NCBI GenBank assembly: GCA_004292755.1 | Contig: RDXE01000025.1 | Span: forward strand, 186,001 to 250,000 | Length of the DNA: 64,000 nucleotides | Source of the DNA: Alphaproteobacteria bacterium | GTDB lineage: Bacteria; Pseudomonadota; Alphaproteobacteria; Elsterales; Elsteraceae | Reading direction: 5' to 3' | Shown here: one piece after another, positions 1 through 64,000 of the stretch | Numbering within the stretch: the stretch's first letter is position 1 | Layout: each line of letters starts with the position of its first letter | The notes under the pieces: model-generated | The model's input: the letters and a program-made list of their open reading frames with translations, nothing else | Databases searched by the model: none | What the model was told of the DNA's origin: nothing | Translations under genes and position numbers: made by a program

Positions 1-2
1 GC

Positions 3-1457
3 TTGTTTGTGCGCACCAGCTACTTCTGGGACTTTGTGCAGGCAGACCGGTCATCGGCCGACCGTACCCGGCTAACCGATGCAGCCGTGGACCGCACCGG
101 ACGTGCCTTCTCCCTCCTCGACGCATATGCGTTCACGCGACTGGACCTGGGCGGCCTGCCGCTCGATCTGCGCATCGGTCAGCAGGTGCTGAGCTGGGGT
201 GAGAGCACCTTCATCCCCAACGGCATCAACATCATCAGCCCCTTTGACGTCGGCAAGCTGCGTCAGGCTGGGGCAGAGTTGAAGGAAGCCTTCCTGCCGG
301 TGCCGATGATCTCCGCCTCGCTTGGCTTGACGCCAAACCTGCGGGTGGAGGGCTTTTGGCAGGTGCGCCACCGCAACACCGAGTTGGAGCCTCTGGGCAC
401 GCCATTCTCCACCAACGATGTGTTGAGCCCAGGCGCCCAGACGGCGTTCCTGGCCTTTGGCCTGCCGCCCTCACGCGATACCCTGCCCTTCTCACCGGGC
501 ACCGCGATTGCCCGCGACCCGGACCGCGACGCCAAGCACGCCAATCAATTCGGTGTGGCCGCGCGGTTGCTGGTGCCCGCCCTGAACGACACCGAGTTCG
601 GCGTCTATTTCATCAATTACAACAGCCGCGCGCCGATTCTGTCCGCACGCACGGGCTCGTGGACCAATCCGTTGACCAGTCAGGTGCAGCTGGTCGGCTC
701 GTCGCGCTACTTCGCTGAGTATCCGAATGACATCCAGCTGTATGGCGGCAGCTTCAACACCAGCCTGCCCGGTGGCATCTCGCTGCAGGGTGAAATCGCC
801 TACCGCACCGGCCAGCCGCTCCAGATCGATGATTCAGAGATGCTGTTCTCGGCCCTGTCGTCTCTGCCTGGCACGGCAGGCGCTGCGTTCAGCCGGTCGC
901 AGCTGGGTCCGACTGGCCAGAATCGCGAGATCAGTGGCTTTCGGCGCCATGATGTGATCACAGCCCAGGCCACCGCGACGAAGGTGTTTTCCCAGGTGCT
1001 GGGCGCGGACCAATTGTCTGTGGTTGGCGAGGTTGGCTTCACCCAAGTGCGCGACATGCCCAGCAAAGGCGTGCTGCGGTACGAGGGGCCGGGAGCCAAC
1101 ACATCGGGCAATCCCTTCTTCACCTCGGCCCGGCTGCAACCTGCCACCCAGGGTGATGGCTTTGCTGACGGCTTTTCCTGGGGTTATCGCCTGTCGGCCC
1201 GGCTGGATTACTCTAACGCCATCGGGCCGATTGCCGTCTCCCCCAGCGCATCCTTCGCCCATGATGTCAGCGGCACAACACCCCTGCCGCTTGGCACCTT
1301 CGTTGACGGGCGCATGGCGGCCACCGTCGGTGTCAGCTTCAACTATTTGAGCCGCTACACGCTTGACCTCAGCTACACCCGCTTCTGGGGTGCAGGCGAC
1401 AAGAACCTGTTGAGCGACCGCGACTTTGTCGCCGCGGTCGGTCGTTTCTCGTTCTAG
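3..1457 (+). CDS. DUF1302 family outer-membrane protein (5' partial)
   Basis: At least 484 residues, open to the window edge; the codon at base 3 is TTG and no signal peptide is present, so the true start is probably upstream. The sequence is rich in short amphipathic stretches and Gly/Ser/Asn turns, and ends in F-S-F with a terminal aromatic residue as expected of an outer-membrane beta-barrel. The stretch WGESTFIPNGIN is characteristic of DUF1302 proteins. These are commonly encoded directly before a DUF1329 gene, as here (18 bp gap), next to an RND exporter. I infer an outer-membrane component of a lipid or hydrophobic-compound transport system; the substrate cannot be read from the sequence. 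Family assignment is firm, function is not. Confidence 0.85.
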   Translation: MFVRTSYFWDFVQADRSSADRTRLTDAAVDRTGRAFSLLDAYAFTRLDLGGLPLDLRIGQQVLSWGESTFIPNGINIISPFDVGKLRQAGAELKEAFLPVPMISASLGLTPNLRVEGFWQVRHRNTELEPLGTPFSTNDVLSPGAQTAFLAFGLPPSRDTLPFSPGTAIARDPDRDAKHANQFGVAARLLVPALNDTEFGVYFINYNSRAPILSARTGSWTNPLTSQVQLVGSSRYFAEYPNDIQLYGGSFNTSLPGGISLQGEIAYRTGQPLQIDDSEMLFSALSSLPGTAGAAFSRSQLGPTGQNREISGFRRHDVITAQATATKVFSQVLGADQLSVVGEVGFTQVRDMPSKGVLRYEGPGANTSGNPFFTSARLQPATQGDGFADGFSWGYRLSARLDYSNAIGPIAVSPSASFAHDVSGTTPLPLGTFVDGRMAATVGVSFNYLSRYTLDLSYTRFWGAGDKNLLSDRDFVAAVGRFSF

Positions 1458-1474
1458 ATCGGGGAGGACTGACC

Positions 1475-2818
1475 ATGCGCCTTGCTCTCGCTGCTTTGCT
1501 GGCCTTGGTGCCACAAGCCGTCATCGCTCCCTCCGGCGCCGCTGATCCTCGGCTGTCGGGGGAATTGACCCCGATAGGGGCCATTCGCGCCGCCAGTGCC
1601 GATGGCCGCATTCCCGCCTGGGACGGCGGAATAAAGACCCCACCAGCAGGCTTCCGCCAGGGTCAACACCATCCAGATCCGTTCGCGTCAGACCGGCCGC
1701 TGGTGGAGATCACCGCCGCCAACGCGGCGCAATTCGCCAACCAACTGCCCGCTGGTCTGCAGGCGATGCTGCGGACCTATCCGCAAAGCTACAAGCTGGT
1801 GGTCTATCCGACCCGTCGCTCCGCAGCCTTTCCCGAGCACGTCTATCAAGCGACGATCGCAAATGCCGGGCGCGCGCGGCTAACCCCCGACGGCAATGGC
1901 GTCGATGGCGCGGCCATTGGGGTGCCGTTCCCCATTCCAGAAAACGGCTTGCAGGCCATCTGGAACCATCTTCTGCGCTACCGCGGCGAAACCCTGCGGC
2001 GGGTCAATGGGCAAGCAGCGGTCACCCGTGGCGGTGACTGGACGATGGTGCGCCTGGAAGAGACCGCTCTGTTCCCCTACAGCCTCCGCAGCGCCACGCC
2101 TGCCACCATCAACAATCAATTGGCGATGTTCCTCCAGGCAGTGACTGCGCCAGCACGCCTCGCGGGTGAAATCCTGCTGGTGCATGACCCCGTCAACCAA
2201 GTGGTGGAGCAGCGCAGCGCCTGGACATACAACCCCGGCCAGCGCCGCGTGCGCCGTGCCCCGAACGTCGCCTATGACAATCCTGGCACCGCCTCCGACG
2301 GGCTGCGCACCACCGACCAGTTCGACATGTTCACCGGGGCGCCGGATCGGTATGAGTGGACCCTGGTTGGTCGGCGCGAGATGATCGTGCCTTACAACGC
2401 CTATGGTCTGCACAAAGCTGGTCTTGCACCAGAGCAAATGCTGCGCCCAGGCCACATCAATCAGGAGCTTGCGCGCTATGAACTGCGCCGGGTTTGGGTG
2501 GTGGAGGCAAAGTTGAAGCCAGACCAGCGGCATATCTACAGCCGCCGGACCTTCTACATTGATGAGGACAGCTGGCAAATTCTGGTGGCGGATCAGTATG
2601 ACAGCCGCGGAGAGCTGTGGCGGGTGTCCGAGGCCCATCCAGTGGTTTATTACGATGTGCCGTTGTTGTGGACCACGCTGGAGACCTTCTACGACCTCCA
2701 GTCCGGGCGCTATCTGGCCCTGGGCATCGACAACACCGATCCCGCCTGGGATTTCCGCATCGAACTGACCCCGGCGGACTTTACACCCGACGCCCTGCGT
2801 CGGCTTGGAACGCGCTGA
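1475..2818 (+). CDS. DUF1329 family secreted protein
   Basis: 447 residues. A Sec signal peptide covers roughly residues 1-23 (MRLALAALLALVPQAVIAP, then Ala-Ala before Asp). The mature part fits the DUF1329 family (often annotated as outer membrane lipoprotein-sorting protein): an early LTPIGAIRAASADGRIPAWDGG stretch (split: LTPIGA, then AGRIPAW-like segment), and later a conserved NPGQRRVRRAPNVAYD motif. No Cys lipobox is visible, so it is probably a soluble periplasmic or outer-membrane-associated protein. A GGGGAGG-like Shine-Dalgarno (ggggagga) lies 8 bp before the ATG. It sits between a DUF1302 barrel and a YCF48-like protein, in the usual DUF1302-DUF1329 pairing. Lipid binding by a LolA/LolB-like fold is plausible but inferred. 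Confidence 0.85.
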   Translation: MRLALAALLALVPQAVIAPSGAADPRLSGELTPIGAIRAASADGRIPAWDGGIKTPPAGFRQGQHHPDPFASDRPLVEITAANAAQFANQLPAGLQAMLRTYPQSYKLVVYPTRRSAAFPEHVYQATIANAGRARLTPDGNGVDGAAIGVPFPIPENGLQAIWNHLLRYRGETLRRVNGQAAVTRGGDWTMVRLEETALFPYSLRSATPATINNQLAMFLQAVTAPARLAGEILLVHDPVNQVVEQRSAWTYNPGQRRVRRAPNVAYDNPGTASDGLRTTDQFDMFTGAPDRYEWTLVGRREMIVPYNAYGLHKAGLAPEQMLRPGHINQELARYELRRVWVVEAKLKPDQRHIYSRRTFYIDEDSWQILVADQYDSRGELWRVSEAHPVVYYDVPLLWTTLETFYDLQSGRYLALGIDNTDPAWDFRIELTPADFTPDALRRLGTR

Positions 2819-2830
2819 GTGAGCCGCTGA

Positions 2831-3733
2831 ATGCGCCATCACCAGCCCGTTGCTCGGCGGGCTGTGATGGCGGGCGTCGCTGCCAGCCTCGCCTGTAGTC
2901 ACCGCCCGATCGCTGCCACCACACCGCAGCCACCATCTGGCCTGCCCCGTGGCTTGTTCCTGGATATCCGGTGGACGGGATCAGTCTGGCTGGCAGTGGG
3001 CGAAGCGGGACGGATCGCCCGCTCAGACACGGGGGAGACGTGGCAACTCCTCCAGACACCAACCACAGCCACGCTGACCAGCCTGCTGGTTGGGCGTGGT
3101 CAGGACGTCTGGTGTGTTGGCCACCTCGGCACCATCCTGGCCAGCAGCGATGGAGGTCAGCGCTGGCGGCTGGAGCATCAGGATCGCGAGATGATCCTGC
3201 TGTCCATCACCCTGACCGAGGCGGGTCCCCTTGCCGTTGGTGCGTATGGAAGTGCCCTTCAGCACACAGGCACGCGCTGGCAGCGCATCGCCATTGATGA
3301 CGAGGACTTGCACTGGAACGCTGCGCTTAGCATCAACGGTCAAACATGGCTTGCCGGGGAAGGCGGGCGGATTGTCCGTGGTCAGCCAGGGAACTGGCAG
3401 CTGCTGACCGAGGGGGGCGGTTCCTTCTTTACGCTCGCACCCACCGCAACCGGGGTCATCGCTGGTGGGCTTGGCGGACGACTGATCGCGGTCGATGCCG
3501 ATGGTCGCGTCACGCCCATTCCGGCAGGATCGTTGACATGGCAGGGAGCCAATGTGGACAGCAACGGGCGAGTGGTCCTTGTTGGCCTCGGCGGGGCTGT
3601 GGCCACGCTGGCCGCTGGGCATCTGCGCCTTGCCAACCGGGCTGACCGCATGGCGTTGGCTGGCTTGGCCTCAGGTCCGAGGGGTGTGTTTGCCGTGGGG
3701 GAGGCGGGCATCGTGCCGCTCCGGCTGCCGTGA
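2831..3733 (+). CDS. YCF48-like beta-propeller protein
   Basis: 300 residues. The N-terminus has an RR pair followed by a hydrophobic stretch (ARRAVMAGVAASLAC), so export by Sec or Tat is likely. After it come repeated units of about 40 residues with W-x-A-V-G-E-x-G-x-I and G-T-I-L-A-S-x-D-G-G-x-x-W patterns, typical of the YCF48/HCF136 (photosystem II stability factor-like) propeller fold. In non-photosynthetic bacteria such proteins occur beside RND exporters with DUF1302/DUF1329 genes, which is the arrangement here. The stop codon overlaps the GTG start of the exporter gene (GTGA), so the two are translationally coupled. I infer a periplasmic scaffold or partner of the exporter. Confidence 0.8.
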   Translation: MRHHQPVARRAVMAGVAASLACSHRPIAATTPQPPSGLPRGLFLDIRWTGSVWLAVGEAGRIARSDTGETWQLLQTPTTATLTSLLVGRGQDVWCVGHLGTILASSDGGQRWRLEHQDREMILLSITLTEAGPLAVGAYGSALQHTGTRWQRIAIDDEDLHWNAALSINGQTWLAGEGGRIVRGQPGNWQLLTEGGGSFFTLAPTATGVIAGGLGGRLIAVDADGRVTPIPAGSLTWQGANVDSNGRVVLVGLGGAVATLAAGHLRLANRADRMALAGLASGPRGVFAVGEAGIVPLRLP

Positions 3734-6087
3734 CGGGATGGGTGCAACCCCTGGCGGACACCATCGTGCGCCTGCGTGCCTCGATCGTACTGGCTATGCT
3801 GGTGGCAACGGCGCTGCTGGGCTGGCAGGCCGCCCGGCTGCAGGTGGATGCCGGGTTTCAGAAGTTCCTGCCGCTGTCTCACCCCTACATGGCAACCTTC
3901 CTTGCCCATCAGGAGGAGTTTGGTGGCGCGAACCGCGTGCTGGTGGTTTTGCGCGCGCGGGAGGGGGACATCTTCACCGCCCCCTTCCTCGACACGCTGG
4001 CCCGCGCCACCGATGCCGCGTACCGCCTGCCGGGGATCGATCGAGCACGGGTCACCTCGTTGTTCACCCCCAATGTCCGCTTCATTGACATCGTCGAGGA
4101 CGGGTTTGTTGGCGGTAACGTGATCCCCAGTGACTTCCGTCCGACACCGGACGGCTTGGCGCGGGTGCGGGAGAACACGCTGAAATCCGGACAAGTGGGC
4201 CGACTGGTTGCAACGGACTTCTCAGCCGCTGCGATCAGCCTACAGCTCCTGGACCGGGACCCCAGGACCGGTCACCGACTGGACACCCTCGCCATCGCCC
4301 GCGCGCTCGAGACGGAGCTGCGCCAACCCTTCACCACGGCAACCACAGAGGTTCACATCCTTGGCTTCGCCAAGTTGGCTGGCGACATTGCCGATGGGGC
4401 GACCGGTGTCCTTGGATTTTTTGCGGTCTCCTTGGTGCTCACTGCAGGCTTGGTGTTCCTTTATGCACGCTCGATCGCGCTGACGGTGGTGCCGCTCCTG
4501 TGTTCCGGCGTAGCGGTGGTGTGGATGCTGGGCGGGTTGACGCTGCTGAACTTCGGGCTTGATCCGATGTCGATCCTGCTGCCGTTCCTGGTGTTTGCGA
4601 TTGGCGTCAGCCACGCCGTGCAGGTGATCAACCGGTTGATTGCTGAACGTTTGGCGGGTTCCCCGCCACAGGTCGCAGCGGCCAATACCCTCGCGCGCTT
4701 GTTGGTGCCGGGCAGTGTGGCGCTGGCAACCGACACCGCGGGCTTCTTGACCCTGTTGGTGATCGACATCCCGATCATTCAGGAATTGGCGGTTGCCGCC
4801 TCCCTTGGTGTGGCGGCGATCTTGTTGACCAACCTTCTGCTGTTGCCCCTGGTGGTGAGTTACTTGCCGGACAGTGGGCGCTGGCGGCACGGCTTGGCGG
4901 CTGCAACCCATCGTGTCGGCTGGTTCTGGGATCGCCTTGCCGCCGTGGTGCGCCCGCGTGCCGCCCTCACCATCGTCACCGCGGCTCTTGCCCTGCTTGT
5001 TTGGGGCTGGGTGATGCAAGCCGACCTGCGCATCGGCGACAGTGCGCCCGGCGCGCCCGAACTGCGTGCCAACAGCCGCTACAACCAGGACGTCGCCGAG
5101 ATCACCCGCCGCTTTGCCATCGGCGTCGACGTGTTGACAGTGATTGTGGAGACCGTACCCAACGCCTGCGTCGACCCGCTGGTGATGGCGACCATCGACC
5201 GGTTTCAGCTGGCGCTGGCAGAGACGGCAGGCGTGCAGTCCACAGCCTCGCTCACCCAGGCCGCAAAGCTGATCAATGCCGGTTGGAACGAGGGGGCCCT
5301 GAAGTGGCGCACCCTGCCCGCTGATCCGCGGGTGCTGGTGCGCGCGGTCACGCCGATTGAAACCGCCAGCGGTTTGTTGAACGCCGATTGCTCGGTGATG
5401 CCAATCCTGGCGTTCATGACCGACCACAAGGCCGACACCATCAACCATGTGGTCGCCACCGTGGAGATGTTGCAGCGCGAGTTGGACCGCGACGGGCTGC
5501 GCTTTCGCCTCGCCACTGGGAATGTTGGCGTGATGGCCGCCACCAACGAAGCCGTCAGCGATGCCCAACTGCCGATGCTGGCCGCGATCTATGCGGTGAT
5601 CGCCGTGCTGTGCCTTGCGATGTTCCGCTCCCTCACCGCCACAGTGTGCATCATCCTGCCGTTGATGCTGGTGTCCGTGTTGTGCAACGCCACCATGGCG
5701 CTGTTGGGTATCGGGTTGAAGGTGGCAACCCTGCCTGTGGCGGCCCTGGGCGTTGGCATTGGCGTGGATTATGGCATCTACACCTTCTCCACGCTTCTGC
5801 AGCACCTGCGCGCGGGCGTGCCATTCGCCCAAGCCTATCGCCAAAGCCTTGAGGAGACCGGTGCTGCAGTGTTGTTCACTGGCGTGACCCTGTCCTTGGG
5901 GGTTGCGACGTGGGTTGCTTCAGCCTTGAAGTTCCAGGCCGATCTTGGCCTGTTGCTGGCGTTCATGTTCCTGGTCAACATGGCGGGGGCGTTGTTTCTG
6001 GCCCCAGCCTTGGCCGCGTGTGTGTGGGGTCGAGGTGCCAGAGCCACACCAGCCAAATCACACCAGACGGAGACGCGGGCCCCATGA
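3730..6087 (+). CDS. RND superfamily exporter (MMPL domain)
   Basis: 785 residues. Each half has one leading membrane helix, a large periplasmic loop and a cluster of about five membrane helices (around residues 15-35, 205-380, 405-425 and 615-770). This is the MMPL/sterol-sensing-like layout of single-subunit RND exporters such as the hopanoid and lipid exporters. The segments LGVGIGVDYGIY and FAIGVSHAVQVINR carry the polar residues expected in the proton-relay helices. The start is GTG at 3730, overlapping the preceding stop; its own stop overlaps the start of the cupin gene (ATGA). Context with DUF1302, DUF1329 and YCF48-like proteins suggests transport of a hydrophobic molecule between inner and outer membrane. 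The substrate is unknown. Confidence 0.85.
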   Translation: MTGWVQPLADTIVRLRASIVLAMLVATALLGWQAARLQVDAGFQKFLPLSHPYMATFLAHQEEFGGANRVLVVLRAREGDIFTAPFLDTLARATDAAYRLPGIDRARVTSLFTPNVRFIDIVEDGFVGGNVIPSDFRPTPDGLARVRENTLKSGQVGRLVATDFSAAAISLQLLDRDPRTGHRLDTLAIARALETELRQPFTTATTEVHILGFAKLAGDIADGATGVLGFFAVSLVLTAGLVFLYARSIALTVVPLLCSGVAVVWMLGGLTLLNFGLDPMSILLPFLVFAIGVSHAVQVINRLIAERLAGSPPQVAAANTLARLLVPGSVALATDTAGFLTLLVIDIPIIQELAVAASLGVAAILLTNLLLLPLVVSYLPDSGRWRHGLAAATHRVGWFWDRLAAVVRPRAALTIVTAALALLVWGWVMQADLRIGDSAPGAPELRANSRYNQDVAEITRRFAIGVDVLTVIVETVPNACVDPLVMATIDRFQLALAETAGVQSTASLTQAAKLINAGWNEGALKWRTLPADPRVLVRAVTPIETASGLLNADCSVMPILAFMTDHKADTINHVVATVEMLQRELDRDGLRFRLATGNVGVMAATNEAVSDAQLPMLAAIYAVIAVLCLAMFRSLTATVCIILPLMLVSVLCNATMALLGIGLKVATLPVAALGVGIGVDYGIYTFSTLLQHLRAGVPFAQAYRQSLEETGAAVLFTGVTLSLGVATWVASALKFQADLGLLLAFMFLVNMAGALFLAPALAACVWGRGARATPAKSHQTETRAP

Positions 6088-6506
6088 CCACAGCTTCCCC
6101 CAGCCCACCCGTCGGCTTCAGCCTGCGCCACGCCAGCGATGGCTTTCAGCGCGACGGATTGCGCCCGTTCTATGAGTATCGCGACCTCGGCATCGCCGCA
6201 GCGACTGGGGGCCGCGCCATGGCCCATGTGATCCGAGCGATCCCCGGCCAGCACGCCACTGCCCCGGCCCATCGCCACGCGCTGAAGGTACAGATCGTCT
6301 ATGTTCTGAAGGGCTGGGCGCGGTTTTGGTACGAGGGCGTGGGCGAGGTGCTGCTGGAAGCGGGGTCTTGCGTGCATCAACCGCCCGGCATTGTGCACAA
6401 GGAGGTGGGCCACTCCGACGATTTGGAGATGCTGGAAATTACAGTACCAGCCGAGTTCGCCACCACCATCGCAGCCCCCAACGGGGCCCCGCCAGCGGAC
6501 GCATGA
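6084..6506 (+). CDS. Cupin-domain protein
   Basis: 140 residues, starting at ATG 6084 inside the stop of the exporter gene. A single cupin fold is visible: motif 1 contains H-A-T-A-P-A-H-R-H followed by V-Q-I-V-Y-V-L-K-G, and motif 2 contains P-P-G-I-V-H. The three His residues could bind a metal, and Gln stands where many cupins have the Glu ligand. No signal peptide, so cytoplasmic. Coupling to the exporter operon by a 4-bp overlap suggests it works on or senses a molecule handled by that system, but the reaction cannot be predicted. Cupins of this size include small isomerases, dioxygenases and sugar- or ligand-binding proteins. Confidence 0.75.
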   Translation: MTTASPSPPVGFSLRHASDGFQRDGLRPFYEYRDLGIAAATGGRAMAHVIRAIPGQHATAPAHRHALKVQIVYVLKGWARFWYEGVGEVLLEAGSCVHQPPGIVHKEVGHSDDLEMLEITVPAEFATTIAAPNGAPPADA

Positions 6507-6787
6507 CCCCGTTCCGCTTCCCCGGTGAGCCCGCATGGGACGAGGCGCGCGACGCCATCGCCTTCCCGATCCAACTGGGCGAGTACGAAGCCACCGTGTT
6601 CATCCCGCGCCGGGAGTTCCGTTCCCTCCTCGGTCGTCTGCCCACCCCGGAAGAAGCCGTTGGCTTAGTCGCCAGCGACCCCACCCGCTTCGAGCGCGCA
6701 GCCGAGCACCGAGTCCTCGCCCGCCTGCTCGACGAAGACGCCAACATCACCCTGACCGGCCGCGAACTCCGCGCGACGGAGGGGTGA
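6503..6787 (+). CDS. DUF1488-like small protein
   Basis: 94 residues, starting at ATG 6503 in an ATGA overlap with the cupin stop. It resembles the DUF1488 family: an N-terminal F-P-x-x-x-x-W-D motif, then an alternating hydrophobic strand (D-A-I-A-F-P-I-Q-L) and a short helix beginning F-I-P-R-R-E-F. It is charged and has no export signal, so cytoplasmic. It is the last gene of the six-gene run and faces the convergent MarR gene. Function of the family is unknown; the assignment rests on a short motif. Confidence 0.6.
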   Translation: MTPFRFPGEPAWDEARDAIAFPIQLGEYEATVFIPRREFRSLLGRLPTPEEAVGLVASDPTRFERAAEHRVLARLLDEDANITLTGRELRATEG

Positions 6788-6974
6788 GGGCTCAGCCAGC
6801 GCGAGCCGTAGCGCATTGGCGAAAGCGGCGACGGATTGCAGTGGGGTGACCTCGGCGAGGATATCTCCATCGCTGGGTTGCTCGCCGATCACGGCAACCG
6901 ATCCCGAGCCAATCTGTCAGCTGCCGAGAGTGACGGGCTGCCACCATTTGGCGTCGCGCTAGGATAGCGCCGCC
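6788..6974. other. Convergent intergenic region with a short hairpin
   Basis: This stretch lies between the end of the DUF1488-like gene and the end of the marR-family gene. Its only clear structure is GCGCTA-GGA-TAGCGC at 6956-6970, five bases beyond the marR stop. It could act as a weak terminator for either strand but has no U-tract. I see no credible gene here. Confidence 0.35.
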
Positions 6975-7424
6975 CTACCGCCGCGCGTCCAGGGCTTTGC
7001 GCAGGCGGGACAGCGGCTCGAGGAGGGTGCGAATCTCTGCCTCGCTTAACACTGTCCCAAGGTCGGCAAAGGCGGGGGCGAGGGAGGCGACGGCGGCGGT
7101 GCGGCGGGCGCGGCCGGCGTCGGTCAACCAGACCCGCTTGCCGCGGCCATCGACATCATCGGGGGTGATGGTGATCAGGCCGCGCTCCTCCAGGCGGTGC
7201 ATGGTGTTGGTGATCGCCCCCTTGGTCACCTGGAAGGCACGGGCCAAGGCGACGGGGCTTTTGCCGTCGCCAAGGCGCATGAGGTGATTCAACAGAATGA
7301 AATGCGCAAGCTTCAGGCCGTCCTCTTGGGCGGCCTCGAAGCGGGTGCGTGCCAGTTGTTCGATGATGCCGATTTCATTCAGCAGCGTGAACAACAGTGG
7401 GTCAGATGGGGTGTCGGTGGTCAC
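6975..7424 (-). CDS. MarR-family transcriptional regulator
   Basis: 149 residues, starting at a GTG whose bases overlap the stop of the upstream nitroreductase-like gene (GTGA). A winged-helix core is readable: the recognition region FQVTKGAITNTMHRLEERGL (residues about 64-83), followed by a wing with D-D-V-D-G-R-G-K-R-V-W-L-T-D-A-G, which carries the D-x-R signature of MarR proteins. The longer reading frame upstream is only the other-frame shadow of the nitroreductase-like gene. Overlap with that gene, and a doubled palindrome upstream of it, suggest an autoregulated operon responding to a small aromatic or oxidising compound (inference). Confidence 0.88.
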   Translation of the reverse strand: MTTDTPSDPLLFTLLNEIGIIEQLARTRFEAAQEDGLKLAHFILLNHLMRLGDGKSPVALARAFQVTKGAITNTMHRLEERGLITITPDDVDGRGKRVWLTDAGRARRTAAVASLAPAFADLGTVLSEAEIRTLLEPLSRLRKALDARR

Positions 7425-8587
7425 ACCCCGAGGATACGCGATCCGGCAGGCCAACGGGGAGTCGGCTGTGCCACAGCACCAGCAGGCAAGCGGCCGATGC
7501 GCGCGAGCATCTGCACCCGCGCCGGGGCAGTGGCACCCAGCCGCGTGTGGGCGGCAAGATAGGGCTCCGCCATGGCTGGAAACTCCTGCAAGGCTTGGCT
7601 GACTGGGTGGATCGCAAGGCCCGCAGCCGTCGCAGCCAAATTCAGGCGCAGCCAGTCGCGCCCAGCGGTCAACGCCTCGCGCAGTGAGCCTGCGGGCGTG
7701 AGCACCGCCAAATAGGCAGGTGTCGCCGCCAGCATTGCGCGATACCGGTCCACCATCGCGCGGTAGGCGGGATGGGCGGGCTCGCTGAAGCCAGCACGGG
7801 TCAACACGCCATTTGCCACCAGTTCGTCGAGGCCGGGTCCCCACACGCTCACTCCGTCAGGGCGGCTGGTCACCTCCGCCCGACCGAGACGCATCAAGGC
7901 GATGGTCTCGCCATGGGCAGCCGGGTCACCGGCTTCAATCTGCCACGCCCACCAGGTCAACTCCCGCCATGCCGTCACCTCGGCGGGGTCGAGGATCGTG
8001 ACCACGCGGGTGCCGTGGCGGGCAGCACTGGCAACGGAGTGCAGTTCAGCGGCAGTGGGCGGACGCGCAAGGTCGAATGGCAGCTTGGCGCTGCGCCGGT
8101 TGGGGGCAGCCGCGAACAGCGGATCGGCCTGCCCTGCCCCACCCGCCGCAAGGGAGAGGCGCGCGACGGGTCGCTGGTCAAGCCGTCCCTCCGGCACTCC
8201 AGCCGGGAACGGCTCCACCACCACCGCGCGCCCTTCGGCTGCTGCGGCGAGGCAGAACAACTCGACAGCCGCCCCAAGGCCAATGGTGATCTGGCGATCC
8301 AGCGGATCGGTGACTGGCAGGCGGCGGTCGAGGTCCGCGAACAGCAGCGCCTCGTCGCTGCCAATCAACTCCAACATCCAGGGTTGACGATTGTGCGGAT
8401 TGGGCGCCAGCACGGCCCAACTGAACGCCCGCACGCGCCAGTCCGGATGACGATTGGCGGGAGCCTCAGCCCAAGCCGCACGCGGGTCGCGACGCTCCAC
8501 TGCCAGCGCGGGGCGACCTGCGGCCAACACCCCTTCCACCAGCACCAGCCCAGCAGCGGCAGCAAACACAGTTCGACGGGTCACCAT
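7421..8587 (-). CDS. Nitroreductase-fold protein with N-terminal export-like signal
   Basis: 388 residues. The N-terminus MVTRRTVFAAAAGLVLVEG has twin arginines and a hydrophobic core, so Tat export is possible. The body shows nitroreductase (Acg-like FMN-binding) features: A-P-N-P-H-N-R-Q-P-W near residue 60, an FMN-phosphate-type R-R-S-A-K motif in the middle and a two-domain length, about twice that of classic NfsB enzymes. It is the first gene of the operon with marR, preceded by AGGAGCTGACC before ATG. Likely role: FMN-dependent redox protein acting on nitro- or quinone-type compounds, or an FMN-storage-like Acg protein; the substrate is not evident. Confidence 0.75.
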   Translation of the reverse strand: MVTRRTVFAAAAGLVLVEGVLAAGRPALAVERRDPRAAWAEAPANRHPDWRVRAFSWAVLAPNPHNRQPWMLELIGSDEALLFADLDRRLPVTDPLDRQITIGLGAAVELFCLAAAAEGRAVVVEPFPAGVPEGRLDQRPVARLSLAAGGAGQADPLFAAAPNRRSAKLPFDLARPPTAAELHSVASAARHGTRVVTILDPAEVTAWRELTWWAWQIEAGDPAAHGETIALMRLGRAEVTSRPDGVSVWGPGLDELVANGVLTRAGFSEPAHPAYRAMVDRYRAMLAATPAYLAVLTPAGSLREALTAGRDWLRLNLAATAAGLAIHPVSQALQEFPAMAEPYLAAHTRLGATAPARVQMLARIGRLPAGAVAQPTPRWPAGSRILGV

Positions 8588-8598
8588 GGTCAGCTCCT

Positions 8599-8646
8599 AT
8601 CGTTTAACGCTGAACCACAATGTGGTATAGCGTTGAACGATGTCAA
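8599..8646 (-). promoter_or_regulatory. Doubled palindromic operator and -35 box of the nitroreductase-marR operon
   Basis: Two copies of the palindrome CGTTNAACG lie at 8601-8609 and 8631-8639, their centres 30 bp apart. They are themselves arms of a larger inverted repeat (8599-8611 against 8629-8641, 12 of 13 positions matching). Between them sits ACCACA-A-TGTGGT (8614-8626). On the minus strand a perfect TTGACA (-35) occupies 8646-8641, next to one copy, and the operator fills the space to the start codon at 8587. MarR dimers bind palindromes of this size; I infer repression by the operon's own MarR protein. Confidence 0.6.
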
Positions 8647-8697
8647 GCGGCCAAACGGGAGGCATCGCCCCCCGTCGATGTCCGGTCAGCCTCTTGC

Positions 8698-10740
8698 TCA
8701 GCGATCCTGAAACTCGTCCTGCCCGGAATCGCGTTCGCGCAGGTAGTCCTCTGTGGTGCGGGCGCGGGGGCGGGGGGTGGCGGCGTAGGGGTCCAGGCCC
8801 TCGTTGATGGTGGCTTCGGCCCGGCAGCTTTCGCACATCTGCAAGAGGGTGAGCCGGTTCTGGTTGGCGCCGGAGAACATCCAATGGCCCATGCCAGACA
8901 GTTTCTCGGTCACTTTGGCGATTTGGGCGCGGGTGCCGAAGGGCTTGGCGCAGCGGATGCAGCAGAACGGCTCTTCCTGCTTCACCACGCGCGCGCCTGA
9001 CGACCAAGCAGCCAAATCGATCTGCGGGGCGATCTCGATCACGCCTTCTGGGCAGGTGGCGGCGCACAGGCCACACTGCACACACAGGCTTTCGGTGAAG
9101 CGTAAGGTTGGAGTGTCGGGATCATCGCCCAGCGCATCGGCTGGGCAGGCGGAGACGCAGGCAAGGCAAAGGGTGCAGCCCTCGGTGTTCACCACCACAG
9201 TGCCGAAGGGCGCTCCAGCGGGCAGCGCCAGACGCTCCACTGGTGCGGGGGCCACGCGCGCCAACTCTTTCACAGCGGTTTGCAGCACCTCCCGCTTGCC
9301 GCCGATCGGCAGGAAGGTCGCCGGCGCTGCGGCTGGGTGGCTGCGCGGCAGGATGCGCAACTGGCGCACCAACTCATCGGGATCGTCGGTCTCCACCAGG
9401 GTGACGCCATCGGCCCCATAGCCGTAACCGTCAAGCAGCGCGCGGGTCAGGTCGAGGGTGCGCAGCAGGCCTGCCGGATCATGCTTCGGCTTTGCCCGGC
9501 CAAGCAGGCGCACGGCAACCGCCCCCCAGGCAAACGCCGCCGCCATCACCTCTGGCCCCACCTGGGTGATCTCGTTGACACGCAAGGGCAACACAGTCGC
9601 GGGCAGGCCGTCGCCGAAGCGGGCAGCGGCATCAATCAATGCCTCGCCATGCTCCCCATCATGGATCAGCACCTGCGGCGCCAATCCACCGGCTGAGCGA
9701 TAGGTGGTGAGCAGCGTGCGCAGCCGCCGCATCAGGGCATCGGCCGTCGGCAGGGCATAGCTGGCAGCCCCGGTTGGGCAGGCCGCCGCGCATTGCCCGC
9801 AGCCAGCGCAGATCGCGGGATCAATGGCGACATGGTTGCCATCGGGCTGGATGGCACCGGCCGGGCAGAGGTCCAAGCAGCGGGTGCAGCCGGTCTTCTT
9901 GGACCGGGAATGGGCGCACAGGCTGTCGGTGAAATCGATGTAGCGCGGCTTGTCGAAGGTGCCGACAAGGTCGGCCGCGCGGGTGATCAGCGCCTCCACT
10001 TGGGCTGGCACGCGCGGATCGGCGCGCAGATAGCCAGCCCGCAGATCATCCCCCGGAAACAGCGACGGATCCCCGGTCAGATCCAGCAGGATGTCGCAAT
10101 GGGAGGTGGCACCATCGCGCGGCTCGCCAAAGCGCAAAGACGCCCGCGAACTGGGGCTAGGCTGCGCCAATTGATCGACGCTCAACTCAAACGCGCCGAG
10201 GTGCCCGCGCGCGGTGCGGATCGTGCCCTTCAGCACTGGAAAGCCCGTGACCCGTGGCGGTGCCACCTCGCCCGGTGCGTGCAGCAACACGGTGATGTCC
10301 AGCCGATCCGCCAGACGTGCAGCCACCTGCAGCGCCACCTCGTCGCGACCGTAGATCAGCGTGACGCCCTTGCTTTCCAGCGCCAGGAGGGTGAGTGCGG
10401 GCATCGGCTCGGCGGCTGCCGCAAACAGCGCTGCCATCTTCGGTGCGGCGCGCTCGGCCTCCACCGACCAGCCTGCCGTCTCGCGCACATTGACGAAGCG
10501 CGCGCGGTCAGCGAGGCCCAGGTCTTCGGCTGTTTCCTCAAACAGCGGCTGTTCCTGGGTGCAGCCGACGATGACATCGGGGGAGGCGGCGAGAATCGCT
10601 TTGAAGCGATCCAACTCCCGGCGGCACAGCTGCTCGGCCGGTTGGACCTGGCGACCGCAGGCTTTGGCAACCGTGGCCGGGTCGATCGGCATGGTTGCTT
10701 CGCACGAACACAGAATTATGGTCGACGCCTGATCCGCCAC
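8698..10740 (-). CDS. Multi-cluster 4Fe-4S protein of the formate dehydrogenase locus
   Basis: 680 residues from GTG 10740, chosen because GGGAGGG lies about 8 bp upstream. Two ferredoxin-like modules are visible. The first has CxxCxxxC at residues 285-292 and CxxCxxCxxxC at 311-321; the second has such motifs at 522-532 and 553-563. Extra Cys pairs near 593-597 (CCxxC) and 636-639 (CxxC) near the C-terminus resemble a metal-binding ribbon, and the N-terminus has C-S-C at 11-13. Residues 110-260 and 345-480 are Cys-poor alpha/beta regions. Proteins of this length occur with alphaproteobacterial Tat-exported formate dehydrogenases. It has no signal peptide, so a cytoplasmic electron-transfer or maturation role is inferred. 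Confidence 0.8.
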   Translation of the reverse strand: MADQASTIILCSCEATMPIDPATVAKACGRQVQPAEQLCRRELDRFKAILAASPDVIVGCTQEQPLFEETAEDLGLADRARFVNVRETAGWSVEAERAAPKMAALFAAAAEPMPALTLLALESKGVTLIYGRDEVALQVAARLADRLDITVLLHAPGEVAPPRVTGFPVLKGTIRTARGHLGAFELSVDQLAQPSPSSRASLRFGEPRDGATSHCDILLDLTGDPSLFPGDDLRAGYLRADPRVPAQVEALITRAADLVGTFDKPRYIDFTDSLCAHSRSKKTGCTRCLDLCPAGAIQPDGNHVAIDPAICAGCGQCAAACPTGAASYALPTADALMRRLRTLLTTYRSAGGLAPQVLIHDGEHGEALIDAAARFGDGLPATVLPLRVNEITQVGPEVMAAAFAWGAVAVRLLGRAKPKHDPAGLLRTLDLTRALLDGYGYGADGVTLVETDDPDELVRQLRILPRSHPAAAPATFLPIGGKREVLQTAVKELARVAPAPVERLALPAGAPFGTVVVNTEGCTLCLACVSACPADALGDDPDTPTLRFTESLCVQCGLCAATCPEGVIEIAPQIDLAAWSSGARVVKQEEPFCCIRCAKPFGTRAQIAKVTEKLSGMGHWMFSGANQNRLTLLQMCESCRAEATINEGLDPYAATPRPRARTTEDYLRERDSGQDEFQDR

Positions 10741-10855
10741 AGCACACCCTCCCGCCGCAGTCCGCCTCAGAGTCCCTAAGGCGTCCACGGTTGTCGTTGA
10801 ACGGCGATGCTATAAACATGACGCCCGAAGCGCTACCGGACACGGAACAGGGACA
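10741..10855. promoter_or_regulatory. Divergent promoter region of the fdh accessory genes
   Basis: This 115-bp gap separates the minus-strand Fe-S gene from the plus-strand accessory operon, so promoters for both must lie here or inside the genes. On the plus strand TATAAA at 10811-10816 could be a -10 box, with no matching -35 at normal spacing. On the minus strand only the Shine-Dalgarno of the Fe-S gene is clear. Confidence 0.35.
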
Positions 10856-11620
10856 ATGTCGATACGTTTGCCGGGCCGCGACCGCGCCCCCCTTGACCTT
10901 CCACCGGTGTTCACCCTGGTGCGGGTGGCTGAGGATGTCCGCGCCCACGACCACGCGATCGCCATTGCCGCCGAGGCAGGTGCAGCCACGCTGGTGTGGA
11001 CAGACCGCAATGATGTGGCTGAGTTCGCCGTGATTCTAGAACCAGCCGAGCCTTTGACCCGCGCGCGCGCCAGTTTCTTTATCGGCATGGCGGCGTTGTT
11101 GGATACGCTGGCCATGCGCGCACCACCGGAAAAGCCACTGACGGTCGACTGGCCGGGAGCGGTGCTGATGGATGGTGGCTTGCTCGGCGGCGGTCGCCTC
11201 GCTTGGCCAGACGATGCTGTGGAGGATGAGCCACCCGCCTGGGTGATATTCTCCGCCATGGTTCGGGTCGCCCTGCTGGACGTGGCGGAGCCAGGCCTCG
11301 CGCCTGCGGCCACCGGCATGGTGGAGGAAGGTTTTGACGAGGTGGACGTGGGCGATCTGCTCGCCGCCTTCGCTCGACACTTGATGGTGCATGTCGACAG
11401 TTGGCAGGAACGCGGGCTGAAAGGTGTGGTCTCAGAGTATTTGGGCTACCTTGCCACTGGGCGGGAGCGCGACCGGCGCGGCATCGATGTCAGCGGCGAT
11501 TTGGTGTTCGAGGGGGTGATGGGCAAAATTGGTGACCGCATTCCCTTGCTGCCCGCGCTGACCGAAGCCGCGTGGCTGGACCGCAGCAGCGGCGCCCCCA
11601 GGTTGGGGGGTGGTCTGTGA
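10856..11620 (+). CDS. Biotin/lipoate-ligase-fold protein (DUF4444 type), probably non-catalytic
   Basis: 254 residues. The middle region T-V-D-W-P-G-A-V-L-M-D-G-G-L-L-G-G resembles the K-W-P-N-D ... G-R-K-x-x-G core of biotin protein ligases, and a C-terminal DUF4444-like segment follows (from about residue 185). By eye, the ATP/biotin loop GRGRRG is absent and the catalytic Lys position holds Leu, so classical ligase activity is unlikely. The gene opens a five-gene run linked by 4-bp overlaps or short gaps, all typical of Tat-dependent formate dehydrogenase loci. I infer an accessory binding role in enzyme maturation. Confidence 0.72.
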   Translation: MSIRLPGRDRAPLDLPPVFTLVRVAEDVRAHDHAIAIAAEAGAATLVWTDRNDVAEFAVILEPAEPLTRARASFFIGMAALLDTLAMRAPPEKPLTVDWPGAVLMDGGLLGGGRLAWPDDAVEDEPPAWVIFSAMVRVALLDVAEPGLAPAATGMVEEGFDEVDVGDLLAAFARHLMVHVDSWQERGLKGVVSEYLGYLATGRERDRRGIDVSGDLVFEGVMGKIGDRIPLLPALTEAAWLDRSSGAPRLGGGL

Positions 11621-12171
11621 AGGCGTTGAAAACCATCCGCCTTGATGCCTCGGACGCGCTGGTGTTCGACCCGCCAGCTGAGCCGGGTGAATGGGCCGTC
11701 ACGGGGTCCTTCCTGTTTTGGGATCAAGACCCTCAAGCCCTGTCTGGCAAGGCGCGAGTGGCGTTTCGCTCCGGGCTGCTGGGGATCGACAGCTTTGGCT
11801 GGTCCACTCTGGTTGCCGTTGCCGAGGTGACTGAGGTGGAGCGCGCAACCGCCCGCAGCCAGCTGGCGCAGCAGATCTTCACCCGCCTGGGTGCGCCCAG
11901 CCTCAGCGCTGCCGAAGCCGCTGCGGAGGAGGAGTTGGGATATGCCGAAAGCCTAGCCAATCATCCCCCCAACACGCTGATCGCAATCCACCGCACCCTC
12001 GACGACCAGGGTCAAATTGTGGAGCAGTTCCGCACCTTGGCCCCCCGCGCGCCGGAGCAGCGGGAGGGAGCGTTGCGCTATGGTCCGGCCTTCACCCTGG
12101 TCGCCACCGACGAGGAGGCGCCAGAGGAAAGCGTGGACCTTGTATCCGTCATGAAAGGACGTCACCCGTGA
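11617..12171 (+). CDS. DUF6505 family protein of the fdh locus
   Basis: 184 residues from GTG 11617, which overlaps the preceding stop (GTGA). It is a small soluble protein with an N-terminal beta-rich half (I-R-L-D-A-S-D-A-L-V-F, W-A-V-T-G-S-F-L-F-W) and an acidic C-terminal tail. The position, between the ligase-fold gene and the DUF6352 gene, matches the usual DUF6505-DUF6352 order next to formate dehydrogenase genes; that order, more than any single motif, supports the call. Biochemical function is unknown. Its stop overlaps the GTG of the next gene. Confidence 0.65.
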   Translation: MKALKTIRLDASDALVFDPPAEPGEWAVTGSFLFWDQDPQALSGKARVAFRSGLLGIDSFGWSTLVAVAEVTEVERATARSQLAQQIFTRLGAPSLSAAEAAAEEELGYAESLANHPPNTLIAIHRTLDDQGQIVEQFRTLAPRAPEQREGALRYGPAFTLVATDEEAPEESVDLVSVMKGRHP

Positions 12172-13169
12172 CCGAATTTTGGGTCGCCTCCGGCCACCAC
12201 TTGACCCGCCGCACCGATGGCGGCGGCTTGGCGGTGACCGACGAGTTGTTGCTGGCCTATCTCGCCCGGCCGGAGGTGATGCCACCGGAGGAGGCGTGTG
12301 AGGCCGAGCGCGCCCTCCACCGCGCCTTGATGGCGGAGCCACGGCGCAGCGTCGGGGGGCAAGAGGTGGCAGCCATCGCCGATGCTGACGCGCGCGAGAA
12401 CTGGGACCTGCTGCTGGCCTTCCGCGACCATCTGATCGCCCAGCCAACACTGGAAGCTGCCTATCTGAGCCTGATCCGGCGCGGAGTTGGCCGCACGCCG
12501 CCGATGTTCCTCAACCACTTGGTCCAGTTGATCTTGCGCAACGCGCTGGATGGCTGCCGCGATCCCTACACCTTGCGCGCCGCCGAACTAATGTTCCGCA
12601 CCCAGCGGGTAAGCTTCCAGGACGGCGCGGTGTTTCTGGCCGATCAGGAAATCGTCGAAGCCCACGAAGCCGAACGCAAGGCGATGCCGTTGCTGAAAAT
12701 GTTCGGCGAGGCAGCGATCGATGAGCTGGATGTGCTGGCCGATGACACCGCCTTCACCTATTGGAGCCGGTCGGACGCCCACACCATGGTGCTCAATCTC
12801 GGCTCCAACCCCAACAGCCGCGAGGGGCTGGCGCGCGCAATTGAAGCCTGGGTCCGCCATATGCTGGGCATCGCTGTCGAAGTCACTCCGCTGGCTGAAA
12901 TCCGGGATGCCGATTGGCGCTGGTACGTCGGTCTCGATGCCGATGCGACCCGCATTGCCAACACACTGTGGACCGGCAAGCGCCTGACCGACGAGGATGT
13001 TCTGCAGGTGCTGGCGCTGTTCCGCCTGACGCTCCCCGCAGAGGTGCCTGTGGTGGCGCAGGCCAAAGGGCACCCCATCTATTTGATGTTGGCGATGACG
13101 CCAGATCGGCTGGTGCGTCTGAAGCCGCAAAACCTGCTGACGGGCTTGCCGATTCTGGACCCGAGCTAA
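12168..13169 (+). CDS. DUF6352 family protein of the fdh locus
   Basis: 333 residues from GTG 12168, preceded by AAAGGACG and overlapping the upstream stop by four bases. It begins T-E-F-W-V-A-S-G-H-H-L and contains F-L-N-H-L-V-Q-L-I-L-R-N-A-L-D-G-C and a region Y-W-S-R-S-D-A-H-T-M-V, which I recognise as features of the DUF6352 protein found with alpha- and betaproteobacterial formate dehydrogenase genes. It is mostly alpha-helical and soluble. Function is unknown; an assembly role is inferred from context. Confidence 0.7.
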   Translation: MTEFWVASGHHLTRRTDGGGLAVTDELLLAYLARPEVMPPEEACEAERALHRALMAEPRRSVGGQEVAAIADADARENWDLLLAFRDHLIAQPTLEAAYLSLIRRGVGRTPPMFLNHLVQLILRNALDGCRDPYTLRAAELMFRTQRVSFQDGAVFLADQEIVEAHEAERKAMPLLKMFGEAAIDELDVLADDTAFTYWSRSDAHTMVLNLGSNPNSREGLARAIEAWVRHMLGIAVEVTPLAEIRDADWRWYVGLDADATRIANTLWTGKRLTDEDVLQVLALFRLTLPAEVPVVAQAKGHPIYLMLAMTPDRLVRLKPQNLLTGLPILDPS

Positions 13170-13197
13170 CCAGCCCCGTTCTGACAGGGAGTCCCCA

Positions 13198-13692
13198 ATG
13201 CCCGTCTCAACCTTTCCCATCGGAGTGGTGATCGCCAAACGACCGCTGAAAAGCCTGTGGGCTGATCATGAATGGCTGGCCGTCGCTGTGCTGCCAGAGG
13301 TGCCACCCGTCGAACCATGGACCCGGCTGCCATCCACCACGGCGGAGGAGTTGTATTTCGGCGGCGCCCTGGTGCTGGAGGCGCACACCGGCGACACGGC
13401 GTTCTACCGCGACAACCTTGCTGGAACGCCAACGGTTTGGGTGTCCGTGCGGCCGAATGAGGATTTGCGGGTCGATCTGGTGGCCGCAACAGTGGACCCC
13501 TACGAAGGCGAATCGCTGGCAGACAATCTCTCCGATCGGTTGGAGGCCCTGCCGATGCCCGATGCCGTGCGCGACTGGCTGGCGGCATTCGTCGCCACCC
13601 ACCATGTCGAGCGGCCCTTCTTCAAGCGTCAGCGCCAACGCCAGGACCCAGAATCCCTGGGCCGCCGCGGGCGAGTCGAGCCCACAGAATGA
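13198..13692 (+). CDS. DUF3305 family protein
   Basis: 164 residues. The N-terminal P-I-G-V-V-I-A-K-R-P-L-K-S-L-W-x-D-H-E-W motif is typical of DUF3305, as are the acidic F-G-G-A-L-V-L-E-A-H and N-x-x-S-x-x-P-x-V-W-V-S-V-R stretches. AGGGAG precedes the ATG. The stop overlaps the start of the DUF3306 gene (ATGA), the regular pairing in formate dehydrogenase loci. It lacks an export signal. Role in maturation of the molybdoenzyme is inferred from conserved neighbourhood only. Confidence 0.82.
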   Translation: MPVSTFPIGVVIAKRPLKSLWADHEWLAVAVLPEVPPVEPWTRLPSTTAEELYFGGALVLEAHTGDTAFYRDNLAGTPTVWVSVRPNEDLRVDLVAATVDPYEGESLADNLSDRLEALPMPDAVRDWLAAFVATHHVERPFFKRQRQRQDPESLGRRGRVEPTE

Positions 13693-14501
13693 GTGACGAA
13701 GGCTTCCTGGGCCGCTGGGCACGCCTGAAGCAGCAGCAGAAGCGCGATCCCGCCCCTACTCCCACGCCACCTGCGCCCAGCGCACCGGGGGAGGTGTCAC
13801 CCGCCACCGAGGCCCCGCTGCCCGCCCGCGGCAGCGCCCCACGGTCAGCCGTGGAGGAGGAACTTGCCAAACGCATCGCCAAGCTGCCGCGCATCGAAGA
13901 CTTGACCGTGGTCAGTGACTTCCGGGTGTTCATGCAGGATTGGGTACCAGCACCGTTGCGCACGGCCGCCCTTGCCAAGCTGTGGCGCCTGGATCCCGCC
14001 ATTCGCACCTTTGAGGGGCCCGCGCGCGACTATGGGTTTGACTATGTCACCCCCGGTGCTGCCCCCGGCTATGGTCCTCTGGGTCCTCTGGATGATGTAC
14101 GCGGCCAGCTGGCCCGGCTGTTCCAGGCCCCTGCCGAAGACGCTGCCCAAGCTGCCCTGCCGCCGGAGCCCGCAGTTCGCCGCACAGACGAGCCTGCCGA
14201 TCCCGCCGCCGCCAACACGCCAACGGTCGCCACGGCGCCAACTGGGCCCGCCACCGTCGACAGCCCGCCCCCTGGGGAAAACGCAGATACTTCTACCACG
14301 TCGTCTGCGTCCCCCTTGGCCAATTCCCCTCCAGAAGTCAGCACCATATCAGGCATTCCAATGCCACCGGTTGCATATTCACCAGAGTATCCTCAAGCAC
14401 AGTCTTCTGTTGCGCTGCAGCAAAAGCGGGATACTGCAACAGTCTCCGTCACCAGTGAGGCAAGACGCGGGCGTCGTCACGGGGGAGCAATCCCGTCATA
14501 A
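13689..14501 (+). CDS. DUF3306 family protein with long Pro/Thr-rich tail
   Basis: 270 residues. The first 140 or so are the DUF3306 part: F-L-G-R-W-A-R-L-K-Q near the start and F-M-Q-D-W-V-P-A-P-L-R ... A-L-A-K-L-W-R-L-D-P in the middle. The remaining 130 residues are low-complexity Pro, Thr, Ser and Ala. The last 230 bases of the gene are noticeably less GC-rich than the surroundings. It is the last gene of the accessory run; the next gene has its own promoter region. Function unknown, linked to formate dehydrogenase by neighbourhood. Confidence 0.8.
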   Translation: MSDEGFLGRWARLKQQQKRDPAPTPTPPAPSAPGEVSPATEAPLPARGSAPRSAVEEELAKRIAKLPRIEDLTVVSDFRVFMQDWVPAPLRTAALAKLWRLDPAIRTFEGPARDYGFDYVTPGAAPGYGPLGPLDDVRGQLARLFQAPAEDAAQAALPPEPAVRRTDEPADPAAANTPTVATAPTGPATVDSPPPGENADTSTTSSASPLANSPPEVSTISGIPMPPVAYSPEYPQAQSSVALQQKRDTATVSVTSEARRGRRHGGAIPS

Positions 14502-14520
14502 TATTGAGGGCTTAAGTATC

Positions 14521-14554
14521 TTGCATCGCTTGGTCATAGGGTCCTACTATGACC
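14521..14554 (+). promoter_or_regulatory. Putative promoter with overlapping palindromic operator before the HTH-TorD gene
   Basis: TTGCAT (14521-14526) and TACTAT (14545-14550) are separated by 18 bp and could serve as -35 and -10 boxes. The -35 match is weak, the -10 match fair. The inverted repeat GGTCATAG-N7-CTATGACC (14532-14554, both arms perfect) covers the spacer and the -10 box, as expected of a repressor site. The next gene encodes a protein with an N-terminal HTH domain, so autorepression is the simplest reading (inference). Confidence 0.5.
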
Positions 14555-14615
14555 CTTGCGGTTGGGCGCGTCCTGCGCCACCGGAGCAGTTGCGACTAAT
14601 TCGCAAGAGTTCGAG

Positions 14616-15416
14616 ATGGCGCGAGAAACTGGGTTGGAGCAAGCAATTGAAGCGGCAGGCGGCGTCGGTGCGCTCGCCCGTGCGCTCGGCATGGCTCAAC
14701 CCTCGGTCTCGACCTGGCGGCGGGTGCCCGCGGAACGGGTGTTGGCGGTGGAGGCCGTGACTGGGGTGTCGCGCACAATTCTGCGCCCCGACCTGTACCC
14801 GTCGCGTGATCAAGACCCAGCGCTGGACGACGAACACGAGGCGTTGGACGAAATCGACGCCGCCCGCGCGCAGGAATATCAACTGCTCGCTCTGTTGTTG
14901 ATGAAGGCCCCAACAGCAGAGGTGCTGAGCGCCATCGCTGGCTTGAAGGGCGACAGCTCGCCCCTTGGAATGGCGCACATTGCGCTGGCCGAAGCCGCCC
15001 GCGCCGCCACGGTGGACGCGGTGCAGCGGGAGCATTTTTCCTTGTTCATCGGCGTGGGCCGGGGCGAGTTGATGCCCTACGCCTCCTTCTACCTCACGGG
15101 CTTCTTGCACGAACGGCCACTGGCCCGGGTGCGGGAGGACTTGGCAGCGCTGGGGATTGAGCGCGAAGCGGGCATTCCCGAACCAGAAGATCACCTGGGA
15201 TTGCTGTGCGACACCATGGCCGGACTGATCTCTGGTCAGTTCGGTGCCGAGCCAGCGCACGCCCAACGCATCTTCGAACGCCATCTGAAACCCTGGGCCG
15301 CCCGCTGCTTTGCAGATTTGGAGCAGGCGGAAAGTGCCCAGTTTTACCGCGCGGTCGGCACTGTCGGCCGTTTGTTCATCGACATCGAAACCGAAGCCTA
15401 CACGCTGGATGCGTGA
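14616..15416 (+). CDS. HTH (YdaS/Cro-like) - TorD chaperone fusion
   Basis: 266 residues from ATG 14616; an upstream in-frame TTG gives no family-like extension. Residues 5-60 form a YdaS/Cro-type HTH: L-E-Q-A-I-E-A-A-G-G-V-G-A-L-A-R-A-L-G, then a recognition helix Q-P-S-V-S-T-W-R-R, then R-P-D-L-Y-P. Residues 85-266 are a TorD/DmsD chaperone: R-E-H-F-S-L-F-I-G-V-G-R-G-E-L-M-P-Y-x-S-F-Y-L (140-160) and the E-P-E-D-H-L-G-L-L motif (189-197). TorD proteins bind the Tat signal peptide and apo-form of molybdoenzymes. The gene directly precedes the Tat peptide and fdhA genes. A dual role, chaperone and regulator, is inferred. Confidence 0.82.
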   Translation: MARETGLEQAIEAAGGVGALARALGMAQPSVSTWRRVPAERVLAVEAVTGVSRTILRPDLYPSRDQDPALDDEHEALDEIDAARAQEYQLLALLLMKAPTAEVLSAIAGLKGDSSPLGMAHIALAEAARAATVDAVQREHFSLFIGVGRGELMPYASFYLTGFLHERPLARVREDLAALGIEREAGIPEPEDHLGLLCDTMAGLISGQFGAEPAHAQRIFERHLKPWAARCFADLEQAESAQFYRAVGTVGRLFIDIETEAYTLDA

Positions 15417-15444
15417 CGGCCAGGCAACCGCAGGGAGGATCGCC

Positions 15445-15645
15445 ATGAAATCGCCTGACGATACCAAAGCTGAACGGCGCACCGTTCTGAAAGGCATGGG
15501 CGTTGCCACGGCGGCTGCGGCAGTGGCCGTGGCAGCACCTGGTATCCCCGAGGCCGTCGCGCGTGAATCCCGCGCCGATCAGGTCAAGGCGCGCTATCAG
15601 GAAACCGACCATGTGAAGGCCTTCTACCGCACCAACCGGTACTAG
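15445..15645 (+). CDS. Small formate dehydrogenase region Tat-target protein
   Basis: 66 residues, starting at ATG 15445 after AGGGAGG. The N-terminal half is a Tat-like signal: E-R-R-T-V-L-K-G followed by an Ala/Val-rich core. A short mature part ends in Y-R-T-N-R-Y. This fits the small 'formate dehydrogenase region TAT target' family (TIGR02811) that lies just before fdhA in many proteobacteria. It is 16 bp upstream of fdhA. Its role, perhaps an accessory or membrane-retention peptide of the enzyme complex, is not established. Confidence 0.85.
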   Translation: MKSPDDTKAERRTVLKGMGVATAAAAVAVAAPGIPEAVARESRADQVKARYQETDHVKAFYRTNRY

Positions 15646-15661
15646 GACCCAGGGGGGAAGC

Positions 15662-18595
15662 ATGCTGATCAAGCGTTCCGCGGGCAGCTCCGCCCGCAGC
15701 AAACTCCAGGCTCTGGCTGGCGGTCTCGCCGCCGGGGTGCTGGATCGTCGTGCGTTCCTGCGCCGCTCTGGCGTCGCTGTCGGCGGCTTGGCCGCCATTG
15801 GCGCGATCAAGCTGGGCGCGATGAAGAAGGCCGAAGCCGGGCCGATGCGTCCGGGCGTGCCGGTACAACTGCGCAAAAACATCTGCACCCACTGCTCTGT
15901 CGGCTGCACCGTGATCGCCGAAGTGCAGAATGGCGTGTGGGTTGGTCAGGAACCGGCCTGGGATAGCCCGATCAACCGCGGCACCCACTGCGCCAAGGGC
16001 GCATCGGTGCGCGAACTGGTCCATGGTGACCGCCGCCTGAAGTACCCGATGAAGCTGGTCAATGGTCAGTGGACCCGGATCACCTGGGACCAAGCGATCA
16101 ACGAGATCGGCGACCGCATGATGGCGATGCGGGAGAAGCACGGCGCGGACAGCTTGTTCATGCTGGGCTCGGCCAAGTTCTCCAACGAGGGTGCCTATCT
16201 TTACCGCAAGCTGGCGGCGTTCTGGGGCACCAACTCCATCGACCACCAGGCGCGCATCTGCCACTCCACCACGGTGGCCGGTGTTGCCAACACCTGGGGC
16301 TATGGCGCGCAGACCAACAGCTACAACGACATCCGCAATTCCAAGACGATCATCATCATGGGCGGTAACCCCGCCGAGGCACACCCCGTGTCGCTGCAGC
16401 ACGTGCTGACCGGCAAGGAAGTGAATCGCGCCAACATGATCGTGATCGATCCGCGTATGACCCGCACCGCGGCCCATGCGACGGAGTATGTCCGCATCCG
16501 GCCGGGCACTGACATCCCGGTGATGTGGGGCATCATGTGGCACATCTTCCAGAACGGCTGGGAAGATAAGGAGTTCATCCGCCAGCGCGTCTACGGCATG
16601 GAAGACGTGAAGAAGGAAGTGATGAAGTGGAACCCGCAAGAAGTGGAGCGGGTGTCCGGCGTGCCGGGTGCGCAGCTGCGCTTCGTGGCGGAGAAGTTCG
16701 CCAAGGAAAAGCCCGCCACATTGATCTGGTGCATGGGTGCCACCCAGAAGACCGTCGGCACTGCCAACGTTCGCGCGTTCTGCAACCTGCTGCTGGCAAC
16801 CGGCAATGTCGGGTCCGACGGCACCGGTGCGAACATCTTCCGCGGTCACTGCAACGTGCAGGGCGCCACCGACCTCGGCCTCGACGTCACCACACTGCCG
16901 CTCTACTACGGGCTGGTTGAAGGGGCGTGGCGCCACTGGTCGCGCGTTTGGGAGGTCGAGTACGACTGGCTGCAAGCCCGGTTCGACGAAGTTCCGGCCA
17001 AGGGTGGTCGCCCGGCGCGTACCCGCAAGCAGAACATGGAAACGTCCGGCATCACCACCACCCGGTGGTTTGACGCAGCCCTGTTGCCGTCTGAGCAGGT
17101 TGACCAGCGCGACAACGTCAAGGGCATGCTGATCTTCGGCCACGGCGGCAACACCGTGACCCGTATGCCGGAAGTGCAGAAGGGTTTGGCTGCGCTCGAC
17201 CTGTTGGTCGTCGCCGATCCGCACCCGACCACCTTCGCCGTGTTGGCGGAGCGTAAGGACAACACCTATCTGCTGCCGATCTGCACTCAGTTTGAGTGCG
17301 ATGGCTCGCGGACGGCGTCCAACCGCTCGATCCAGTGGGGCGAGAAGATCGTGGAGCCGATCTTCGAGTCGAAGAACGACTACGAGGTGATCTATCGCCT
17401 CGCCACCAAGCTTGGTTTCGCCGACCGGATGTTCAAGAACATCAAGGTGGAGAACAACCAGCCCGTGGCCGAAGACATTCTGCGCGAAATCAACCGCGGT
17501 GGCTTCTCGACCGGGTACTCTGGCCAGTCACCGGAGCGCCTGAAGGCTCACATGGCCCGCCAAGGCGACTTCGACTTGGTGACCCTGCGCGCCAAGGATG
17601 GCCCGAACAAGGGCGACTATTACGGTCTGCCGTGGCCGTGCTGGGGCACGCCGGAGATCAAGCATCCGGGCACCCACATCCTCTACAACACCAACCTGCA
17701 TGTGAAAGATGGTGGCGGCACCTTCCGCGCCCGCTTCGGCGTGGAGCGCAACGGCGAGACGCTGCTGGCCGAGGGCTCTTACTCCGTCGGTTCGGAGATC
17801 AAGGACGGCTATCCTGAGTTCACCTATGGCATTTTGAAGCGCCTGGGCTGGGATGCCGACTTGACGCCTGCGGAAAAGGCGACCATCGAGCGGATCGGCG
17901 GCAACAATGCTGATGCCGTTTCCTGGGCGATCGACCTCTCCGGTGGCATCCAGCGTGTGTGCCTTGAACATGGCGTGTCGCCGTTCGGCAACGCTAAGGC
18001 CCGGGCAAATGCCTGGAACCTGCCCGATGGCGTGCCTGTTCACCGCGAGCCGATCTACAGCCCGCGGCCTGATCTGGTGGCCCAGTACCCGACCCTGCCG
18101 GACGCGCGCCAGTTGCGCATGCCGAACATCGGCAAGACCGTGCAGGACCGGGCTGTGGCGTCCAAGGCAGCCGAGCAGTTCCCGATCATCCTCACCTCCG
18201 GTCGCTTGGTCGAATACGAGGGTGGCGGCGAAGAGACCCGGTCGAACAAGTGGCTGGCTGAGCTGCAGCAGGACATGTTCGTCGAAATCAATCCGGCCGA
18301 TGCTGCCTCGCGCGGCATTCAGGACGGCGGCTGGGTGTGGGTGACGGGACCGGAGAACGGCTCCAAGGCCCGCATGAAGGCCCTGGTGACGGAGCGTGTG
18401 GGTCGTGGCGTCGCCTGGATGCCGTTCCACTTCGGTGGTTGGTTCCAGGGTGAGGATCAGCGTCGGCGCTATCCGCAAGGCACTGACCCGATCGTGCTGG
18501 GTGAGTCGGTCAACACCGTCACCACCTACGGCTATGATCCGGTGACCAATATGCAAGAAACCAAAGTCACTCTCTGCCAGATCCGCGCAGCGTAA
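15662..18595 (+). CDS. fdhA: Formate dehydrogenase catalytic (alpha) subunit, Mo/W-bis-MGD, Cys type
   Basis: 977 residues. Oxidises formate to CO2 in the periplasm and passes electrons to the beta subunit. A Tat motif D-R-R-A-F-L-R-R lies at residues 28-35. The N-terminal [4Fe-4S] ligands are C75, C78, C82 and C110. The Mo/W ligand region reads H-Q-A-R-I-C-H with C200-H201, so the metal ligand is Cys (codon TGC) where E. coli FdnG has selenocysteine. The C-terminal dinucleotide-binding domain shows S-G-R-L-V-E-Y-E-G-G-G-E-E-T-R and W-M-P-F-H-F-G-G-W. The upstream chaperone and Tat peptide, and the downstream beta and gamma genes, form one operon. Confidence 0.97.
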   Translation: MLIKRSAGSSARSKLQALAGGLAAGVLDRRAFLRRSGVAVGGLAAIGAIKLGAMKKAEAGPMRPGVPVQLRKNICTHCSVGCTVIAEVQNGVWVGQEPAWDSPINRGTHCAKGASVRELVHGDRRLKYPMKLVNGQWTRITWDQAINEIGDRMMAMREKHGADSLFMLGSAKFSNEGAYLYRKLAAFWGTNSIDHQARICHSTTVAGVANTWGYGAQTNSYNDIRNSKTIIIMGGNPAEAHPVSLQHVLTGKEVNRANMIVIDPRMTRTAAHATEYVRIRPGTDIPVMWGIMWHIFQNGWEDKEFIRQRVYGMEDVKKEVMKWNPQEVERVSGVPGAQLRFVAEKFAKEKPATLIWCMGATQKTVGTANVRAFCNLLLATGNVGSDGTGANIFRGHCNVQGATDLGLDVTTLPLYYGLVEGAWRHWSRVWEVEYDWLQARFDEVPAKGGRPARTRKQNMETSGITTTRWFDAALLPSEQVDQRDNVKGMLIFGHGGNTVTRMPEVQKGLAALDLLVVADPHPTTFAVLAERKDNTYLLPICTQFECDGSRTASNRSIQWGEKIVEPIFESKNDYEVIYRLATKLGFADRMFKNIKVENNQPVAEDILREINRGGFSTGYSGQSPERLKAHMARQGDFDLVTLRAKDGPNKGDYYGLPWPCWGTPEIKHPGTHILYNTNLHVKDGGGTFRARFGVERNGETLLAEGSYSVGSEIKDGYPEFTYGILKRLGWDADLTPAEKATIERIGGNNADAVSWAIDLSGGIQRVCLEHGVSPFGNAKARANAWNLPDGVPVHREPIYSPRPDLVAQYPTLPDARQLRMPNIGKTVQDRAVASKAAEQFPIILTSGRLVEYEGGGEETRSNKWLAELQQDMFVEINPADAASRGIQDGGWVWVTGPENGSKARMKALVTERVGRGVAWMPFHFGGWFQGEDQRRRYPQGTDPIVLGESVNTVTTYGYDPVTNMQETKVTLCQIRAA

Positions 18596-18610
18596 GGGGG
18601 GTAACACGTC

Positions 18611-19207
18611 ATGGCTCGCATGAAGTTCCTGTGCGACGCGGATCGCTGCATTGAGTGCAACGCCTGCGTCACTGCTTGTAAGAACGAACACGAAGTGCCT
18701 TGGGGCATCAATCGTCGGCGTGTCGTCACCATCAATGACGGCAAGCCGGGTGAGCGCTCCATCTCAATGGCCTGCATGCACTGCACCGACGCGCCCTGCG
18801 CAGCGGTGTGCCCGGTGAATTGCTTCTACACCACGGCAGACGCCGTCGTGTTGCATTCGAAGGACCTGTGCATCGGCTGCGGCTATTGCTTCTACGCCTG
18901 CCCCTTCGGCGCCCCGCAGTATCCGCGGGTCGGCAACTTCGGCTCGCGCGGCAAGATGGACAAGTGCACCTATTGTGCCGGTGGCCCGGAAGCCGACAGC
19001 TCGCCAGTTGAGTACGCCAAGTACGGTGCGAACCGTCTGGCCGAAGGTAAGCTGCCGCTGTGCGCCGAGATGTGCTCCACCAAGGCCCTGTTGGCCGGTG
19101 ATGGCGACATCATCGCCCAGATCTACCGGGAGCGTGTGCTGAAGCGTGGCTACGGCTCCGGTGCTTGGGGCTGGCGCACCGCCTACAAGGACACTGTCAA
19201 CGTCTGA
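18611..19207 (+). CDS. fdh3B: Formate dehydrogenase beta subunit (four 4Fe-4S clusters)
   Basis: 198 residues. Four Cys groups of ferredoxin type are visible: C-D-A-D-R-C-I-E-C-N-A-C (start), C-M-H-C-T-D-A-P-C-A-A-V-C-P, C-I-G-C-G-Y-C-F-Y-A-C-P, and C-T-Y-C ... C-A-E-M-C. It carries electrons from the alpha subunit to the cytochrome b subunit. No C-terminal membrane anchor is present, as in the FDH3-type subunits and unlike E. coli FdnH. It lacks its own Tat signal and is expected to be co-exported with alpha. GGGGGG-type Shine-Dalgarno lies 8-12 bp before ATG; 15 bp separate it from fdhA. Confidence 0.95.
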   Translation: MARMKFLCDADRCIECNACVTACKNEHEVPWGINRRRVVTINDGKPGERSISMACMHCTDAPCAAVCPVNCFYTTADAVVLHSKDLCIGCGYCFYACPFGAPQYPRVGNFGSRGKMDKCTYCAGGPEADSSPVEYAKYGANRLAEGKLPLCAEMCSTKALLAGDGDIIAQIYRERVLKRGYGSGAWGWRTAYKDTVNV

Positions 19208-19287
19208 TCGTGATGGACCGGCCGGGGCCGTTGGACGCCCCGGCCGCAACCGTCACGACCTTCGATTTTCTGGGAGGGAGTACCCCC

Positions 19288-20292
19288 ATGCGCATGCCCA
19301 TTCTTCTCTGGCGCCGCTGCCTTGCAGTGGTGGCCCTTCTGGGCTTGGTGTTGCTGTCCGGGCCGCTTGCTGCCCAACAGCCGACCTCGGTGAACCCAAC
19401 CGCGGCGTCGGTGCAAGAGCAGCAGTTGCTGCAACAGCTGCAGGCTGTGCAGGGCCGGATCAGCATTCCTGATCAACGCGCCAATGTGTTGATTCAGCCG
19501 GCCGGTCAGGATTGGCGGGCATTCCATCAGGTGACCCTGCCCTGGATTGGTGCGATCGCCATCCTGGGCATGCTGGCCGTCCTGGTGCTGTTCTACATGA
19601 GCCGCGGCAAGATCATGATCGACTCCGGGCCGTCGAAGCAGCGAATCGTGCGCTTCAACAGCTTTGAGCGGTTCGTGCACTGGCTGACGGCTGGTTCCTT
19701 CATGCTGTTGGCGCTGACCGGCCTGAACATCACCTTCGGCAAATTCCTGCTGCTGCCGGTGATTGGGCCCGAGGCGTTCACTGCGCTCAGCCAGGCTGGC
19801 AAGTACGTCCACAACTACCTCAGCTTCCCGTTCATGCTGGGTCTGGTGTTCATGTTCCTGGTGTGGGTGGTGCACAACCTGCCCAACGCCGTGGACGTGG
19901 CTTGGCTCAAGGCGGGCGGTGGCCTGTTGAAGAAGGGCGTGCATCCGCCTGCTAAGAAGTTCAACGCTGGCCAGAAGTTGATCTTCTGGGCGGTGATCGT
20001 CGGCGGCGTTGGTCTGTCGGTCACGGGCTTGATCCTGCTGTTCCCATTCCAGGGCACATCCATCGCCGACATGCAGCTGTCGCAGATGATCCATGGCCTG
20101 ATCAGCCTCGTGTTGATCGCTGTGATGATCGCGCACATCTACATCGGCTCGGTCGGCATGGAAGGCGCGTTCGACGCCATGGGCTCGGGCGAGGTCGATC
20201 TGAACTGGGCCAAGGAACACCACAGCCTGTGGGTCCAGGAAGAGATGAAGAAGACCGGTGGTGCAGGCGCACGGGCACAAGCTGCCGAATAG
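19288..20292 (+). CDS. fdhC: Formate dehydrogenase gamma subunit (cytochrome b556)
   Basis: 334 residues from ATG 19288, preceded by GGGAGGGAG. An N-terminal Sec signal ends in L-A-A-Q-Q, then a Gln-rich periplasmic stretch and a first membrane helix near residues 88-110. A four-helix di-haem cytochrome b region follows, with candidate His ligands in F-E-R-F-V-H-W-L-T, Y-V-H-N-Y, M-I-H-G-L and I-A-H-I-Y-I. This is the membrane anchor that passes electrons to the quinone pool. The periplasmic extension before the first helix is typical of the FDH3 gamma subunits. A strong terminator follows 27 bp after the stop. Confidence 0.93.
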   Translation: MRMPILLWRRCLAVVALLGLVLLSGPLAAQQPTSVNPTAASVQEQQLLQQLQAVQGRISIPDQRANVLIQPAGQDWRAFHQVTLPWIGAIAILGMLAVLVLFYMSRGKIMIDSGPSKQRIVRFNSFERFVHWLTAGSFMLLALTGLNITFGKFLLLPVIGPEAFTALSQAGKYVHNYLSFPFMLGLVFMFLVWVVHNLPNAVDVAWLKAGGGLLKKGVHPPAKKFNAGQKLIFWAVIVGGVGLSVTGLILLFPFQGTSIADMQLSQMIHGLISLVLIAVMIAHIYIGSVGMEGAFDAMGSGEVDLNWAKEHHSLWVQEEMKKTGGAGARAQAAE

Positions 20293-20319
20293 CGCGGACC
20301 ATCCTGATCTGGTACCTGC

Positions 20320-20341
20320 AAGGGGGGCTTCGGCCCCCCTT
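20320..20341 (+). terminator. Rho-independent terminator after the fdh structural operon
   Basis: A 9-bp perfect stem AAGGGGGGC / GCCCCCCTT closes a TTCG tetraloop, followed by CGTTTG. It ends the chaperone-fdhA-fdhB-fdhC transcript and separates it from mobB. Confidence 0.85.
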
Positions 20342-20398
20342 CGTTTGTCCACTTCCTTCTGCCTGCGGAGGCTGTGCCCCGCTACTCTGGATGGCTCG

Positions 20399-20944
20399 AT
20401 GACGACTGTGACTGGGCCGACGGTCATCGGCCTTGCTGGCTGGAGCGGTGCTGGCAAGACCACGCTGCTGGTAAAGGTGATCCCGCTGCTGATCCGCCGC
20501 GGCTTGCAGGTGTCCACCCTCAAGCACGCCCATCATGGCTTTGACGTCGATCAGCCCGGCAAGGACAGCCATTCCCATCGCGCTGCGGGTGCGACGGAGG
20601 TGCTGGTCTCCTCTGGTCGGCGGTGGGCGCTGATGCATGAGCTGCGGCAGGAACCAGAGCCAACCCTGGCGGACTTGCTGCCGCACTTGTCCCCGGTGGA
20701 TCTGGTGATCATTGAAGGCTTCAAGCGCGCCCCTCACCCGAAGCTGGAGGTGCATCGCGCTGCCAATGGCAAGCCGTTCCTGCACCCGGACAATGCCACC
20801 ATTGCCTGCGTCGCGACCGACCAGCCCGATCTGGTCACCGACCGCCCGGCCCTGCATCTGGACGATATTGATGCGATTGCCACGGCCATGATCCAGTATG
20901 CCAAGCTGTGGCAGGGGGGAAGCGATGGCGCAGCTCACGGATGA
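20399..20944 (+). CDS. mobB: Molybdopterin-guanine dinucleotide biosynthesis adaptor MobB
   Basis: 181 residues from ATG 20399. A P-loop G-W-S-G-A-G-K-T-T-L (residues 13-22) is followed by S-T-L-K-H-A-H-H-G-F-D and D-x-x-G-K-D-S-x-x-H-R-x-A-G-A, the MobB signature, and by D-L-V-I-I-E-G-F-K (Walker B region). MobB is a GTP-binding helper of MobA in making the bis-MGD cofactor used by formate dehydrogenase. It overlaps the start of moeA, so the two are co-translated. Upstream in-frame codons belong to the fdhC terminator region and are not a plausible N-terminus. Confidence 0.92.
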   Translation: MTTVTGPTVIGLAGWSGAGKTTLLVKVIPLLIRRGLQVSTLKHAHHGFDVDQPGKDSHSHRAAGATEVLVSSGRRWALMHELRQEPEPTLADLLPHLSPVDLVIIEGFKRAPHPKLEVHRAANGKPFLHPDNATIACVATDQPDLVTDRPALHLDDIDAIATAMIQYAKLWQGGSDGAAHG

Positions 20945-22181
20945 TTGTTTTGCCTTCGGCGGCCCGCTGCTGACCATCGACGCAGCCACCCAACTGATCA
21001 CCGAGCGGCTGCCAGTGATCGCCGGCGTTGAGAGCGTTCCAGTGTTCGAAGCCGATGGCCGGGTGCTGGCCCACGCCCTTACCGCCCCGCTACCGCTGCC
21101 GCCCTTCGACAACTCGGCCGTTGATGGCTACGCCGTCGCCCATGGCGACTTGGTCCCAGGTGGTGCCACGACGCTACCGGTGCAGCTGCGCTTGATCGCA
21201 GGCGATCGCACTGCTGCCAGCCATCCACCGGGCACGGCCACCCGCATCTTCACCGGCGCTCCGATGCCAGCGGGGGCCGACACGGTGTTCATGCAAGAAG
21301 ATGTTGAGGTGCTGCAGGATGGTCGGGTGGTGCTGCCCGCTGGCTTAAAGCTGGGCGCCAACCGCCGCCTCGCGGGGGAGGACCTTGCTGACGGTGGGGC
21401 CGCCCTGCCATCGGGTCGCAAGCTGGGGCCAGCGGAGTTGTCGTTGGCCGCCAGCCTTGGTCTTGCGCAGCTGACTGTGCGGACGCGGCTTCGGGTGGCC
21501 GTATTCTCCACGGGCAATGAAGTCGTCGCACCAGGGGCACCCTTGGCGCCGGGCACCCTCTATGACGCCAATCGCGCGCTGCTGATTGCTCTGATCCGGC
21601 GCACGGGATGCCACGTGACCGATCTTGGCATCCTGCCCGACCAGCGCGCGGCGGTGACCTCGGCCTTGGCGGATGCGGCCAGCAGCCATGATCTGATCAT
21701 CACCTCTGGCGGTGTTTCGACGGGGGAGGAGGATCACGTCCGAGCGGCTTTGGAGGGTGCGGGTTCCCTCGTGTTCTGGCGCATGGCGATCAAGCCCGGT
21801 CGCCCGGTCGCCCTGGGTCTGATCAATGGCTGTGCGTTTGTGGGCTTACCCGGCAATCCCGTTGCCGTGTTCGTCACCTATGTGCGGGTGGCGCGCGTGC
21901 TGATCGCCCGGTTGGCGGGCGAAACGCCGGTTGCAGCCCCTGCCCTGCCGGTTCGGCTTGGCTTTCGCTATCGCAAGAAGGCGGGACGGCGGGAGTATGT
22001 GCGGGTGCGGCTGGTAGCGGAGGCCGACGGCATCGTCGCACACAAACACCCGCGTGACGGCGCGGGTGTGATCACCTCGCTCACCGAGACCGATGGTTTG
22101 GTGGAGTTGGTTGAAAGCTCAACCGGCGTGGTGGAGGGCGACATGGCCCCCTTTCTACCCTACGCAACGCTGCTGGCGTAA
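20925..22181 (+). CDS. moeA: Molybdopterin molybdotransferase MoeA
   Basis: 418 residues from ATG 20925, chosen for AGGGGGGAAGCG directly upstream. The family core is clear: P-L-P-P-F-D-N-S-A-V-D-G-Y-A (substrate loop), P-x-G-T-A-T-R-I-F-T-G-A-P-M-P-A-G-A-D, then S-T-G-N-E-V and T-S-G-G-V-S-T-G-E-E-D in the MoCF domain, and G-L-P-G-N-P-V-A. The enzyme inserts molybdate into adenylylated molybdopterin. It overlaps mobB by 20 bp and ends before a hairpin separating it from the convergent small gene. Confidence 0.94.
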   Translation: MAQLTDDCFAFGGPLLTIDAATQLITERLPVIAGVESVPVFEADGRVLAHALTAPLPLPPFDNSAVDGYAVAHGDLVPGGATTLPVQLRLIAGDRTAASHPPGTATRIFTGAPMPAGADTVFMQEDVEVLQDGRVVLPAGLKLGANRRLAGEDLADGGAALPSGRKLGPAELSLAASLGLAQLTVRTRLRVAVFSTGNEVVAPGAPLAPGTLYDANRALLIALIRRTGCHVTDLGILPDQRAAVTSALADAASSHDLIITSGGVSTGEEDHVRAALEGAGSLVFWRMAIKPGRPVALGLINGCAFVGLPGNPVAVFVTYVRVARVLIARLAGETPVAAPALPVRLGFRYRKKAGRREYVRVRLVAEADGIVAHKHPRDGAGVITSLTETDGLVELVESSTGVVEGDMAPFLPYATLLA

Positions 22182-22198
22182 GGCAGGCAAACCCAAGG

Positions 22199-22241
22199 CG
22201 CGTCAGCCGGGCACCGTCGCCATGACGACGCGGCTGACGCG
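22199..22241. terminator. Hairpin between convergent moeA and a small secreted-protein gene
   Basis: A perfect 11-bp inverted repeat, CGCGTCAGCCG (22199-22209) and CGGCTGACGCG (22231-22241), with a 21-base loop, lies between the stop of moeA and the end of the minus-strand small gene. Its position fits a terminator used from both sides, though neither side has a clear U-tract. Confidence 0.5.
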
Positions 22242-22256
22242 AAACGGGGTCGCGGC

Positions 22257-22436
22257 TCAGCCGCCGTTGGGGTTGTACCAGTTGCGACCAACCAGATTGT
22301 CGCCGGGCGCGCCGACGCGGGCACCAGTCGTGCTGAATTGCTGATAGGCCGGGGTGTAGAAGGCCCCTTGCAAACCCATGGCAACCCCAATCGCCAGCAC
22401 CACAGCTACAGCCATCGAGGCCAGGAACGCTTTCAT
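22257..22436 (-). CDS. 59-residue secreted or membrane-anchored small protein
   Basis: The gene starts at ATG 22436 after a strong GGAGGT Shine-Dalgarno. The protein has a positively charged start, one hydrophobic segment (residues 4-23, M-K-A-F-L-A-S-M-A-V-A-V-V-L-A-I-G-V), and a short polar part with Y-Q-Q-F-S-T-T-G-A-R-V-G and N-L-V-G-R-N-W, ending N-P-N-G-G. It is either cleaved or stays as a single-pass membrane peptide with its tail in the periplasm. It may be the last gene of the mobA-fdhD operon (83 bp after mobA) or have its own promoter. No function is recognised. Confidence 0.7.
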   Translation of the reverse strand: MKAFLASMAVAVVLAIGVAMGLQGAFYTPAYQQFSTTGARVGAPGDNLVGRNWYNPNGG

Positions 22437-22519
22437 GGCTTACCTCCAAACAGACGCTGGCCGTTTGCGGCCAGTCAAACCTTGCAGCACCATGCCGCGC
22501 AGGCGCGCATAGGTCAAGC

Positions 22520-23197
22520 CTATGACACGGATGACATACCGTCGATCTCGCCAGCCAATCGTTCGGCCTCGGCCAAATCCTCAACGGTATTGGCGTTGAA
22601 AAACGGGTCTACGGGTGTGGTTGGCCAATCGACGGCCACCAGCGGATAGCGGGCTGTCCAGCGATCAATCTTGCGGAGGTCTTCAACCACCAGCGCGTGA
22701 CGCAGCTGTTCGCGCAGCGCAACTGACCATAATCCAATAACGGGATGGCGATGCCCACCCGAGGCTGCGACCGCCAGCGTTGCCGCCTGTGCCACCCGTG
22801 CGGCTTGCAGACGTGCCACCAGATCACGCGGCAGCCACGGCGTATCGGCTGCCACACTCACCACCCAGGACACCTCAGGCCGGGTCAGTGCAGCCCAGTC
22901 CAGCGCCGCTAGAATTCCCGCCAGTGGCCCTGCAAAGCCGGGCACGCTGTCTGCCACCACTGGCAGGCCAACATGCTGGAACCGCGCGGGATCGCCATTG
23001 GCGTTCAGCACAAGGCCAGCACACTGGGGCGCTACACGCTCCACCACATGATCCAGCAGCGTGCGCCCGGCCAGCAGGCGCAGCGGCTTGTCGCCACCGC
23101 CCATCCGGCGGGCCAGCCCGCCGGCCAGCACCACACCCAGGGTATCCGGCAGCGCGTCGGGCAGCGCGGTCGGGGCCTCAGTCATCTCTGGCGTCAT
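22520..23197 (-). CDS. mobA: Molybdenum cofactor guanylyltransferase MobA
   Basis: 225 residues from ATG 23197 (a second ATG at 23185 is possible). The nucleotidyltransferase signature [18 protein letters not shown] is at residues 22-39, followed by [13 protein letters not shown] and V-A-A-D-T-P-W-L-P. It links GMP to molybdopterin to form MGD, the cofactor of FdhA. Its start lies inside the end of fdhD (20-bp overlap), so the two are coupled. Together with mobB and moeA it completes the late Mo-cofactor steps next to the enzyme that needs them. Confidence 0.92.
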
Positions 23198-24089
23198 CGC
23201 TGGCCCCTTTGCGCCGGTGGCGCGCGGACTCGTCCGCCACATAGGCGAGGTCCTGGTCAAACTCGATCCGGTCCGCACCGGACAGTGCGACGAACCGCTT
23301 GCCCTTGGCCCGCCCAATCAGCGTGAGGCCGGTTTTTTGTGCCAGTTCCACACCCCAAGCCGTGAAGCCAGACCGCGACACCAGAATGGGAATGCCCATG
23401 CGAACCGTCTTGATCACCATTTCCGAAGTCAATCGCCCGGTGGTGTAGAAGATCTTATCACCGCCAGAGACACCATGCTGGCGCATCCAGCCCGCCACTT
23501 TATCAACGGCGTTGTGGCGGCCAACATCCTCCATATACACCAGCGGCTGGTCTTCCTGGCAGAGCACGCAGCCGTGAATTGCACCGGCCTCCAGATACAA
23601 CGATGGCATCGTGTTGATCTGGTGAGTCAAGCGATACAGCCAAGACGTTTTCAGCCGTGTTTTCGGCAGAACAATCTGATCCAGAGACTCCATCAAATCG
23701 CCAAACGCTGTGCCCTGGGCGCAGCCAGAGGTGATGGTTTTTTTCTTCAGCTTGGTCTCAAAATTGGTGGCGGTTGGCGTGCGCACCACCACCACATCTA
23801 ACTCCTCATCATAATCGATGCCGGTGATTGGATCCTCAGGGGTCAGCATGGCTTGGTTCAACAGATAGCCAAGCGCCAAGTATTCGGGATAATCCCCGAT
23901 CGTCATCATCGTGACGATTTCTTGGGAATTGAGGTAGAGCGTCAAAGCCCGCTCCACCGTCACGGCGGTTTCCACGGGCTGCCCCGTGTGGTCAACGCCA
24001 ACCACCCGGCGCGTCAAGCGCGGATCGGCTGGATTCGGCACGATTGACGGGCGCGGCTCGTCCCACCGCGGTGCAGGTGCGTCTGGCAT
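23178..24089 (-). CDS. fdhD: Formate dehydrogenase accessory sulfurtransferase FdhD
   Basis: 303 residues from ATG 24089 after GAGGGGTG. FdhD carries sulfur from IscS to the Mo-bis-MGD of formate dehydrogenase. Family motifs: E-x-A-L-T-L-Y-L-N near residue 48, L-A-L-G-Y-L-L (71-77), [12 protein letters not shown] and S-E-M-V-I-K. The Cys loop reads S-G-C-A-Q-G with a single Cys at 123, where E. coli FdhD has C-x-x-C; the second Cys position is Gly. It lies three bases after the unknown secreted gene and overlaps mobA, in an operon starting at sodC. Confidence 0.92.
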
Positions 24090-24091
24090 AA

Positions 24092-24565
24092 TCACCCCTC
24101 GTTCGGTCGGCGGCTCCACCGCACCGTCACGTCACAGCTTCCGCCGCCGGGGAACCAACGGGCAGACAGGCTGGCGCCTGCGCGTGCGTGCCAGCGGCTG
24201 GTCAAGGCCGTGCCATCCTGGCCGCGATCAACGGCTTCCAAGACTGCCACACCAGCATCCGCAGCGGTCGACACCGCCAACGCCTCGCACTGGCTCAGCT
24301 CCGCCACGCGCGGCAGCGTGCTGGGCATCACCTCAACATCGACAATGCGCAGCGAGGTTGGATCGGCCATCGCCTGCACCCAGGCCGGGCCAAACCGGGT
24401 GAGCACGCTGGCGCTGGCCATCGGGCGGCCATCACAGCCGCCCGTGGTCAAGTCACTGCCCGCTGGCAGCGGGTCGCCCAGCCGGAACGGGCCAATCAGG
24501 CCCGTCGGCGGTGCTGCCGACAAGGTCAGCACTGCAGCAGCCAACAGGGGCAGGACCCGCCGCAT
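24092..24565 (-). CDS. Hypothetical secreted protein in the sodC-fdhD operon
   Basis: 157 residues from ATG 24565, preceded by GAGGGG. A Sec signal covers about residues 1-18 (M-R-R-V-L-P-L-L-A-A-A-V-L-T-L-S-A-A). The mature part has three Cys, at G-G-C-D, S-Q-C-E and S-C-D-V. Short strands such as R-I-V-D-V-E-V-M-P suggest a small beta-rich periplasmic domain. I do not recognise a family. Two bases separate its stop from the start of fdhD, and 16 bp separate it from sodC, so it is firmly inside the operon. Confidence 0.7.
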   Translation of the reverse strand: MRRVLPLLAAAVLTLSAAPPTGLIGPFRLGDPLPAGSDLTTGGCDGRPMASASVLTRFGPAWVQAMADPTSLRIVDVEVMPSTLPRVAELSQCEALAVSTAADAGVAVLEAVDRGQDGTALTSRWHARAGASLSARWFPGGGSCDVTVRWSRRPNEG

Positions 24566-24581
24566 TGACCCCTCGCCTAGG

Positions 24582-25124
24582 CTAGCGAATCACGCCGCAG
24601 GCAATCCGCGCACCGGAATTGCCAATCGGCTGGGACAGATGATCATCGCGCGCGGCGTGGATCACAATCGCGGCGCCATTGGCATCCAGCACCGTGCCGC
24701 GCCCAGAGGTGCCGGACAGCGAGATCAGAGTGGTGAACATTTCCGCCTCAACGCTGCCATCGGCGTGAGCAAACAGGTTCGGCAGGTCGCCATAGTCACC
24801 TGTCGGGTTCAGCAATCCGTGGGGCAGATCGGGTGCGCCCAGATGGGCACCGGAGGCGACAAAGCCCTGCTCGCGATCATCGCAGGTGCCAACGCTGTGG
24901 ATGTGGGTGCCATGGGGCCCTGGCGGCAGGCCACCGGCACGAATCCGCACATACACCAGCACGCCGCGCGGCCCCTCAGTGAAGCGCGCCTCACCAATCG
25001 CCTCTCCGGCGCGGTTGATGATGGTAGCCGATGCCGCGGGCAGCGTTGGCGCCTGAGCACTGGCCCCGACACTCAGGCCCATCATCACCGCCAGCACACC
25101 AGCGGCCAAACTGCGCTTGATCAT
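24582..25124 (-). CDS. sodC: Periplasmic Cu,Zn superoxide dismutase-like protein
   Basis: 180 residues from ATG 25124 after GGAGG. Signal peptide 1-24 ends A-S-A-Q-A. SodC motifs: H-I-H (H74, H76), bridging H94 in S-G-A-H, H102 in P-H-G, G-D-L-P-N with D113, and the last Cu ligand H156 in V-I-H-A-A-R-D-D. C81 and C176 fit the conserved disulfide. By eye, the third zinc His (normally H-x-G-D-L) is Asp110. The protein would remove superoxide in the periplasm, beside an exported Fe-S/Mo enzyme. It is the first gene of the sodC-hypothetical-fdhD-mobA operon, diverging from the permease gene. Confidence 0.85.
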   Translation of the reverse strand: MIKRSLAAGVLAVMMGLSVGASAQAPTLPAASATIINRAGEAIGEARFTEGPRGVLVYVRIRAGGLPPGPHGTHIHSVGTCDDREQGFVASGAHLGAPDLPHGLLNPTGDYGDLPNLFAHADGSVEAEMFTTLISLSGTSGRGTVLDANGAAIVIHAARDDHLSQPIGNSGARIACGVIR

Positions 25125-25298
25125 TCTGTGATCCTCCCCAAACCCGACCAGTATGATCTGGTTCCTGACATGAGATAGCGCGCTTCCAAGCCAATGCCAT
25201 GCCCGGCGCTGCACATCTGCCGTCACGGAGAATGGCTCGACACGCCCTAGACGCACTTCTATAGACCGATCTCCCACTCGGCGTTAAGGACCTGCCCG

Positions 25299-26126
25299 AT
25301 GCCCGCTGACGTTATGCAGATGCTGCCACTGTTCCTGGCTCTGGTCGCAACCGGGGCTGTCGCCGGAGTTGTTGCGGGCTTGTTGGGGGTGGGGGGCGGC
25401 ATCGTGGTGGTGCCCGTGCTGTTCCATGTGTTGAGTGGGCTTGGCTACGACAGTGCCACGGCGATGAGTGTGGCGGTCGGCACCTCGCTTGCCTCCCTGG
25501 TGCCGACGGCCTTCACCTCAGCGCGCGCACACCGGGCACGCGGCTCTGTCGACAGCGATCTGCTGCGGAGTTGGGGGCCATGGATTTTGGGCGGCGTCGC
25601 CATTGGCCTGGTCATCGCCACCATCGCCGGTGGGCATGCGCTAAAGCTGGTGTTTGGCGTCGCGGCCTTGGTGGTGGCGCTGCATATGGCGCTGTCCAAG
25701 GAGGGATTTCATCTGCGCGACCGGCTGCCCAGCACGCCTGCACGTCAGGCGATTGCGACCGGCATCGGTGGCGTGTCGGTCATGATGGGCATTGGTGGCG
25801 GCACTCTGTCAGTGCCGATCCTGAGCCTGTTCAACTATCCAATCAAACGCGCCGTGGGTACGGCTGCGGCCGTGGGCTTGATCATCGGGATCCCTGGCGC
25901 CGTCGGCATGGCCTATGCTGGCCTGGGGGCAGCGGGCCGACCGGCCTATTGCCTGGGTTGGATTTCCCTGCCGGGCCTGTTGGCGATCACGCCGTTGCAG
26001 GTACTGCTGGCACCCTACGGCGCAAAGATCGCCCATGCGGTGCCAGCCAACCTGCTGCGAAAGCTGTTCGCGGGCTTTCTGGCCCTAACCGCTGTTCGCA
26101 TGCTGTGGAGCGTGCTGGGGGCTTAG
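25299..26126 (+). CDS. TauE/SafE (TSUP) family membrane permease
   Basis: 275 residues with about eight membrane helices. The two family repeats are visible: G-L-L-G-V-G-G-G-I-V-V-V-P-V-L near residue 27 and G-I-G-G-G-T-L-S-V-P-I-L near residue 165. TSUP proteins export sulfite, sulfoacetate or related organosulfur anions; the substrate here is unknown. It diverges from sodC and converges with the last tctC gene, with which it shares bases at the stop codons. AAGGA lies 9 bp before the ATG at 25299; a second ATG at 25314 lacks a ribosome binding site. Confidence 0.88.
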   Translation: MPADVMQMLPLFLALVATGAVAGVVAGLLGVGGGIVVVPVLFHVLSGLGYDSATAMSVAVGTSLASLVPTAFTSARAHRARGSVDSDLLRSWGPWILGGVAIGLVIATIAGGHALKLVFGVAALVVALHMALSKEGFHLRDRLPSTPARQAIATGIGGVSVMMGIGGGTLSVPILSLFNYPIKRAVGTAAAVGLIIGIPGAVGMAYAGLGAAGRPAYCLGWISLPGLLAITPLQVLLAPYGAKIAHAVPANLLRKLFAGFLALTAVRMLWSVLGA

Positions 26127-26131
26127 CCCCC
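26117..26131. terminator. Hairpin carrying both stop codons of convergent genes
   Basis: GGGGGC-TTA-GCCCCC forms a tight 6-bp stem. TAG of the permease (26124-26126) and the complement of TAA of the minus-strand tctC gene (26125-26123) lie in the loop and its edge. It probably serves both transcripts as a terminator or end-processing site. Confidence 0.5.
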
Positions 26132-27106
26132 ACTCGCCGCCGCCCGCAGGATCGGCGTCCAGCGAACGACTTCAGCTGCCACCAAAGCGGCCAGCGCGGC
26201 GGGACCACGGGCGGCCGGGGTCGGCAACTCGCCACCCAACTCCACCAACCGGTCACGCACGGCTGGATCCTCCAGCGCTTGGGAGAGTGCCTCCGCCAGA
26301 CGCTCCACCACAGCAGTGGGCGTGCCGCGCGGTGCGAACAAGGCATTCCACACCGCAGTGTCAAAGCCGGGCACGCCAGCTTCCATCAGGCTCGGCACGT
26401 CGGGCAGCACGGCGGCGCGGGTGCGGGTGGAAACCCCGAGCGCTGTGACGGTTCCGCCAGCTACCTGACCGATCACGTTGACGGTCTGGTCAAACAGGAA
26501 ATCCACCCGCCCGGCGGCTACATCGGCCAGCGCCGGTGCCGTGCCGCGGTAGGGGATGTGGTCAGCCATCGTGCCGGTCTGGGTCAAGAACAACAGTCCC
26601 CCCAGATGCGACGACGCGCCAACCCCAGCCGAGGCATAGGTCGCGCGAGTGCCTGGGGTTTTCAGATAGCGCACCAGCCCGGCCACGTCGGTCGCAAGGC
26701 CAGGACGGACCACCAGCACCAAAGGATTGGTGGCGATCAGCCCGACGGGCTGGAAATCCGTCTCAGGATCATAGGGGGCGGGCTGCGCCAAGGCTGGCAC
26801 GGCCGTGTGGGTGCCGATGTTGCCCAGCACCAGCGTATAGCCATCGGGTGCTGCGCGTTGCACCCGCTGCGCCCCGATGGCGCCACCAGCACCACCGACA
26901 TTCTCCACCACCACGGGCTGGCCCAGGTGGGATGCCATCCGGCGGGACACGATGCGTCCCAGCACGTCGGTTGGCCCGCCTGCGGCGAACGGCACCACCA
27001 GCGTGATCGGTCGCGTGGGAAACCCTTGCGCGCTGAGGGAGGTGGGGGCCACACCCACGGCGGCCCCCACGACCGCTGCTACCATCACTGCTCGTCTCGT
27101 CCACAT
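26123..27106 (-). CDS. Tripartite tricarboxylate transporter substrate-binding protein (Bug/TctC), copy 1
   Basis: 327 residues, AGGAGC before ATG 27106. A signal peptide with an RR pair (M-W-T-R-R-A-V-M-V-A-A) ends near L-S-A-Q-G. The Bug fold is identified by F-P-T-R-P-I-T-L-V-V-P-F-A-A-G-G-P-T-D-V and V-V-E-N-V-G-G-A-G-G. These periplasmic proteins capture carboxylates for TctAB permeases. It is the last gene of a seven-gene minus-strand operon and one of three tctC copies here; 65 bp separate it from copy 2. Confidence 0.9.
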   Translation of the reverse strand: MWTRRAVMVAAVVGAAVGVAPTSLSAQGFPTRPITLVVPFAAGGPTDVLGRIVSRRMASHLGQPVVVENVGGAGGAIGAQRVQRAAPDGYTLVLGNIGTHTAVPALAQPAPYDPETDFQPVGLIATNPLVLVVRPGLATDVAGLVRYLKTPGTRATYASAGVGASSHLGGLLFLTQTGTMADHIPYRGTAPALADVAAGRVDFLFDQTVNVIGQVAGGTVTALGVSTRTRAAVLPDVPSLMEAGVPGFDTAVWNALFAPRGTPTAVVERLAEALSQALEDPAVRDRLVELGGELPTPAARGPAALAALVAAEVVRWTPILRAAASGG

Positions 27107-27171
27107 CGCCAGCTCCTGACCGGGTGATACTTATCATTCGGTTGGGCCGTGCGATGGGTTACGCAGGCCTG

Positions 27172-28161
27172 CTACTCAACCGTGGCACCCGCAGCCCGAA
27201 TGATCGGGATCCAGCGCTCCATATCCGCACGGACACGCTGACGCAGGGCCTCGCGGGTCCGTTGGTCCGGTGTGGGGACATCGGCCCCCAAGTCGGCCAA
27301 GCGCTTGGAGACCGCCTCGTCAGCCATCGCCTCCAGATAGGCAGCATGCAGCCGCTCCAGCACTGGCTGCGGCGTGTTGCGCGGCGCGAACAGGCTGTTC
27401 CACACCCCCAGTTCAAACACCGGCAACCCAACTTCGGCGAAGGTCGGTACATCCGGCACCACGGCAAAGCGCCGTGCTGTGGTGATCGCCAGGGGCTTGA
27501 TGGTGCCAGCCTGGATTTGCGGCACAGCGTTGACCGACTGGTCGAACATGAAGTCGAACTGCCCCGCGACCAGATCGTTCATCGCAGGCCCGGTGCCGCG
27601 GTAGGGGATGTGTTGCCCACCCGTCCCGGTCACCTGGCTGAAAAACAAGATCGCCGCGACATGGGCCATCGAGCCGACACCGGCCGAGCCAAAGCTTGCC
27701 CGCTCCCGATTGGCGCGCAGCCACGTAATGAAGTCGGCGTAGGTGGTCGCCTCAAGTGTGCGGCGCACCACTAGGATCTGCGGGTTGGTGCCGATGGTGC
27801 CAATGGGCTCAAAATCCCGGTCCGCATCGTAGGTAACCGTGCGGTAGAGCGCCATATTCGCCACTTGCGTGCCAAGATGGCCGACCAGCAAGGTGTAGCC
27901 ATCGGCTGGCGAGCGCGAGACGCGTGTCACGCCGATGGTGCCCCCCGCACCAGTGACGTTCTCAACCACCACGCTTTGACCCAGCGTGCGGCTCATCCGC
28001 TGGCCCAGAATGCGGGCCATCACGTCAGTTGGGCCACCCGCTGCGAACGGCACCACAACGGTGACTGGTCGCGTTGGAAACATCTGTGCTGCCGCAGGTG
28101 CCACAGCCGCCACCGTGGCCATCACCCCAACCGCCAGCGCGGCCACCCATCGTTTGCTCAT
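27172..28161 (-). CDS. Tripartite tricarboxylate transporter substrate-binding protein (Bug/TctC), copy 2
   Basis: 329 residues from ATG 28161, after GGGGAGGGATC. Sec signal M-S-K-R-W-V-A-A-L-A-V ... A-A-A-Q. Same core as copies 1 and 3 (V-P-F-A-A-G-G-P-T-D-V-M-A-R and V-V-E-N-V-T-G-A-G-G-T-I-G) but clearly diverged along the rest. A long gap with a hairpin separates it from copy 3, so it may be transcribed at a different level from the upstream genes. Confidence 0.9.
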   Translation of the reverse strand: MSKRWVAALAVGVMATVAAVAPAAAQMFPTRPVTVVVPFAAGGPTDVMARILGQRMSRTLGQSVVVENVTGAGGTIGVTRVSRSPADGYTLLVGHLGTQVANMALYRTVTYDADRDFEPIGTIGTNPQILVVRRTLEATTYADFITWLRANRERASFGSAGVGSMAHVAAILFFSQVTGTGGQHIPYRGTGPAMNDLVAGQFDFMFDQSVNAVPQIQAGTIKPLAITTARRFAVVPDVPTFAEVGLPVFELGVWNSLFAPRNTPQPVLERLHAAYLEAMADEAVSKRLADLGADVPTPDQRTREALRQRVRADMERWIPIIRAAGATVE

Positions 28162-28274
28162 GTCGATCCCTCCCCTGGGTATGGTTTTGCAGGCAATGGT
28201 AGAGCCTCGGGCCGGGAACACAAGGTGCTGCTCCTGCAGACTGCCCTGCTGCACCAAGGTCAGCCCAAACACAC

Positions 28275-28305
28275 CCAGCGCGCGTCAGGGCCTGACGCGC
28301 GCTGG
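28275..28305 (-). terminator. Long perfect hairpin between tctC copies 3 and 2
   Basis: A 15-bp inverted repeat (28275-28289 and 28291-28305) centred on base 28290 lies in the 177-bp gap after tctC copy 3. On the minus strand it is followed by GTGTGTTTGG, not a proper U-tract. It may be a partial terminator, or an mRNA-stabilising hairpin that lets binding protein and membrane genes be made at different levels. Confidence 0.5.
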
Positions 28306-28338
28306 AAACCACTCACCCCTGAGGATAGGACTGGCAGG

Positions 28339-29328
28339 TTACTCGGCCGTGGCACCCGCCGCGCGGATCACGGGGACCCAGCGGGCAACGTCAGCTGCGT
28401 GGCGTGCCTTGAAGGCCCCCAGCTTCAGCTCAGCCTCGGATGGGATCTGCACTGCGAGTTCCGTCAGGCGGGTCCGGATCGCCGGGTCCGCCATGGCTTC
28501 GGCGGCAGCGGCATTCAAACGCTCCAGGATCGGCTGGGGTGTGCCCTTCGGTGCGAACAGGGTGTTCCAGATCGCAACGTCAAAGCCAGTCAGGCCACTC
28601 TCGGCCAGGGTTGGCAGGTTTGGCACCTGCGGCAAGCGCTCTGGCGTCGTTACGGCAATCCCCAACACTGTGCCGCCCTGAACCTGCTGCAACACGTTCA
28701 GTGCCTGATCGATCATGTAGTCGAACTGACCAGCGACCAGATCATTCATCGCCGGGCCCGTGCCACGATAGGCGACGTCCTGAACCTTGGTGCCGGTGGC
28801 CGCGTGGAACATCAGCGCCGCCGTATGCGAGGCAGAGCCGATGCCCGCATGACCATAGCTCAACCGTTCCTGGTTGGCGCGAACATGCGCCAGGAACTCT
28901 GGCACTGTGGCGGGCGCGCCGCGCTTGGCGACCAGGATCATCGGATTAACGCCCAGCGGCGCAATCGGCTCAAAATCCGTCTGCGGGTCATACTGCAGGC
29001 GGCGATAGAGGGCGATGTTGGAAACGTGGGTGCCCAGATGACCAACGGTGAGCGTGTAGCCATCGGGTGCAGCGCGGGCACCGCGCACCACGCCAATGGT
29101 GCCACCAGCGCCACCGACATTTTCCACCACCATCGTCTGGCCGAGGCTGCGGCTCATGCGCTGGGTCACAATGCGGGCCAGCACGTCGGTTGGGCCACCG
29201 GCGGCAAAGGGCACGATCACAGTGATCGGACGGGCAGGATATTGCTGCGCGAGGGCCGGACCGGCCCCCAAGAGGGCAGCGGCGGCAAAAGCGCCGACCA
29301 GGGCGCGACGGGTGGTCGGTTGGTTCAT
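28339..29328 (-). CDS. Tripartite tricarboxylate transporter substrate-binding protein (Bug/TctC), copy 3
   Basis: 329 residues from ATG 29328, after GGAGGGAACC. The signal M-N-Q-P-T-T-R-R-A-L-V-G-A-F has twin arginines and a hydrophobic core; cleavage is likely after A-L-A-Q. Core motifs V-P-F-A-A-G-G-P-T-D-V-L-A-R and V-V-E-N-V-G-G-A-G-G-T-I-G. It follows the hydrolase gene by 19 bp and is the copy most tightly linked to the tctBA-dehydrogenase-hydrolase genes, so it is the best candidate for the TctAB partner. Confidence 0.9.
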   Translation of the reverse strand: MNQPTTRRALVGAFAAAALLGAGPALAQQYPARPITVIVPFAAGGPTDVLARIVTQRMSRSLGQTMVVENVGGAGGTIGVVRGARAAPDGYTLTVGHLGTHVSNIALYRRLQYDPQTDFEPIAPLGVNPMILVAKRGAPATVPEFLAHVRANQERLSYGHAGIGSASHTAALMFHAATGTKVQDVAYRGTGPAMNDLVAGQFDYMIDQALNVLQQVQGGTVLGIAVTTPERLPQVPNLPTLAESGLTGFDVAIWNTLFAPKGTPQPILERLNAAAAEAMADPAIRTRLTELAVQIPSEAELKLGAFKARHAADVARWVPVIRAAGATAE

Positions 29329-29347
29329 CGGTTCCCTCCAAGGAAGC

Positions 29348-30238
29348 TCAGCCATCGGTCGCCAGGAACGGCACGAGGGCTGCCAGCACGGCGTCCGGGT
29401 CTTCCTCGGCGAGGTAGTGCCCGGTTGGCACGGCATGACCAGTGACAGATAGGGCGACAGCCCCCCACATTTCAATTGGATCAAAACACCGAGCGACCAC
29501 GCCATCTGCTCCCCACAGCACCAGCAGCGGAATGGTGAGCGGCTGGGCAAGGTCTTCCCGGTCATGGTCCAGATCAATGGAGGCAGCGGCCCGGTAATCT
29601 TCGCACATCGCGTGGATGGCATCAGGCGTGGTGTTGCAGCGCAAATAGTCTGCCAGAGCCCGCGGATCGATCACTCCCTGCCCGGCCCGGCCCAGCATGG
29701 TGGTGAGGTAGGCCGCGGGATTGCCCGCCAGCAGAGTCTCGGGCAGCGGCTCTGGCTGGATCAAGAAGAACCAATGCCAATAGGCCGTGGCGAAGCGCCG
29801 GTCGGTCGCCTCATACATCGCCAGGGTTGGGGCGATGTCCAGCACCGCAAGATGACTGACCGTGCTGCGATGATCGCGCGCTAAGCGGTGGGCAACCCGC
29901 CCACCACGGTCATGGCCCACCAGGCGAAAGCGCTGAAAGCCCAGATCGGCCATCACCGCCACCATGTCGGCTGCCATCCGGCGCTTGGCGTAGCGGCTGT
30001 GATCGCCACCACCGCGTGGCTTCAAACTATCGCCATAGCCGCGCAAATCGGCGCACACAACAGTGTAGTCGCGCGCCAGCACAGGGGCCACGCGGTGCCA
30101 CATCGCATGGGTTTGCGGATGGCCGTGCAGCAGCAGCACCGGAGGTCCGTCACCACCAACCACGGCGTGGATCGCCCCGCCTTCCCCCTCCACCTCGGTG
30201 CGATGAACCCGAAAGCCGTGAAAGAGATCGATCGTCAT
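29348..30238 (-). CDS. Alpha/beta hydrolase, fluoroacetate/haloacetate dehalogenase-like
   Basis: 296 residues. The pattern matches the fluoroacetate dehalogenase subfamily residue for residue in the first half: nucleophile D110 in G-H-D-R-G-G-R, carboxylate-binding R111 and R114, D134, and halide-pocket H155-W156 in Y-W-H-W-F-F. The catalytic His is probably H274 (T-G-H-Y) and the pocket Tyr Y215. It could hydrolyse a haloacetate, but many relatives act on other substrates. It overlaps the upstream dehydrogenase gene by ATGA, inside a carboxylate transport operon, so a small carboxylate substrate is plausible. Confidence 0.82.
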   Translation of the reverse strand: MTIDLFHGFRVHRTEVEGEGGAIHAVVGGDGPPVLLLHGHPQTHAMWHRVAPVLARDYTVVCADLRGYGDSLKPRGGGDHSRYAKRRMAADMVAVMADLGFQRFRLVGHDRGGRVAHRLARDHRSTVSHLAVLDIAPTLAMYEATDRRFATAYWHWFFLIQPEPLPETLLAGNPAAYLTTMLGRAGQGVIDPRALADYLRCNTTPDAIHAMCEDYRAAASIDLDHDREDLAQPLTIPLLVLWGADGVVARCFDPIEMWGAVALSVTGHAVPTGHYLAEEDPDAVLAALVPFLATDG

Positions 30239-31299
30239 GCCATCGCCACTGCTGCCACCAGTGCGGCCGTGACATCGCGCGTCGCAGCCTGACCACCCAG
30301 ATCGGGCGTGCGCGGGCCACCGTCGCGCAGCACGGCCGCAATCGCCGCCTCAATCGCGTCGGCAGCGGCGTCATGGCCCAAGTGCCGCAGCATCATTGCA
30401 CCCGACCAGATTTGACCAATTGGATTGGCAATGCCCTTGCCCGCAATATCCGGCGCGGAGCCATGAACCGGCTCGAACATCGAGGGGTGCTCCCCGGTCG
30501 GATCAATGTTGCCCGACGGCGCAATGCCGATGGACCCGGCACAGGCCGGACCAAGGTCCGAGAGGATGTCGCCAAACAAGTTTGAGGCGACCACCACATC
30601 GAACCAATGCGGGTTGCGCACAAAGTGCGCACACAGGATGTCGATGTGAAACTGGTCGGTGGCGACCTCGGGATAGCGCTTGCGGATCTCCTGAAAGCGT
30701 TCGTCCCAGAACGGCATGGTGTGGATAATGCCATTGGACTTGGTGGCCGAGGTGAGTTTCCGGCGCGGTCGCGTTGCGGCCAAGTCAAAGGCATAGGTGA
30801 GGATGCGATCAACACCGCGGCGGGTGAACACCGCTTCTTGCAAAGCGAACTCATCTTCCGTGCCAGCGTAGATGCGTCCACCCATTTCGGAGTATTCGCC
30901 TTCGCAGTTCTCCCGCACAATCACCATGTCGATATCGGCGGGAAGGCGGTGCTTCAACGGACCATCCACGCCCTCAAACAGCTTGACCGGGCGAACATTG
31001 GCATAAAGGCCGAACTGGCGGCGGATCGGGATCAACAGCTTCCACAGCGACACGTGGTCCGGCACACCCGGAAAGCCAACAGCACCCAGGAAGATGCCAT
31101 CACTCTCAGCCAGTTGTGCCAAGCCGTTGCTGGGCATCATCTCGCCGGTCTTCAAGAACACTTCGCAGGACCAATCATACTCCTGCCAGTCAAAGCTGAT
31201 GCCGAAGCGCCGCCCGGCCGCCTCCAACACCTCAATTCCAGCAGGGACAACCTCTCGCCCGATGCCGTCGCCTGGAATCACTGCAATCCGGTGGCGCAT
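30235..31299 (-). CDS. Tartrate dehydrogenase / D-malate dehydrogenase (decarboxylating) family
   Basis: 354 residues of the isocitrate/isopropylmalate dehydrogenase fold. I-P-G-D-G-I-G-R-E opens the protein; Y-D-W-S-C-E near residue 40 is typical of the tartrate and D-malate branch. V-R-E-N-C-E-G-E-Y, T-S-A-T-K-S-N, D-I-L-C-A-H and the metal site region N-L-F-G-D-I-L-S-D-L follow, then E-P-V-H-G-S-A-P-D-I-A-G-K. It oxidises a 2-hydroxy acid with NAD and Mn or Mg. Beside TctAB and binding proteins, it suggests uptake and use of tartrate, D-malate or a similar acid. Confidence 0.88.
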   Translation of the reverse strand: MRHRIAVIPGDGIGREVVPAGIEVLEAAGRRFGISFDWQEYDWSCEVFLKTGEMMPSNGLAQLAESDGIFLGAVGFPGVPDHVSLWKLLIPIRRQFGLYANVRPVKLFEGVDGPLKHRLPADIDMVIVRENCEGEYSEMGGRIYAGTEDEFALQEAVFTRRGVDRILTYAFDLAATRPRRKLTSATKSNGIIHTMPFWDERFQEIRKRYPEVATDQFHIDILCAHFVRNPHWFDVVVASNLFGDILSDLGPACAGSIGIAPSGNIDPTGEHPSMFEPVHGSAPDIAGKGIANPIGQIWSGAMMLRHLGHDAAADAIEAAIAAVLRDGGPRTPDLGGQAATRDVTAALVAAVAMA

Positions 31300-31304
31300 G
31301 CCCC

Positions 31305-32807
31305 CTACTCCTCCTTAAACACCTCTTCCCGCTTACTGCGGATTGAGGGTAGCAGCACAATGACAAGCAACAACACGCACACCGCCAGCAGCGTGGCGCT
31401 GATCGGCCGTTCCAGGAACACCCAGGGGTCACCGCGGCTTAAGCGCAACGCGCGGCGAAGGTTTTCCTCCAACAACGGGGAGAGCACAAAGCCCAGCAGC
31501 AAGGGAGCCCCCTCAAAACCGAACTTTAGCAACACGTAGCCGAACAATCCGAAGGCAGCGACGGCGAAGATATCAAAGGCGGAATTGTTCAGCGAGTACA
31601 CGCCGATCCCGCAGAACAACAGGATTGCCGGGAACAACAAGCGATAGGGCACCTGCAGCAGCTTCACCCACAAACCGACCAGCGGCAGGTTGATGATCAC
31701 CAGCATCACGTTGCCAATCCACATGGACGCGATCAAACCCCAGAACAGGTCTGGTTGCTTGGTCATCACTTGTGGCCCAGGCGTGATGCCATGGATTGTC
31801 AGTGCACCAACCATCAACGCCATCACGGCATTGGGTGGAATGCCCAGGGTCAACAGTGGAATGAAAGAGGTTTGGGCGCCAGCATTGTTGGCGCTTTCCG
31901 GTGCCGCCACGCCCGCAATGGCGCCGCGCCCGAACTCCGCCTTGTTCTTCGACACCTTCTTCTCAAGGCTATAGGCGGCAAACGCCGACAGCGTGGCACC
32001 ACCGCCGGGCAGCACACCCAGGATGGAGCCGAGCACCGTGCCGCGCGCAATCGCCGGGGCCGCCTCTTTCATGTCGCGGAGGGTTGGCATTAAGCCGGTG
32101 ATCTTTTGGTTCAAGACGGTGCGGCTGAGCGTCTGTTCCAAGTTCTTCAGAATTTCAGCGATACCGAACACCCCCATGGCGATGGTGACGAAGCCAATGC
32201 CATCGGACAATTCCGGGATGCCAAAGGTCATCCGCTCCTGCCCGGTTTCGATGTCGGTACCGACAGTGCCAAGCAACAGGCCCAGGAACACCATGCCAAT
32301 GGCTTTGATAACCGAACCTGATGCCAGCACAATGGCAGCAATCAAACCCAACACCATCAGCGAGAAATACTCGGCCGGGCCAAATTGCTGCGCAGCCCGC
32401 GTCAATGGGGCACCCAGCACGGCGACCAGAATGGTGGCAAACGAACCTGCGATGAACGAGCCAATCGCGGCGATTGCCAGGGCAGGACCAGCCCGACCGC
32501 GGCGCGCCATCTGGTAGCCATCAATCGCAGTCACCACCGAGGACGCCTCGCCTGGCATGTTGACCAGGATCGCAGTGGTCGAGCCGCCGTACTGTGCACC
32601 GTAGAAAATGCCCGCAAGCATGATCAACGCCGACACCGGCTCAAGATTAAAGGTGATCGGCAGCAGCATCGCAATGGTCGCCACCGGTCCAATGCCCGGC
32701 AGCACCCCAATCAAGGTGCCAAGAAGCGCGCCAATCAGACAGAAGAACAGGTTCAACGGCGAGGCAGCGATGGCGAAGCCGTGCAGCAGGTTGGCAAAGA
32801 TATCCAT
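31305..32807 (-). CDS. tctA: Tripartite tricarboxylate transporter large permease TctA
   Basis: 500 residues, about twelve membrane helices. Start ATG 32807 overlaps the tctB stop (TGATG), which decides against an in-frame GTG four codons upstream. Family motifs: L-G-T-L-I-G-V-L-P-G-I-G-P-V-A-T near residue 28, Y-G-A-Q-Y-G-G-S-T-T-A-I-L-V-N-M-P-G-E (about 70-88) and V-L-P-G-G-G-A-T-L-S-A-F-A-A-Y in the second half. It is the main membrane subunit of a sodium- or proton-driven carboxylate transporter; five bases separate it from the dehydrogenase gene. Confidence 0.93.
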   Translation of the reverse strand: MDIFANLLHGFAIAASPLNLFFCLIGALLGTLIGVLPGIGPVATIAMLLPITFNLEPVSALIMLAGIFYGAQYGGSTTAILVNMPGEASSVVTAIDGYQMARRGRAGPALAIAAIGSFIAGSFATILVAVLGAPLTRAAQQFGPAEYFSLMVLGLIAAIVLASGSVIKAIGMVFLGLLLGTVGTDIETGQERMTFGIPELSDGIGFVTIAMGVFGIAEILKNLEQTLSRTVLNQKITGLMPTLRDMKEAAPAIARGTVLGSILGVLPGGGATLSAFAAYSLEKKVSKNKAEFGRGAIAGVAAPESANNAGAQTSFIPLLTLGIPPNAVMALMVGALTIHGITPGPQVMTKQPDLFWGLIASMWIGNVMLVIINLPLVGLWVKLLQVPYRLLFPAILLFCGIGVYSLNNSAFDIFAVAAFGLFGYVLLKFGFEGAPLLLGFVLSPLLEENLRRALRLSRGDPWVFLERPISATLLAVCVLLLVIVLLPSIRSKREEVFKEE

Positions 32808-33283
32808 CAGAGGAACCACCGTGGCCAGATGGTGAGCGGCAGACCCAGGCCTTCGACGAACACCAACACGCCGAACAGCACGAGACCAACGGAGAACGCG
32901 GCACTTTCCTTCCAGCGCACGTCACGGGCTGCAAAGGCCGACACGAAGGTCAACAAGAAGGCCGAGATGACAAGTCCCGCTTCCCGCAAGGTTAGGCCGA
33001 ACAGAATGATTGCGCCCAACACAATGGCGAGGTTGCGGATCGACCAGGCCTCCAGCTGATCAGGGCTGGTCAACCAGCAGCGGCCCACCAGCAACGCGCC
33101 AAGGCCACCCAGACAATAGGCCAACAGGGTTGGAAGATAGCCCGGCCCCATCCGAACGGCGCGGCCCAACGGCAATTCGCGGATGAGATAGAGTGCGAGA
33201 AGTGCAAGCGCCAGGAGCGTCAAGCCGCCCGCCAGATCCTGCCAACTGCGGACGCTGATGCCCCGCCGCACCGGCGAACTCAT
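32807..33283 (-). CDS. tctB: Tripartite tricarboxylate transporter small permease TctB
   Basis: 158 residues from ATG 33283. Four hydrophobic segments are visible (about residues 20-37, 55-75, 85-120 and 133-150), the normal TctB layout. L-P-L-G-R-A-V-R-M-G-P-G-Y-L-P-T is a typical periplasmic loop motif of this family. It is the first gene of the operon; the promoter must lie between 33284 and the end of the upstream glycosyltransferase gene at 33509, where I see no convincing boxes. Confidence 0.88.
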   Translation of the reverse strand: MSSPVRRGISVRSWQDLAGGLTLLALALLALYLIRELPLGRAVRMGPGYLPTLLAYCLGGLGALLVGRCWLTSPDQLEAWSIRNLAIVLGAIILFGLTLREAGLVISAFLLTFVSAFAARDVRWKESAAFSVGLVLFGVLVFVEGLGLPLTIWPRWFL

Positions 33284-33508
33284 CGGTCCACCCCACCGTG
33301 CTGCCACCCGATCCCAAGGGTGCACCTCGCCTCTCTTAGCATGCCGTCACACTCCCTCTCGGACTGGTCGCGCTCTCTTAACCCTTCGGCGCCTGCGGTA
33401 TCTGTGACTGCTGGCGTCGATTGGGTCAAGCGAACGCCGCCGACCCTGGGATCAGACGCAGCAATTGTTCCATTGGCAAAATCGATCAGAGGGGCCCGCG
33501 CGACAGCC

Positions 33509-36500
33509 CTACTGGGTGGCACACCAGCGCCGCCAGACCTCGCGATAGGCCGCCTCAATGGCACGGGTGTAGGCAGGCCCACCGACCAGCGGGCTGGCAC
33601 TCATCTGCTGGCGCAGGCCAAGGCGGATCTCCCGCAGGTCATCAATCCGCTCAGACCATTCGACAGCGATTCCCAGGTAGTCCTGCTCGTCGGCTGCATT
33701 GAATGCCGTCAGACCAAGAGCTGCCTGAATGGCACCCGTGGCGCGGCTGGCAGGATTGCGACCGAGTTGCGTGATCACAGGAACGCCCATCCACAAGCTT
33801 TCCAGCGTGGTGATGCCACCATTCTGCGGATAGGGATCCAGCAGCAGGTCGATGTCCTTGTGGGCCTCCAGGTGCTGTCGGCGCGCCGTGCTGCCGCGCA
33901 GTTCCAGACGCTCAGTCGCCACACCACGCTTGGCGAACTCCTGGATCACCATCTCCCGGTTGGCCAGAGAATTGAGCTGTGGCGCCTTCACCAGCAACTG
34001 CGAGTCCGGGACGGCGAGAAGAATGCGAGCCCACAAATCAAACACCGGTTGGGTTAGCTTTGCCAATCGATTGAACGAGCCAAAGGTAAAGGGTCGTCCC
34101 CACAAGGATGGCAAGTCGGCAACCGCAGGGGATTGCGCTGGCGGCTCAATTGCAATCCAGGCTGGCAAATCCACCACCGTTTCCGCGATCAGCGAACGGC
34201 TTTCGTGTGGGATCAGAACAGGATCAACGAACAAGTAATCAATCGACTCAAGACCGGTACCACCCAGGGCACCCCAACCAGTGCCCTGAACCGGCGCGGG
34301 CTTGCGGGCAAAGACTGGCAGACGATTGCCCGCGGTGTGCCCGGACAAGTCGATCAAAATATCAATGCGGTCGGCTCTTACCATCTCGGCTACATCAGCG
34401 TCTGACTTACGCTCGATGCGTCGCCAGTCAACTGCACAGGCGCGGAAGCGCTCCGTCATGTCATCTTCGCCAAGTGTATGATGGTAGCACACGGTTTCAA
34501 TTTGGCTACGATCATGATACGGCAGAAACGACGCAGCAACATAGCCGACCACATGGTTTCGAAGATCGGCCGAGACATAGCCAACACGCAGTGGCCGTTC
34601 GATTACTTTGGTGACCGCGTAAACGGGATTTGCAGGACAAACCGGTGCGCCGTGTCGGGCCCACCAACGCTTGCGCTCTTCCGACAATTCTTCGAGGGTC
34701 GCTCGTGGGTCATAGCCAAGATTGAAGATCAAATTGGAGTGGGCCACAACCCAGGCTGGATCACTTTTGATCACCTCGCGCAGTTCATCAATGCCCTGCT
34801 CTACTTTTCCCAGGTCCAACAGAGTATTGGCACGATTATGCCGAATTCGCGTGTTATTTGGATCAATGGCGAGCGCACGCCCATAGGCCTCCACCGCTTC
34901 ATCAATCCGTCCCATCTCGCGAAACAGGTTGCCAAGGTTCATCAACGTTGTCGTGTTGACGGGATTGTCTTCAAGTGCTCCGTGGAAGGCCTCGAGTGCA
35001 TCTTCTTTGCGACCGCGCCGCTGCAGTGCCAGCGCCAGCGCCGCCTTGCCTGCAGAACCAGCCTTCTCTGCCACGTCAATGGCCTGGTCATACTCCTGCA
35101 TTTCCAGCAAGGACATGGCGATACCCGCCTTGGCCTGATCCTTGTCGATACAGACTTCACCCATCCTTTGGTAAACCAACACTGCGTCTTCAAACTGACC
35201 AAGTGCCTGCAGTGCCAAGGCCTCAGCCAAGTGAGCGGATGCTTGGGTTGGGTCCCTTTCAACTGCATCGAGCGCTGCCGCTAAAGCCTCTCGATGACGC
35301 AGAAGATAGCGTAGGGAAATGGAGCGAAAGATACTGGCCTCAGCCCCTTGGGAGTGTGTCTGGCGGTCCAGATGCTCGAGAACCTCTTCCCATTTCTGTT
35401 GGATCACCAACAAGCGCCCAAGATTGATAGTCGTTGCGGGGTCGTTGTGGCCCGCCAACAGGGCACGCCGATACAAGACCGCTGGCTCTGTGCCAGTCTC
35501 GCCCGACTGAACCAAAGCATCAGCGAGGCGGACCATCACCTCAACATCATCGGGGGCCAATCGCTGGGCCAAGCGAGCTGTTTCAACTGCCTCGGCGCCA
35601 CGCTCAAGATCGGTCAGCACTGCGGTGAGATTCATGGCCGCAATCACATCGGGCTGGAGAGAAAGCGCCCGGCGGTAGGCCTCGACTGCGTCTTCCAGCC
35701 TGCCGCTGGCGCGTAAGGCATTGCCGCGATTGATGATTGGCGACTGGAATTGGGGATTGATCTGCTCCGCACGCGCAAACTCGGCAATTGCTTCCTCTCG
35801 ACGCCCGGTTTCCAGCAACAAGACGCCTAGGTTATTCGCGGCCTCTGCCATCGCCGGATCGAGTGCCAGGCTCGTGCGATACAAACGCTCGGCCTCAACA
35901 GGCCGCCCGGTTGCGCGACTCAAGTTAGCCAGATCAAAGTGAGCAATGGCCAAGCGTGGGTCAGCGGCAATGGCTGCGCGATAGTGGCCCTCGGCATCAC
36001 TTAGGCGTTTGTCGAGTTCAGCCGTCACACCAAGACCATGGTGCGCCGTGGCAAGGCTCGGGTCCAACGCGCACGCGCGTTGAAACGCCTTGGCGGCCTC
36101 AGCAGGCTGCTGCTCCGCCAGCAGCGCAGAGCCATAGTGAAGATGAAAGCGCGCGCGTTTTGGGTCTAGCGCGAGGGCTTGGCGATAGGCCTCCAATGCT
36201 TCGCTGCCACGCCCGGCACCGCGCAGCAACTCTGCCAGATCAAACGCACAATCTGGCTGGTTGGGGCGCAGGGCAAGGGTGCGCCGATAGGCCTGGATCG
36301 CCTGCTCTGTCTCGCCGCGCTGCCACTGCACGGCCGCCAGATCGCGCGCCGCGTCCGCATCGGTCGGTGCCGCTGCTGCCGCTTGGCCAATCAGCGCTGC
36401 TGCTTGGTCAAGGTGGCCCTGCTCCCACAAGCAGCAGCCCAACAGGTGGGTCGCCTTCGGATGACCTGGCTGGAGGGCCAAGACTTGGCGATAGCCAGCC

Positions 36501-36568
36501 ATGGCATCGCCAAGGTTGCCTGCTTGGTGACGGGCGACGGCCAGGGATAGCTGCTCATCAACGGACAT
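33509..36568 (-). CDS. TPR-GT41 (O-GlcNAc transferase-like) glycosyltransferase 1
   Basis: 1019 residues from ATG 36568. Residues 1-640 are a long array of 34-residue TPR units (A-L-x-L-x-P-x-x-x-x-A-x-x-x-L-G). The last 370 are a GT41/SPINDLY catalytic domain: R-V-G-Y-V-S-A-D-L-R-N-H (base His region), D-I-L-I-D-L-S-G-H-T, A-P-V-Q-G-T-G-W-G, K-A-P-Q-L, and L-D-P-Y-P-Q-N-G-G-I-T-T-L-E-S-L-W-M-G-V-P (UDP-sugar site). The family moves a sugar from UDP-sugar to Ser/Thr of proteins. It follows GT 2 by 26 bp in one operon divergent from the flagellin gene; flagellin is the likely acceptor (inference). Confidence 0.9.
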   Translation of the reverse strand: MSVDEQLSLAVARHQAGNLGDAMAGYRQVLALQPGHPKATHLLGCCLWEQGHLDQAAALIGQAAAAAPTDADAARDLAAVQWQRGETEQAIQAYRRTLALRPNQPDCAFDLAELLRGAGRGSEALEAYRQALALDPKRARFHLHYGSALLAEQQPAEAAKAFQRACALDPSLATAHHGLGVTAELDKRLSDAEGHYRAAIAADPRLAIAHFDLANLSRATGRPVEAERLYRTSLALDPAMAEAANNLGVLLLETGRREEAIAEFARAEQINPQFQSPIINRGNALRASGRLEDAVEAYRRALSLQPDVIAAMNLTAVLTDLERGAEAVETARLAQRLAPDDVEVMVRLADALVQSGETGTEPAVLYRRALLAGHNDPATTINLGRLLVIQQKWEEVLEHLDRQTHSQGAEASIFRSISLRYLLRHREALAAALDAVERDPTQASAHLAEALALQALGQFEDAVLVYQRMGEVCIDKDQAKAGIAMSLLEMQEYDQAIDVAEKAGSAGKAALALALQRRGRKEDALEAFHGALEDNPVNTTTLMNLGNLFREMGRIDEAVEAYGRALAIDPNNTRIRHNRANTLLDLGKVEQGIDELREVIKSDPAWVVAHSNLIFNLGYDPRATLEELSEERKRWWARHGAPVCPANPVYAVTKVIERPLRVGYVSADLRNHVVGYVAASFLPYHDRSQIETVCYHHTLGEDDMTERFRACAVDWRRIERKSDADVAEMVRADRIDILIDLSGHTAGNRLPVFARKPAPVQGTGWGALGGTGLESIDYLFVDPVLIPHESRSLIAETVVDLPAWIAIEPPAQSPAVADLPSLWGRPFTFGSFNRLAKLTQPVFDLWARILLAVPDSQLLVKAPQLNSLANREMVIQEFAKRGVATERLELRGSTARRQHLEAHKDIDLLLDPYPQNGGITTLESLWMGVPVITQLGRNPASRATGAIQAALGLTAFNAADEQDYLGIAVEWSERIDDLREIRLGLRQQMSASPLVGGPAYTRAIEAAYREVWRRWCATQ

Positions 36569-36594
36569 GGTCGTTCCCAATGGTCAGGTAAGGA

Positions 36595-39570
36595 TCAGGC
36601 CGATGCACACCACGTGCGCCACAGCTGCCGGTAGGTGGCCTCCACCGCCCGCGCATAGGCTGCTGGGTTGCCGACCGGATGGCTTTCGAAGCGCGCCCGC
36701 AACCCGGCGCGCAGCTGGGCAAGGGCTGGAATGTCCGCCGCAAGGCGCGTGGCGATGCGAACATAGTCCGCTCGGTCACGCGCATTGAAATGCTCCAGCC
36801 CGATCGAGGCTTGGATGGCGGCCGTTGCGCGACTGGCCGGAGTCGACAGTGGCAAAGTGACCGCGGGAACCCCCATCCACAAGCCCTCCAACGAGGTCAC
36901 GCCACCGGCTTGCGGAAACGGGTCCAGCTGCACATCGATCTTGCCATAGGCTGCCAGATGGTCGCGCCGCGCCGTATTGCCTAAAAATCGCAGGCGATCC
37001 TTCGAGATGCCATACTGACCAAACGCCTTTGCCATGCGGTCTTGATTGGATTGGTCACCAAGCTGTGGCGCTTTCATGAGCAGGTTGGCGTCTGGCACGG
37101 CCATCAACACCTCTGCCCAGAGGGACACAACCTCCGGCGTGACTTTGGCCAGTCGATTGAAGCTGCCGAAGGTGATGCCGCCCCCAGCAAGCGCTGGCGT
37201 TGGCGCGACCGGCTGGGCCATGGACGGGTCTGGCGGCATGAAGGCGATCCAGCAGGGCAGATCAATCACGGTCTCGGCAAACCGTGCCCGATCCTCGGCA
37301 GGGATCAACACTGGGTCTGCCAGCATGTAATCCATGGTCTTGAGACCCGTCCCCCCCAACTGGCCCCAGGCGTGGACCTGCACCGGTGCTGGCTTGCGGG
37401 CAAAGGTAAGCAGGCGATTGCCCGACGTGTGGCCCGAGACATCCACCAGGATATCAATCCGATCCTCGCGAATACGGTCGGCCAAAACATCGTCGGGCAC
37501 CCCCAACACCATGCGCCACTCAGCGGCCTTCGCGCGAAATCGCTCCGTCATGTCGTCTTCCAAGGACGACGTTGAATAACAGACGGTCTCAATGACCGCG
37601 GGGTCATGCTCAAACAGAATTGGCGCCAGCACATAACCGGCAGCGTGGTGCCGGAAGTCTCCCGACACATAGCCAACTCGCAGCCGTCGCTCCGGGTTGC
37701 GATCATTGGTGTGGGTAACCGGTCGAAACCGCGGGGCGCCATGGCGCTCCCACCACCGACGGCGCTCCGCCTGCTGATCTTCCGCGTTGAACTGGGGTAG
37801 GTAACCCATCGTGAAGATCAAATTGCTGTGTCCCTCAGGCCAGTCTGGACGCCGCTTCAGCGCCTCGCGATAGGCCTCGACACTTTCTTCCATGGCGCCG
37901 ACATCAACCAGCGTGGTCGCGAGGTTGTTGTAGACCTCAGCAGAGCCATCGGTCAGCCGAATCGCCTCGCGATAGGCCTCAACGGCCTCCTGAACCCGAT
38001 GCATCCCCAGCAAACAGTTGCCAAGATTAATGTAGATCAGGGAATTGTGCGGATTGAGCCGCAAGGCATCCTGGAACGTGGTTTCAGCTTCGCCGTTCCG
38101 TCCCAGTGCCTGCAAGGCCACGCCCACTGTCACCAGCGCATCGGGATCGCCCGCGGCAAAGGCCACTGCGGTGCGGGCCTCAGCAAGGGCCCGTTCCGGC
38201 AAACCGCCCTCCAGCAGGCACAGTGCGAAGAGGTTGCGCGTGTGGGCGTTCAGCGGATCCTTGGCAACCATCCGCTCCATCACGGCCAGAGCTCGCTCCA
38301 GGCGCCCAAGGCGCTGCCACTGCTTGGCGATATGGAACTGGTCTAGGCTCGTCTCCGTCGCAAGAGCCTCAGCCTGCGCCAGACACTCCGCAGCTGCCTC
38401 TCTGTCCCGTGCCGCGAACCAAGCCTCCGCCCGGGCCAATAGAACGGCGACAGTGATATCGCAGTCGGTCAGCACAGTCAGCGCATCCTTGGGCCGTGCC
38501 TCTTTCACAAGGAAGTGTGCGAGCGCGATCTTCGGGGCCACATTCATCGGGTCAGCTGCCACAACCCGCCGCAGTGTTGCTTCTGCTCGCTCAGCCTGCC
38601 CACTGCGCTGCCAAATCTCCGCCACGCGCAACAGATGGACCACCTCACCCACACGATTGCTTAGCGCCTCCAGTTCCGGGACGACCCGCTCCGGCGCCTC
38701 CGCCACTAGGGCTTCGGCCCGACCCAAAGCGGCCGTCATGTCACCCGGAGCAAGTGTGAGCGCTGCCTCAAATGCCGTGACAGCACCGCCGAAATCCCTG
38801 CCTGTCAGCTTGATCTGGCCCAACTGCGTCCATTCCACGGGATCTTCGGGGAAGGCTTCGACCAAGCGTGCCTGGATCGACAGTGCCTCACCGGTCCTGG
38901 ACATGGCCGAGAGGGCGAGAGCCTTCGCGCCCAACCCCTGCCGGTTGTCCGGGGCCTGCTGCAACGCGCGGTCTGCACATGTCAGCGCTCGTTTGACGTC
39001 TCCCGCCACAAGGTATTGGCCGCTGAGTGTGGCAAGCGCCGTCACATCATCGGGTGCCACAGCCACCGCACGTTGTGCGTAGTGCAGCGCTTGGCTGGCA
39101 TCACCCTGACGCTCGGCCAAGGTAGCGAGATTGACCAGACTGCCGACGTGCGCGGGGTCTTGGGAGAGCGCTGCCAGCAAATGCTCCCGTGCGCCTGCGT
39201 GGTCTCCGGCATCAATCAAGGCTGTGCCAAGGGCGTGGCGCACATCTGGGTCGTTGGGTTGAGCGCGCTGGGCAGCGCGATACTGAACCAGTGCCCCAGT
39301 GCGGTCACCCGTGGCTGTTAGCGCATGTCCAAGGTTGACGCGCGCAGTGGCAAATCCTGGATCAAGGCTGACAACCTTCTTCAAGGGTGCCAGCGCTTGG
39401 TCTGGACGACCGGTCTGCAGTGCCACCACGCCAAGCAGATTCAGGGCGTCAACATGGCGCGGCGCTTTTGCCAATACTTGGCGATACCCGGCCGCGGCGC
39501 CCTCCATGTCGCCTGCCTCGTGCTTCGCCAGTGCCGCGCCAAACGCAGTGTCGATGTCCCGTGACGCCAT
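36595..39570 (-). CDS. TPR-GT41 (O-GlcNAc transferase-like) glycosyltransferase 2
   Basis: 991 residues from ATG 39570; the in-frame sequence upstream has no family likeness. TPR units fill residues 1-610, and a GT41 domain residues 620-991 with R-V-G-Y-V-S-G-D-F-R-H-H, D-I-L-V-D-V-S-G-H-T-S-G-N-R, P-V-Q-V-H-A-W-G-Q-L-G-G-T-G, M-K-A-P-Q-L and L-D-P-F-P-Q-A-G-G-V-T-S-L-E-G-L-W-M-G-V-P. It is closest to GT 1 of the three. Its start is 234 bp from the flagellin start in the opposite direction, so the two probably share a regulatory region. It has no export signal and would act on flagellin in the cytoplasm before export. Confidence 0.9.
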   Translation of the reverse strand: MASRDIDTAFGAALAKHEAGDMEGAAAGYRQVLAKAPRHVDALNLLGVVALQTGRPDQALAPLKKVVSLDPGFATARVNLGHALTATGDRTGALVQYRAAQRAQPNDPDVRHALGTALIDAGDHAGAREHLLAALSQDPAHVGSLVNLATLAERQGDASQALHYAQRAVAVAPDDVTALATLSGQYLVAGDVKRALTCADRALQQAPDNRQGLGAKALALSAMSRTGEALSIQARLVEAFPEDPVEWTQLGQIKLTGRDFGGAVTAFEAALTLAPGDMTAALGRAEALVAEAPERVVPELEALSNRVGEVVHLLRVAEIWQRSGQAERAEATLRRVVAADPMNVAPKIALAHFLVKEARPKDALTVLTDCDITVAVLLARAEAWFAARDREAAAECLAQAEALATETSLDQFHIAKQWQRLGRLERALAVMERMVAKDPLNAHTRNLFALCLLEGGLPERALAEARTAVAFAAGDPDALVTVGVALQALGRNGEAETTFQDALRLNPHNSLIYINLGNCLLGMHRVQEAVEAYREAIRLTDGSAEVYNNLATTLVDVGAMEESVEAYREALKRRPDWPEGHSNLIFTMGYLPQFNAEDQQAERRRWWERHGAPRFRPVTHTNDRNPERRLRVGYVSGDFRHHAAGYVLAPILFEHDPAVIETVCYSTSSLEDDMTERFRAKAAEWRMVLGVPDDVLADRIREDRIDILVDVSGHTSGNRLLTFARKPAPVQVHAWGQLGGTGLKTMDYMLADPVLIPAEDRARFAETVIDLPCWIAFMPPDPSMAQPVAPTPALAGGGITFGSFNRLAKVTPEVVSLWAEVLMAVPDANLLMKAPQLGDQSNQDRMAKAFGQYGISKDRLRFLGNTARRDHLAAYGKIDVQLDPFPQAGGVTSLEGLWMGVPAVTLPLSTPASRATAAIQASIGLEHFNARDRADYVRIATRLAADIPALAQLRAGLRARFESHPVGNPAAYARAVEATYRQLWRTWCASA

Positions 39571-39804
39571 CTCTGATCCAACCGCAGCAACCCAAATCCC
39601 GCCGATCCATACCTCAAGCGGTGCCCAGATGCCATTGCCGCGGCCTCCCCCGAATCCTGGACCGATCACGATCCGCCAACTGCAGCAGTTTGATCTAGTT
39701 GAATGCGGCCTCAAGTTCTGGTTCTATCCACGGGTCGCGATCACCAGCTGGCGCGATGACCCGTCAGAATGCGGGTGTCTCACTCTGAAACGAGGACCAC
39801 GTCC
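39571..39804. promoter_or_regulatory. Divergent region between glycosyltransferase 2 and flagellin
   Basis: This 234-bp gap must hold promoters for both sides. I looked for sigma54 (GG-N10-GC) and sigma28 patterns towards flagellin and found no convincing match. Towards the glycosyltransferase, a weak GG-N10-GC occurs near 39586-39603. The flagellin Shine-Dalgarno (CGAGGACC) lies about 10 bp before its ATG. The promoter boxes themselves are unresolved. Confidence 0.4.
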
Positions 39805-41007
39805 ATGGCAGACATTAAGCTTTCTTCGTCCACTCGGGCGAACCTGCTCTCGCTGAACAACACCAAGAGCTTGCTGGACAAGACCTCCGGTCGTCTCGCC
39901 ACCGGCCTGAAGGTCGCGTCGGCGGTGGATAACGCACCGGCGTTCTTTGCTGCACAAGCGCTGACCAATCGCGCGAACGACTTCACCTCTGGCCTGTCCG
40001 CCATTGAGCAAGGCTTGAACGCGCTGCAGTCGGCTCTGTCGGGCCTGACCGCGATCACCAAGCTGGTTGAGCAGCTGCAGGGCACGCTGACCAGCCTGCT
40101 CAACGCATCGACACCTGGCTCGTCCGCATCGCTGACCGCCGACTACAACAAGCTTCTCGGTCAGATCGATGCGCTGGCGAATGACACCAGCTATCAGGGC
40201 GCAAACCTGATCAACAACAGCTCTCAGACCCTGAATTTCAGCTTCGGTGGCCTGGGTTCTGCTGTTGGCCTGACCATCTCCGCCTACCGCAATGACTCGC
40301 TCGGCCTCGGTCTGACCACCGTGGCAACCAACCTGTTCTTTGCGTTCACGACTACCATCGACTCGACCCCGTCGCGGGCATCGACGGCGTCGATTGCGGC
40401 GATTTCCTCGATCGCATCCTTCGCATCCATCGCCGGCGTCGCTTCGCAGGGTTCGGTCGATTCAGTCGCCTCGTCTGCGTCGATTGCGTCCTCTGCCAGC
40501 GTGAACAGTGTCGCTGAAACCTCTCCGGGCGCTGGCAACAGCATTCCGTCGGCCGCCAGCCGTCCGTCGGTTGCTTCCGTTGCGTCGGTTGCCAGCCGTG
40601 AGTCCATCGCGGCCGTCAGCTCGGCGCCGTCGACGGGCACCACTGCCTCCACGCCGTCGCGCGCCTCGGCAGCGTCAACGGCCAGCCTCAACTCCCGTGC
40701 TGACGTCACGGTGCCAGGTGTGAACACCGCGCTGGTGGCCAGCCGCCAGACCCTCGTGAGCAACGCTCTGGCGAAGCTGCGTGCGGACAGCGCCTCGCTC
40801 GGTTCGCAGAACGCCGTCCTGACGGTGCGGTTGGACTTCGCGAAGTCCTACACCGCCAACCTGAAGGCGGGTTCGGACCAGCTGACCCTGGCCGATCTCA
40901 ACGAAGAAAGCGCCAACCTCACCTCGCTGCAGACCCGTCAGCAGCTTGGCGTGGTGTCGCTGAGCATCACTGCCCAGTCCGAACAGAGCATTCTGCGTCT
41001 GTTCTAG
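39805..41007 (+). CDS. fliC: Flagellin with Ser-triplet central domain
   Basis: 400 residues from ATG 39805. Residues 1-170 form the N-terminal D0/D1 region: helical, with L-x-S-x-x-R-A-N-x-L-S-L, T-S-G-R-L-A-T-G-L-K-V-x-S-A and Y-x-x-L-L-x-Q-I-D-x-L-A-N-D-T-S-Y-Q-G-x-N-L-I. Residues 315-400 form the C-terminal D1/D0 helix ending in L-R-L-F. Between them, residues 187-297 have no globular D2/D3 look; Ser recurs at every third position. The filament subunit is exported by the flagellar system. Terminator follows directly. The neighbouring GT41 enzymes make this domain a likely O-glycosylation target (inference). Confidence 0.93.
   Translation: MADIKLSSSTRANLLSLNNTKSLLDKTSGRLATGLKVASAVDNAPAFFAAQALTNRANDFTSGLSAIEQGLNALQSALSGLTAITKLVEQLQGTLTSLLNASTPGSSASLTADYNKLLGQIDALANDTSYQGANLINNSSQTLNFSFGGLGSAVGLTISAYRNDSLGLGLTTVATNLFFAFTTTIDSTPSRASTASIAAISSIASFASIAGVASQGSVDSVASSASIASSASVNSVAETSPGAGNSIPSAASRPSVASVASVASRESIAAVSSAPSTGTTASTPSRASAASTASLNSRADVTVPGVNTALVASRQTLVSNALAKLRADSASLGSQNAVLTVRLDFAKSYTANLKAGSDQLTLADLNEESANLTSLQTRQQLGVVSLSITAQSEQSILRLF
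40363..40695 (+). repeat. Ser-x-x triplet repeat in the flagellin central domain
   Basis: Residues 187-297. In block A (187-235) Ser occupies 15 of 17 every-third positions; in block B (246-297) Ser occupies 16 of 18 and Thr one more. The register shifts once, in a short E-T-S-P-G-A-G-N linker. The third residue of the unit is mostly Ala and the second Val, Ile, Thr or Arg (S-V-A, S-I-A, S-R-A). Ser codons vary (tcg, tcc, tct, agc), so the order is kept at protein level, not as a recent DNA duplication. Confidence 0.9.
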
Positions 41008-41044
41008 CTTGGTTAACCGCAGCGACAGCTGTGGTTATGAGCTT

Positions 41045-41074
41045 GGGGCGGCCTTCGGGCCGCCCCTTTTTTTT
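41045..41074 (+). terminator. Rho-independent terminator of the flagellin gene
   Basis: A perfect 9-bp stem GGGGCGGCC / GGCCGCCCC with a TTCG tetraloop is followed by eight T. It lies 38 bp after the flagellin stop and is the strongest terminator in the window, fitting a highly expressed single-gene transcript. Confidence 0.93.
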
Positions 41075-41093
41075 GGCTCTCTCCGCCACACTG

Positions 41094-41107
41094 CCTCATG
41101 AATGAGG
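41094..41107 (+). promoter_or_regulatory. Palindrome upstream of glycosyltransferase 3
   Basis: CCTCAT-GA-ATGAGG lies 100 bp before the start of GT 3 in the gap after the flagellin terminator. No good promoter boxes were found nearby. It may be a protein-binding site; evidence is only its symmetry and location. Confidence 0.3.
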
Positions 41108-41207
41108 AAGTAGTTGCCTTTTCAAAGCGCTACCGCCATGAATTGAGGCCACAGGTGATGTTGCTCTGCCGCGCACGCGCGCCTTGGCCCTACGGAAGGT
41201 GTGACCA

Positions 41208-44200
41208 ATGACCACCCAGACCGTTTCCCTCGAAGATGCGTTTCAGCTTGGCCTCAACGCGCATGAGCGCGGTGACATCGCCCATGCCAAGCACATCTAT
41301 GACCGCATTCTTGCCGTTCGGTCGGATTTCGCAGGTGTGCTGTTCTACCGGGGCTTGGTCGCCGACGCAGAAGGCGACATCGACGCGGCGATCCGGTTTG
41401 TGGAGCGTGCGGCCAGTGCCGAGCCGCAAATCGCGGACTTCCAGGCCACACTCGGCAGCTTGGCACTGAAGAAGGGCAGTGCGCCCTTGGCGCTCCAGCG
41501 GTTTCAGAAGGCTCTGAGCCTAGAGGCAAATCACCCCGATGCCATGACAGGGCTTGGGCTGGCGTACCTTGCGTTGCGGCGGCGGGACCTTGCGGTCGAT
41601 CAACTGCGCAAGGCTGTCGCGGCACACCCACGCCAGCGTGAGGCTCTTCTGGCATTGGCACGCGCTCTTATGAGCCGCGGGGAACCACGCGAAGCCACCG
41701 GATGGTTTCAGCAGGTACTTGAGATCGACTCCACCTCTGCTGAGGCTTATCTCGGCTTGGCCTCAGCCTTACTCGCCCAGGACCGGTTGACTGAGGCAGG
41801 GATCGCAGCCGATGCAGCCGCTCACGTTGCTCCAGAGTTACCCGCGAGCCACCTGATTCTCGGCCAGATCGCGCGCCAGAAGGGCGATCTGGACGAAGCA
41901 CTATTCTGCTATCTAGAGGCATTGCGGCTCGATCCAAAGTCCGCAGAGGCGCATTATAATATTGCAAATTGCCACTATGATCTCGAATCAATTGATCGTG
42001 CGATTGAATACTATAAGAAGGCACTGGAGCTACGCCCCGATAACATCGATGTTTTGACCAATCTCGGCATCGCAGTTCGGCGGTCGGGTGATCTAACCAG
42101 TGCGGAGCAATACCTGTCACGCGCGTTGCAGCTAGGCCGAGACAACACCGAGGCAATGCGATCGCTTGGTTCGCTCGAGGAAGACCGCGGTGATCTTGAT
42201 GGGGCACGTCGGCGTCTTGAGCGCGCGTTCGAACTTGAGCACGCGGAATTCCTGAAGGACCAACTACCTGCGAAGGGCGTTAAAGCCACGAGCGCGGCAG
42301 AGCTTGCCGAACGGCTTGGACGCCTGCGGAAGATCGTTCGACAGGGGCAGGACCTGTATGATTTTGCTGGACAGTTGGCCCAATTCAACATTGAGGCCAA
42401 CCACCATGACAGAGTGCTGGACATTTATCAGAAACAGTCAAGTTTAACGGCGCGGTGGCTGGTCGCCCTTGGGCTGTTGGCAGAAACTCTGTCAAGCACA
42501 GGGGAAATTGAAGAAGCCGAGAAATGCCTGAAGCGTGCAATTGAAGTGCGCAATCAGCTCGCAGGTTGCCACTACAACGCCGGGATTTACGCTGGTAACC
42601 TGAAGAAGACTGAACTTGCTGTTACTGAGTTTGAGCAAGCCCTGAAGATCACGCCAGACGATGTTCTGATTGGCAGTGCTCTGGGCGCGCAATACCTCAA
42701 TGTTGGCCGCGCCTATGATGCCGAAGCCATCATTCTCAAAATTCTTGAGAAAGAGCCAGACCGTGCCGGTGACTTGAACAACCTGGGTCTTGCTTACAAC
42801 GCAATGCACCGCCTGGGCGATGCGCTGGAGGCCTTGCGCAAGGCAGTCAAGCACAACCCAAGCTACGCTGGCGGCTGGTCTCACCTTGGCGGCGTGTATC
42901 ACACTCTGGGCCGGATTTCAGAGTCAAAGGCAGCTTATTTGAAAGCTTTGGAGCTTGAGCCCGACTCGCCGCAAGCACACAACAATCTGGCTTTGGTTTA
43001 CCAAGCGATCACCGAGTACGGCAAGTCCATCGAGCATCTACGCCGCTCCCAAGAACTACAGCCGGACAATGCTGCCTTCCACTCGAACTTGTTGTTTGGA
43101 ATGCAATACGACCCCGAGGTGACGGCCCGAGATCTGTACCTCGAGACTGTCCGGTGGGGAGAGTTGCACGCATCCAAATTCTATCCCACCAATAAGGTTT
43201 ACGCGAACGTCAAGGATCCTGAACGGAAGCTGCGCATTGGCTATCTGTCGCCGGATTTCCGCGGACATTCGTGCAGTTACTTTGTCTATCCGCTGTATCA
43301 AAACCACGACCGCTCAAAGGTTGAAGTGTTCAGCTATGCGGAAGTGGCTGCCCCAGACTTCTGGACGGAAAAGTTCCGTGAAGCATCGGACGGCTGGCGC
43401 ATCACCTGTGGTGTGCCGGACGAAGAATTGGCGAAGCGCATCGAAGCTGACCAGATTGACATTCTCGTTGATCTGTCCGCTCACACCGGTGGTGCACGCG
43501 CCCTGGTCACGGCGTACAAACCGGCCCCAATCCAAGTGAGTTGGTTTGGTCTTGGCAACACGACGGGCATCAAGACCATCGATTACATTTTGTCTGACCC
43601 GTATTTTGCACCGGAAGGTACCGAGCGGTATTATTGCGAGGAAGTCTATCGACTGCCGAGCACGCTGTACTGCTACAAATCATTGCACGAATTCCCGGAG
43701 GTCGGGCCACTTCCCGCCCTGCGCAATGGATACGTCACCTTTGCCAGCTTCTCGCGCACGGTGCGCTACAACAAGCGGGTGATCGCAACCTGGTCGCGCC
43801 TGCTGAATTCGGTTCCGAACTCGCGACTGATGCTGAACACAGTGTCCTTCAGCGATGAGGAGACCCGTGACATGTTCCATGGCTTCTTCGAAGCTCATGG
43901 CGTTAGCCGCGATCGTGTCTCGCTGATTTACACCAACCCACCAACCAAGACTTGGGCGACCTACAACGAGGTGGACATCGCCCTGGACCCCTTCCCCCAC
44001 AATGCAGGATTGACCACCTGTGAAGCCTTGTGGATGGGATGCCCTGTGTTGACGTTGGCAGAGCGGCCACCGCAAGGGCGGTATGGCGCCAGCTACCTGA
44101 ACAATGTTGGCCTGCCGCAATTTGTCGCCACAACGGAAGATGAGGTGGTCAGCATCGGCCACCATTGGGCAACCCACATCGATGAGCTCGCAGCCCTGCG

Positions 44201-44312
44201 GGCTGGACTGCGACCGCAGATGGCGTCCTCGCGCCTGTCCGACGCCAAGACCTTTGCGCATGATTTGGAGACGGCCTTTCGGGACATGTGGCTACGGTAC
44301 TGCGCCGACTAG
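41208..44312 (+). CDS. TPR-GT41 (O-GlcNAc transferase-like) glycosyltransferase 3
   Basis: 1034 residues, GGAAGGTG before ATG 41208. TPR units fill residues 1-650, some classic ([15 protein letters not shown]). The GT41 domain (665-1034) has [39 protein letters not shown] and [21 protein letters not shown]. It differs from GT 1 and 2 in the loop before L-D-P, which has T-K-T-W where they have A-R-R-x-H. The DNA at about 41.9-42.7 kb is less GC-rich than the flanks. It lies just downstream of flagellin and may use a different sugar or acceptor site. Confidence 0.9.
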   Translation: [1034 protein letters not shown]

Positions 44313-44422
44313 TCTGCGCCAGGATCCATCGGGTGACCACTTGGCTACCCGATGGTGCGATTGCGCAGCACCGGCGGGTGTCTGTCGAAGATTCCGCCGC
44401 TGTCTTCACCCCAGGACGCGGA

Positions 44423-44456
44423 CGCAAAAAACCCCGCACTATCCGGTGCGGGGTTT
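44423..44456 (-). terminator. Terminator of the FlaG-like gene
   Basis: A perfect 11-bp stem, AAACCCCGCAC (44429-44439) and GTGCGGGGTTT (44446-44456). On the minus strand it continues into a run of T (complement of AAAAAA at 44426-44431), as expected for the minus-strand gene. From the other side it could also stop readthrough from GT 3. Confidence 0.8.
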
Positions 44457-44531
44457 GGTGTCCTCGGTGTGCGAGCACAAACACCTTGGGCTTGGGCGGC
44501 CAGTCCCGGTCGAAGGGTGCCAAGCAGTCCC

Positions 44532-44975
44532 CTAGGCGCGCGTGTCGAGTGCGCCGCCAAGCGACGGCACAGACGTACCAGCGTTAACGGACACCGGGGC
44601 AGGTGCCGGTGTCGACGGCTCAGGGGTCGCCGCAGCCGGAATGGACTCAGGCCGCTGGGTGCGCGTCTGCGGGCCTTCAAAGTCCGCAAGCGGAGTATCA
44701 ACCAGTGAATTGGTGGTGCGCACGTCCGGGCGCGGCGCGCTGGTTGGCAGCTGCAACAACACAGCGCCACTGGCCGGGTCCCGGTAACGGACAAACAACT
44801 GACCGGCATCAGCAGAATAGCTCAAGCTGAACCGCAGGTATCGATACTCCAGCGGAGTCAAAGGCTCCGGCACCACCGACGGCGGCGCCGGCTGTGCGCT
44901 GACTTGGGGCAAAAGCCCTGCCGCCGATGCGATCGACGGATTGGCGGCTAACGCCAAAGACGCTGCATTTTGCAC
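44532..44975 (-). CDS. FlaG-like flagellar protein
   Basis: 147 residues from GTG 44975, 8 bp after GGAGGA. Residues 43-80 resemble the FlaG domain: L-R-F-S-L-S-Y-S-A-D-A-G-Q-L-F-V-R-Y-R-D then P-A-S-G-A-V-L-L-Q-L-P. The flanks are Pro/Ala-rich and unstructured. FlaG proteins influence filament length and are commonly encoded next to flagellin. It converges with GT 3 and diverges from the unknown gene at 45335. The domain match is short, so an alternative is an unrelated small flagellar-region protein. Confidence 0.6.
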   Translation of the reverse strand: MQNAASLALAANPSIASAAGLLPQVSAQPAPPSVVPEPLTPLEYRYLRFSLSYSADAGQLFVRYRDPASGAVLLQLPTSAPRPDVRTTNSLVDTPLADFEGPQTRTQRPESIPAAATPEPSTPAPAPVSVNAGTSVPSLGGALDTRA

Positions 44976-45334
44976 CGGTGTCTCCTCCGCTTCAGAGGCG
45001 CATCGTTACCAATCCGCGCCATGCCAAGGCCGCCTTCTGCCGCCTGCCTGCGTGATCAGGAGCATTGGAAGGCGTTCTTCCCACAGATCCCGAACCACAA
45101 TGCTTTCCACGAGCGGTTATAGCCGTTCCTATGCACCTCTGCAATATGTCGAACGGTAGAGCTTTGCCGCGTCACTCGGGCCAATCAACGCAAGAGGCTG
45201 ACCAAATTCTGACCACTCTCGGCATCATCATGATGAATCCAACACCGCTGGCAGCACCCAGTTGCCTGCCTAGCGTTTACCATGTTGGCAGGGTCACGCC
45301 TGTGCGCTAAAGTTCGGTCAGGGAGATTTGTGCC
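44976..45334. other. Divergent intergenic region, no gene seen
   Basis: 359 bp between the FlaG-like gene and the 242-residue gene. The first bases carry the FlaG-like Shine-Dalgarno. I searched for sigma54 boxes: TGGCAG...TTGC near 45250-45266 has the right sequence parts but the spacing is two bases too long. No small gene with a ribosome binding site was evident. The region is less GC-rich than its flanks. Confidence 0.5.
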
Positions 45335-46063
45335 ATGTCGATCATGTCGCTGTTTTCGTCCGGTCGGAGTGATCGGTCAAAGTTCGCGGACTTCAAGCCC
45401 ATCGATATTGGCTCGGCGCTGATTCCGCCAGCACCTCCGAAGGAATTGTCGGAGACCCAGTGGTCGCCGATGACCGCGCCCAAGGCGAAGACACCAGGCT
45501 CCTCGGCGACGTGGCCGGTGGAGTACCAACGGGCGATGCGCCGCAACGTGGTGGATACCCCCTCGGGCGCTGACGCTGGCCGCATCAGTCAAGACAACGG
45601 TCGGCTTGCCGTATTCGGTCGCCTCCAGCCTGGCGACACGTCGGACACCTACCGCTTCTCTGTTGGGTCAAACGGTAAGTTCCAACTGTTCGCTCCCAAC
45701 CCTGCCTATAATGCAAAGGACGAGAACAGCCGTACCTCCCTGGGTGACGTCCGCCTCCAAGTGCTGGATCGTAACGGTACAGTGATTGCGGATAGTGAAC
45801 CGGTGGCTGGCTTGGCCTTTTCGGCCTGGGTCAACATGTCCACCGAGGGGTTGAAGGGTCATGATCTTGAAGCCGGGCAATACACAGTCAAGTTGACCCG
45901 GAAGGACGGTGTCGACGCCAAGAAGGGGTTAGACTACACATTGTTTATGGTTCAGGGCGACCCTGGTCGGACAACTTTCTACACCGTGGAGCGGCAGCCG
46001 CAGCGCCAGGGTCCGAGGCAGGTTCAAGCCACACCCAGTCCAATCGTGAATCTTTTTTCCTGA
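45335..46063 (+). CDS. Hypothetical protein with a PPC-like beta domain
   Basis: 242 residues from ATG 45335, after AGGGAGA. The N-terminal 75 residues are Pro/Ser/Lys-rich and look disordered. Residues 80-215 look like a jelly-roll of the pre-peptidase C-terminal (PPC) type: G-R-L-x-P-G-D-T-S-D-T-Y-R-F-S-V, D-V-R-L-Q-V-L-D-R-N-G-T-V-I-A-D-S and L-E-A-G-Q-Y-T-V-K-L-T. PPC domains are usually extracellular, yet no signal peptide is present; export through the flagellar apparatus is therefore conceivable. It sits between FlaG-like and sugar-synthesis genes. Function unknown; a flagellar link is inferred from position. Confidence 0.65.
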   Translation: MSIMSLFSSGRSDRSKFADFKPIDIGSALIPPAPPKELSETQWSPMTAPKAKTPGSSATWPVEYQRAMRRNVVDTPSGADAGRISQDNGRLAVFGRLQPGDTSDTYRFSVGSNGKFQLFAPNPAYNAKDENSRTSLGDVRLQVLDRNGTVIADSEPVAGLAFSAWVNMSTEGLKGHDLEAGQYTVKLTRKDGVDAKKGLDYTLFMVQGDPGRTTFYTVERQPQRQGPRQVQATPSPIVNLFS

Positions 46064-46096
46064 TCACCCCGACCACTGAGAGGGTGTCGGACCTCC

Positions 46097-47170
46097 GTGA
46101 CTGAACCACACGCGCCGAAACCGCGGCCCAATGCGGTGTTCTCAGGCCAGACCATCCTTGTGACTGGAGGCACCGGCAGCTTTGGCGGTGCGTTCGCCAA
46201 GTATCTGTTGCAGACAGATGTTGGTGAAATTCGAATTGTCAGTCGAGATGAAGCCAAGCAGGAAATGATGCGGGTCGCGTTTGCCGATCCGCGCTTACGC
46301 TTCTTCTTGGGCGACGTGCGTGATGAACGCAGCATTGATATCGCTATGAAGGGTGTTAACTACGTGTTCCACGCGGCTGCTTTAAAGCAAGTGCCTGCGT
46401 GTGAGCTGTTTCCCGATCAGGCGGTGATGACCAACGTGATGGGCTCCCGCAACGTGATCGACAGTGCCATTCGGCACGGTATTCGGCGGCTGGTCTCAAT
46501 CTCAACCGACAAGGCGGTTTACCCCGTCAATGCCATGGGCATGTCCAAGGCGCTGATGGAAAAGCAAGTTCAGGCCCGGGCGCGCACGCTGACCGATGAC
46601 GACACCGTGTTGGCCGTGGTGCGCTACGGCAATGTGATCGCCTCGCGCGGCTCTGTGGTGCCCGTGTTCTTGGAGCAGATGAAAACCGGGCAACCGTTAA
46701 CCATTACGGCCCCGGAGATGACGCGCTTCCTGCTCACGCTGGACGATGCGATCGCGCTGATTGAGTTCGCTCTGCTGCACGCCAAGCAAGGCGACATCTT
46801 TGTGCGCAAATCTCCCGCCTCCACTGTCGCTGACCTCGCGACGGCGATGGTTGCAATGTTCGGCTACGCAGGCGGGCAGCGAACCATCGGTGTGCGCCCT
46901 GGCGAGAAGCTGCACGAAACCCTGTGCACGGCCAACGAGCTCGCCTCAGCCGAGGAGTTTCCGGACTACTTCCGGATCGCGATGGATGCCCGCACGATTG
47001 ACTCAGATCCGCTGATCCGCGGAAAACGGCCAAGCCTGAACGGCACTGACTATTCGTCCGATACCGCGCGTCAATTGCCAGTGGGCGATATTCAGGCTGT
47101 GCTGGAAAGCCTGTCGGTCGTGCAAGACGCGCTGACGGCCAGCCGCGCGCGGTCCCTGTCCGCATCATGA
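46097..47170 (+). CDS. UDP-GlcNAc 4,6-dehydratase/5-epimerase-like (CapE/WbjB/FnlA type)
   Basis: 357 residues from GTG 46097. An SDR fold with T-G-G-T-G-S-F-G (23-30) binds NADP. The active site reads S-T-D-K-A-V-Y-P-V-N-A-M-G-M-S-K, with Met147 in place of Tyr in the usual Y-x-x-x-K. That substitution favours the CapE/WbjB branch over PseB/FlaA1. Such enzymes turn UDP-GlcNAc into a 4-keto-6-deoxy hexose with inverted C5. The next gene overlaps it by ATGA and encodes a reductase. Together they may make a UDP-2-acetamido-2,6-dideoxy-L-hexose as donor for flagellar or surface glycosylation (inference). Confidence 0.8.
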   Translation: MTEPHAPKPRPNAVFSGQTILVTGGTGSFGGAFAKYLLQTDVGEIRIVSRDEAKQEMMRVAFADPRLRFFLGDVRDERSIDIAMKGVNYVFHAAALKQVPACELFPDQAVMTNVMGSRNVIDSAIRHGIRRLVSISTDKAVYPVNAMGMSKALMEKQVQARARTLTDDDTVLAVVRYGNVIASRGSVVPVFLEQMKTGQPLTITAPEMTRFLLTLDDAIALIEFALLHAKQGDIFVRKSPASTVADLATAMVAMFGYAGGQRTIGVRPGEKLHETLCTANELASAEEFPDYFRIAMDARTIDSDPLIRGKRPSLNGTDYSSDTARQLPVGDIQAVLESLSVVQDALTASRARSLSAS

Positions 47171-48024
47171 CCCTGGCCCTCCCGCCCGCCTCCGGGCGGA
47201 TCGTGCTGTTGGGTGCTGGCGGCATGCTGGGCACGGCCATGCAGGTGGTGTTGACCCGCGCCGGGTTCACCGTCGATGCCGTCACCCGAACTCGGTTTGA
47301 CGTGGCGTCTGGTCGGGTGGAGGACCTGCCGCTGGCTGGCGCGCGCGCCGTGGTGAATGCAGCTGGGCTGATCAATCGGCGCTTGGCAACCGATTCAGAG
47401 GCCGCCTTTTGGCTGATCAACGGGCTGTTTCCCCGTCGCTTGGCCGATGCCTGCGGGCGGGTGGGCGTGCCCATGGTCCACATCTCCACCGATTGTGTGT
47501 TCGATGGGGCGACGGGTCTCTACTGGGAAGACAGCGCGCCGACCGCGACCGATCTCTACGGTCGCTCCAAGCAGTTTGGCGAGCCGGCCAATGCGATGGT
47601 GTTGCGCACCTCCATCATTGGACCGGAGCGGCAGCATTTTTATTCACTGTTGTGCTGGTTCCTCGGCGTGACTGACCGCTGCCAGGGCTATCGCAATCAC
47701 CTGTGGAACGGCATGACGACGCTGGAGTTGGCGCGCATCGTTGCTGCATTGATCGCTAACGACCGCGTCCAGCCGGGCCTGTTCCACTTGCACTCCGAAG
47801 ATGTCTCGAAGGATCAGTTGCTGCGCCTGATGGCGGCCGCCTTCAACCATGCTGTTGAGATCGACACGGTTGACGACCGTCAGGCAAAGGATACGCGCCT
47901 GCGCACCCGCCACCCGGACCTGCTACTGGCCGCCCAGGTGCGTCCTCTGGCGGACCAATTGGCCGAAGCGGCCCAGGTGGCCGACCGCCGCGGCCACTGG
48001 CTGGATTTGCCAGAGCTTGCCTGA
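47167..48024 (+). CDS. RmlD-like nucleotide-sugar 4-ketoreductase
   Basis: 285 residues from ATG 47167, overlapping the dehydratase stop. N-terminal G-A-G-G-M-L-G (NADP loop), then V-N-A-A-G-L-I-N, S-T-D-C-V-F-D-G and the catalytic Y-G-R-S-K. This is the dTDP-4-dehydrorhamnose reductase fold. Next to a CapE/WbjB-like enzyme, the substrate is more likely a UDP-4-keto-deoxyhexosamine; the V. cholerae O37 pair WbvB-WbvR (giving UDP-L-RhaNAc) is a known precedent. No 2-epimerase gene follows in the window. The terminal sugar remains unproven. Confidence 0.75.
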   Translation: MTLALPPASGRIVLLGAGGMLGTAMQVVLTRAGFTVDAVTRTRFDVASGRVEDLPLAGARAVVNAAGLINRRLATDSEAAFWLINGLFPRRLADACGRVGVPMVHISTDCVFDGATGLYWEDSAPTATDLYGRSKQFGEPANAMVLRTSIIGPERQHFYSLLCWFLGVTDRCQGYRNHLWNGMTTLELARIVAALIANDRVQPGLFHLHSEDVSKDQLLRLMAAAFNHAVEIDTVDDRQAKDTRLRTRHPDLLLAAQVRPLADQLAEAAQVADRRGHWLDLPELA

Positions 48025-48048
48025 TCGACCCGGCAATTTTTTCCAAGA

Positions 48049-48067
48049 CCCGGCAGCCCATGCCGGG
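48049..48067 (+). terminator. Hairpin after the reductase gene
   Basis: CCCGGCA-GCCCA-TGCCGGG, a perfect 7-bp stem 25 bp beyond the stop. There is no U-tract after it on the plus strand, so it is a weak terminator candidate. Confidence 0.4.
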
Positions 48068-48140
48068 AGCCCGGTTCCAGCCCCTGGCCTGCCCCCTGTC
48101 TTTCATTATAATTCAATGGCTTATCGGACGTTTCAGAGAC

Positions 48141-48157
48141 TGGCCCGCACGTTGCAT
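48141..48157 (+). promoter_or_regulatory. Sigma54 promoter of fliK-flgD
   Basis: TGGCCCG-CACG-TTGCAT matches the sigma54 consensus TGGCACG-N4-TTGCW at all but one position, with GG (48142-48143) and GC (48154-48155) separated by exactly 10 bp. It is the only clear sigma54 site in the window and fits control by the FlbD-type activator encoded at 59501. The predicted start of transcription, about 48167, is two bases before ATG 48169. A separate TATAAT at 48107-48112 lacks a good -35 box. Confidence 0.75.
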
Positions 48158-48168
48158 ACACGGTGGGC

Positions 48169-49986
48169 ATGACCAAGACAGCGCCCACACCGATCGATCC
48201 CCTTGCCCTGATGCCGAGCACGCGGTCCGCGCGCCCGGCAGCAAACGGGGAAACGGCGTCGCAATTCGACGCGCTCTTGACCGCCCGCCGTCGGCAGGAC
48301 GCTGGTCTGCCCGTCAGCGAGCCTGGCTCGGCTGATGCGGCGGCGCACCGCTCTGCCTCGCCCGACGGTGGTGACCGCAAGCCGCGTCAAAAGCCCGTGG
48401 TGCGCTCTGAAGCCGCGGAGCGCCAGCCGGACACCCGTCCGGACTTGATGCGCGCGGTTGCCCGCGATCAGACAGTCGACACGGTCGATGTCCAGACCAC
48501 CCAGACCGTCCAGACGGCCCCCGCGGCGCAACCAAGCACCGCTGAGGCACAGGTCACCACCGCACTGGCGCAAGAAGCAGTTGATCCTGCTGTACAGGTC
48601 GCCGCCACGACTGAGGCTGGCGTTGCCCCTGCGGCACCAACCGCGATCGCAACCGCCGCGGCAGCAGAAGAAGCCGTCGCACTGCTGGACGAGCAGCCTG
48701 AGGTTGCAGAGGGTGAGGTTGACCCTGCTCTGATCCTGGCAGCGGCTGGCGTCATCCCCGTGCTGCCCGCGGCGCCGCTGCCCAATGCCGTGACGACCGC
48801 GACGGTGGCTGTGGACGTGGCTCAGCCGCTGGTGGCGGCTCCTGGGACGACTCCGGTGGTTCCCGCTGCGCCCAGCCCGGCCACCGCGCCGACCGATGCT
48901 GGTGGCACACCCGCCCCGATCCTGCCTGCGACTGCGCCGACCAGTGCCGATGATGGCGCCGCGGCAGCAGCGGCGCTGGCAGCCCAGCAGCAAACCACTG
49001 CGCAAAAGGCCGACACCAAGTCGGCTCAACCGACACCTGCAGCGTCAGGCACACCCACCGCGCCCGTCCAGCCGCAGCCGCAAGCAACCTCCACCCCGAC
49101 GCCAGCACCAGCGTCACCTGCGCTTGCACAACTGGCCGATGATTTGGCGAAGTTGGCGCCGGAAACACCGGTGGTGATCCAGGCAGCGGCAGCGGCGGCC
49201 CCCAAGCCAGCCGCGCAAAGTGGACAGCCGATTGATGGCCGTTCGATCATGGCGATTGCCGATGCTGCACGCAGCGGCAAGCCTGCTGGCACGCTGATCG
49301 ACCGCCCGGTTGATGCCATCGTGCGGGTTGCGGCTACGCCGTTGATCGGCGAGCCGCTGGTTGGCCAGAACAGTTTGGCCGACCTGCCACCCCAGGCCGC
49401 CCCGCGCTTCTCTGGTGCCTCTGCATTCAGCCAACTGCCGACACTGGGCAGCGGAGCCGATTTCAGCGCGGCCACACCATCGCCAACAGCTGCCGCGCTG
49501 CCGACCCAGACGCAGGGCGCCCAAGCGACCCATGCGCCGCAGGCTGCCAGTCACACCCGTCCTGGTCGGCCAATGCCAGTGATCGATCAGGTGGCAACAG
49601 GCGTGTTTCGCGCCGCCACCGAGGGGACTGGCAAGGTGCAGATCGCCCTGACACCACAGAACTTGGGTCGGGTGGAGGTTGACCTTGAAATCCGTGAGGG
49701 CGGCCACGTGGTGGCCACGGTCACGGCCGAGCGTCCCGAAACCCTGGACCTGCTGCGCCGCGACGCGCACGCGCTGGAACGGGCGTTGAGCGATGCAGGT
49801 TTGAAAACCGACTCTGGCTCCTTGCAGTTCGGCTTGAAAGGCCAACAGCGGGAGGATGACCTGCCTCAGCAGCGCCGGGGTGGCCGCAATGGCGGCGGCC
49901 TCGCGGCTGACGGCGACGATGATGCAATGCCTGTCCGTCAACAGCGGTACGGTGGCGCCCTTGGCGGCGTCGACGTGACCATCTGA
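48169..49986 (+). CDS. fliK: Flagellar hook-length control protein FliK
   Basis: 605 residues from ATG 48169 (GTG 48163 in frame; ATG 48211 also possible). The first 420 residues are Ala/Pro/Thr/Gln-rich, as usual for the ruler part of FliK. The C-terminal domain (about 475-560) contains G-T-G-K-V-Q-I-A-L-T-P-Q-N-L-G-R-V-E-V-D-L-E and T-L-D-L-L-R-R-D-A-H-A-L-E-R-A-L, the hook-length switch domain. It measures hook length and triggers the change of export specificity. It is first in an operon with flgD (25 bp gap). Confidence 0.9.
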   Translation: MTKTAPTPIDPLALMPSTRSARPAANGETASQFDALLTARRRQDAGLPVSEPGSADAAAHRSASPDGGDRKPRQKPVVRSEAAERQPDTRPDLMRAVARDQTVDTVDVQTTQTVQTAPAAQPSTAEAQVTTALAQEAVDPAVQVAATTEAGVAPAAPTAIATAAAAEEAVALLDEQPEVAEGEVDPALILAAAGVIPVLPAAPLPNAVTTATVAVDVAQPLVAAPGTTPVVPAAPSPATAPTDAGGTPAPILPATAPTSADDGAAAAAALAAQQQTTAQKADTKSAQPTPAASGTPTAPVQPQPQATSTPTPAPASPALAQLADDLAKLAPETPVVIQAAAAAAPKPAAQSGQPIDGRSIMAIADAARSGKPAGTLIDRPVDAIVRVAATPLIGEPLVGQNSLADLPPQAAPRFSGASAFSQLPTLGSGADFSAATPSPTAAALPTQTQGAQATHAPQAASHTRPGRPMPVIDQVATGVFRAATEGTGKVQIALTPQNLGRVEVDLEIREGGHVVATVTAERPETLDLLRRDAHALERALSDAGLKTDSGSLQFGLKGQQREDDLPQQRRGGRNGGGLAADGDDDAMPVRQQRYGGALGGVDVTI

Positions 49987-50011
49987 TCGATTTGCAGCTC
50001 TGGAGAGCACC

Positions 50012-50812
50012 ATGACCACCGTCAACAATCCGACCACCACGTCCAGTGTCACCCAGGGCAGCACCACCAAACCGCCGGGGACGGTGAACACCACGCAGGG
50101 CCTGCAGACCAACACCAGCACGGACCCGAATGCGGCCAAAACCGATAAGGATCGGGCGTCGCTGGGTGAAACCTTTGACAACTTCCTGATCCTGCTGACC
50201 ACGCAGCTGAAGAACCAGGATCCGCTGAGCCCGATGGACTCCTCGGAGTTCACCTCGCAGCTGGTTGGCTTCGCTGGCGTCGAGCAGGCGATCAACTCCA
50301 ACACCAAGTTGGACAAGATGCTCGAGTACCAGAAGAGCCAGGAGTTGCTGAACGCCTCGGGCTACATTGGCAAGACCGTGGAAGCCGAGAGCGACAAGAT
50401 TGTGTTGTCGGACGACCAGCCGGGCAAGTTCTCCCTGACACTGGACGGCAAGGCGCAGCAGGTGCTGGTTGCCATCCGCAACTCCAGCGGCCAGACCGTG
50501 CGCTCGCTGCAGATGACGCTGGACGCTGGCACGCACCAGGTGAGCTGGGATGGCAAGTCGACCGAGGGTAAGGACATGCCGTCGGGCATCTACACCCTGG
50601 CGGTCACTGCCACCGACGAACGCGGCAACCCCGTGAATGCCACGACCGCCACTATCGCCCAGGTGACCGACGTCAAGATGGACGAGACCGATGGCACCGT
50701 CCTCAGCATGAGCGGCGCTGTAGTGCCACTGGCCAAGGTAATCCGCATCGTCGGCAACGCGCCGACCACCACCACATCCACCACGCCGTCCAGCGGCGGC
50801 GGCACCGGCTGA
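50012..50812 (+). CDS. flgD: Flagellar hook assembly (capping) protein FlgD
   Basis: 266 residues, GGAGAGC before ATG. The N-terminal FlgD region is clear: F-L-I-L-L-T-T-Q-L-K-N-Q-D-P-L-S-P-M-D-S-S-E-F-T-S-Q-L (about residues 58-84, conserved across FlgD) and V-E-Q-A-I-N-S-N. The FlgD Ig/Tudor region follows, with W-D-G-K-S-T-E-G-K-D-M-P-S-G-I-Y near 178. It forms the cap on which hook subunits assemble, so it belongs beside the following flgE genes. A hairpin follows the stop. Confidence 0.93.
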   Translation: MTTVNNPTTTSSVTQGSTTKPPGTVNTTQGLQTNTSTDPNAAKTDKDRASLGETFDNFLILLTTQLKNQDPLSPMDSSEFTSQLVGFAGVEQAINSNTKLDKMLEYQKSQELLNASGYIGKTVEAESDKIVLSDDQPGKFSLTLDGKAQQVLVAIRNSSGQTVRSLQMTLDAGTHQVSWDGKSTEGKDMPSGIYTLAVTATDERGNPVNATTATIAQVTDVKMDETDGTVLSMSGAVVPLAKVIRIVGNAPTTTTSTTPSSGGGTG

Positions 50813-50823
50813 TCTATCGCGCG

Positions 50824-50852
50824 CCAGTGTCTTGGGGGCGCCCGGACACTGG
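50824..50852 (+). terminator. Hairpin after flgD
   Basis: CCAGTGTC (50824-50831) pairs with GACACTGG (50845-50852) across a 13-base loop, and outer bases ATCGCGC / GCGCGAT extend the pairing with a small bulge. It probably ends the fliK-flgD transcript, though no U-tract follows. Confidence 0.5.
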
Positions 50853-50904
50853 ATGCGCGATCGAGCAAGGGCGCGCCTGACCGAGTTATCAGGAGTTTCG
50901 TACC

Positions 50905-52722
50905 ATGAGCGTCACCGGTTCACTGTTCTCGAGCGTCACCGGCCTGAAGTCCCAAGCGCAGGGCATGGGCATCATTTCGGACAACATCGCGAACTCCAAC
51001 ACCGTCGGCTACAAGAACGCCCGCGCGCAGTTCCAGACACTGGTCACCCAGTCGCCGACCGCCACCACCTACTCGCCCGGTGGCGCGCTGACCGCGCCGC
51101 GCCTGGACATTGACAAGCAGGGCCTGCTGCAAGCCTCCGCCTCCGCAACGGATATTGGCGTGATTGGCCGCGGCATGTTTGTGGTGTCGGATCGTCCGTC
51201 GAACGCCAATGGCACCCTGCCAATCGGCACCCAAACCCAGTTCACCCGCGCTGGTTCGTTCCAGATCGACAAGTCCGGCAACCTCGTGAACACCGGCGGT
51301 AAGTACCTGCTGGGTGTGCCGACCAATGCCCAGGGCCAGCCGACCATCTCCAACCCGGCTGTGACCACGCTGCGCACCGTCAATGTTGGCAACGTCACCG
51401 GTTCGGCCAAGCAGACCAACCTGCTGCGCATCGCCGCCAACCTGCCGGCCGTGCCGAATGCACCGTCGAAGCTCACCATCTCGGGCGTGTTGAACACGGC
51501 CGGTGCGGCGGGTCAGGTCGGTCAGGACCAGGGCGCTGTGATCTACAGCTCGAACGGTTCTTCCTACAAAGCGAACCTGCGCCTGCAGCGGATCAACGGC
51601 ACCACCTACGAAGTGCGTTTGAACGCCGCGACTGATCTGGTTGCGCTCGGCACCTCCTCGGCGCTGTCACCTGTGCCGACCTTCCCCTACACCCTCGGCA
51701 CCATCACGCTGCAGAACACCGGCACGCCGACGCTGTCGCTGGGCAACGCGCTCAGCTTCGCCGATGGGTCGTCCCTGCAGCCGACCTTTGACGTGTCGGG
51801 TCTGCGCGGCGGCGTTGCAACCACGCCGGGCGTCGACACCATCTCCCCGATTGGTGTCGACCAGGAAGATGTCACGACGGTCGTCTATGACAGCTTGGGT
51901 GTCGCGCACAACCTGACCTTGAGCTTCTTCCGCAACCAGGACACGGCTGCGAACCCGCCGGCTGCTGGCGATGCCACTACCAACAGCACCCGCTGGGGCG
52001 TGATGATCAAGGACATGCGGATTGCTGCCACTGGCGCGCCGTCGGTCCGCTTCCCGCTGGCCGCCCCCAACGCGGCGACCGTCCGCTTCCCGATCTACCT
52101 GGATGGTAGTCAGGCCACACTGCCTGCCGTTGGTGGCAACTACACCACCATCCCAGCCACCTCCGTGGTGACCTTCAACGCCAATGGCACCCAGTCCGGC
52201 ACGGCGCCGACCCGGCTGCCGTTCCTGCCGATGACCACTGGCGCGGTGGACTTCGGTGGTGACTTGGTCCAGTTGGACCTGGGTCAGCCGAACACCACGG
52301 GTGGCTTGACCAACTACTCCAACCAGTTCGGCGTGTCCTTCATCCAGCAGGACGGCATTCCCTACGGCTTCCGCACGGGCGTCAGCTTCTCGGATGATGG
52401 CATCGTCCGCGTGCTGTTCGACAACGGCCAGTCGCTGCCGGTGTTCCGCCTGCCGATCGCCACCTTCGCGGCGATGAACCGGCTGGAGCCGGTGACTGGC
52501 AACGCCTATCGCGAGACGTTGGAAAGCGGATCGGCGCTGACCAACTACGCGGGTGTCGCTGGCTCGGGCAAGGTGTCGCCGTCGACCCTGGAAGCCTCGA
52601 CCGTCGATCTGTCGGAAGAGTTCACCAACATGATCATCGTCCAGCGCTCCTACTCGGCCAATGCCCGGTCCATCACGACCGCCGACGAGATGCTGGGCGA
52701 AGTGGTCAACCTGAAGCGGTAA
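50905..52722 (+). CDS. flgE: Flagellar hook protein FlgE (long copy)
   Basis: 605 residues, CAGGAG before ATG 50905. The N-terminus S-L-F-S-S-V-T-G-L ... I-S-D-N-I-A-N-S-N-T-V-G-Y-K is the flagellar rod/hook signature, with G-L-L-Q-A-S-x-S-A-T-D and I-G-R-G-M-F-V-V. The centre is a long variable beta domain. The C-terminus, V-D-L-S-E-E-F-T-N-M-I-I-V-Q-R-S-Y-S-A-N-A-R-S-I-T-T-A-D-E-M (spaced over 560-590), forms the core helix. It builds the hook after FlgD. A shorter paralogue follows. Confidence 0.92.
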   Translation: MSVTGSLFSSVTGLKSQAQGMGIISDNIANSNTVGYKNARAQFQTLVTQSPTATTYSPGGALTAPRLDIDKQGLLQASASATDIGVIGRGMFVVSDRPSNANGTLPIGTQTQFTRAGSFQIDKSGNLVNTGGKYLLGVPTNAQGQPTISNPAVTTLRTVNVGNVTGSAKQTNLLRIAANLPAVPNAPSKLTISGVLNTAGAAGQVGQDQGAVIYSSNGSSYKANLRLQRINGTTYEVRLNAATDLVALGTSSALSPVPTFPYTLGTITLQNTGTPTLSLGNALSFADGSSLQPTFDVSGLRGGVATTPGVDTISPIGVDQEDVTTVVYDSLGVAHNLTLSFFRNQDTAANPPAAGDATTNSTRWGVMIKDMRIAATGAPSVRFPLAAPNAATVRFPIYLDGSQATLPAVGGNYTTIPATSVVTFNANGTQSGTAPTRLPFLPMTTGAVDFGGDLVQLDLGQPNTTGGLTNYSNQFGVSFIQQDGIPYGFRTGVSFSDDGIVRVLFDNGQSLPVFRLPIATFAAMNRLEPVTGNAYRETLESGSALTNYAGVAGSGKVSPSTLEASTVDLSEEFTNMIIVQRSYSANARSITTADEMLGEVVNLKR

Positions 52723-52730
52723 TCGGTGCA

Positions 52731-52757
52731 GGCGGCGGCGGTCTGACCGTCGCCGCC
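52731..52757 (+). terminator. GC-rich hairpin after flgE
   Basis: A 12-bp stem with one mismatch, 52731-52742 against 52746-52757, three-base loop, immediately after the flgE stop. No U-tract, but placement fits termination or mRNA processing between the two hook-type genes. Confidence 0.5.
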
Positions 52758-52830
52758 AGTCCACCCGCTGTCGCGGGCCAACGGGCCGCGATGATGGGTG
52801 TGGCAATCGACGATTTGAGACGAGGACAGC

Positions 52831-54153
52831 ATGACCATCATCGGCTCCCTAATCCACGGCGTCACCGGTGTCGACGCGCAGTCCCGGTCCTTCGGGGCAG
52901 TGTCCGACAACATCGCGAACTCGACGACCGTCGGCTACAAGACGCAACGGGCGGAGTTCTCGACGCTCTACACGCCGCGTCAGGTGCCGGTGCAATACGC
53001 GCCCGGTGGTGTCCGCGCCCAGGTCACCCAACGCGTCGACAAGGAAGGCTTGGTTCAAGCAACCGAAAGCCGAACCGACGCAGCCGTGCTTGGTCGAGGC
53101 TTCTTCGCTGTTGCCCAGGTGGAAGACATCATCGGTGCTGGCGCGGGGGCGGGCGACCGCACACGGGTTGATACCGACAATCCGGGCGTGACGCGGGCTG
53201 GCTCCTTCCGCCCGAACCGTGATGGGTTCCTGGTGAACACCGCTGGCTATGCGCTGCTTGGCCTGCCTGTGAACACGCCCGACCAGAACGCCGCGGTCCA
53301 GCGGACCCTCAACGGGTTGACGCCCGTGCGCGTTCAAGGCATCGCGGCCACCATCCCCGGTCAGGCGACCACGGAAGTGCAGCTTGGCATCAACCTGCCC
53401 GCCTCCGGTGATATTGGTGCCACGCAGGATGTGACGGTTCCGGTGTACGACGCCCAAGGCAACACCTACGGCGCCACCTATCGGTTCACCCGCGTGGCGG
53501 CCAACACCTGGTCGGGTCAGGCGGTGTCGCTTGACACCTCGGGTCAGACCGTCAGCGGGACAACGTCGGGAACAGCGCAGGTGGTTCCGACGCCTGTCAC
53601 TGTGCGCTTCAGCTCCTTGGGCGAGCCGTTGGAGCCCGCCGGTGCAGTGTCGCTCGGCAGCTTCATCGCCCCCAATGGCGCCGTGCTGTCACCGAGGATC
53701 AATTTCGGCACGAACACCGTGTCCGGCCAGCCGAAGACTGTGCAGCTGGGTGACACCTTCGGCGTCGTTCAGATCAATCAGAACGGCTATCGGGAAGGCA
53801 ACCGCATCGGGCTGGAGATCACGCCCGAAGGCTATGTGCGCGAAACCTACGACAACAACCAAATTCGCGACATCGCGCGCGTGCCCCTGGTCACCTTCCA
53901 GAACCCGATCGGCCTGGAAGCTCGCAGTGGCAATGTCTGGCTGCAGTCGACCACCTCGGGCGTGCCGCTGGTCAACACACCGGGCAACGGCGGTGCGGGT
54001 CGCATCCAGCCCTCCGCCCTGGAAAGCTCCACGGTGGATCTGGCGGATGAGTTTTCCACCATGATCATCACCCAGCGTGCCTACACCGCCAGCACCAAGA
54101 TCATCACGACAGCAGACGAGATGTATCAGGAGGTTGTGCGCCTAGCGCGTTAA
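52831..54153 (+). CDS. Second FlgE-type hook/basal-body protein
   Basis: 440 residues, ACGAGGACA before ATG. The N-terminus has S-D-N-I-A-N-S-T-T-V-G-Y-K and R-V-D-K-E-G-L-V-Q-A; the C-terminus has S-S-T-V-D-L-A-D-E-F-S-T-M-I-I-T-Q-R-A-Y-T-A-S-T-K. It is clearly a paralogue of the preceding protein but lacks about 165 residues of its central domain. It could be a second hook subunit, a hook-basal-body linker, or an FlgF/FlgG-like rod protein; length and C-terminus favour FlgE type. It has its own 108-bp upstream gap with no clear promoter. Confidence 0.8.
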   Translation: MTIIGSLIHGVTGVDAQSRSFGAVSDNIANSTTVGYKTQRAEFSTLYTPRQVPVQYAPGGVRAQVTQRVDKEGLVQATESRTDAAVLGRGFFAVAQVEDIIGAGAGAGDRTRVDTDNPGVTRAGSFRPNRDGFLVNTAGYALLGLPVNTPDQNAAVQRTLNGLTPVRVQGIAATIPGQATTEVQLGINLPASGDIGATQDVTVPVYDAQGNTYGATYRFTRVAANTWSGQAVSLDTSGQTVSGTTSGTAQVVPTPVTVRFSSLGEPLEPAGAVSLGSFIAPNGAVLSPRINFGTNTVSGQPKTVQLGDTFGVVQINQNGYREGNRIGLEITPEGYVRETYDNNQIRDIARVPLVTFQNPIGLEARSGNVWLQSTTSGVPLVNTPGNGGAGRIQPSALESSTVDLADEFSTMIITQRAYTASTKIITTADEMYQEVVRLAR

Positions 54154-54237
54154 CCAACCAGCCATCGCCTCTCCTCTCCTAACCCGATCCTGACCGCCCC
54201 ACATCGCCGATGGCATGCGCCCGGCGCTCTGACCGCA

Positions 54238-54266
54238 TTGACCGCGGCAGTGCGCTGGCCTATCCA
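54238..54266 (+). promoter_or_regulatory. Possible promoter of sciP
   Basis: TTGACC (54238-54243) and TATCCA (54261-54266) at 17-bp spacing lie 90 bp before the sciP start. The -35 match is good, the -10 match poor. The rest of the 203-bp gap after the second hook gene shows only short GC-rich repeats. Confidence 0.3.
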
Positions 54267-54356
54267 TCGGCAGTGTGGGGCGTTGGCTTTGGGCAGTGTC
54301 CGCGATCTGCGGTATCTGCCGGTTGGCCGGACGGGTGATAGGTGGCAGGAGGCGTC

Positions 54357-54662
54357 ATGGCGCTGGACAATGGAACCGGCTCAGCTGCGCTGGGGGCAGG
54401 CACCGCGGCGCTCGACAGCGGGGTTGAGCCTCTTCCCCCCGCCACCACCACGCGCTGGGTGATCCGCCGGAAGGCCCAAGTGGTGTTCGCCGTGCGCGCT
54501 GGTCAGATCAGCCTGGACGATGCCTGCCAGCGTTATGGCCTATCGGTGGATGAGTTCCAATCCTGGCAGCAACAGATTGACCGTCATGGCCTGAAGGGTC
54601 TGCGCGTGACGCGTCTGCAAGACTACCGCCCCCGCCGAACCACCCGTACCAAGCCCGCGTAA
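54357..54662 (+). CDS. sciP: SciP-like regulator (DUF1153)
   Basis: 101 residues from ATG 54357, after AGGAGGC. The DUF1153 core lies at residues 33-90: R-W-V-I-R-R-K-A-Q-V-V, L-D-D-A-C-Q-R-Y-G-L-S-V-D-E-F-x-S-W-Q and I-D-R-H-G-L-K-G-L-R-V-T-R-L-Q. In Caulobacter SciP is a DNA-binding helix-turn-helix protein that blocks transcription at CtrA-activated promoters, including flagellar ones. The N-terminal 30 residues are low-complexity. Placed between the hook genes and the fliF operon, it suggests control of the adjoining flagellar promoters, if CtrA is present in this organism. Confidence 0.88.
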   Translation: MALDNGTGSAALGAGTAALDSGVEPLPPATTTRWVIRRKAQVVFAVRAGQISLDDACQRYGLSVDEFQSWQQQIDRHGLKGLRVTRLQDYRPRRTTRTKPA

Positions 54663-54957
54663 CCCGCCGCCACGCTGGGCTGCGGCGGCACACGCCTTGG
54701 CCGAATCGTATATCTTGTGGTTAACGCGAAATCTGGCACAATGGAACGCAGAGCTTAAGGCCCCGATTCAAGGCCGGGCCAGAAGCGTATGGTTGCTTTG
54801 AATTTTTTCGTTTGGGGTATAGGCAAGTTTTGCCGCATCGCGTATCGTTAACCAGAGTTAGCCGTTGCCCACCTTCGGGCCAGTCGCCCTGGCGATCGGC
54901 CCGGCATTGTCAAACCACCCGACCAGAGCCCTGGTCAGCCCACGCGAGGATCGCCCG
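54663..54957 (+). promoter_or_regulatory. AT-richer region upstream of the fliF operon
   Basis: This 295-bp gap starts with a GC-rich hairpin after sciP, then turns unusually AT-rich (54700-54860). It has GTTAAC at 54720-54725 and GTTAACC-AGAG-TTAGCC near 54847-54863, resembling CtrA half-sites but with spacing one base short of TTAA-N7-TTAA. TATAGG at 54818-54823 may be a -10 box. It most likely carries the promoter of the long fliF-flhF run; which factor uses it is unresolved. Confidence 0.45.
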
Positions 54958-56601
54958 GTGAACGCCATCCTGCAGCAACTGCGCAATCTCGGGCCGATGC
55001 GCCTCGCGGTGATCGGCGGCGTTGCGGTCGCGGTTCTAGCCTTTGTCATCTTCCTGGCCGTGCGCTTCAGCGGGCCAGAGATGGGGCTGCTGTACTCCAA
55101 CCTGTCGCAACAAGATGCGGGCCGCATCGTGCAGACGTTGGAGCAACAGAACGTCCCCCACCGTCTGGGGCCTGATGGCACGTCGGTGATGGTGCCATTG
55201 GATCAGGTGCCGCGCACCCGGCTGGACCTCGCCACCCAGGGCCTGCCGACTGGTGGCTCCATCGGTTACGAGATTTTCGACCGCTCGCAGGGTCTCGCCA
55301 CCTCCTCCTTCGTGCAGAACATCAATCAGCTGCGCGCTTTGGAAGGGGAGCTGGCGCGCACCATCCAAGGTTTTGACAACATCCGCTCTGCCCGTGTGCA
55401 CTTGGTGCTGCCGCAGCGGGAGTTGTTCAGCCGGGAACGGCAGGAGCCTTCGGCCTCCATCGTGCTGCGGATGAACACCCAGCAGCGTCTGGACCGCGCG
55501 CAGGTGGCAGCCGTGCAGCAGGTGGTCGCTGCGGCCGTGCCGGGTCTGCGCCCGGACCGCATCTCGATGTCGGATGAACGCGGCACGCTGCTGGCCCGGA
55601 TCGACGGGTCCGGTGGCTCGGGTGATCTGCAGACGATTGAAGAACGCCGCCTCGCCTATCAGGACCGTGTCGCCCGTGAGTTGGAAAGCATGCTGGAGCG
55701 GTCGGTCGGTCAGGGCCGCGTGCGCGTCAGTGTCTCCGCCACCATGGACATGGCCCGCACCCAGGAAAACCGGGAAAGCTTCAATCCGGACCAGCAGGTG
55801 GTTCGCTCCACGCAAACGGTCAACGAGTTGTCTGAGCAGCGCGACAGCGACGCCAACCCCTCCGTGACCATCGCCAACAACCTGCCCCAGGGTCAGGTGC
55901 AGGTTGGTCAGAACGGCTCGTCCTCGGTCAGCCGCTCATCGCGCAACGAAGAAACCATCAACTTTGAGATCAGCCGCGAGGTGCGCAACCGCGTGATCGA
56001 GCCCGGTGGGCTCTCGCGCCTCAACGTCGCGGTGATGATCGACCAGAACGCGCTGGTGTTCAGCCCCGACGGCACCCGCGCCATGCGCCCCTGGAACGAG
56101 CAGGAATTGGCCCGGTTTGAGCGCTTGACCCGCTCGGCCCTGCCGTTCGACGCAGCGCGCGGCGACACCGTCGAAGTCATCCCGGTGATGATGATCGACC
56201 CGGCTGATGAGTTCCGGGAGCCGCGTCGCCTGTTCGGCCTGGATCGTCAGGAGCTGTTCCGGCTGGCCGAGGTTCTGGTGCTGGGCGCGGTTGGTGCGCT
56301 GGTCCTGCTGCTGGTGGTCCGTCCGCTGATCGCCCGCCTGTTTGAAACCGCACCGGGCGCGGCAGCCCAGCCCGGCATGCTGGGCTATGGCGGGGATGTG
56401 CCGCAACTGGCGGGTCCGTTGTCGACAGACCTGACGGTTATGGACGATGACGGCGGCGACCCGCTGGAGGAAATGATCGATCTCAACCGTATCGAGGGTC
56501 GCGTCAAAGCCTCCTCGCTGCGCAAGATTGGCGAGATCGTGGAAAAACACCCGGAGGAAGTGGTCGCCATCCTCCGCAATTGGCTTTACCAGGAATCCTG
56601 A
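54958..56601 (+). CDS. fliF: Flagellar MS-ring protein FliF
   Basis: 547 residues from GTG 54958, after GAGGA; the upstream in-frame part has no family likeness. Membrane helices near residues 18-38 and 440-465 bracket the ring-building motifs: L-L-Y-S-N-L-S, D-A-G-R-I-V, Y-R/G-Y-E-I-F-D, F-V-Q-N-I-N-Q-L-R-A-L-E-G-E-L-A-R-T-I and R-V-H-L-V-L-P. The C-terminal tail (A-S-S-L-R-K-I-G-E-I-V-E-K-H-P-E-E) binds FliG. It opens the operon that continues with fliG, fliH, fliN and flbD. Confidence 0.95.
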   Translation: MNAILQQLRNLGPMRLAVIGGVAVAVLAFVIFLAVRFSGPEMGLLYSNLSQQDAGRIVQTLEQQNVPHRLGPDGTSVMVPLDQVPRTRLDLATQGLPTGGSIGYEIFDRSQGLATSSFVQNINQLRALEGELARTIQGFDNIRSARVHLVLPQRELFSRERQEPSASIVLRMNTQQRLDRAQVAAVQQVVAAAVPGLRPDRISMSDERGTLLARIDGSGGSGDLQTIEERRLAYQDRVARELESMLERSVGQGRVRVSVSATMDMARTQENRESFNPDQQVVRSTQTVNELSEQRDSDANPSVTIANNLPQGQVQVGQNGSSSVSRSSRNEETINFEISREVRNRVIEPGGLSRLNVAVMIDQNALVFSPDGTRAMRPWNEQELARFERLTRSALPFDAARGDTVEVIPVMMIDPADEFREPRRLFGLDRQELFRLAEVLVLGAVGALVLLLVVRPLIARLFETAPGAAAQPGMLGYGGDVPQLAGPLSTDLTVMDDDGGDPLEEMIDLNRIEGRVKASSLRKIGEIVEKHPEEVVAILRNWLYQES

Positions 56602-56660
56602 TGCCCGCCAGGGCTTTGACAACCGGCGTGCTCTGAACGGCTGATGAGGGATGGGATACG

Positions 56661-57677
56661 ATGCGCGTTCGTGAGGACTATCGCTCGCTGACCGGACCGG
56701 AGAAGGCATCAATCCTGATGCTATCGCTGGGGGAAGAGCATGCAGCGAAGCTGTTCGAGTTGATGGACGATGAGGAGATCAAAGAGATCTCCCAAACCAT
56801 GGCCAATCTGGGCTCGGTCTCATCGAACATCGTCGAGCGGCTGTTCGTTGAGTTCGCAGAGATGTTCAGCCAGACCGGCTCGCTGGTCGGCTCGTACGAG
56901 TCAACCGAACGGTTGCTGGCCAAGGTGCTCGACAAGGATCGCGTCGACGCGATCATGGAAGAAATCCGTGGTCCTGCCGGTCGCACCATGTGGGACAAGT
57001 TGGCCAACGTGAACGAGCAGGTGCTGGCCAACTATCTCAAGAACGAATACCCGCAGACCGTTGCGGTGGTGCTGTCGAAGATCAAGGCCGACCACGCCAG
57101 CCGCGTCTTGGCGCTGTTGCCGGAAACCTTCGCGATGGAAGTCATCATGCGCATGCTGCGCATGGAGGCGGTGCAGAAGGAAGTGTTGAACGATGTGGAG
57201 CGCACGCTGCGCACCGAATTCATGTCGAACCTCGCGCGGACCAACCGTCGCGATGCGCACGAAATGATGGCGGACATCTTCAACAACCTAGACCGCACCA
57301 CTGAAATCCGCTTCATGACGGCCCTGGAAGAGCGCAACAAGGACAGTGCGGAGCGCATCAAGCAATTGATGTTCACCTTCGAGGATTTGAGCCGCATCGA
57401 CAGCTCTGGCATCCAGGTGCTGCTGCGCGCCACTGAGAAGGATAAGCTGGGTCTGGCACTCAAGGGTGCCTCGGAAGACTTGCGCAACGTGTTCTTCGGC
57501 AACATGTCGGAACGCGCAGCCAAGCTTTTGAAGGAAGACATGGCAGCAATGGGCCCGGTGCGCTTGCGCGATGTCGACGATGCCCAGATGCACATGGTCA
57601 AACTGGCCAAGGATTTGGCTGCACGCGGCGAGATCGTCATCTCCGACAACAAGGGCGGCGACGAGCTGGTCTACTAG
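56661..57677 (+). CDS. fliG: Flagellar motor switch protein FliG
   Basis: 338 residues, GAGGGATGGG before [19 protein letters not shown] near the start, [13 protein letters not shown] in the middle (the E-H-P-Q-T motif), and the C-terminal torque helix with R[19 protein letters not shown] carrying the charged residues that meet the stator. It joins FliF to the rotor and reverses or drives rotation. 59 bp follow fliF. Confidence 0.95.
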
Positions 57678-57707
57678 TCCCAGCCGACGCAAGGGGAACC
57701 ACGGGCA

Positions 57708-59138
57708 ATGGCCGACGGCAAGAAGGACAAGGACGGACGGGCGCCAGGCAGCGACCCCGATCCCTTCGCCGCTCTGGCCGGCGGCGGTGACGATGAGGTG
57801 CCTTCGCTGGACGAGTTGATGGCGCTGGGCCAAGGCCTGGGCCTCGATCCCGATCCGGTCGCGGGCAGTGGCTTGTCGGCATTCTTCAGTGAGCGGGATG
57901 CGGCACAGGCGCCAGCGTCAGCGCCCCCCTCCAATCGTCCGCCGATGCGCCCGGCCCGCCGCGGGCTGGATGCGTTTTTGGACGAGGAGCCAACACCGCC
58001 ACCGGCAGCAGCGCCGGACGAGCCTTTGATGGAGGCCGAGGTCAGCGATGCCGACCTCGACAGCCTGATCGGAGAAACGACCTTCATTCCCCCGCGTGCC
58101 GATGCGGAGGAACCGGAGGAGATTGCAACCTTCGACGATAGCGCCAGTGAACCCGTGTCCGAAGCCGCACTCGATGCGCTGTTGGGGGGCGGCTCTGGTG
58201 CCAGCCTGGATCCAGATGGCTTCGGTGGCGCCGATCCGTTTGGTGAGTTTGGTGCCCCGCTGGATGGCGCGGGCGATCGTGAATTCGGCTCTGCGGTTGA
58301 CATGATGGGCGGGAGCGACCCGTTCATCGACATGCCAGCGTTTGACGAGGACTTGACCGAGGGCCTGCCCCCCGCCTTGGCAGCGGCTGCCTTTGCCAGC
58401 ACGGCCCCAGCCGCGCGGCCGCCGACGGTGCGCAAGTTTCTGTTCGATCTGTCGTTCGACCGCTACGACCCCCCGCCGCCGCCGGAACCCGAGCCCGAAC
58501 CAGAGCCCGAACCGGTGTGGGAGCCGCCACCACCACCGCCACCGCCCACCTTCTCCGAAGAGGAACTGGCAGCGGCCCGCGCTGCTGCCTTCGCTGATGG
58601 CGAGGCGACCGGACGCGCCCAAGCGCTGCAATCGCTGGAACACCGCATCGCACGGGCGATGGAGGCAATGGCCGCCACCCTGCCCCAAGTGCTGAATGAT
58701 CGCGATCGCGCCGCGGAAGCCTTCAGCCACGAGGCTGCCAGGCTTGCCCATGCGCTGGTGCGCCGACTGGTGCCAGACCTGACCCGCCGCTATGGCCTGG
58801 GTGAGATTGAAGCCGTGGTCCGCGAAAGCCTCGCAAAAGCCGTGGATCAACCGCGGATTTTGGTGCGCGTGCGCTCCGAGTTGATCGACAGCTTGCAGCC
58901 GAAGATCGACGTCATGACCCTGGAAACCGGTTTCCAGGGCCGGGTCATGCTGGTGGGTGACGACACGCTCGGCGATGGTGACGTCCGTTGCGACTGGGGC
59001 GATGGCGGCGCGGAGCGCCTGACACAACGGTCATGGGATGACCTCTCGGGCGTCCTGGCCCGCGTGGTTGGTACGTTGGAACAAGCAGCACCAGTGCCGC
59101 CCGCCGGGCGGTCCACTGGTCGGGCCTCAGCGGCCTAA
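57708..59138 (+). CDS. fliH: FliH-like export regulator with long acidic N-terminal extension
   Basis: 476 residues. The C-terminal part (about 285-455) is FliH-like: F-S-E-E-E-L-A-A-A-R-A-A-A-F-A-D-G-E-A-T-G-R with A/G-x-x-x-G-type spacing, then L-A-H-A-L-V-R-R-L-V-P and V-R-E-S-L-A, ending in a conserved C-terminal fold with D-V-R-C-D-W-G-D-G-G. FliH restrains the FliI ATPase. The first 280 residues are Asp/Glu/Ala/Pro-rich, ending in a Pro-Glu repeat (about 259-280), and are not part of the usual protein of about 230 residues. No fliI gene follows in this operon. Confidence 0.8.
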   Translation: MADGKKDKDGRAPGSDPDPFAALAGGGDDEVPSLDELMALGQGLGLDPDPVAGSGLSAFFSERDAAQAPASAPPSNRPPMRPARRGLDAFLDEEPTPPPAAAPDEPLMEAEVSDADLDSLIGETTFIPPRADAEEPEEIATFDDSASEPVSEAALDALLGGGSGASLDPDGFGGADPFGEFGAPLDGAGDREFGSAVDMMGGSDPFIDMPAFDEDLTEGLPPALAAAAFASTAPAARPPTVRKFLFDLSFDRYDPPPPPEPEPEPEPEPVWEPPPPPPPPTFSEEELAAARAAAFADGEATGRAQALQSLEHRIARAMEAMAATLPQVLNDRDRAAEAFSHEAARLAHALVRRLVPDLTRRYGLGEIEAVVRESLAKAVDQPRILVRVRSELIDSLQPKIDVMTLETGFQGRVMLVGDDTLGDGDVRCDWGDGGAERLTQRSWDDLSGVLARVVGTLEQAAPVPPAGRSTGRASAA

Positions 59139-59172
59139 CGGTTAGGACATCACGTAGCCAAGGGGACTGGGT

Positions 59173-59484
59173 ATGGGCAATTTCGATCTGTCAGATCTTG
59201 AACAAGTTCTTGAGGAAAGCCGCGAAAGCGACAAACCAAAGGAGCTTGGCGCTGTCTACGACATTCCAGTGCAGGTCTCGGCTGTTCTGGGGCGTGCCAC
59301 CATGCAGGTCAGCCAGCTGCTGAAGCTGGGTCGTGGCGCTGTGGTGGAGTTGGACCGCAAAGTCGGTGAAGCCATCGACATCTACGTCAACAACCGGCTG
59401 GTTGCGCGCGGCGAAGTCATCATCGTCGATGAGAAGCTGGGCGTGACGATGACGGAAATCATCAAGTCCGACAAACTGAACTAA
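59173..59484 (+). CDS. fliN: Flagellar motor switch protein FliN
   Basis: 103 residues, AGGGGAC before ATG. A single SpoA domain: Y-D-I-P-V-Q-V-S-A-V-L-G, then L-L-K-L-G-R-G-A-V-V-E-L-D, D-I-Y-V-N-N-R-L-V-A-R-G-E-V and D-E-K-L-G-V. It forms the lower part of the switch complex with FliM (not in the window) and helps dock the export ATPase. The short length, without an N-terminal extension, is normal for alphaproteobacteria. Confidence 0.94.
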   Translation: MGNFDLSDLEQVLEESRESDKPKELGAVYDIPVQVSAVLGRATMQVSQLLKLGRGAVVELDRKVGEAIDIYVNNRLVARGEVIIVDEKLGVTMTEIIKSDKLN

Positions 59485-59500
59485 GCGAAGCGACTGCGCC

Positions 59501-60907
59501 ATGCGCCTGCTGATCGTTGGCACTTTGGAAGGGCATCTCACCACCGCGGGCCGCATCGCCCACGCCCGCGGCGCGAAGGTGAGCCATGTGCCCGACGGCA
59601 GTGCCGCGATGACAGCGTTGCGCGCCGGGCAAGGCGCTGATCTGGTGATGGTCGATGTCAAGCAGGACATCGCAGGCCTGATCCAGTCGCTGAAGCAAGA
59701 GCGGTTCCATGTTCCCGTGATCGCTTGCGGGATCGGCTCCGATGCTCAATCAGCCGTGCGCGCGATCAAAGCCGGGGCAAAGGAATACCTGCCGCTACCT
59801 CCAGATGCGGAGTTGATCGCCGCCGTTCTGGAAGCCGTGGTGGAGGAAACCAACGCCGTCATCGCCGGTGATGCCGCGATGCAGCGGGTGCTGAAGCTGG
59901 CCGACCAGATCGCCCCCTCTGAGGCCAGTGTGCTGATCACAGGGGAAAGCGGCACCGGTAAGGAAGTGCTGGCGCGCTACATCCATCGGAAGTCCAAGCG
60001 CTCCGGCAACAAGATGATCGCTGTCAACTGTGCGGCGATCCCAGAAAACCTGCTGGAATCCGAACTGTTCGGCCACGAGAAGGGCGCCTTCACCGGTGCC
60101 GTGGCCCGGCGGATTGGCAAGTTCGAAGAAGCCAATGGCGGCACGCTGCTGCTGGACGAAATCTCCGAAATGGATTTACGCCTGCAGGCCAAGCTGTTGC
60201 GCGCGATCCAGGAGCGGGAGATTGATCGCGTCGGCGGTGCAGCCCCCGTCCGGGTGGATATCCGCGTGCTTGCCACGTCGAACCGCGATCTTCAGGCCGA
60301 AGTGAAGGCCGGGCGGTTCCGGGAAGACCTGTGGTTCCGCCTCAACGTCGTCAATCTGGCCCTGCCCCCCTTGCGCCAGCGGCCAAACGATGTTGAGCGT
60401 CTGGCCGACCACTTTGCCCGCAAGTACGCCGAAACCAATGGGCTCGACTATCGCCCCCTGACGCCTGCCGCCCTTGACAAGCTGAAACGCTACGAGTGGC
60501 CGGGCAATGTGCGGGAGCTGGAAAACACGCTGCACCGCGCGGTGCTGATCGCCAGCGGCGATGAGATTGCGCCGGATGCCATTCTGTTAACCTCGCCCTC
60601 GGTGGCGGCACCTGTGGTCGCAGCTGCTGGCGCGGTCAGCGCGCCGCCCAGCATCGGCGACGAGGCGCGCACCACCCCGACTGCCTATGGACGCGGCGGG
60701 GGAACCACGGGCTTGGTTGGCCGCACGGTGGAGGAAGTGGAGCGTGATCTGATCATCGACACGCTGTCCCACTGCCTGGGCAATCGCACCCACGCGGCGA
60801 ACATTCTGGGCATTTCAATCCGGACGCTGCGCAACAAGCTGAAGCTGTATCAGGAGGCAGGCATTCCCGTGCCACCTCCTGGTGACGGCGACCGCGCGCT
60901 CGCCTGA
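59501..60907 (+). CDS. flbD: FlbD-type sigma54-dependent flagellar regulator
   Basis: 468 residues. A receiver-like domain (1-115) has D52 at the usual phospho-site but lacks the acidic pair near residue 8 and the K-P near 99, which reads P-L-P-P. The AAA+ domain shows Walker A G-E-S-G-T-G-K-E (148-155), the sigma54-contact loop G-A-F-T-G-A (195-200) and the W-P-G-N-V-R-E-L motif. A Fis-type HTH ends the protein ([20 protein letters not shown]). It activates late flagellar sigma54 promoters; the perfect site before fliK is a likely target. Confidence 0.92.
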
Positions 60908-60921
60908 GGAGCTGAAAGAGC

Positions 60922-63027
60922 ATGGCTGTCGTCCCCGCCAGTGCGCGAGAGCGAGCCCAAGGTCTTGCCAAGCAAGCACTCGCCCCGCTGAGGCGGGGCG
61001 AGGTTGGGCTTGCCGCAGGCGTTATCCTGATCCTGCTGGTGCTGCTGTTCCCGCTGCCGACGTGGCTGCTGGACATTGGTCTTGCGATCTCCATCAGCAT
61101 CTCGATCATCGTGCTGCTGGTGACCCTGTTCATCACCCGCCCGCTGGACTTCAACAGCTTTCCAACGGTGCTGTTGATCACCACTCTGCTGCGCCTGGGC
61201 CTGAATATCGCGTCTACCCGGTTGATCCTGGCCAATGGTCACATGGGCACCGATGCTGCGGGTCACGTCATTCAGGCCTTCGGCGGCCTGTTGATGCAGG
61301 GCAGCTTTATCATCGGCATCATTATCTTTTTGATCTTGGTGCTGGTGAACTTCATCGTCATCACAAAGGGCTCAACGCGTATTGCCGAGGTGGCGGCCCG
61401 CTTCAGCCTGGATGCCATGCCCGGCAAGCAGATGGCGATCGACGCCGATCTGTCGTCTGGTTTGATCACCGAGAGCGAAGCCAAACTGCGGCGCAAGGAA
61501 TTGGAAGAAGAAAGCCAGTTCTTCGGCTCCATGGATGGTGCGGCGAAGTTCGTGCGCGGCGATGCCGTGGCGGGCCTGATCATTACGGCGATCAACATCA
61601 TCGCGGGCCTGCTGATCGGCACGCTGGAACACGGCATCAGCATCGGCCAGGCCGCCACCAACTACACGGTGCTGACGGTGGGTGATGGTCTGGTCAGCCA
61701 GATCCCGGCGCTGATCATCTCCGTGGCGGCAGGTCTGATCGTCACCAAGTCGGGCACCACGGGCTCCACCGACAAGGCGCTGTTCCGCCAGTTGGGTGGC
61801 TATCCAACCGCCCTTGGCATGTCATCGGGCTTGATGGCGATCATGGCGATCATGCCCGGCATTCCGTTCATCCCGTTCATGGGCTTGGCGGGCTTGTTGG
61901 GTGGGGCTGCCTACCTGCTGAAAAAGCAGGCTGAGGAAGTAGAGCAGCGCAAGGAAGACGATGCAGCTGCCAGCGGTCCAGCACCCGTTGCAGAAGAGCC
62001 GATCTCCGCAGCGTTGCAAATTGATCAGGTGCGATTGGAATTGGGGTACGGCCTGCTGGCCCTGATCAACTCCCCCAAGAGCCAGCGCCTGACCGACCAG
62101 ATCAAGGCCCTCCGCCGTCAGTTGGCCGTGGAGTTGGGTTTCGTCATGCCGGCAGTGCGCATCCAGGACAATCTGCAACTGCCTGCCAACACCTATGTGA
62201 TCCGGGTCAAGGAAATCGAAGCTGGCCGCGGCGACATCCGCCCGAACATGCTGCTGGTGATGGACCCGCGCGGCGAAACGATCACACTGCCCGGCGAACA
62301 AACCACCGAGCCGACCTTTGGTCTGCCCGCCATGTGGATCAGCGAAGGCAACCGCGAAGAGGCCCTGTTCCGCGGCTACACCGTGGTCGACCCGCCAACC
62401 GTCATCACCACCCATTTGACCGAGGTGGTGAAGGAAAACATGGCCGATCTGCTGTCCTATGCAGAGACGCAAAAGCTCCTGGGCGAAGTGGGCAAGGATT
62501 ACCAGAAGCTGGTCGCCGATGTGGTGCCAACGGTGATCTCTGTCGGTGGCATGCAGCGCATCTTGCAGAACCTGTTGAACGAGCGGGTGTCGATCCGCGA
62601 CTTGCCAACCGTCCTGGAGGCTGTGTCCGAGGCGAGCGCCTACACCCGCAACATTGGCCTGATCACGGAGCATGTGCGCACGCGGCTGTCCCGCCAGATC
62701 TCCGAAGCCAACACCACCGAGAGCGGGTTCATCCCACTGTTGACGCTCTCGCCGGAGTGGGAGCAAGCCTTCGCTGAGTCCCTGGTTGGGGATGGCGAGG
62801 ATCGGCAATTGTCGATGCAGCCCTCGCGCCTGCAGCAGTTCATCACCGGCACGCGCCAAGCCTTCGACCGCTACGCCCAGATGGGTGAGGCGCCAGTGCT
62901 GCTGACCAGTCCGATGATCCGGCCCTATGTCCGCTCCATCGTGGAACGGTTCCGGCCGAACACGGTGGTGATGAGCCAGAACGAAATCCATCCGAAGGCC
63001 AAGATCAAAACCCTGGGCCAAATCTAA
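60922..63027 (+). CDS. flhA: Flagellar export apparatus protein FlhA
   Basis: 701 residues, GAGGAGC before ATG. About eight membrane helices (25-320) with the FHIPEP signature L-R-L-G-L-N-I-A-S-T-R and the cytoplasmic loop D-A-M-P-G-K-Q-M-A-I-D-A-D. The C-terminal cytoplasmic domain (350-701) holds the chaperone-docking platform (L-E-L-G-Y-G-L-L, T-Y-V-I-R-V-K-E). It is the core of the type III export gate. A GTG-started mini-gene and hairpin separate it from flhF. Confidence 0.95.
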   Translation: MAVVPASARERAQGLAKQALAPLRRGEVGLAAGVILILLVLLFPLPTWLLDIGLAISISISIIVLLVTLFITRPLDFNSFPTVLLITTLLRLGLNIASTRLILANGHMGTDAAGHVIQAFGGLLMQGSFIIGIIIFLILVLVNFIVITKGSTRIAEVAARFSLDAMPGKQMAIDADLSSGLITESEAKLRRKELEEESQFFGSMDGAAKFVRGDAVAGLIITAINIIAGLLIGTLEHGISIGQAATNYTVLTVGDGLVSQIPALIISVAAGLIVTKSGTTGSTDKALFRQLGGYPTALGMSSGLMAIMAIMPGIPFIPFMGLAGLLGGAAYLLKKQAEEVEQRKEDDAAASGPAPVAEEPISAALQIDQVRLELGYGLLALINSPKSQRLTDQIKALRRQLAVELGFVMPAVRIQDNLQLPANTYVIRVKEIEAGRGDIRPNMLLVMDPRGETITLPGEQTTEPTFGLPAMWISEGNREEALFRGYTVVDPPTVITTHLTEVVKENMADLLSYAETQKLLGEVGKDYQKLVADVVPTVISVGGMQRILQNLLNERVSIRDLPTVLEAVSEASAYTRNIGLITEHVRTRLSRQISEANTTESGFIPLLTLSPEWEQAFAESLVGDGEDRQLSMQPSRLQQFITGTRQAFDRYAQMGEAPVLLTSPMIRPYVRSIVERFRPNTVVMSQNEIHPKAKIKTLGQI

Positions 63028-63047
63028 CCCCGACAGCGGAGGAGAGC

Positions 63048-63092
63048 GTGCCGAGACACCCCAGCCGCTACCCGCCGCCCGCCCCGCACTGA
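63048..63092 (+). CDS. Possible Pro-rich leader peptide before flhF
   Basis: A strong Shine-Dalgarno (GCGGAGGAGAG, 63036-63046) directly precedes GTG 63048, which opens a 14-codon frame: M-P-R-H-P-S-R-Y-P-P-P-A-P-H, then TGA. Three Pro in a row (residues 9-11) is a ribosome-stalling motif relieved by EF-P. The stop sits in the loop of a hairpin whose 3' arm contains the only Shine-Dalgarno-like bases of flhF. A real leader or a chance frame cannot be told apart from sequence alone. Confidence 0.35.
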   Translation: MPRHPSRYPPPAPH

Positions 63093-63098
63093 GCGGGG
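63082..63098 (+). promoter_or_regulatory. Hairpin masking the flhF ribosome binding site
   Basis: CCCCGC-ACTGA-GCGGGG. The GGGG at 63095-63098 is 9 bases before ATG 63108 and is the only purine-rich run there. Ribosomes reading the leader frame to its TGA (63090-63092) would open this stem, so coupling of leader and flhF translation is plausible. Confidence 0.4.
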
Positions 63099-63107
63099 TT
63101 GCCGTCC

Positions 63108-64000
63108 ATGCGGATCAAGACCTTCACCGCCGCCTCAATGCCCGAAGCCATTCGCATGGTGCGGGAGGAATTGGGCGACGGTGGCATCATCATCAGTTCC
63201 CAGCGCGACAGTGCTGGCATCCGCGTGACCGCGGCAGTGGAAGACCTCGAGGCAGGTGCGGAGGAGGCTCCGCCCCCACCCGTCGATGTGCCGCTGGATG
63301 CGTTGGAGGCGATTGCCCAGGCGCTGGACCGTCACGGCACACCGGGTGACTTGGCTGAGCGCTTGCTGAAGGCAGCATCCCCCCTGGCAGAAAAGCTGGC
63401 CCGTGCGGCCTCTGCCCTGTCAGTCGATGCACCTGTGATGGTGCTGGCCGCAGCCCTTGATACGTTGTTTCGCTTCCAGCCACTGGCGGCAACGCAATCC
63501 ACTCCACTGGTGCTGATGGGGCCACCGGGCTCCGGCAAAACCGTCACCGTCGCCAAGCTTGCCACCCGCGCTGTCCTGGCTGATTTGCCGGTGGGTGTGA
63601 TCACCGCGGATACCATGCGGGCAGGCGCTGTGGACCAGTTGGGGGCATTCACCCGCATTCTGGAACTGGACCTGCTAACGGTACAGGACCGCCCCAGCCT
63701 GACCGATGCCATCGCTGCGGCTGGCGCTGCGACCGGCGATGGCTTGTTGCTGATCGACACGGCGGGCACCAACCCATTCGATGCCACGGCGATGGCTGAA
63801 CTGGATGCCCTGCTGGATGGGTTGGAGCTGGATCGGGTGCTGGTGCTGCCCGCTGGCACCGACACCGAAGAAGCAGCCGAGACCGCGCGCGCCTTCCAAC
63901 GCCTGGGCTGCAAGCGCTTGCTGGTCACGCGCCTGGACGCTGCCCGCCGCCTCGGCTCGGTGCTCGTGGCAGCAGATGTCGCGCGCCTGGGCTTTTGTGA
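63108..64000 (+). CDS. flhF: Flagellar GTPase FlhF (3' end outside window)
   Basis: 297 complete codons, running off the window. M-R-I-K-T-F-T-A-A-S-M-P-E-A-I-R-M-V-R-E-E-L-G is the FlhF N-terminus (basic, aligned with other FlhF). A helical linker follows; then the SRP-type G domain begins: P-loop G-P-P-G-S-G-K-T-V-T (near 140), A-D-T-M-R-A-G-A-V-D-Q-L, and L-L-I-D-T-A-G (near 215). FlhF sets the position and number of polar flagella. Start ATG 63108 has only GGGG as Shine-Dalgarno, inside a hairpin. Confidence 0.9.
   Translation, partial: MRIKTFTAASMPEAIRMVREELGDGGIIISSQRDSAGIRVTAAVEDLEAGAEEAPPPPVDVPLDALEAIAQALDRHGTPGDLAERLLKAASPLAEKLARAASALSVDAPVMVLAAALDTLFRFQPLAATQSTPLVLMGPPGSGKTVTVAKLATRAVLADLPVGVITADTMRAGAVDQLGAFTRILELDLLTVQDRPSLTDAIAAAGAATGDGLLLIDTAGTNPFDATAMAELDALLDGLELDRVLVLPAGTDTEEAAETARAFQRLGCKRLLVTRLDAARRLGSVLVAADVARLGFC

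Follow-up and report, generated by a model that had tools for sequence, protein, structure and literature searches.

An alphaproteobacterial flagellin with serine at every third residue of its outer domain, a likely glycan acceptor encoded among GT41-type glycosyltransferase genes

Closest described systems

Dense and periodic acceptors of O-glycans are known from the wall-anchored serine-rich repeat adhesins of the GspB/Fap1 kind, in which serine occurs at about every second position. In the Maf-dependent flagellins of Aeromonas, Campylobacter and Clostridium, several O-glycans are attached to serine or threonine residues of the central domain, as is proposed here too, and these systems need the synthesis of nonulosonic acids; to our knowledge, no strict spacing of sites has been described for them. 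The nearest worked-out analogue of the present locus is FlmG of Caulobacter, a flagellin O-glycosyltransferase with TPR and GT-B parts that binds flagellin via its TPR part and glycosylates it in the cytoplasm (PMC7591256). The sugar used by FlmG is pseudaminic acid made with NeuB. In FljK no outer domain is inserted, and four threonine residues are modified (as cited in PMC7591256).

The window analyzed here, a stretch of 64,000 nucleotides, is located on contig 2 of a draft genome of 4.2 Mb that is 99.9% complete. Its flagellin resembles the FljK-type flagellins of Caulobacter crescentus, the best structural match, in the fold of the filament core. Unlike the situation in the FlmG system, the present locus encodes three GT41 proteins (g1, g2 and g3), each about 1030 residues long, composed of TPR repeats and a Glyco_transf_41 domain and showing a clear sequence relation to the O-GlcNAc transferase (OGT) and the O-fucosyltransferase SPINDLY of this family.

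The flagellin and its serine register

The flagellin gene (39805..41007, + strand) encodes a protein of 400 amino acids that exceeds the cut-offs of both Pfam Flagellin_N (E 9.8e-13) and Flagellin_C (E 3.3e-8), which places it among the bacterial flagellins. Its N-terminal D0/D1 segment, matched by Flagellin_N at residues 11-139 (39835..40221, + strand), is predicted to form helices with pLDDT values of mostly 76-92, and the C-terminal D1/D0 segment covered by Flagellin_C (residues 317-400; 40753..41004, + strand) to form helices with pLDDT values of 73-90. In the AlphaFold2 model D0 and D1 were well folded, and the nearest solved structures were the Caulobacter FljK, FljM and FljN filaments (Foldseek match to FljK with E 4.5e-10). 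As FljK-type filament proteins comprise only about 270 residues, residues ~185-300 are inserted at the outer tip of D1, with predicted strands on either side at 179-184 and 301-306; with normal D0/D1 ends and the insert at that position, this agrees with the original prediction, in which the serine-rich stretch had been assigned to the variable D2/D3 domain of a flagellin.

When residues are numbered from the ATG at 39805, residues 187-297 correspond exactly to 40363-40695. The first S-x-x block (residues 187-235; 40363..40509, + strand) has serine at 15 of 17 register positions (187, 190, 193, 196, 202, 205, 208, 214, 217, 220, 223, 226, 229, 232 and 235). The second (residues 240-297; 40522..40695, + strand) has serine at 17 of 20 (240, 246, 249, 252, 255, 258, 261, 264, 267, 273, 276, 282, 285, 288, 291, 294 and 297), and between 235 and 240 the register slips by one step. 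With array boundaries picked by eye in the window protein, both blocks together therefore show serine at 32/37 register positions plus one threonine (residue 279). In 20,000 composition-preserving shuffles of the array, 10.6 ± 2.3 serine pairs were obtained at lag 3 and not a single shuffle reached the 25 pairs found, while only 4 pairs occur at lag 1 and 2 at lag 2; the same test gave 0/20,000 for each of four homologues and for a flagellin from another lineage (locus L057, described below). In contrast to the serine-rich repeat adhesins, the array thus has 25 pairs at lag 3 versus 2 at lag 2, and its carrier is a flagellin. A serine at every third residue between 40363 and 40695 had been predicted from the sequence alone, and the count and the shuffles bear out both positions and register; of the earlier tally, 31/35 plus one threonine, the single threonine stands and the exact counts differ. 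The serine triplet is confirmed, and it is unusual.

The array is built from whole triplets of the form Ser-(Val/Ile/Arg)-Ala, in which mostly valine, isoleucine or arginine follows the serine and the third position is mostly alanine, at times proline or asparagine. Serine codons of the array mix TCN and AGY, like those of the remainder of the gene, and Tandem Repeats Finder detected only two arrays of 23-28 bp in the flagellin gene, with about three 9-mers each. Because both codon families are used and no DNA tandem repeat is present, the triplet is held at the protein level, and DNA repeat expansion is ruled out as its origin.

Both flagellins found in the window genome are of the S-x-x type, the paralogue being 65% identical to the window's flagellin, and a genus mate possesses at least three near-complete flagellins, 58-73% identical to the window's, all with the S-x-x pattern. 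For these five flagellins (two of the window genome and three of the genus mate), pairwise identity amounted to 71% at register positions, to 46% and 57% at the +1 and +2 positions, and to 61% in the N-terminal D0/D1 (177 residues). Serine occupies 18 register columns in 5/5 sequences, and conservation extends to the two breaks of the register, at 211 and 270. Relatives that retain the composition without the register had been named beforehand as the contrary outcome; the register is retained, and judged from the alignment it is kept by selection. Since the relatives are poor in serine at about 211-220, the window protein has the fullest array. Threonine is found at 12/185 register cells over the five sequences, once in the window flagellin. 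Arg 191, 253 and 265 are invariant, 20/25 arginines of the domain directly follow a serine, glycine is rare, and proline mostly stands directly before serine, which disfavors helix and sheet.

Neighboring glycosyltransferase and sugar-nucleotide genes

Divergent from the flagellin gene lies g2 (36595..39714, - strand; ORF coordinates, the true start may be downstream), whose product matches PF13844 (E 4.2e-48) and many TPR models, and behind it g1 (33509..36580, - strand; PF13844, E 6.7e-38). The third gene, g3 (41208..44312, + strand; PF13844, E 5.2e-42), begins 200 bp downstream of the flagellin gene, and its product shows a relationship to the structures of human OGT and Arabidopsis SPINDLY. 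Between flagellin and g3, a hairpin that resembles a terminator and has a run of T can be read from the sequence at ~41046-41077. In the genus mate (loci L033/L051), the orthologous flagellin is likewise flanked by three TPR+GT41 genes in the order and orientation of the window, the g3 orthologue ending at a contig end ahead of the lysine site discussed next.

Residue K665 is essential in SPINDLY (PMC9715652). With residue roles taken from that work and positions assigned by comparing the alignment by eye with the motif of SPINDLY, the equivalent of K665 is lysine in g1 and g2 (FNRLAK in both) and arginine in g3 (FSRTVR). Unlike in SPINDLY, the T748 equivalent is isoleucine in g1, valine in g2 and leucine in g3, and the Y744 equivalent is glutamine in g1 and g2 and histidine in g3. 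These residues suggest that g1 and g2 are likely to be active with an altered donor site; g3 may be inactive and may act as a binding or scaffolding partner.

The window genome contains 16 GT41 genes and that of the genus mate about 20; some members of the family have 1-2, and another has none. GT41 genes adjoin flagellins without S-x-x too, and in the set of loci many further flagellin genes have TPR-GT41 genes nearby. Because of the 16 GT41 genes in the genome and of those beside flagellins without S-x-x, the evidence from proximity is weaker than it appears. The number of GT41 genes was also rejected as a marker of S-x-x flagellins, as genomes without S-x-x have as many and one S-x-x genome has none. 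The presence of three flanking TPR+GT41 genes in two species, on which the original prediction had not drawn, makes O-glycosylation of the flagellin more likely.

A protein of 242 residues, encoded at 45335-46063 behind the GT41 cluster and ahead of the sugar-nucleotide genes, matched no Pfam or NCBIfam family. The sugar-nucleotide genes encode a predicted UDP-GlcNAc 4,6-dehydratase of the FnlA/PseB kind (46097..47170, + strand), scoring below the curated cut-offs of both FnlA (352 bits, cut-off 730) and PseB (306 bits, cut-off 408), and an RmlD-like sugar-nucleotide reductase (47167..48024, + strand; PF04321, E 5e-24). They are followed by genes for FliK, FlgD, hook proteins (FlgE), FliF, FliG and FliN and, further downstream, for a sigma-54 activator and an FHIPEP (FlhA-type) protein. 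NeuB (PF03102) had no match in the window genome or in that of the genus mate, whereas the Caulobacter control was positive. An Epimerase_2 gene is present elsewhere in the window genome, which together with the absence of NeuB makes pseudaminic and legionaminic acid less likely. The Maf model PF01973 also gave no match in the window genome, although it matched only archaeal controls. Without NeuB, the genome differs from Maf-dependent systems, which need nonulosonic acid synthesis, and the FlmG/pseudaminic acid system does not fit, since a TPR glycosyltransferase is encoded beside the flagellin but NeuB is absent. The sugar genes are compatible with a sugar of the FucNAc type.

Explanations for the array and its occurrence elsewhere

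The triplet, its conservation, the gene neighborhood and the absence of NeuB are in our view best explained, with a probability of roughly 0.6, if residues 187-297 form an extended, mucin-like O-glycan acceptor of low complexity, inserted on a short FljK-like core and glycosylated in the cytoplasm by the adjacent GT41 enzymes; we infer that a glycan-acceptor function of the array is likely. The TPR superhelix of at least one adjacent GT41 enzyme would grip the flagellin while it is still unfolded in the cytoplasm, and single sugars would be added by the catalytic domain to many regularly spaced serines before export, so that at the filament surface O-glycans would stand in a dense row on each subunit. 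The nucleotide of an N-acetylated deoxyhexose, formed by the FnlA-like and RmlD-like enzymes, would probably serve as donor, and not pseudaminic or legionaminic acid. If this is true, every subunit would be a natural acceptor with about 30 serines at equal distances, served by a dedicated cytoplasmic GT41 set. The locus would then be tractable for studying how glycosyltransferases of the TPR type select and space their sites, which has long been asked for OGT and SPINDLY; the glycan coat of the filament would be denser and more regular than in described flagellins. Some findings argue against glycosylation: threonine is scarce at register positions and GT41-type enzymes usually accept threonine too, the S-x-x flagellin of L057 sits in a genome without detectable GT41, and the T748 equivalent is replaced in g1-g3 with the essential lysine gone in g3.

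The triplet might instead represent a folded repeat (a polyproline-II-like bundle, a 3-10-like structure or a solenoid) in which each column faces one way and serine serves packing or hydrogen bonding, instead of or besides carrying sugars. The Val/Ile and Ala columns also keep period three, gaps have lengths divisible by three when the two blocks are aligned with each other, serine is favored over threonine, the breaks at 211 and 270 are conserved, and the position of proline, mostly before serine, is compatible with polyproline-II. We regard such a fold as unlikely, however, since AlphaFold2 gave pLDDT values over the array of 28-51 with 24 sequences and of 35-42 with the four closest only, and no Pfam repeat family matched the array even at E 10. 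A polyproline-II-like or solenoid structure, as favored in the original prediction, thus found no support in either run, with pLDDT under 50 along almost all of the array; few sequences were available to AlphaFold2, so that a fold might exist despite these values. A left-handed hexapeptide beta-helix, considered on account of V-A-S-S-A-S runs, was discarded, as neither a Pfam match (up to E 10) nor a predicted solenoid was obtained. Kinship to a solved structure by sequence was rejected as well, matches in the PDB being only noise, and so was a collagen-like triplet protein, as the constant residue is serine and not glycine. The simplest reading of the models is that the array would be an extended chain, with or without sugars.

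An unfolded array could also be a hydrophilic, disordered, low-complexity spacer, in which the register stems from a short duplicated unit and not from selection. The domain is of low complexity and unfolded in the AlphaFold2 models, and both blocks resemble one cassette, PSxASRASVASxxSIASxxSVAAV, but weakly so, as 0 to 73 of 500 triplet shuffles reach the score. Against a spacer, which we hold to be quite improbable, stands the fact that among sequences 58-73% identical to the window's the register serines are more conserved than both the rest of the domain and the N-terminal D0/D1, and that the same pattern recurs in another lineage (L057) in a domain without detectable homology. Modification might, lastly, occur chiefly at arginine, the S-R-x-S arginines being methylated by a TPR protein resembling arginine methyltransferases, with serine as recognition context. 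In both species the paralogous S-x-x flagellin is followed downstream, at a distance of 2-3 kb, by a gene for a TPR + PRMT_C protein and then one for a hexapeptide acetyltransferase (L032:12946-14607 and L034:3741-5375), and the invariant arginines and the frequency of arginine directly after serine would suit this idea. It is nonetheless very improbable, as the PRMT_C gene does not adjoin the window flagellin, the methyltransferase assignment comes from weak Pfam matches, and arginines are few compared to about 30 serines.

Apart from the extended glycan acceptor preferred here, it is conceivable, though rather doubtful, that the array belongs to a new kind of outer domain, an acceptor rail, extended or ordered by its glycans, to which divergent GT41 enzymes would attach sugars at three-residue spacing and which would have arisen at least twice. 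One other true S-x-x flagellin was found among 160 loci, in a Rhodospirillales metagenome bin (L057), with serine at 12/14 and 8/9 positions. When the L057 domain served as query, the flagellins of the window genome were not detected, so that the two arrays are apparently independent of each other. Its genome has no detectable GT41 but contains NeuB, so that another enzyme would be responsible if the L057 array were glycosylated. ManC-like and GDP-mannose 4,6-dehydratase-like genes (L057, 11163-13783) lie directly downstream of this S-x-x flagellin.

With a profile of the window's domain, no comparable domain was detected among 385 genomes from the class and 398 from the phylum, the four weak matches in the class (E 2e-5 to 7e-4) all falling in short open frames of 53-152 residues. 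A phage origin of the array was rejected, with no match in PHROGs or phage records, and among plasmid-borne relatives flagellins were found, none of them spanning 80% of the query. The original prediction had stated that no flagellin with such a triplet was known; this holds for the open-access literature, in which none was found, but sequence data contain further examples. A partial, weaker S-x-x pattern is seen in the Opitutales (Verrucomicrobiota) locus L060, where two flagellins with partial S-x-x runs (6606-7838 and 9839-11200) are related to these alphaproteobacterial flagellins, and a GT41 gene is located about 1.2 kb downstream of them.
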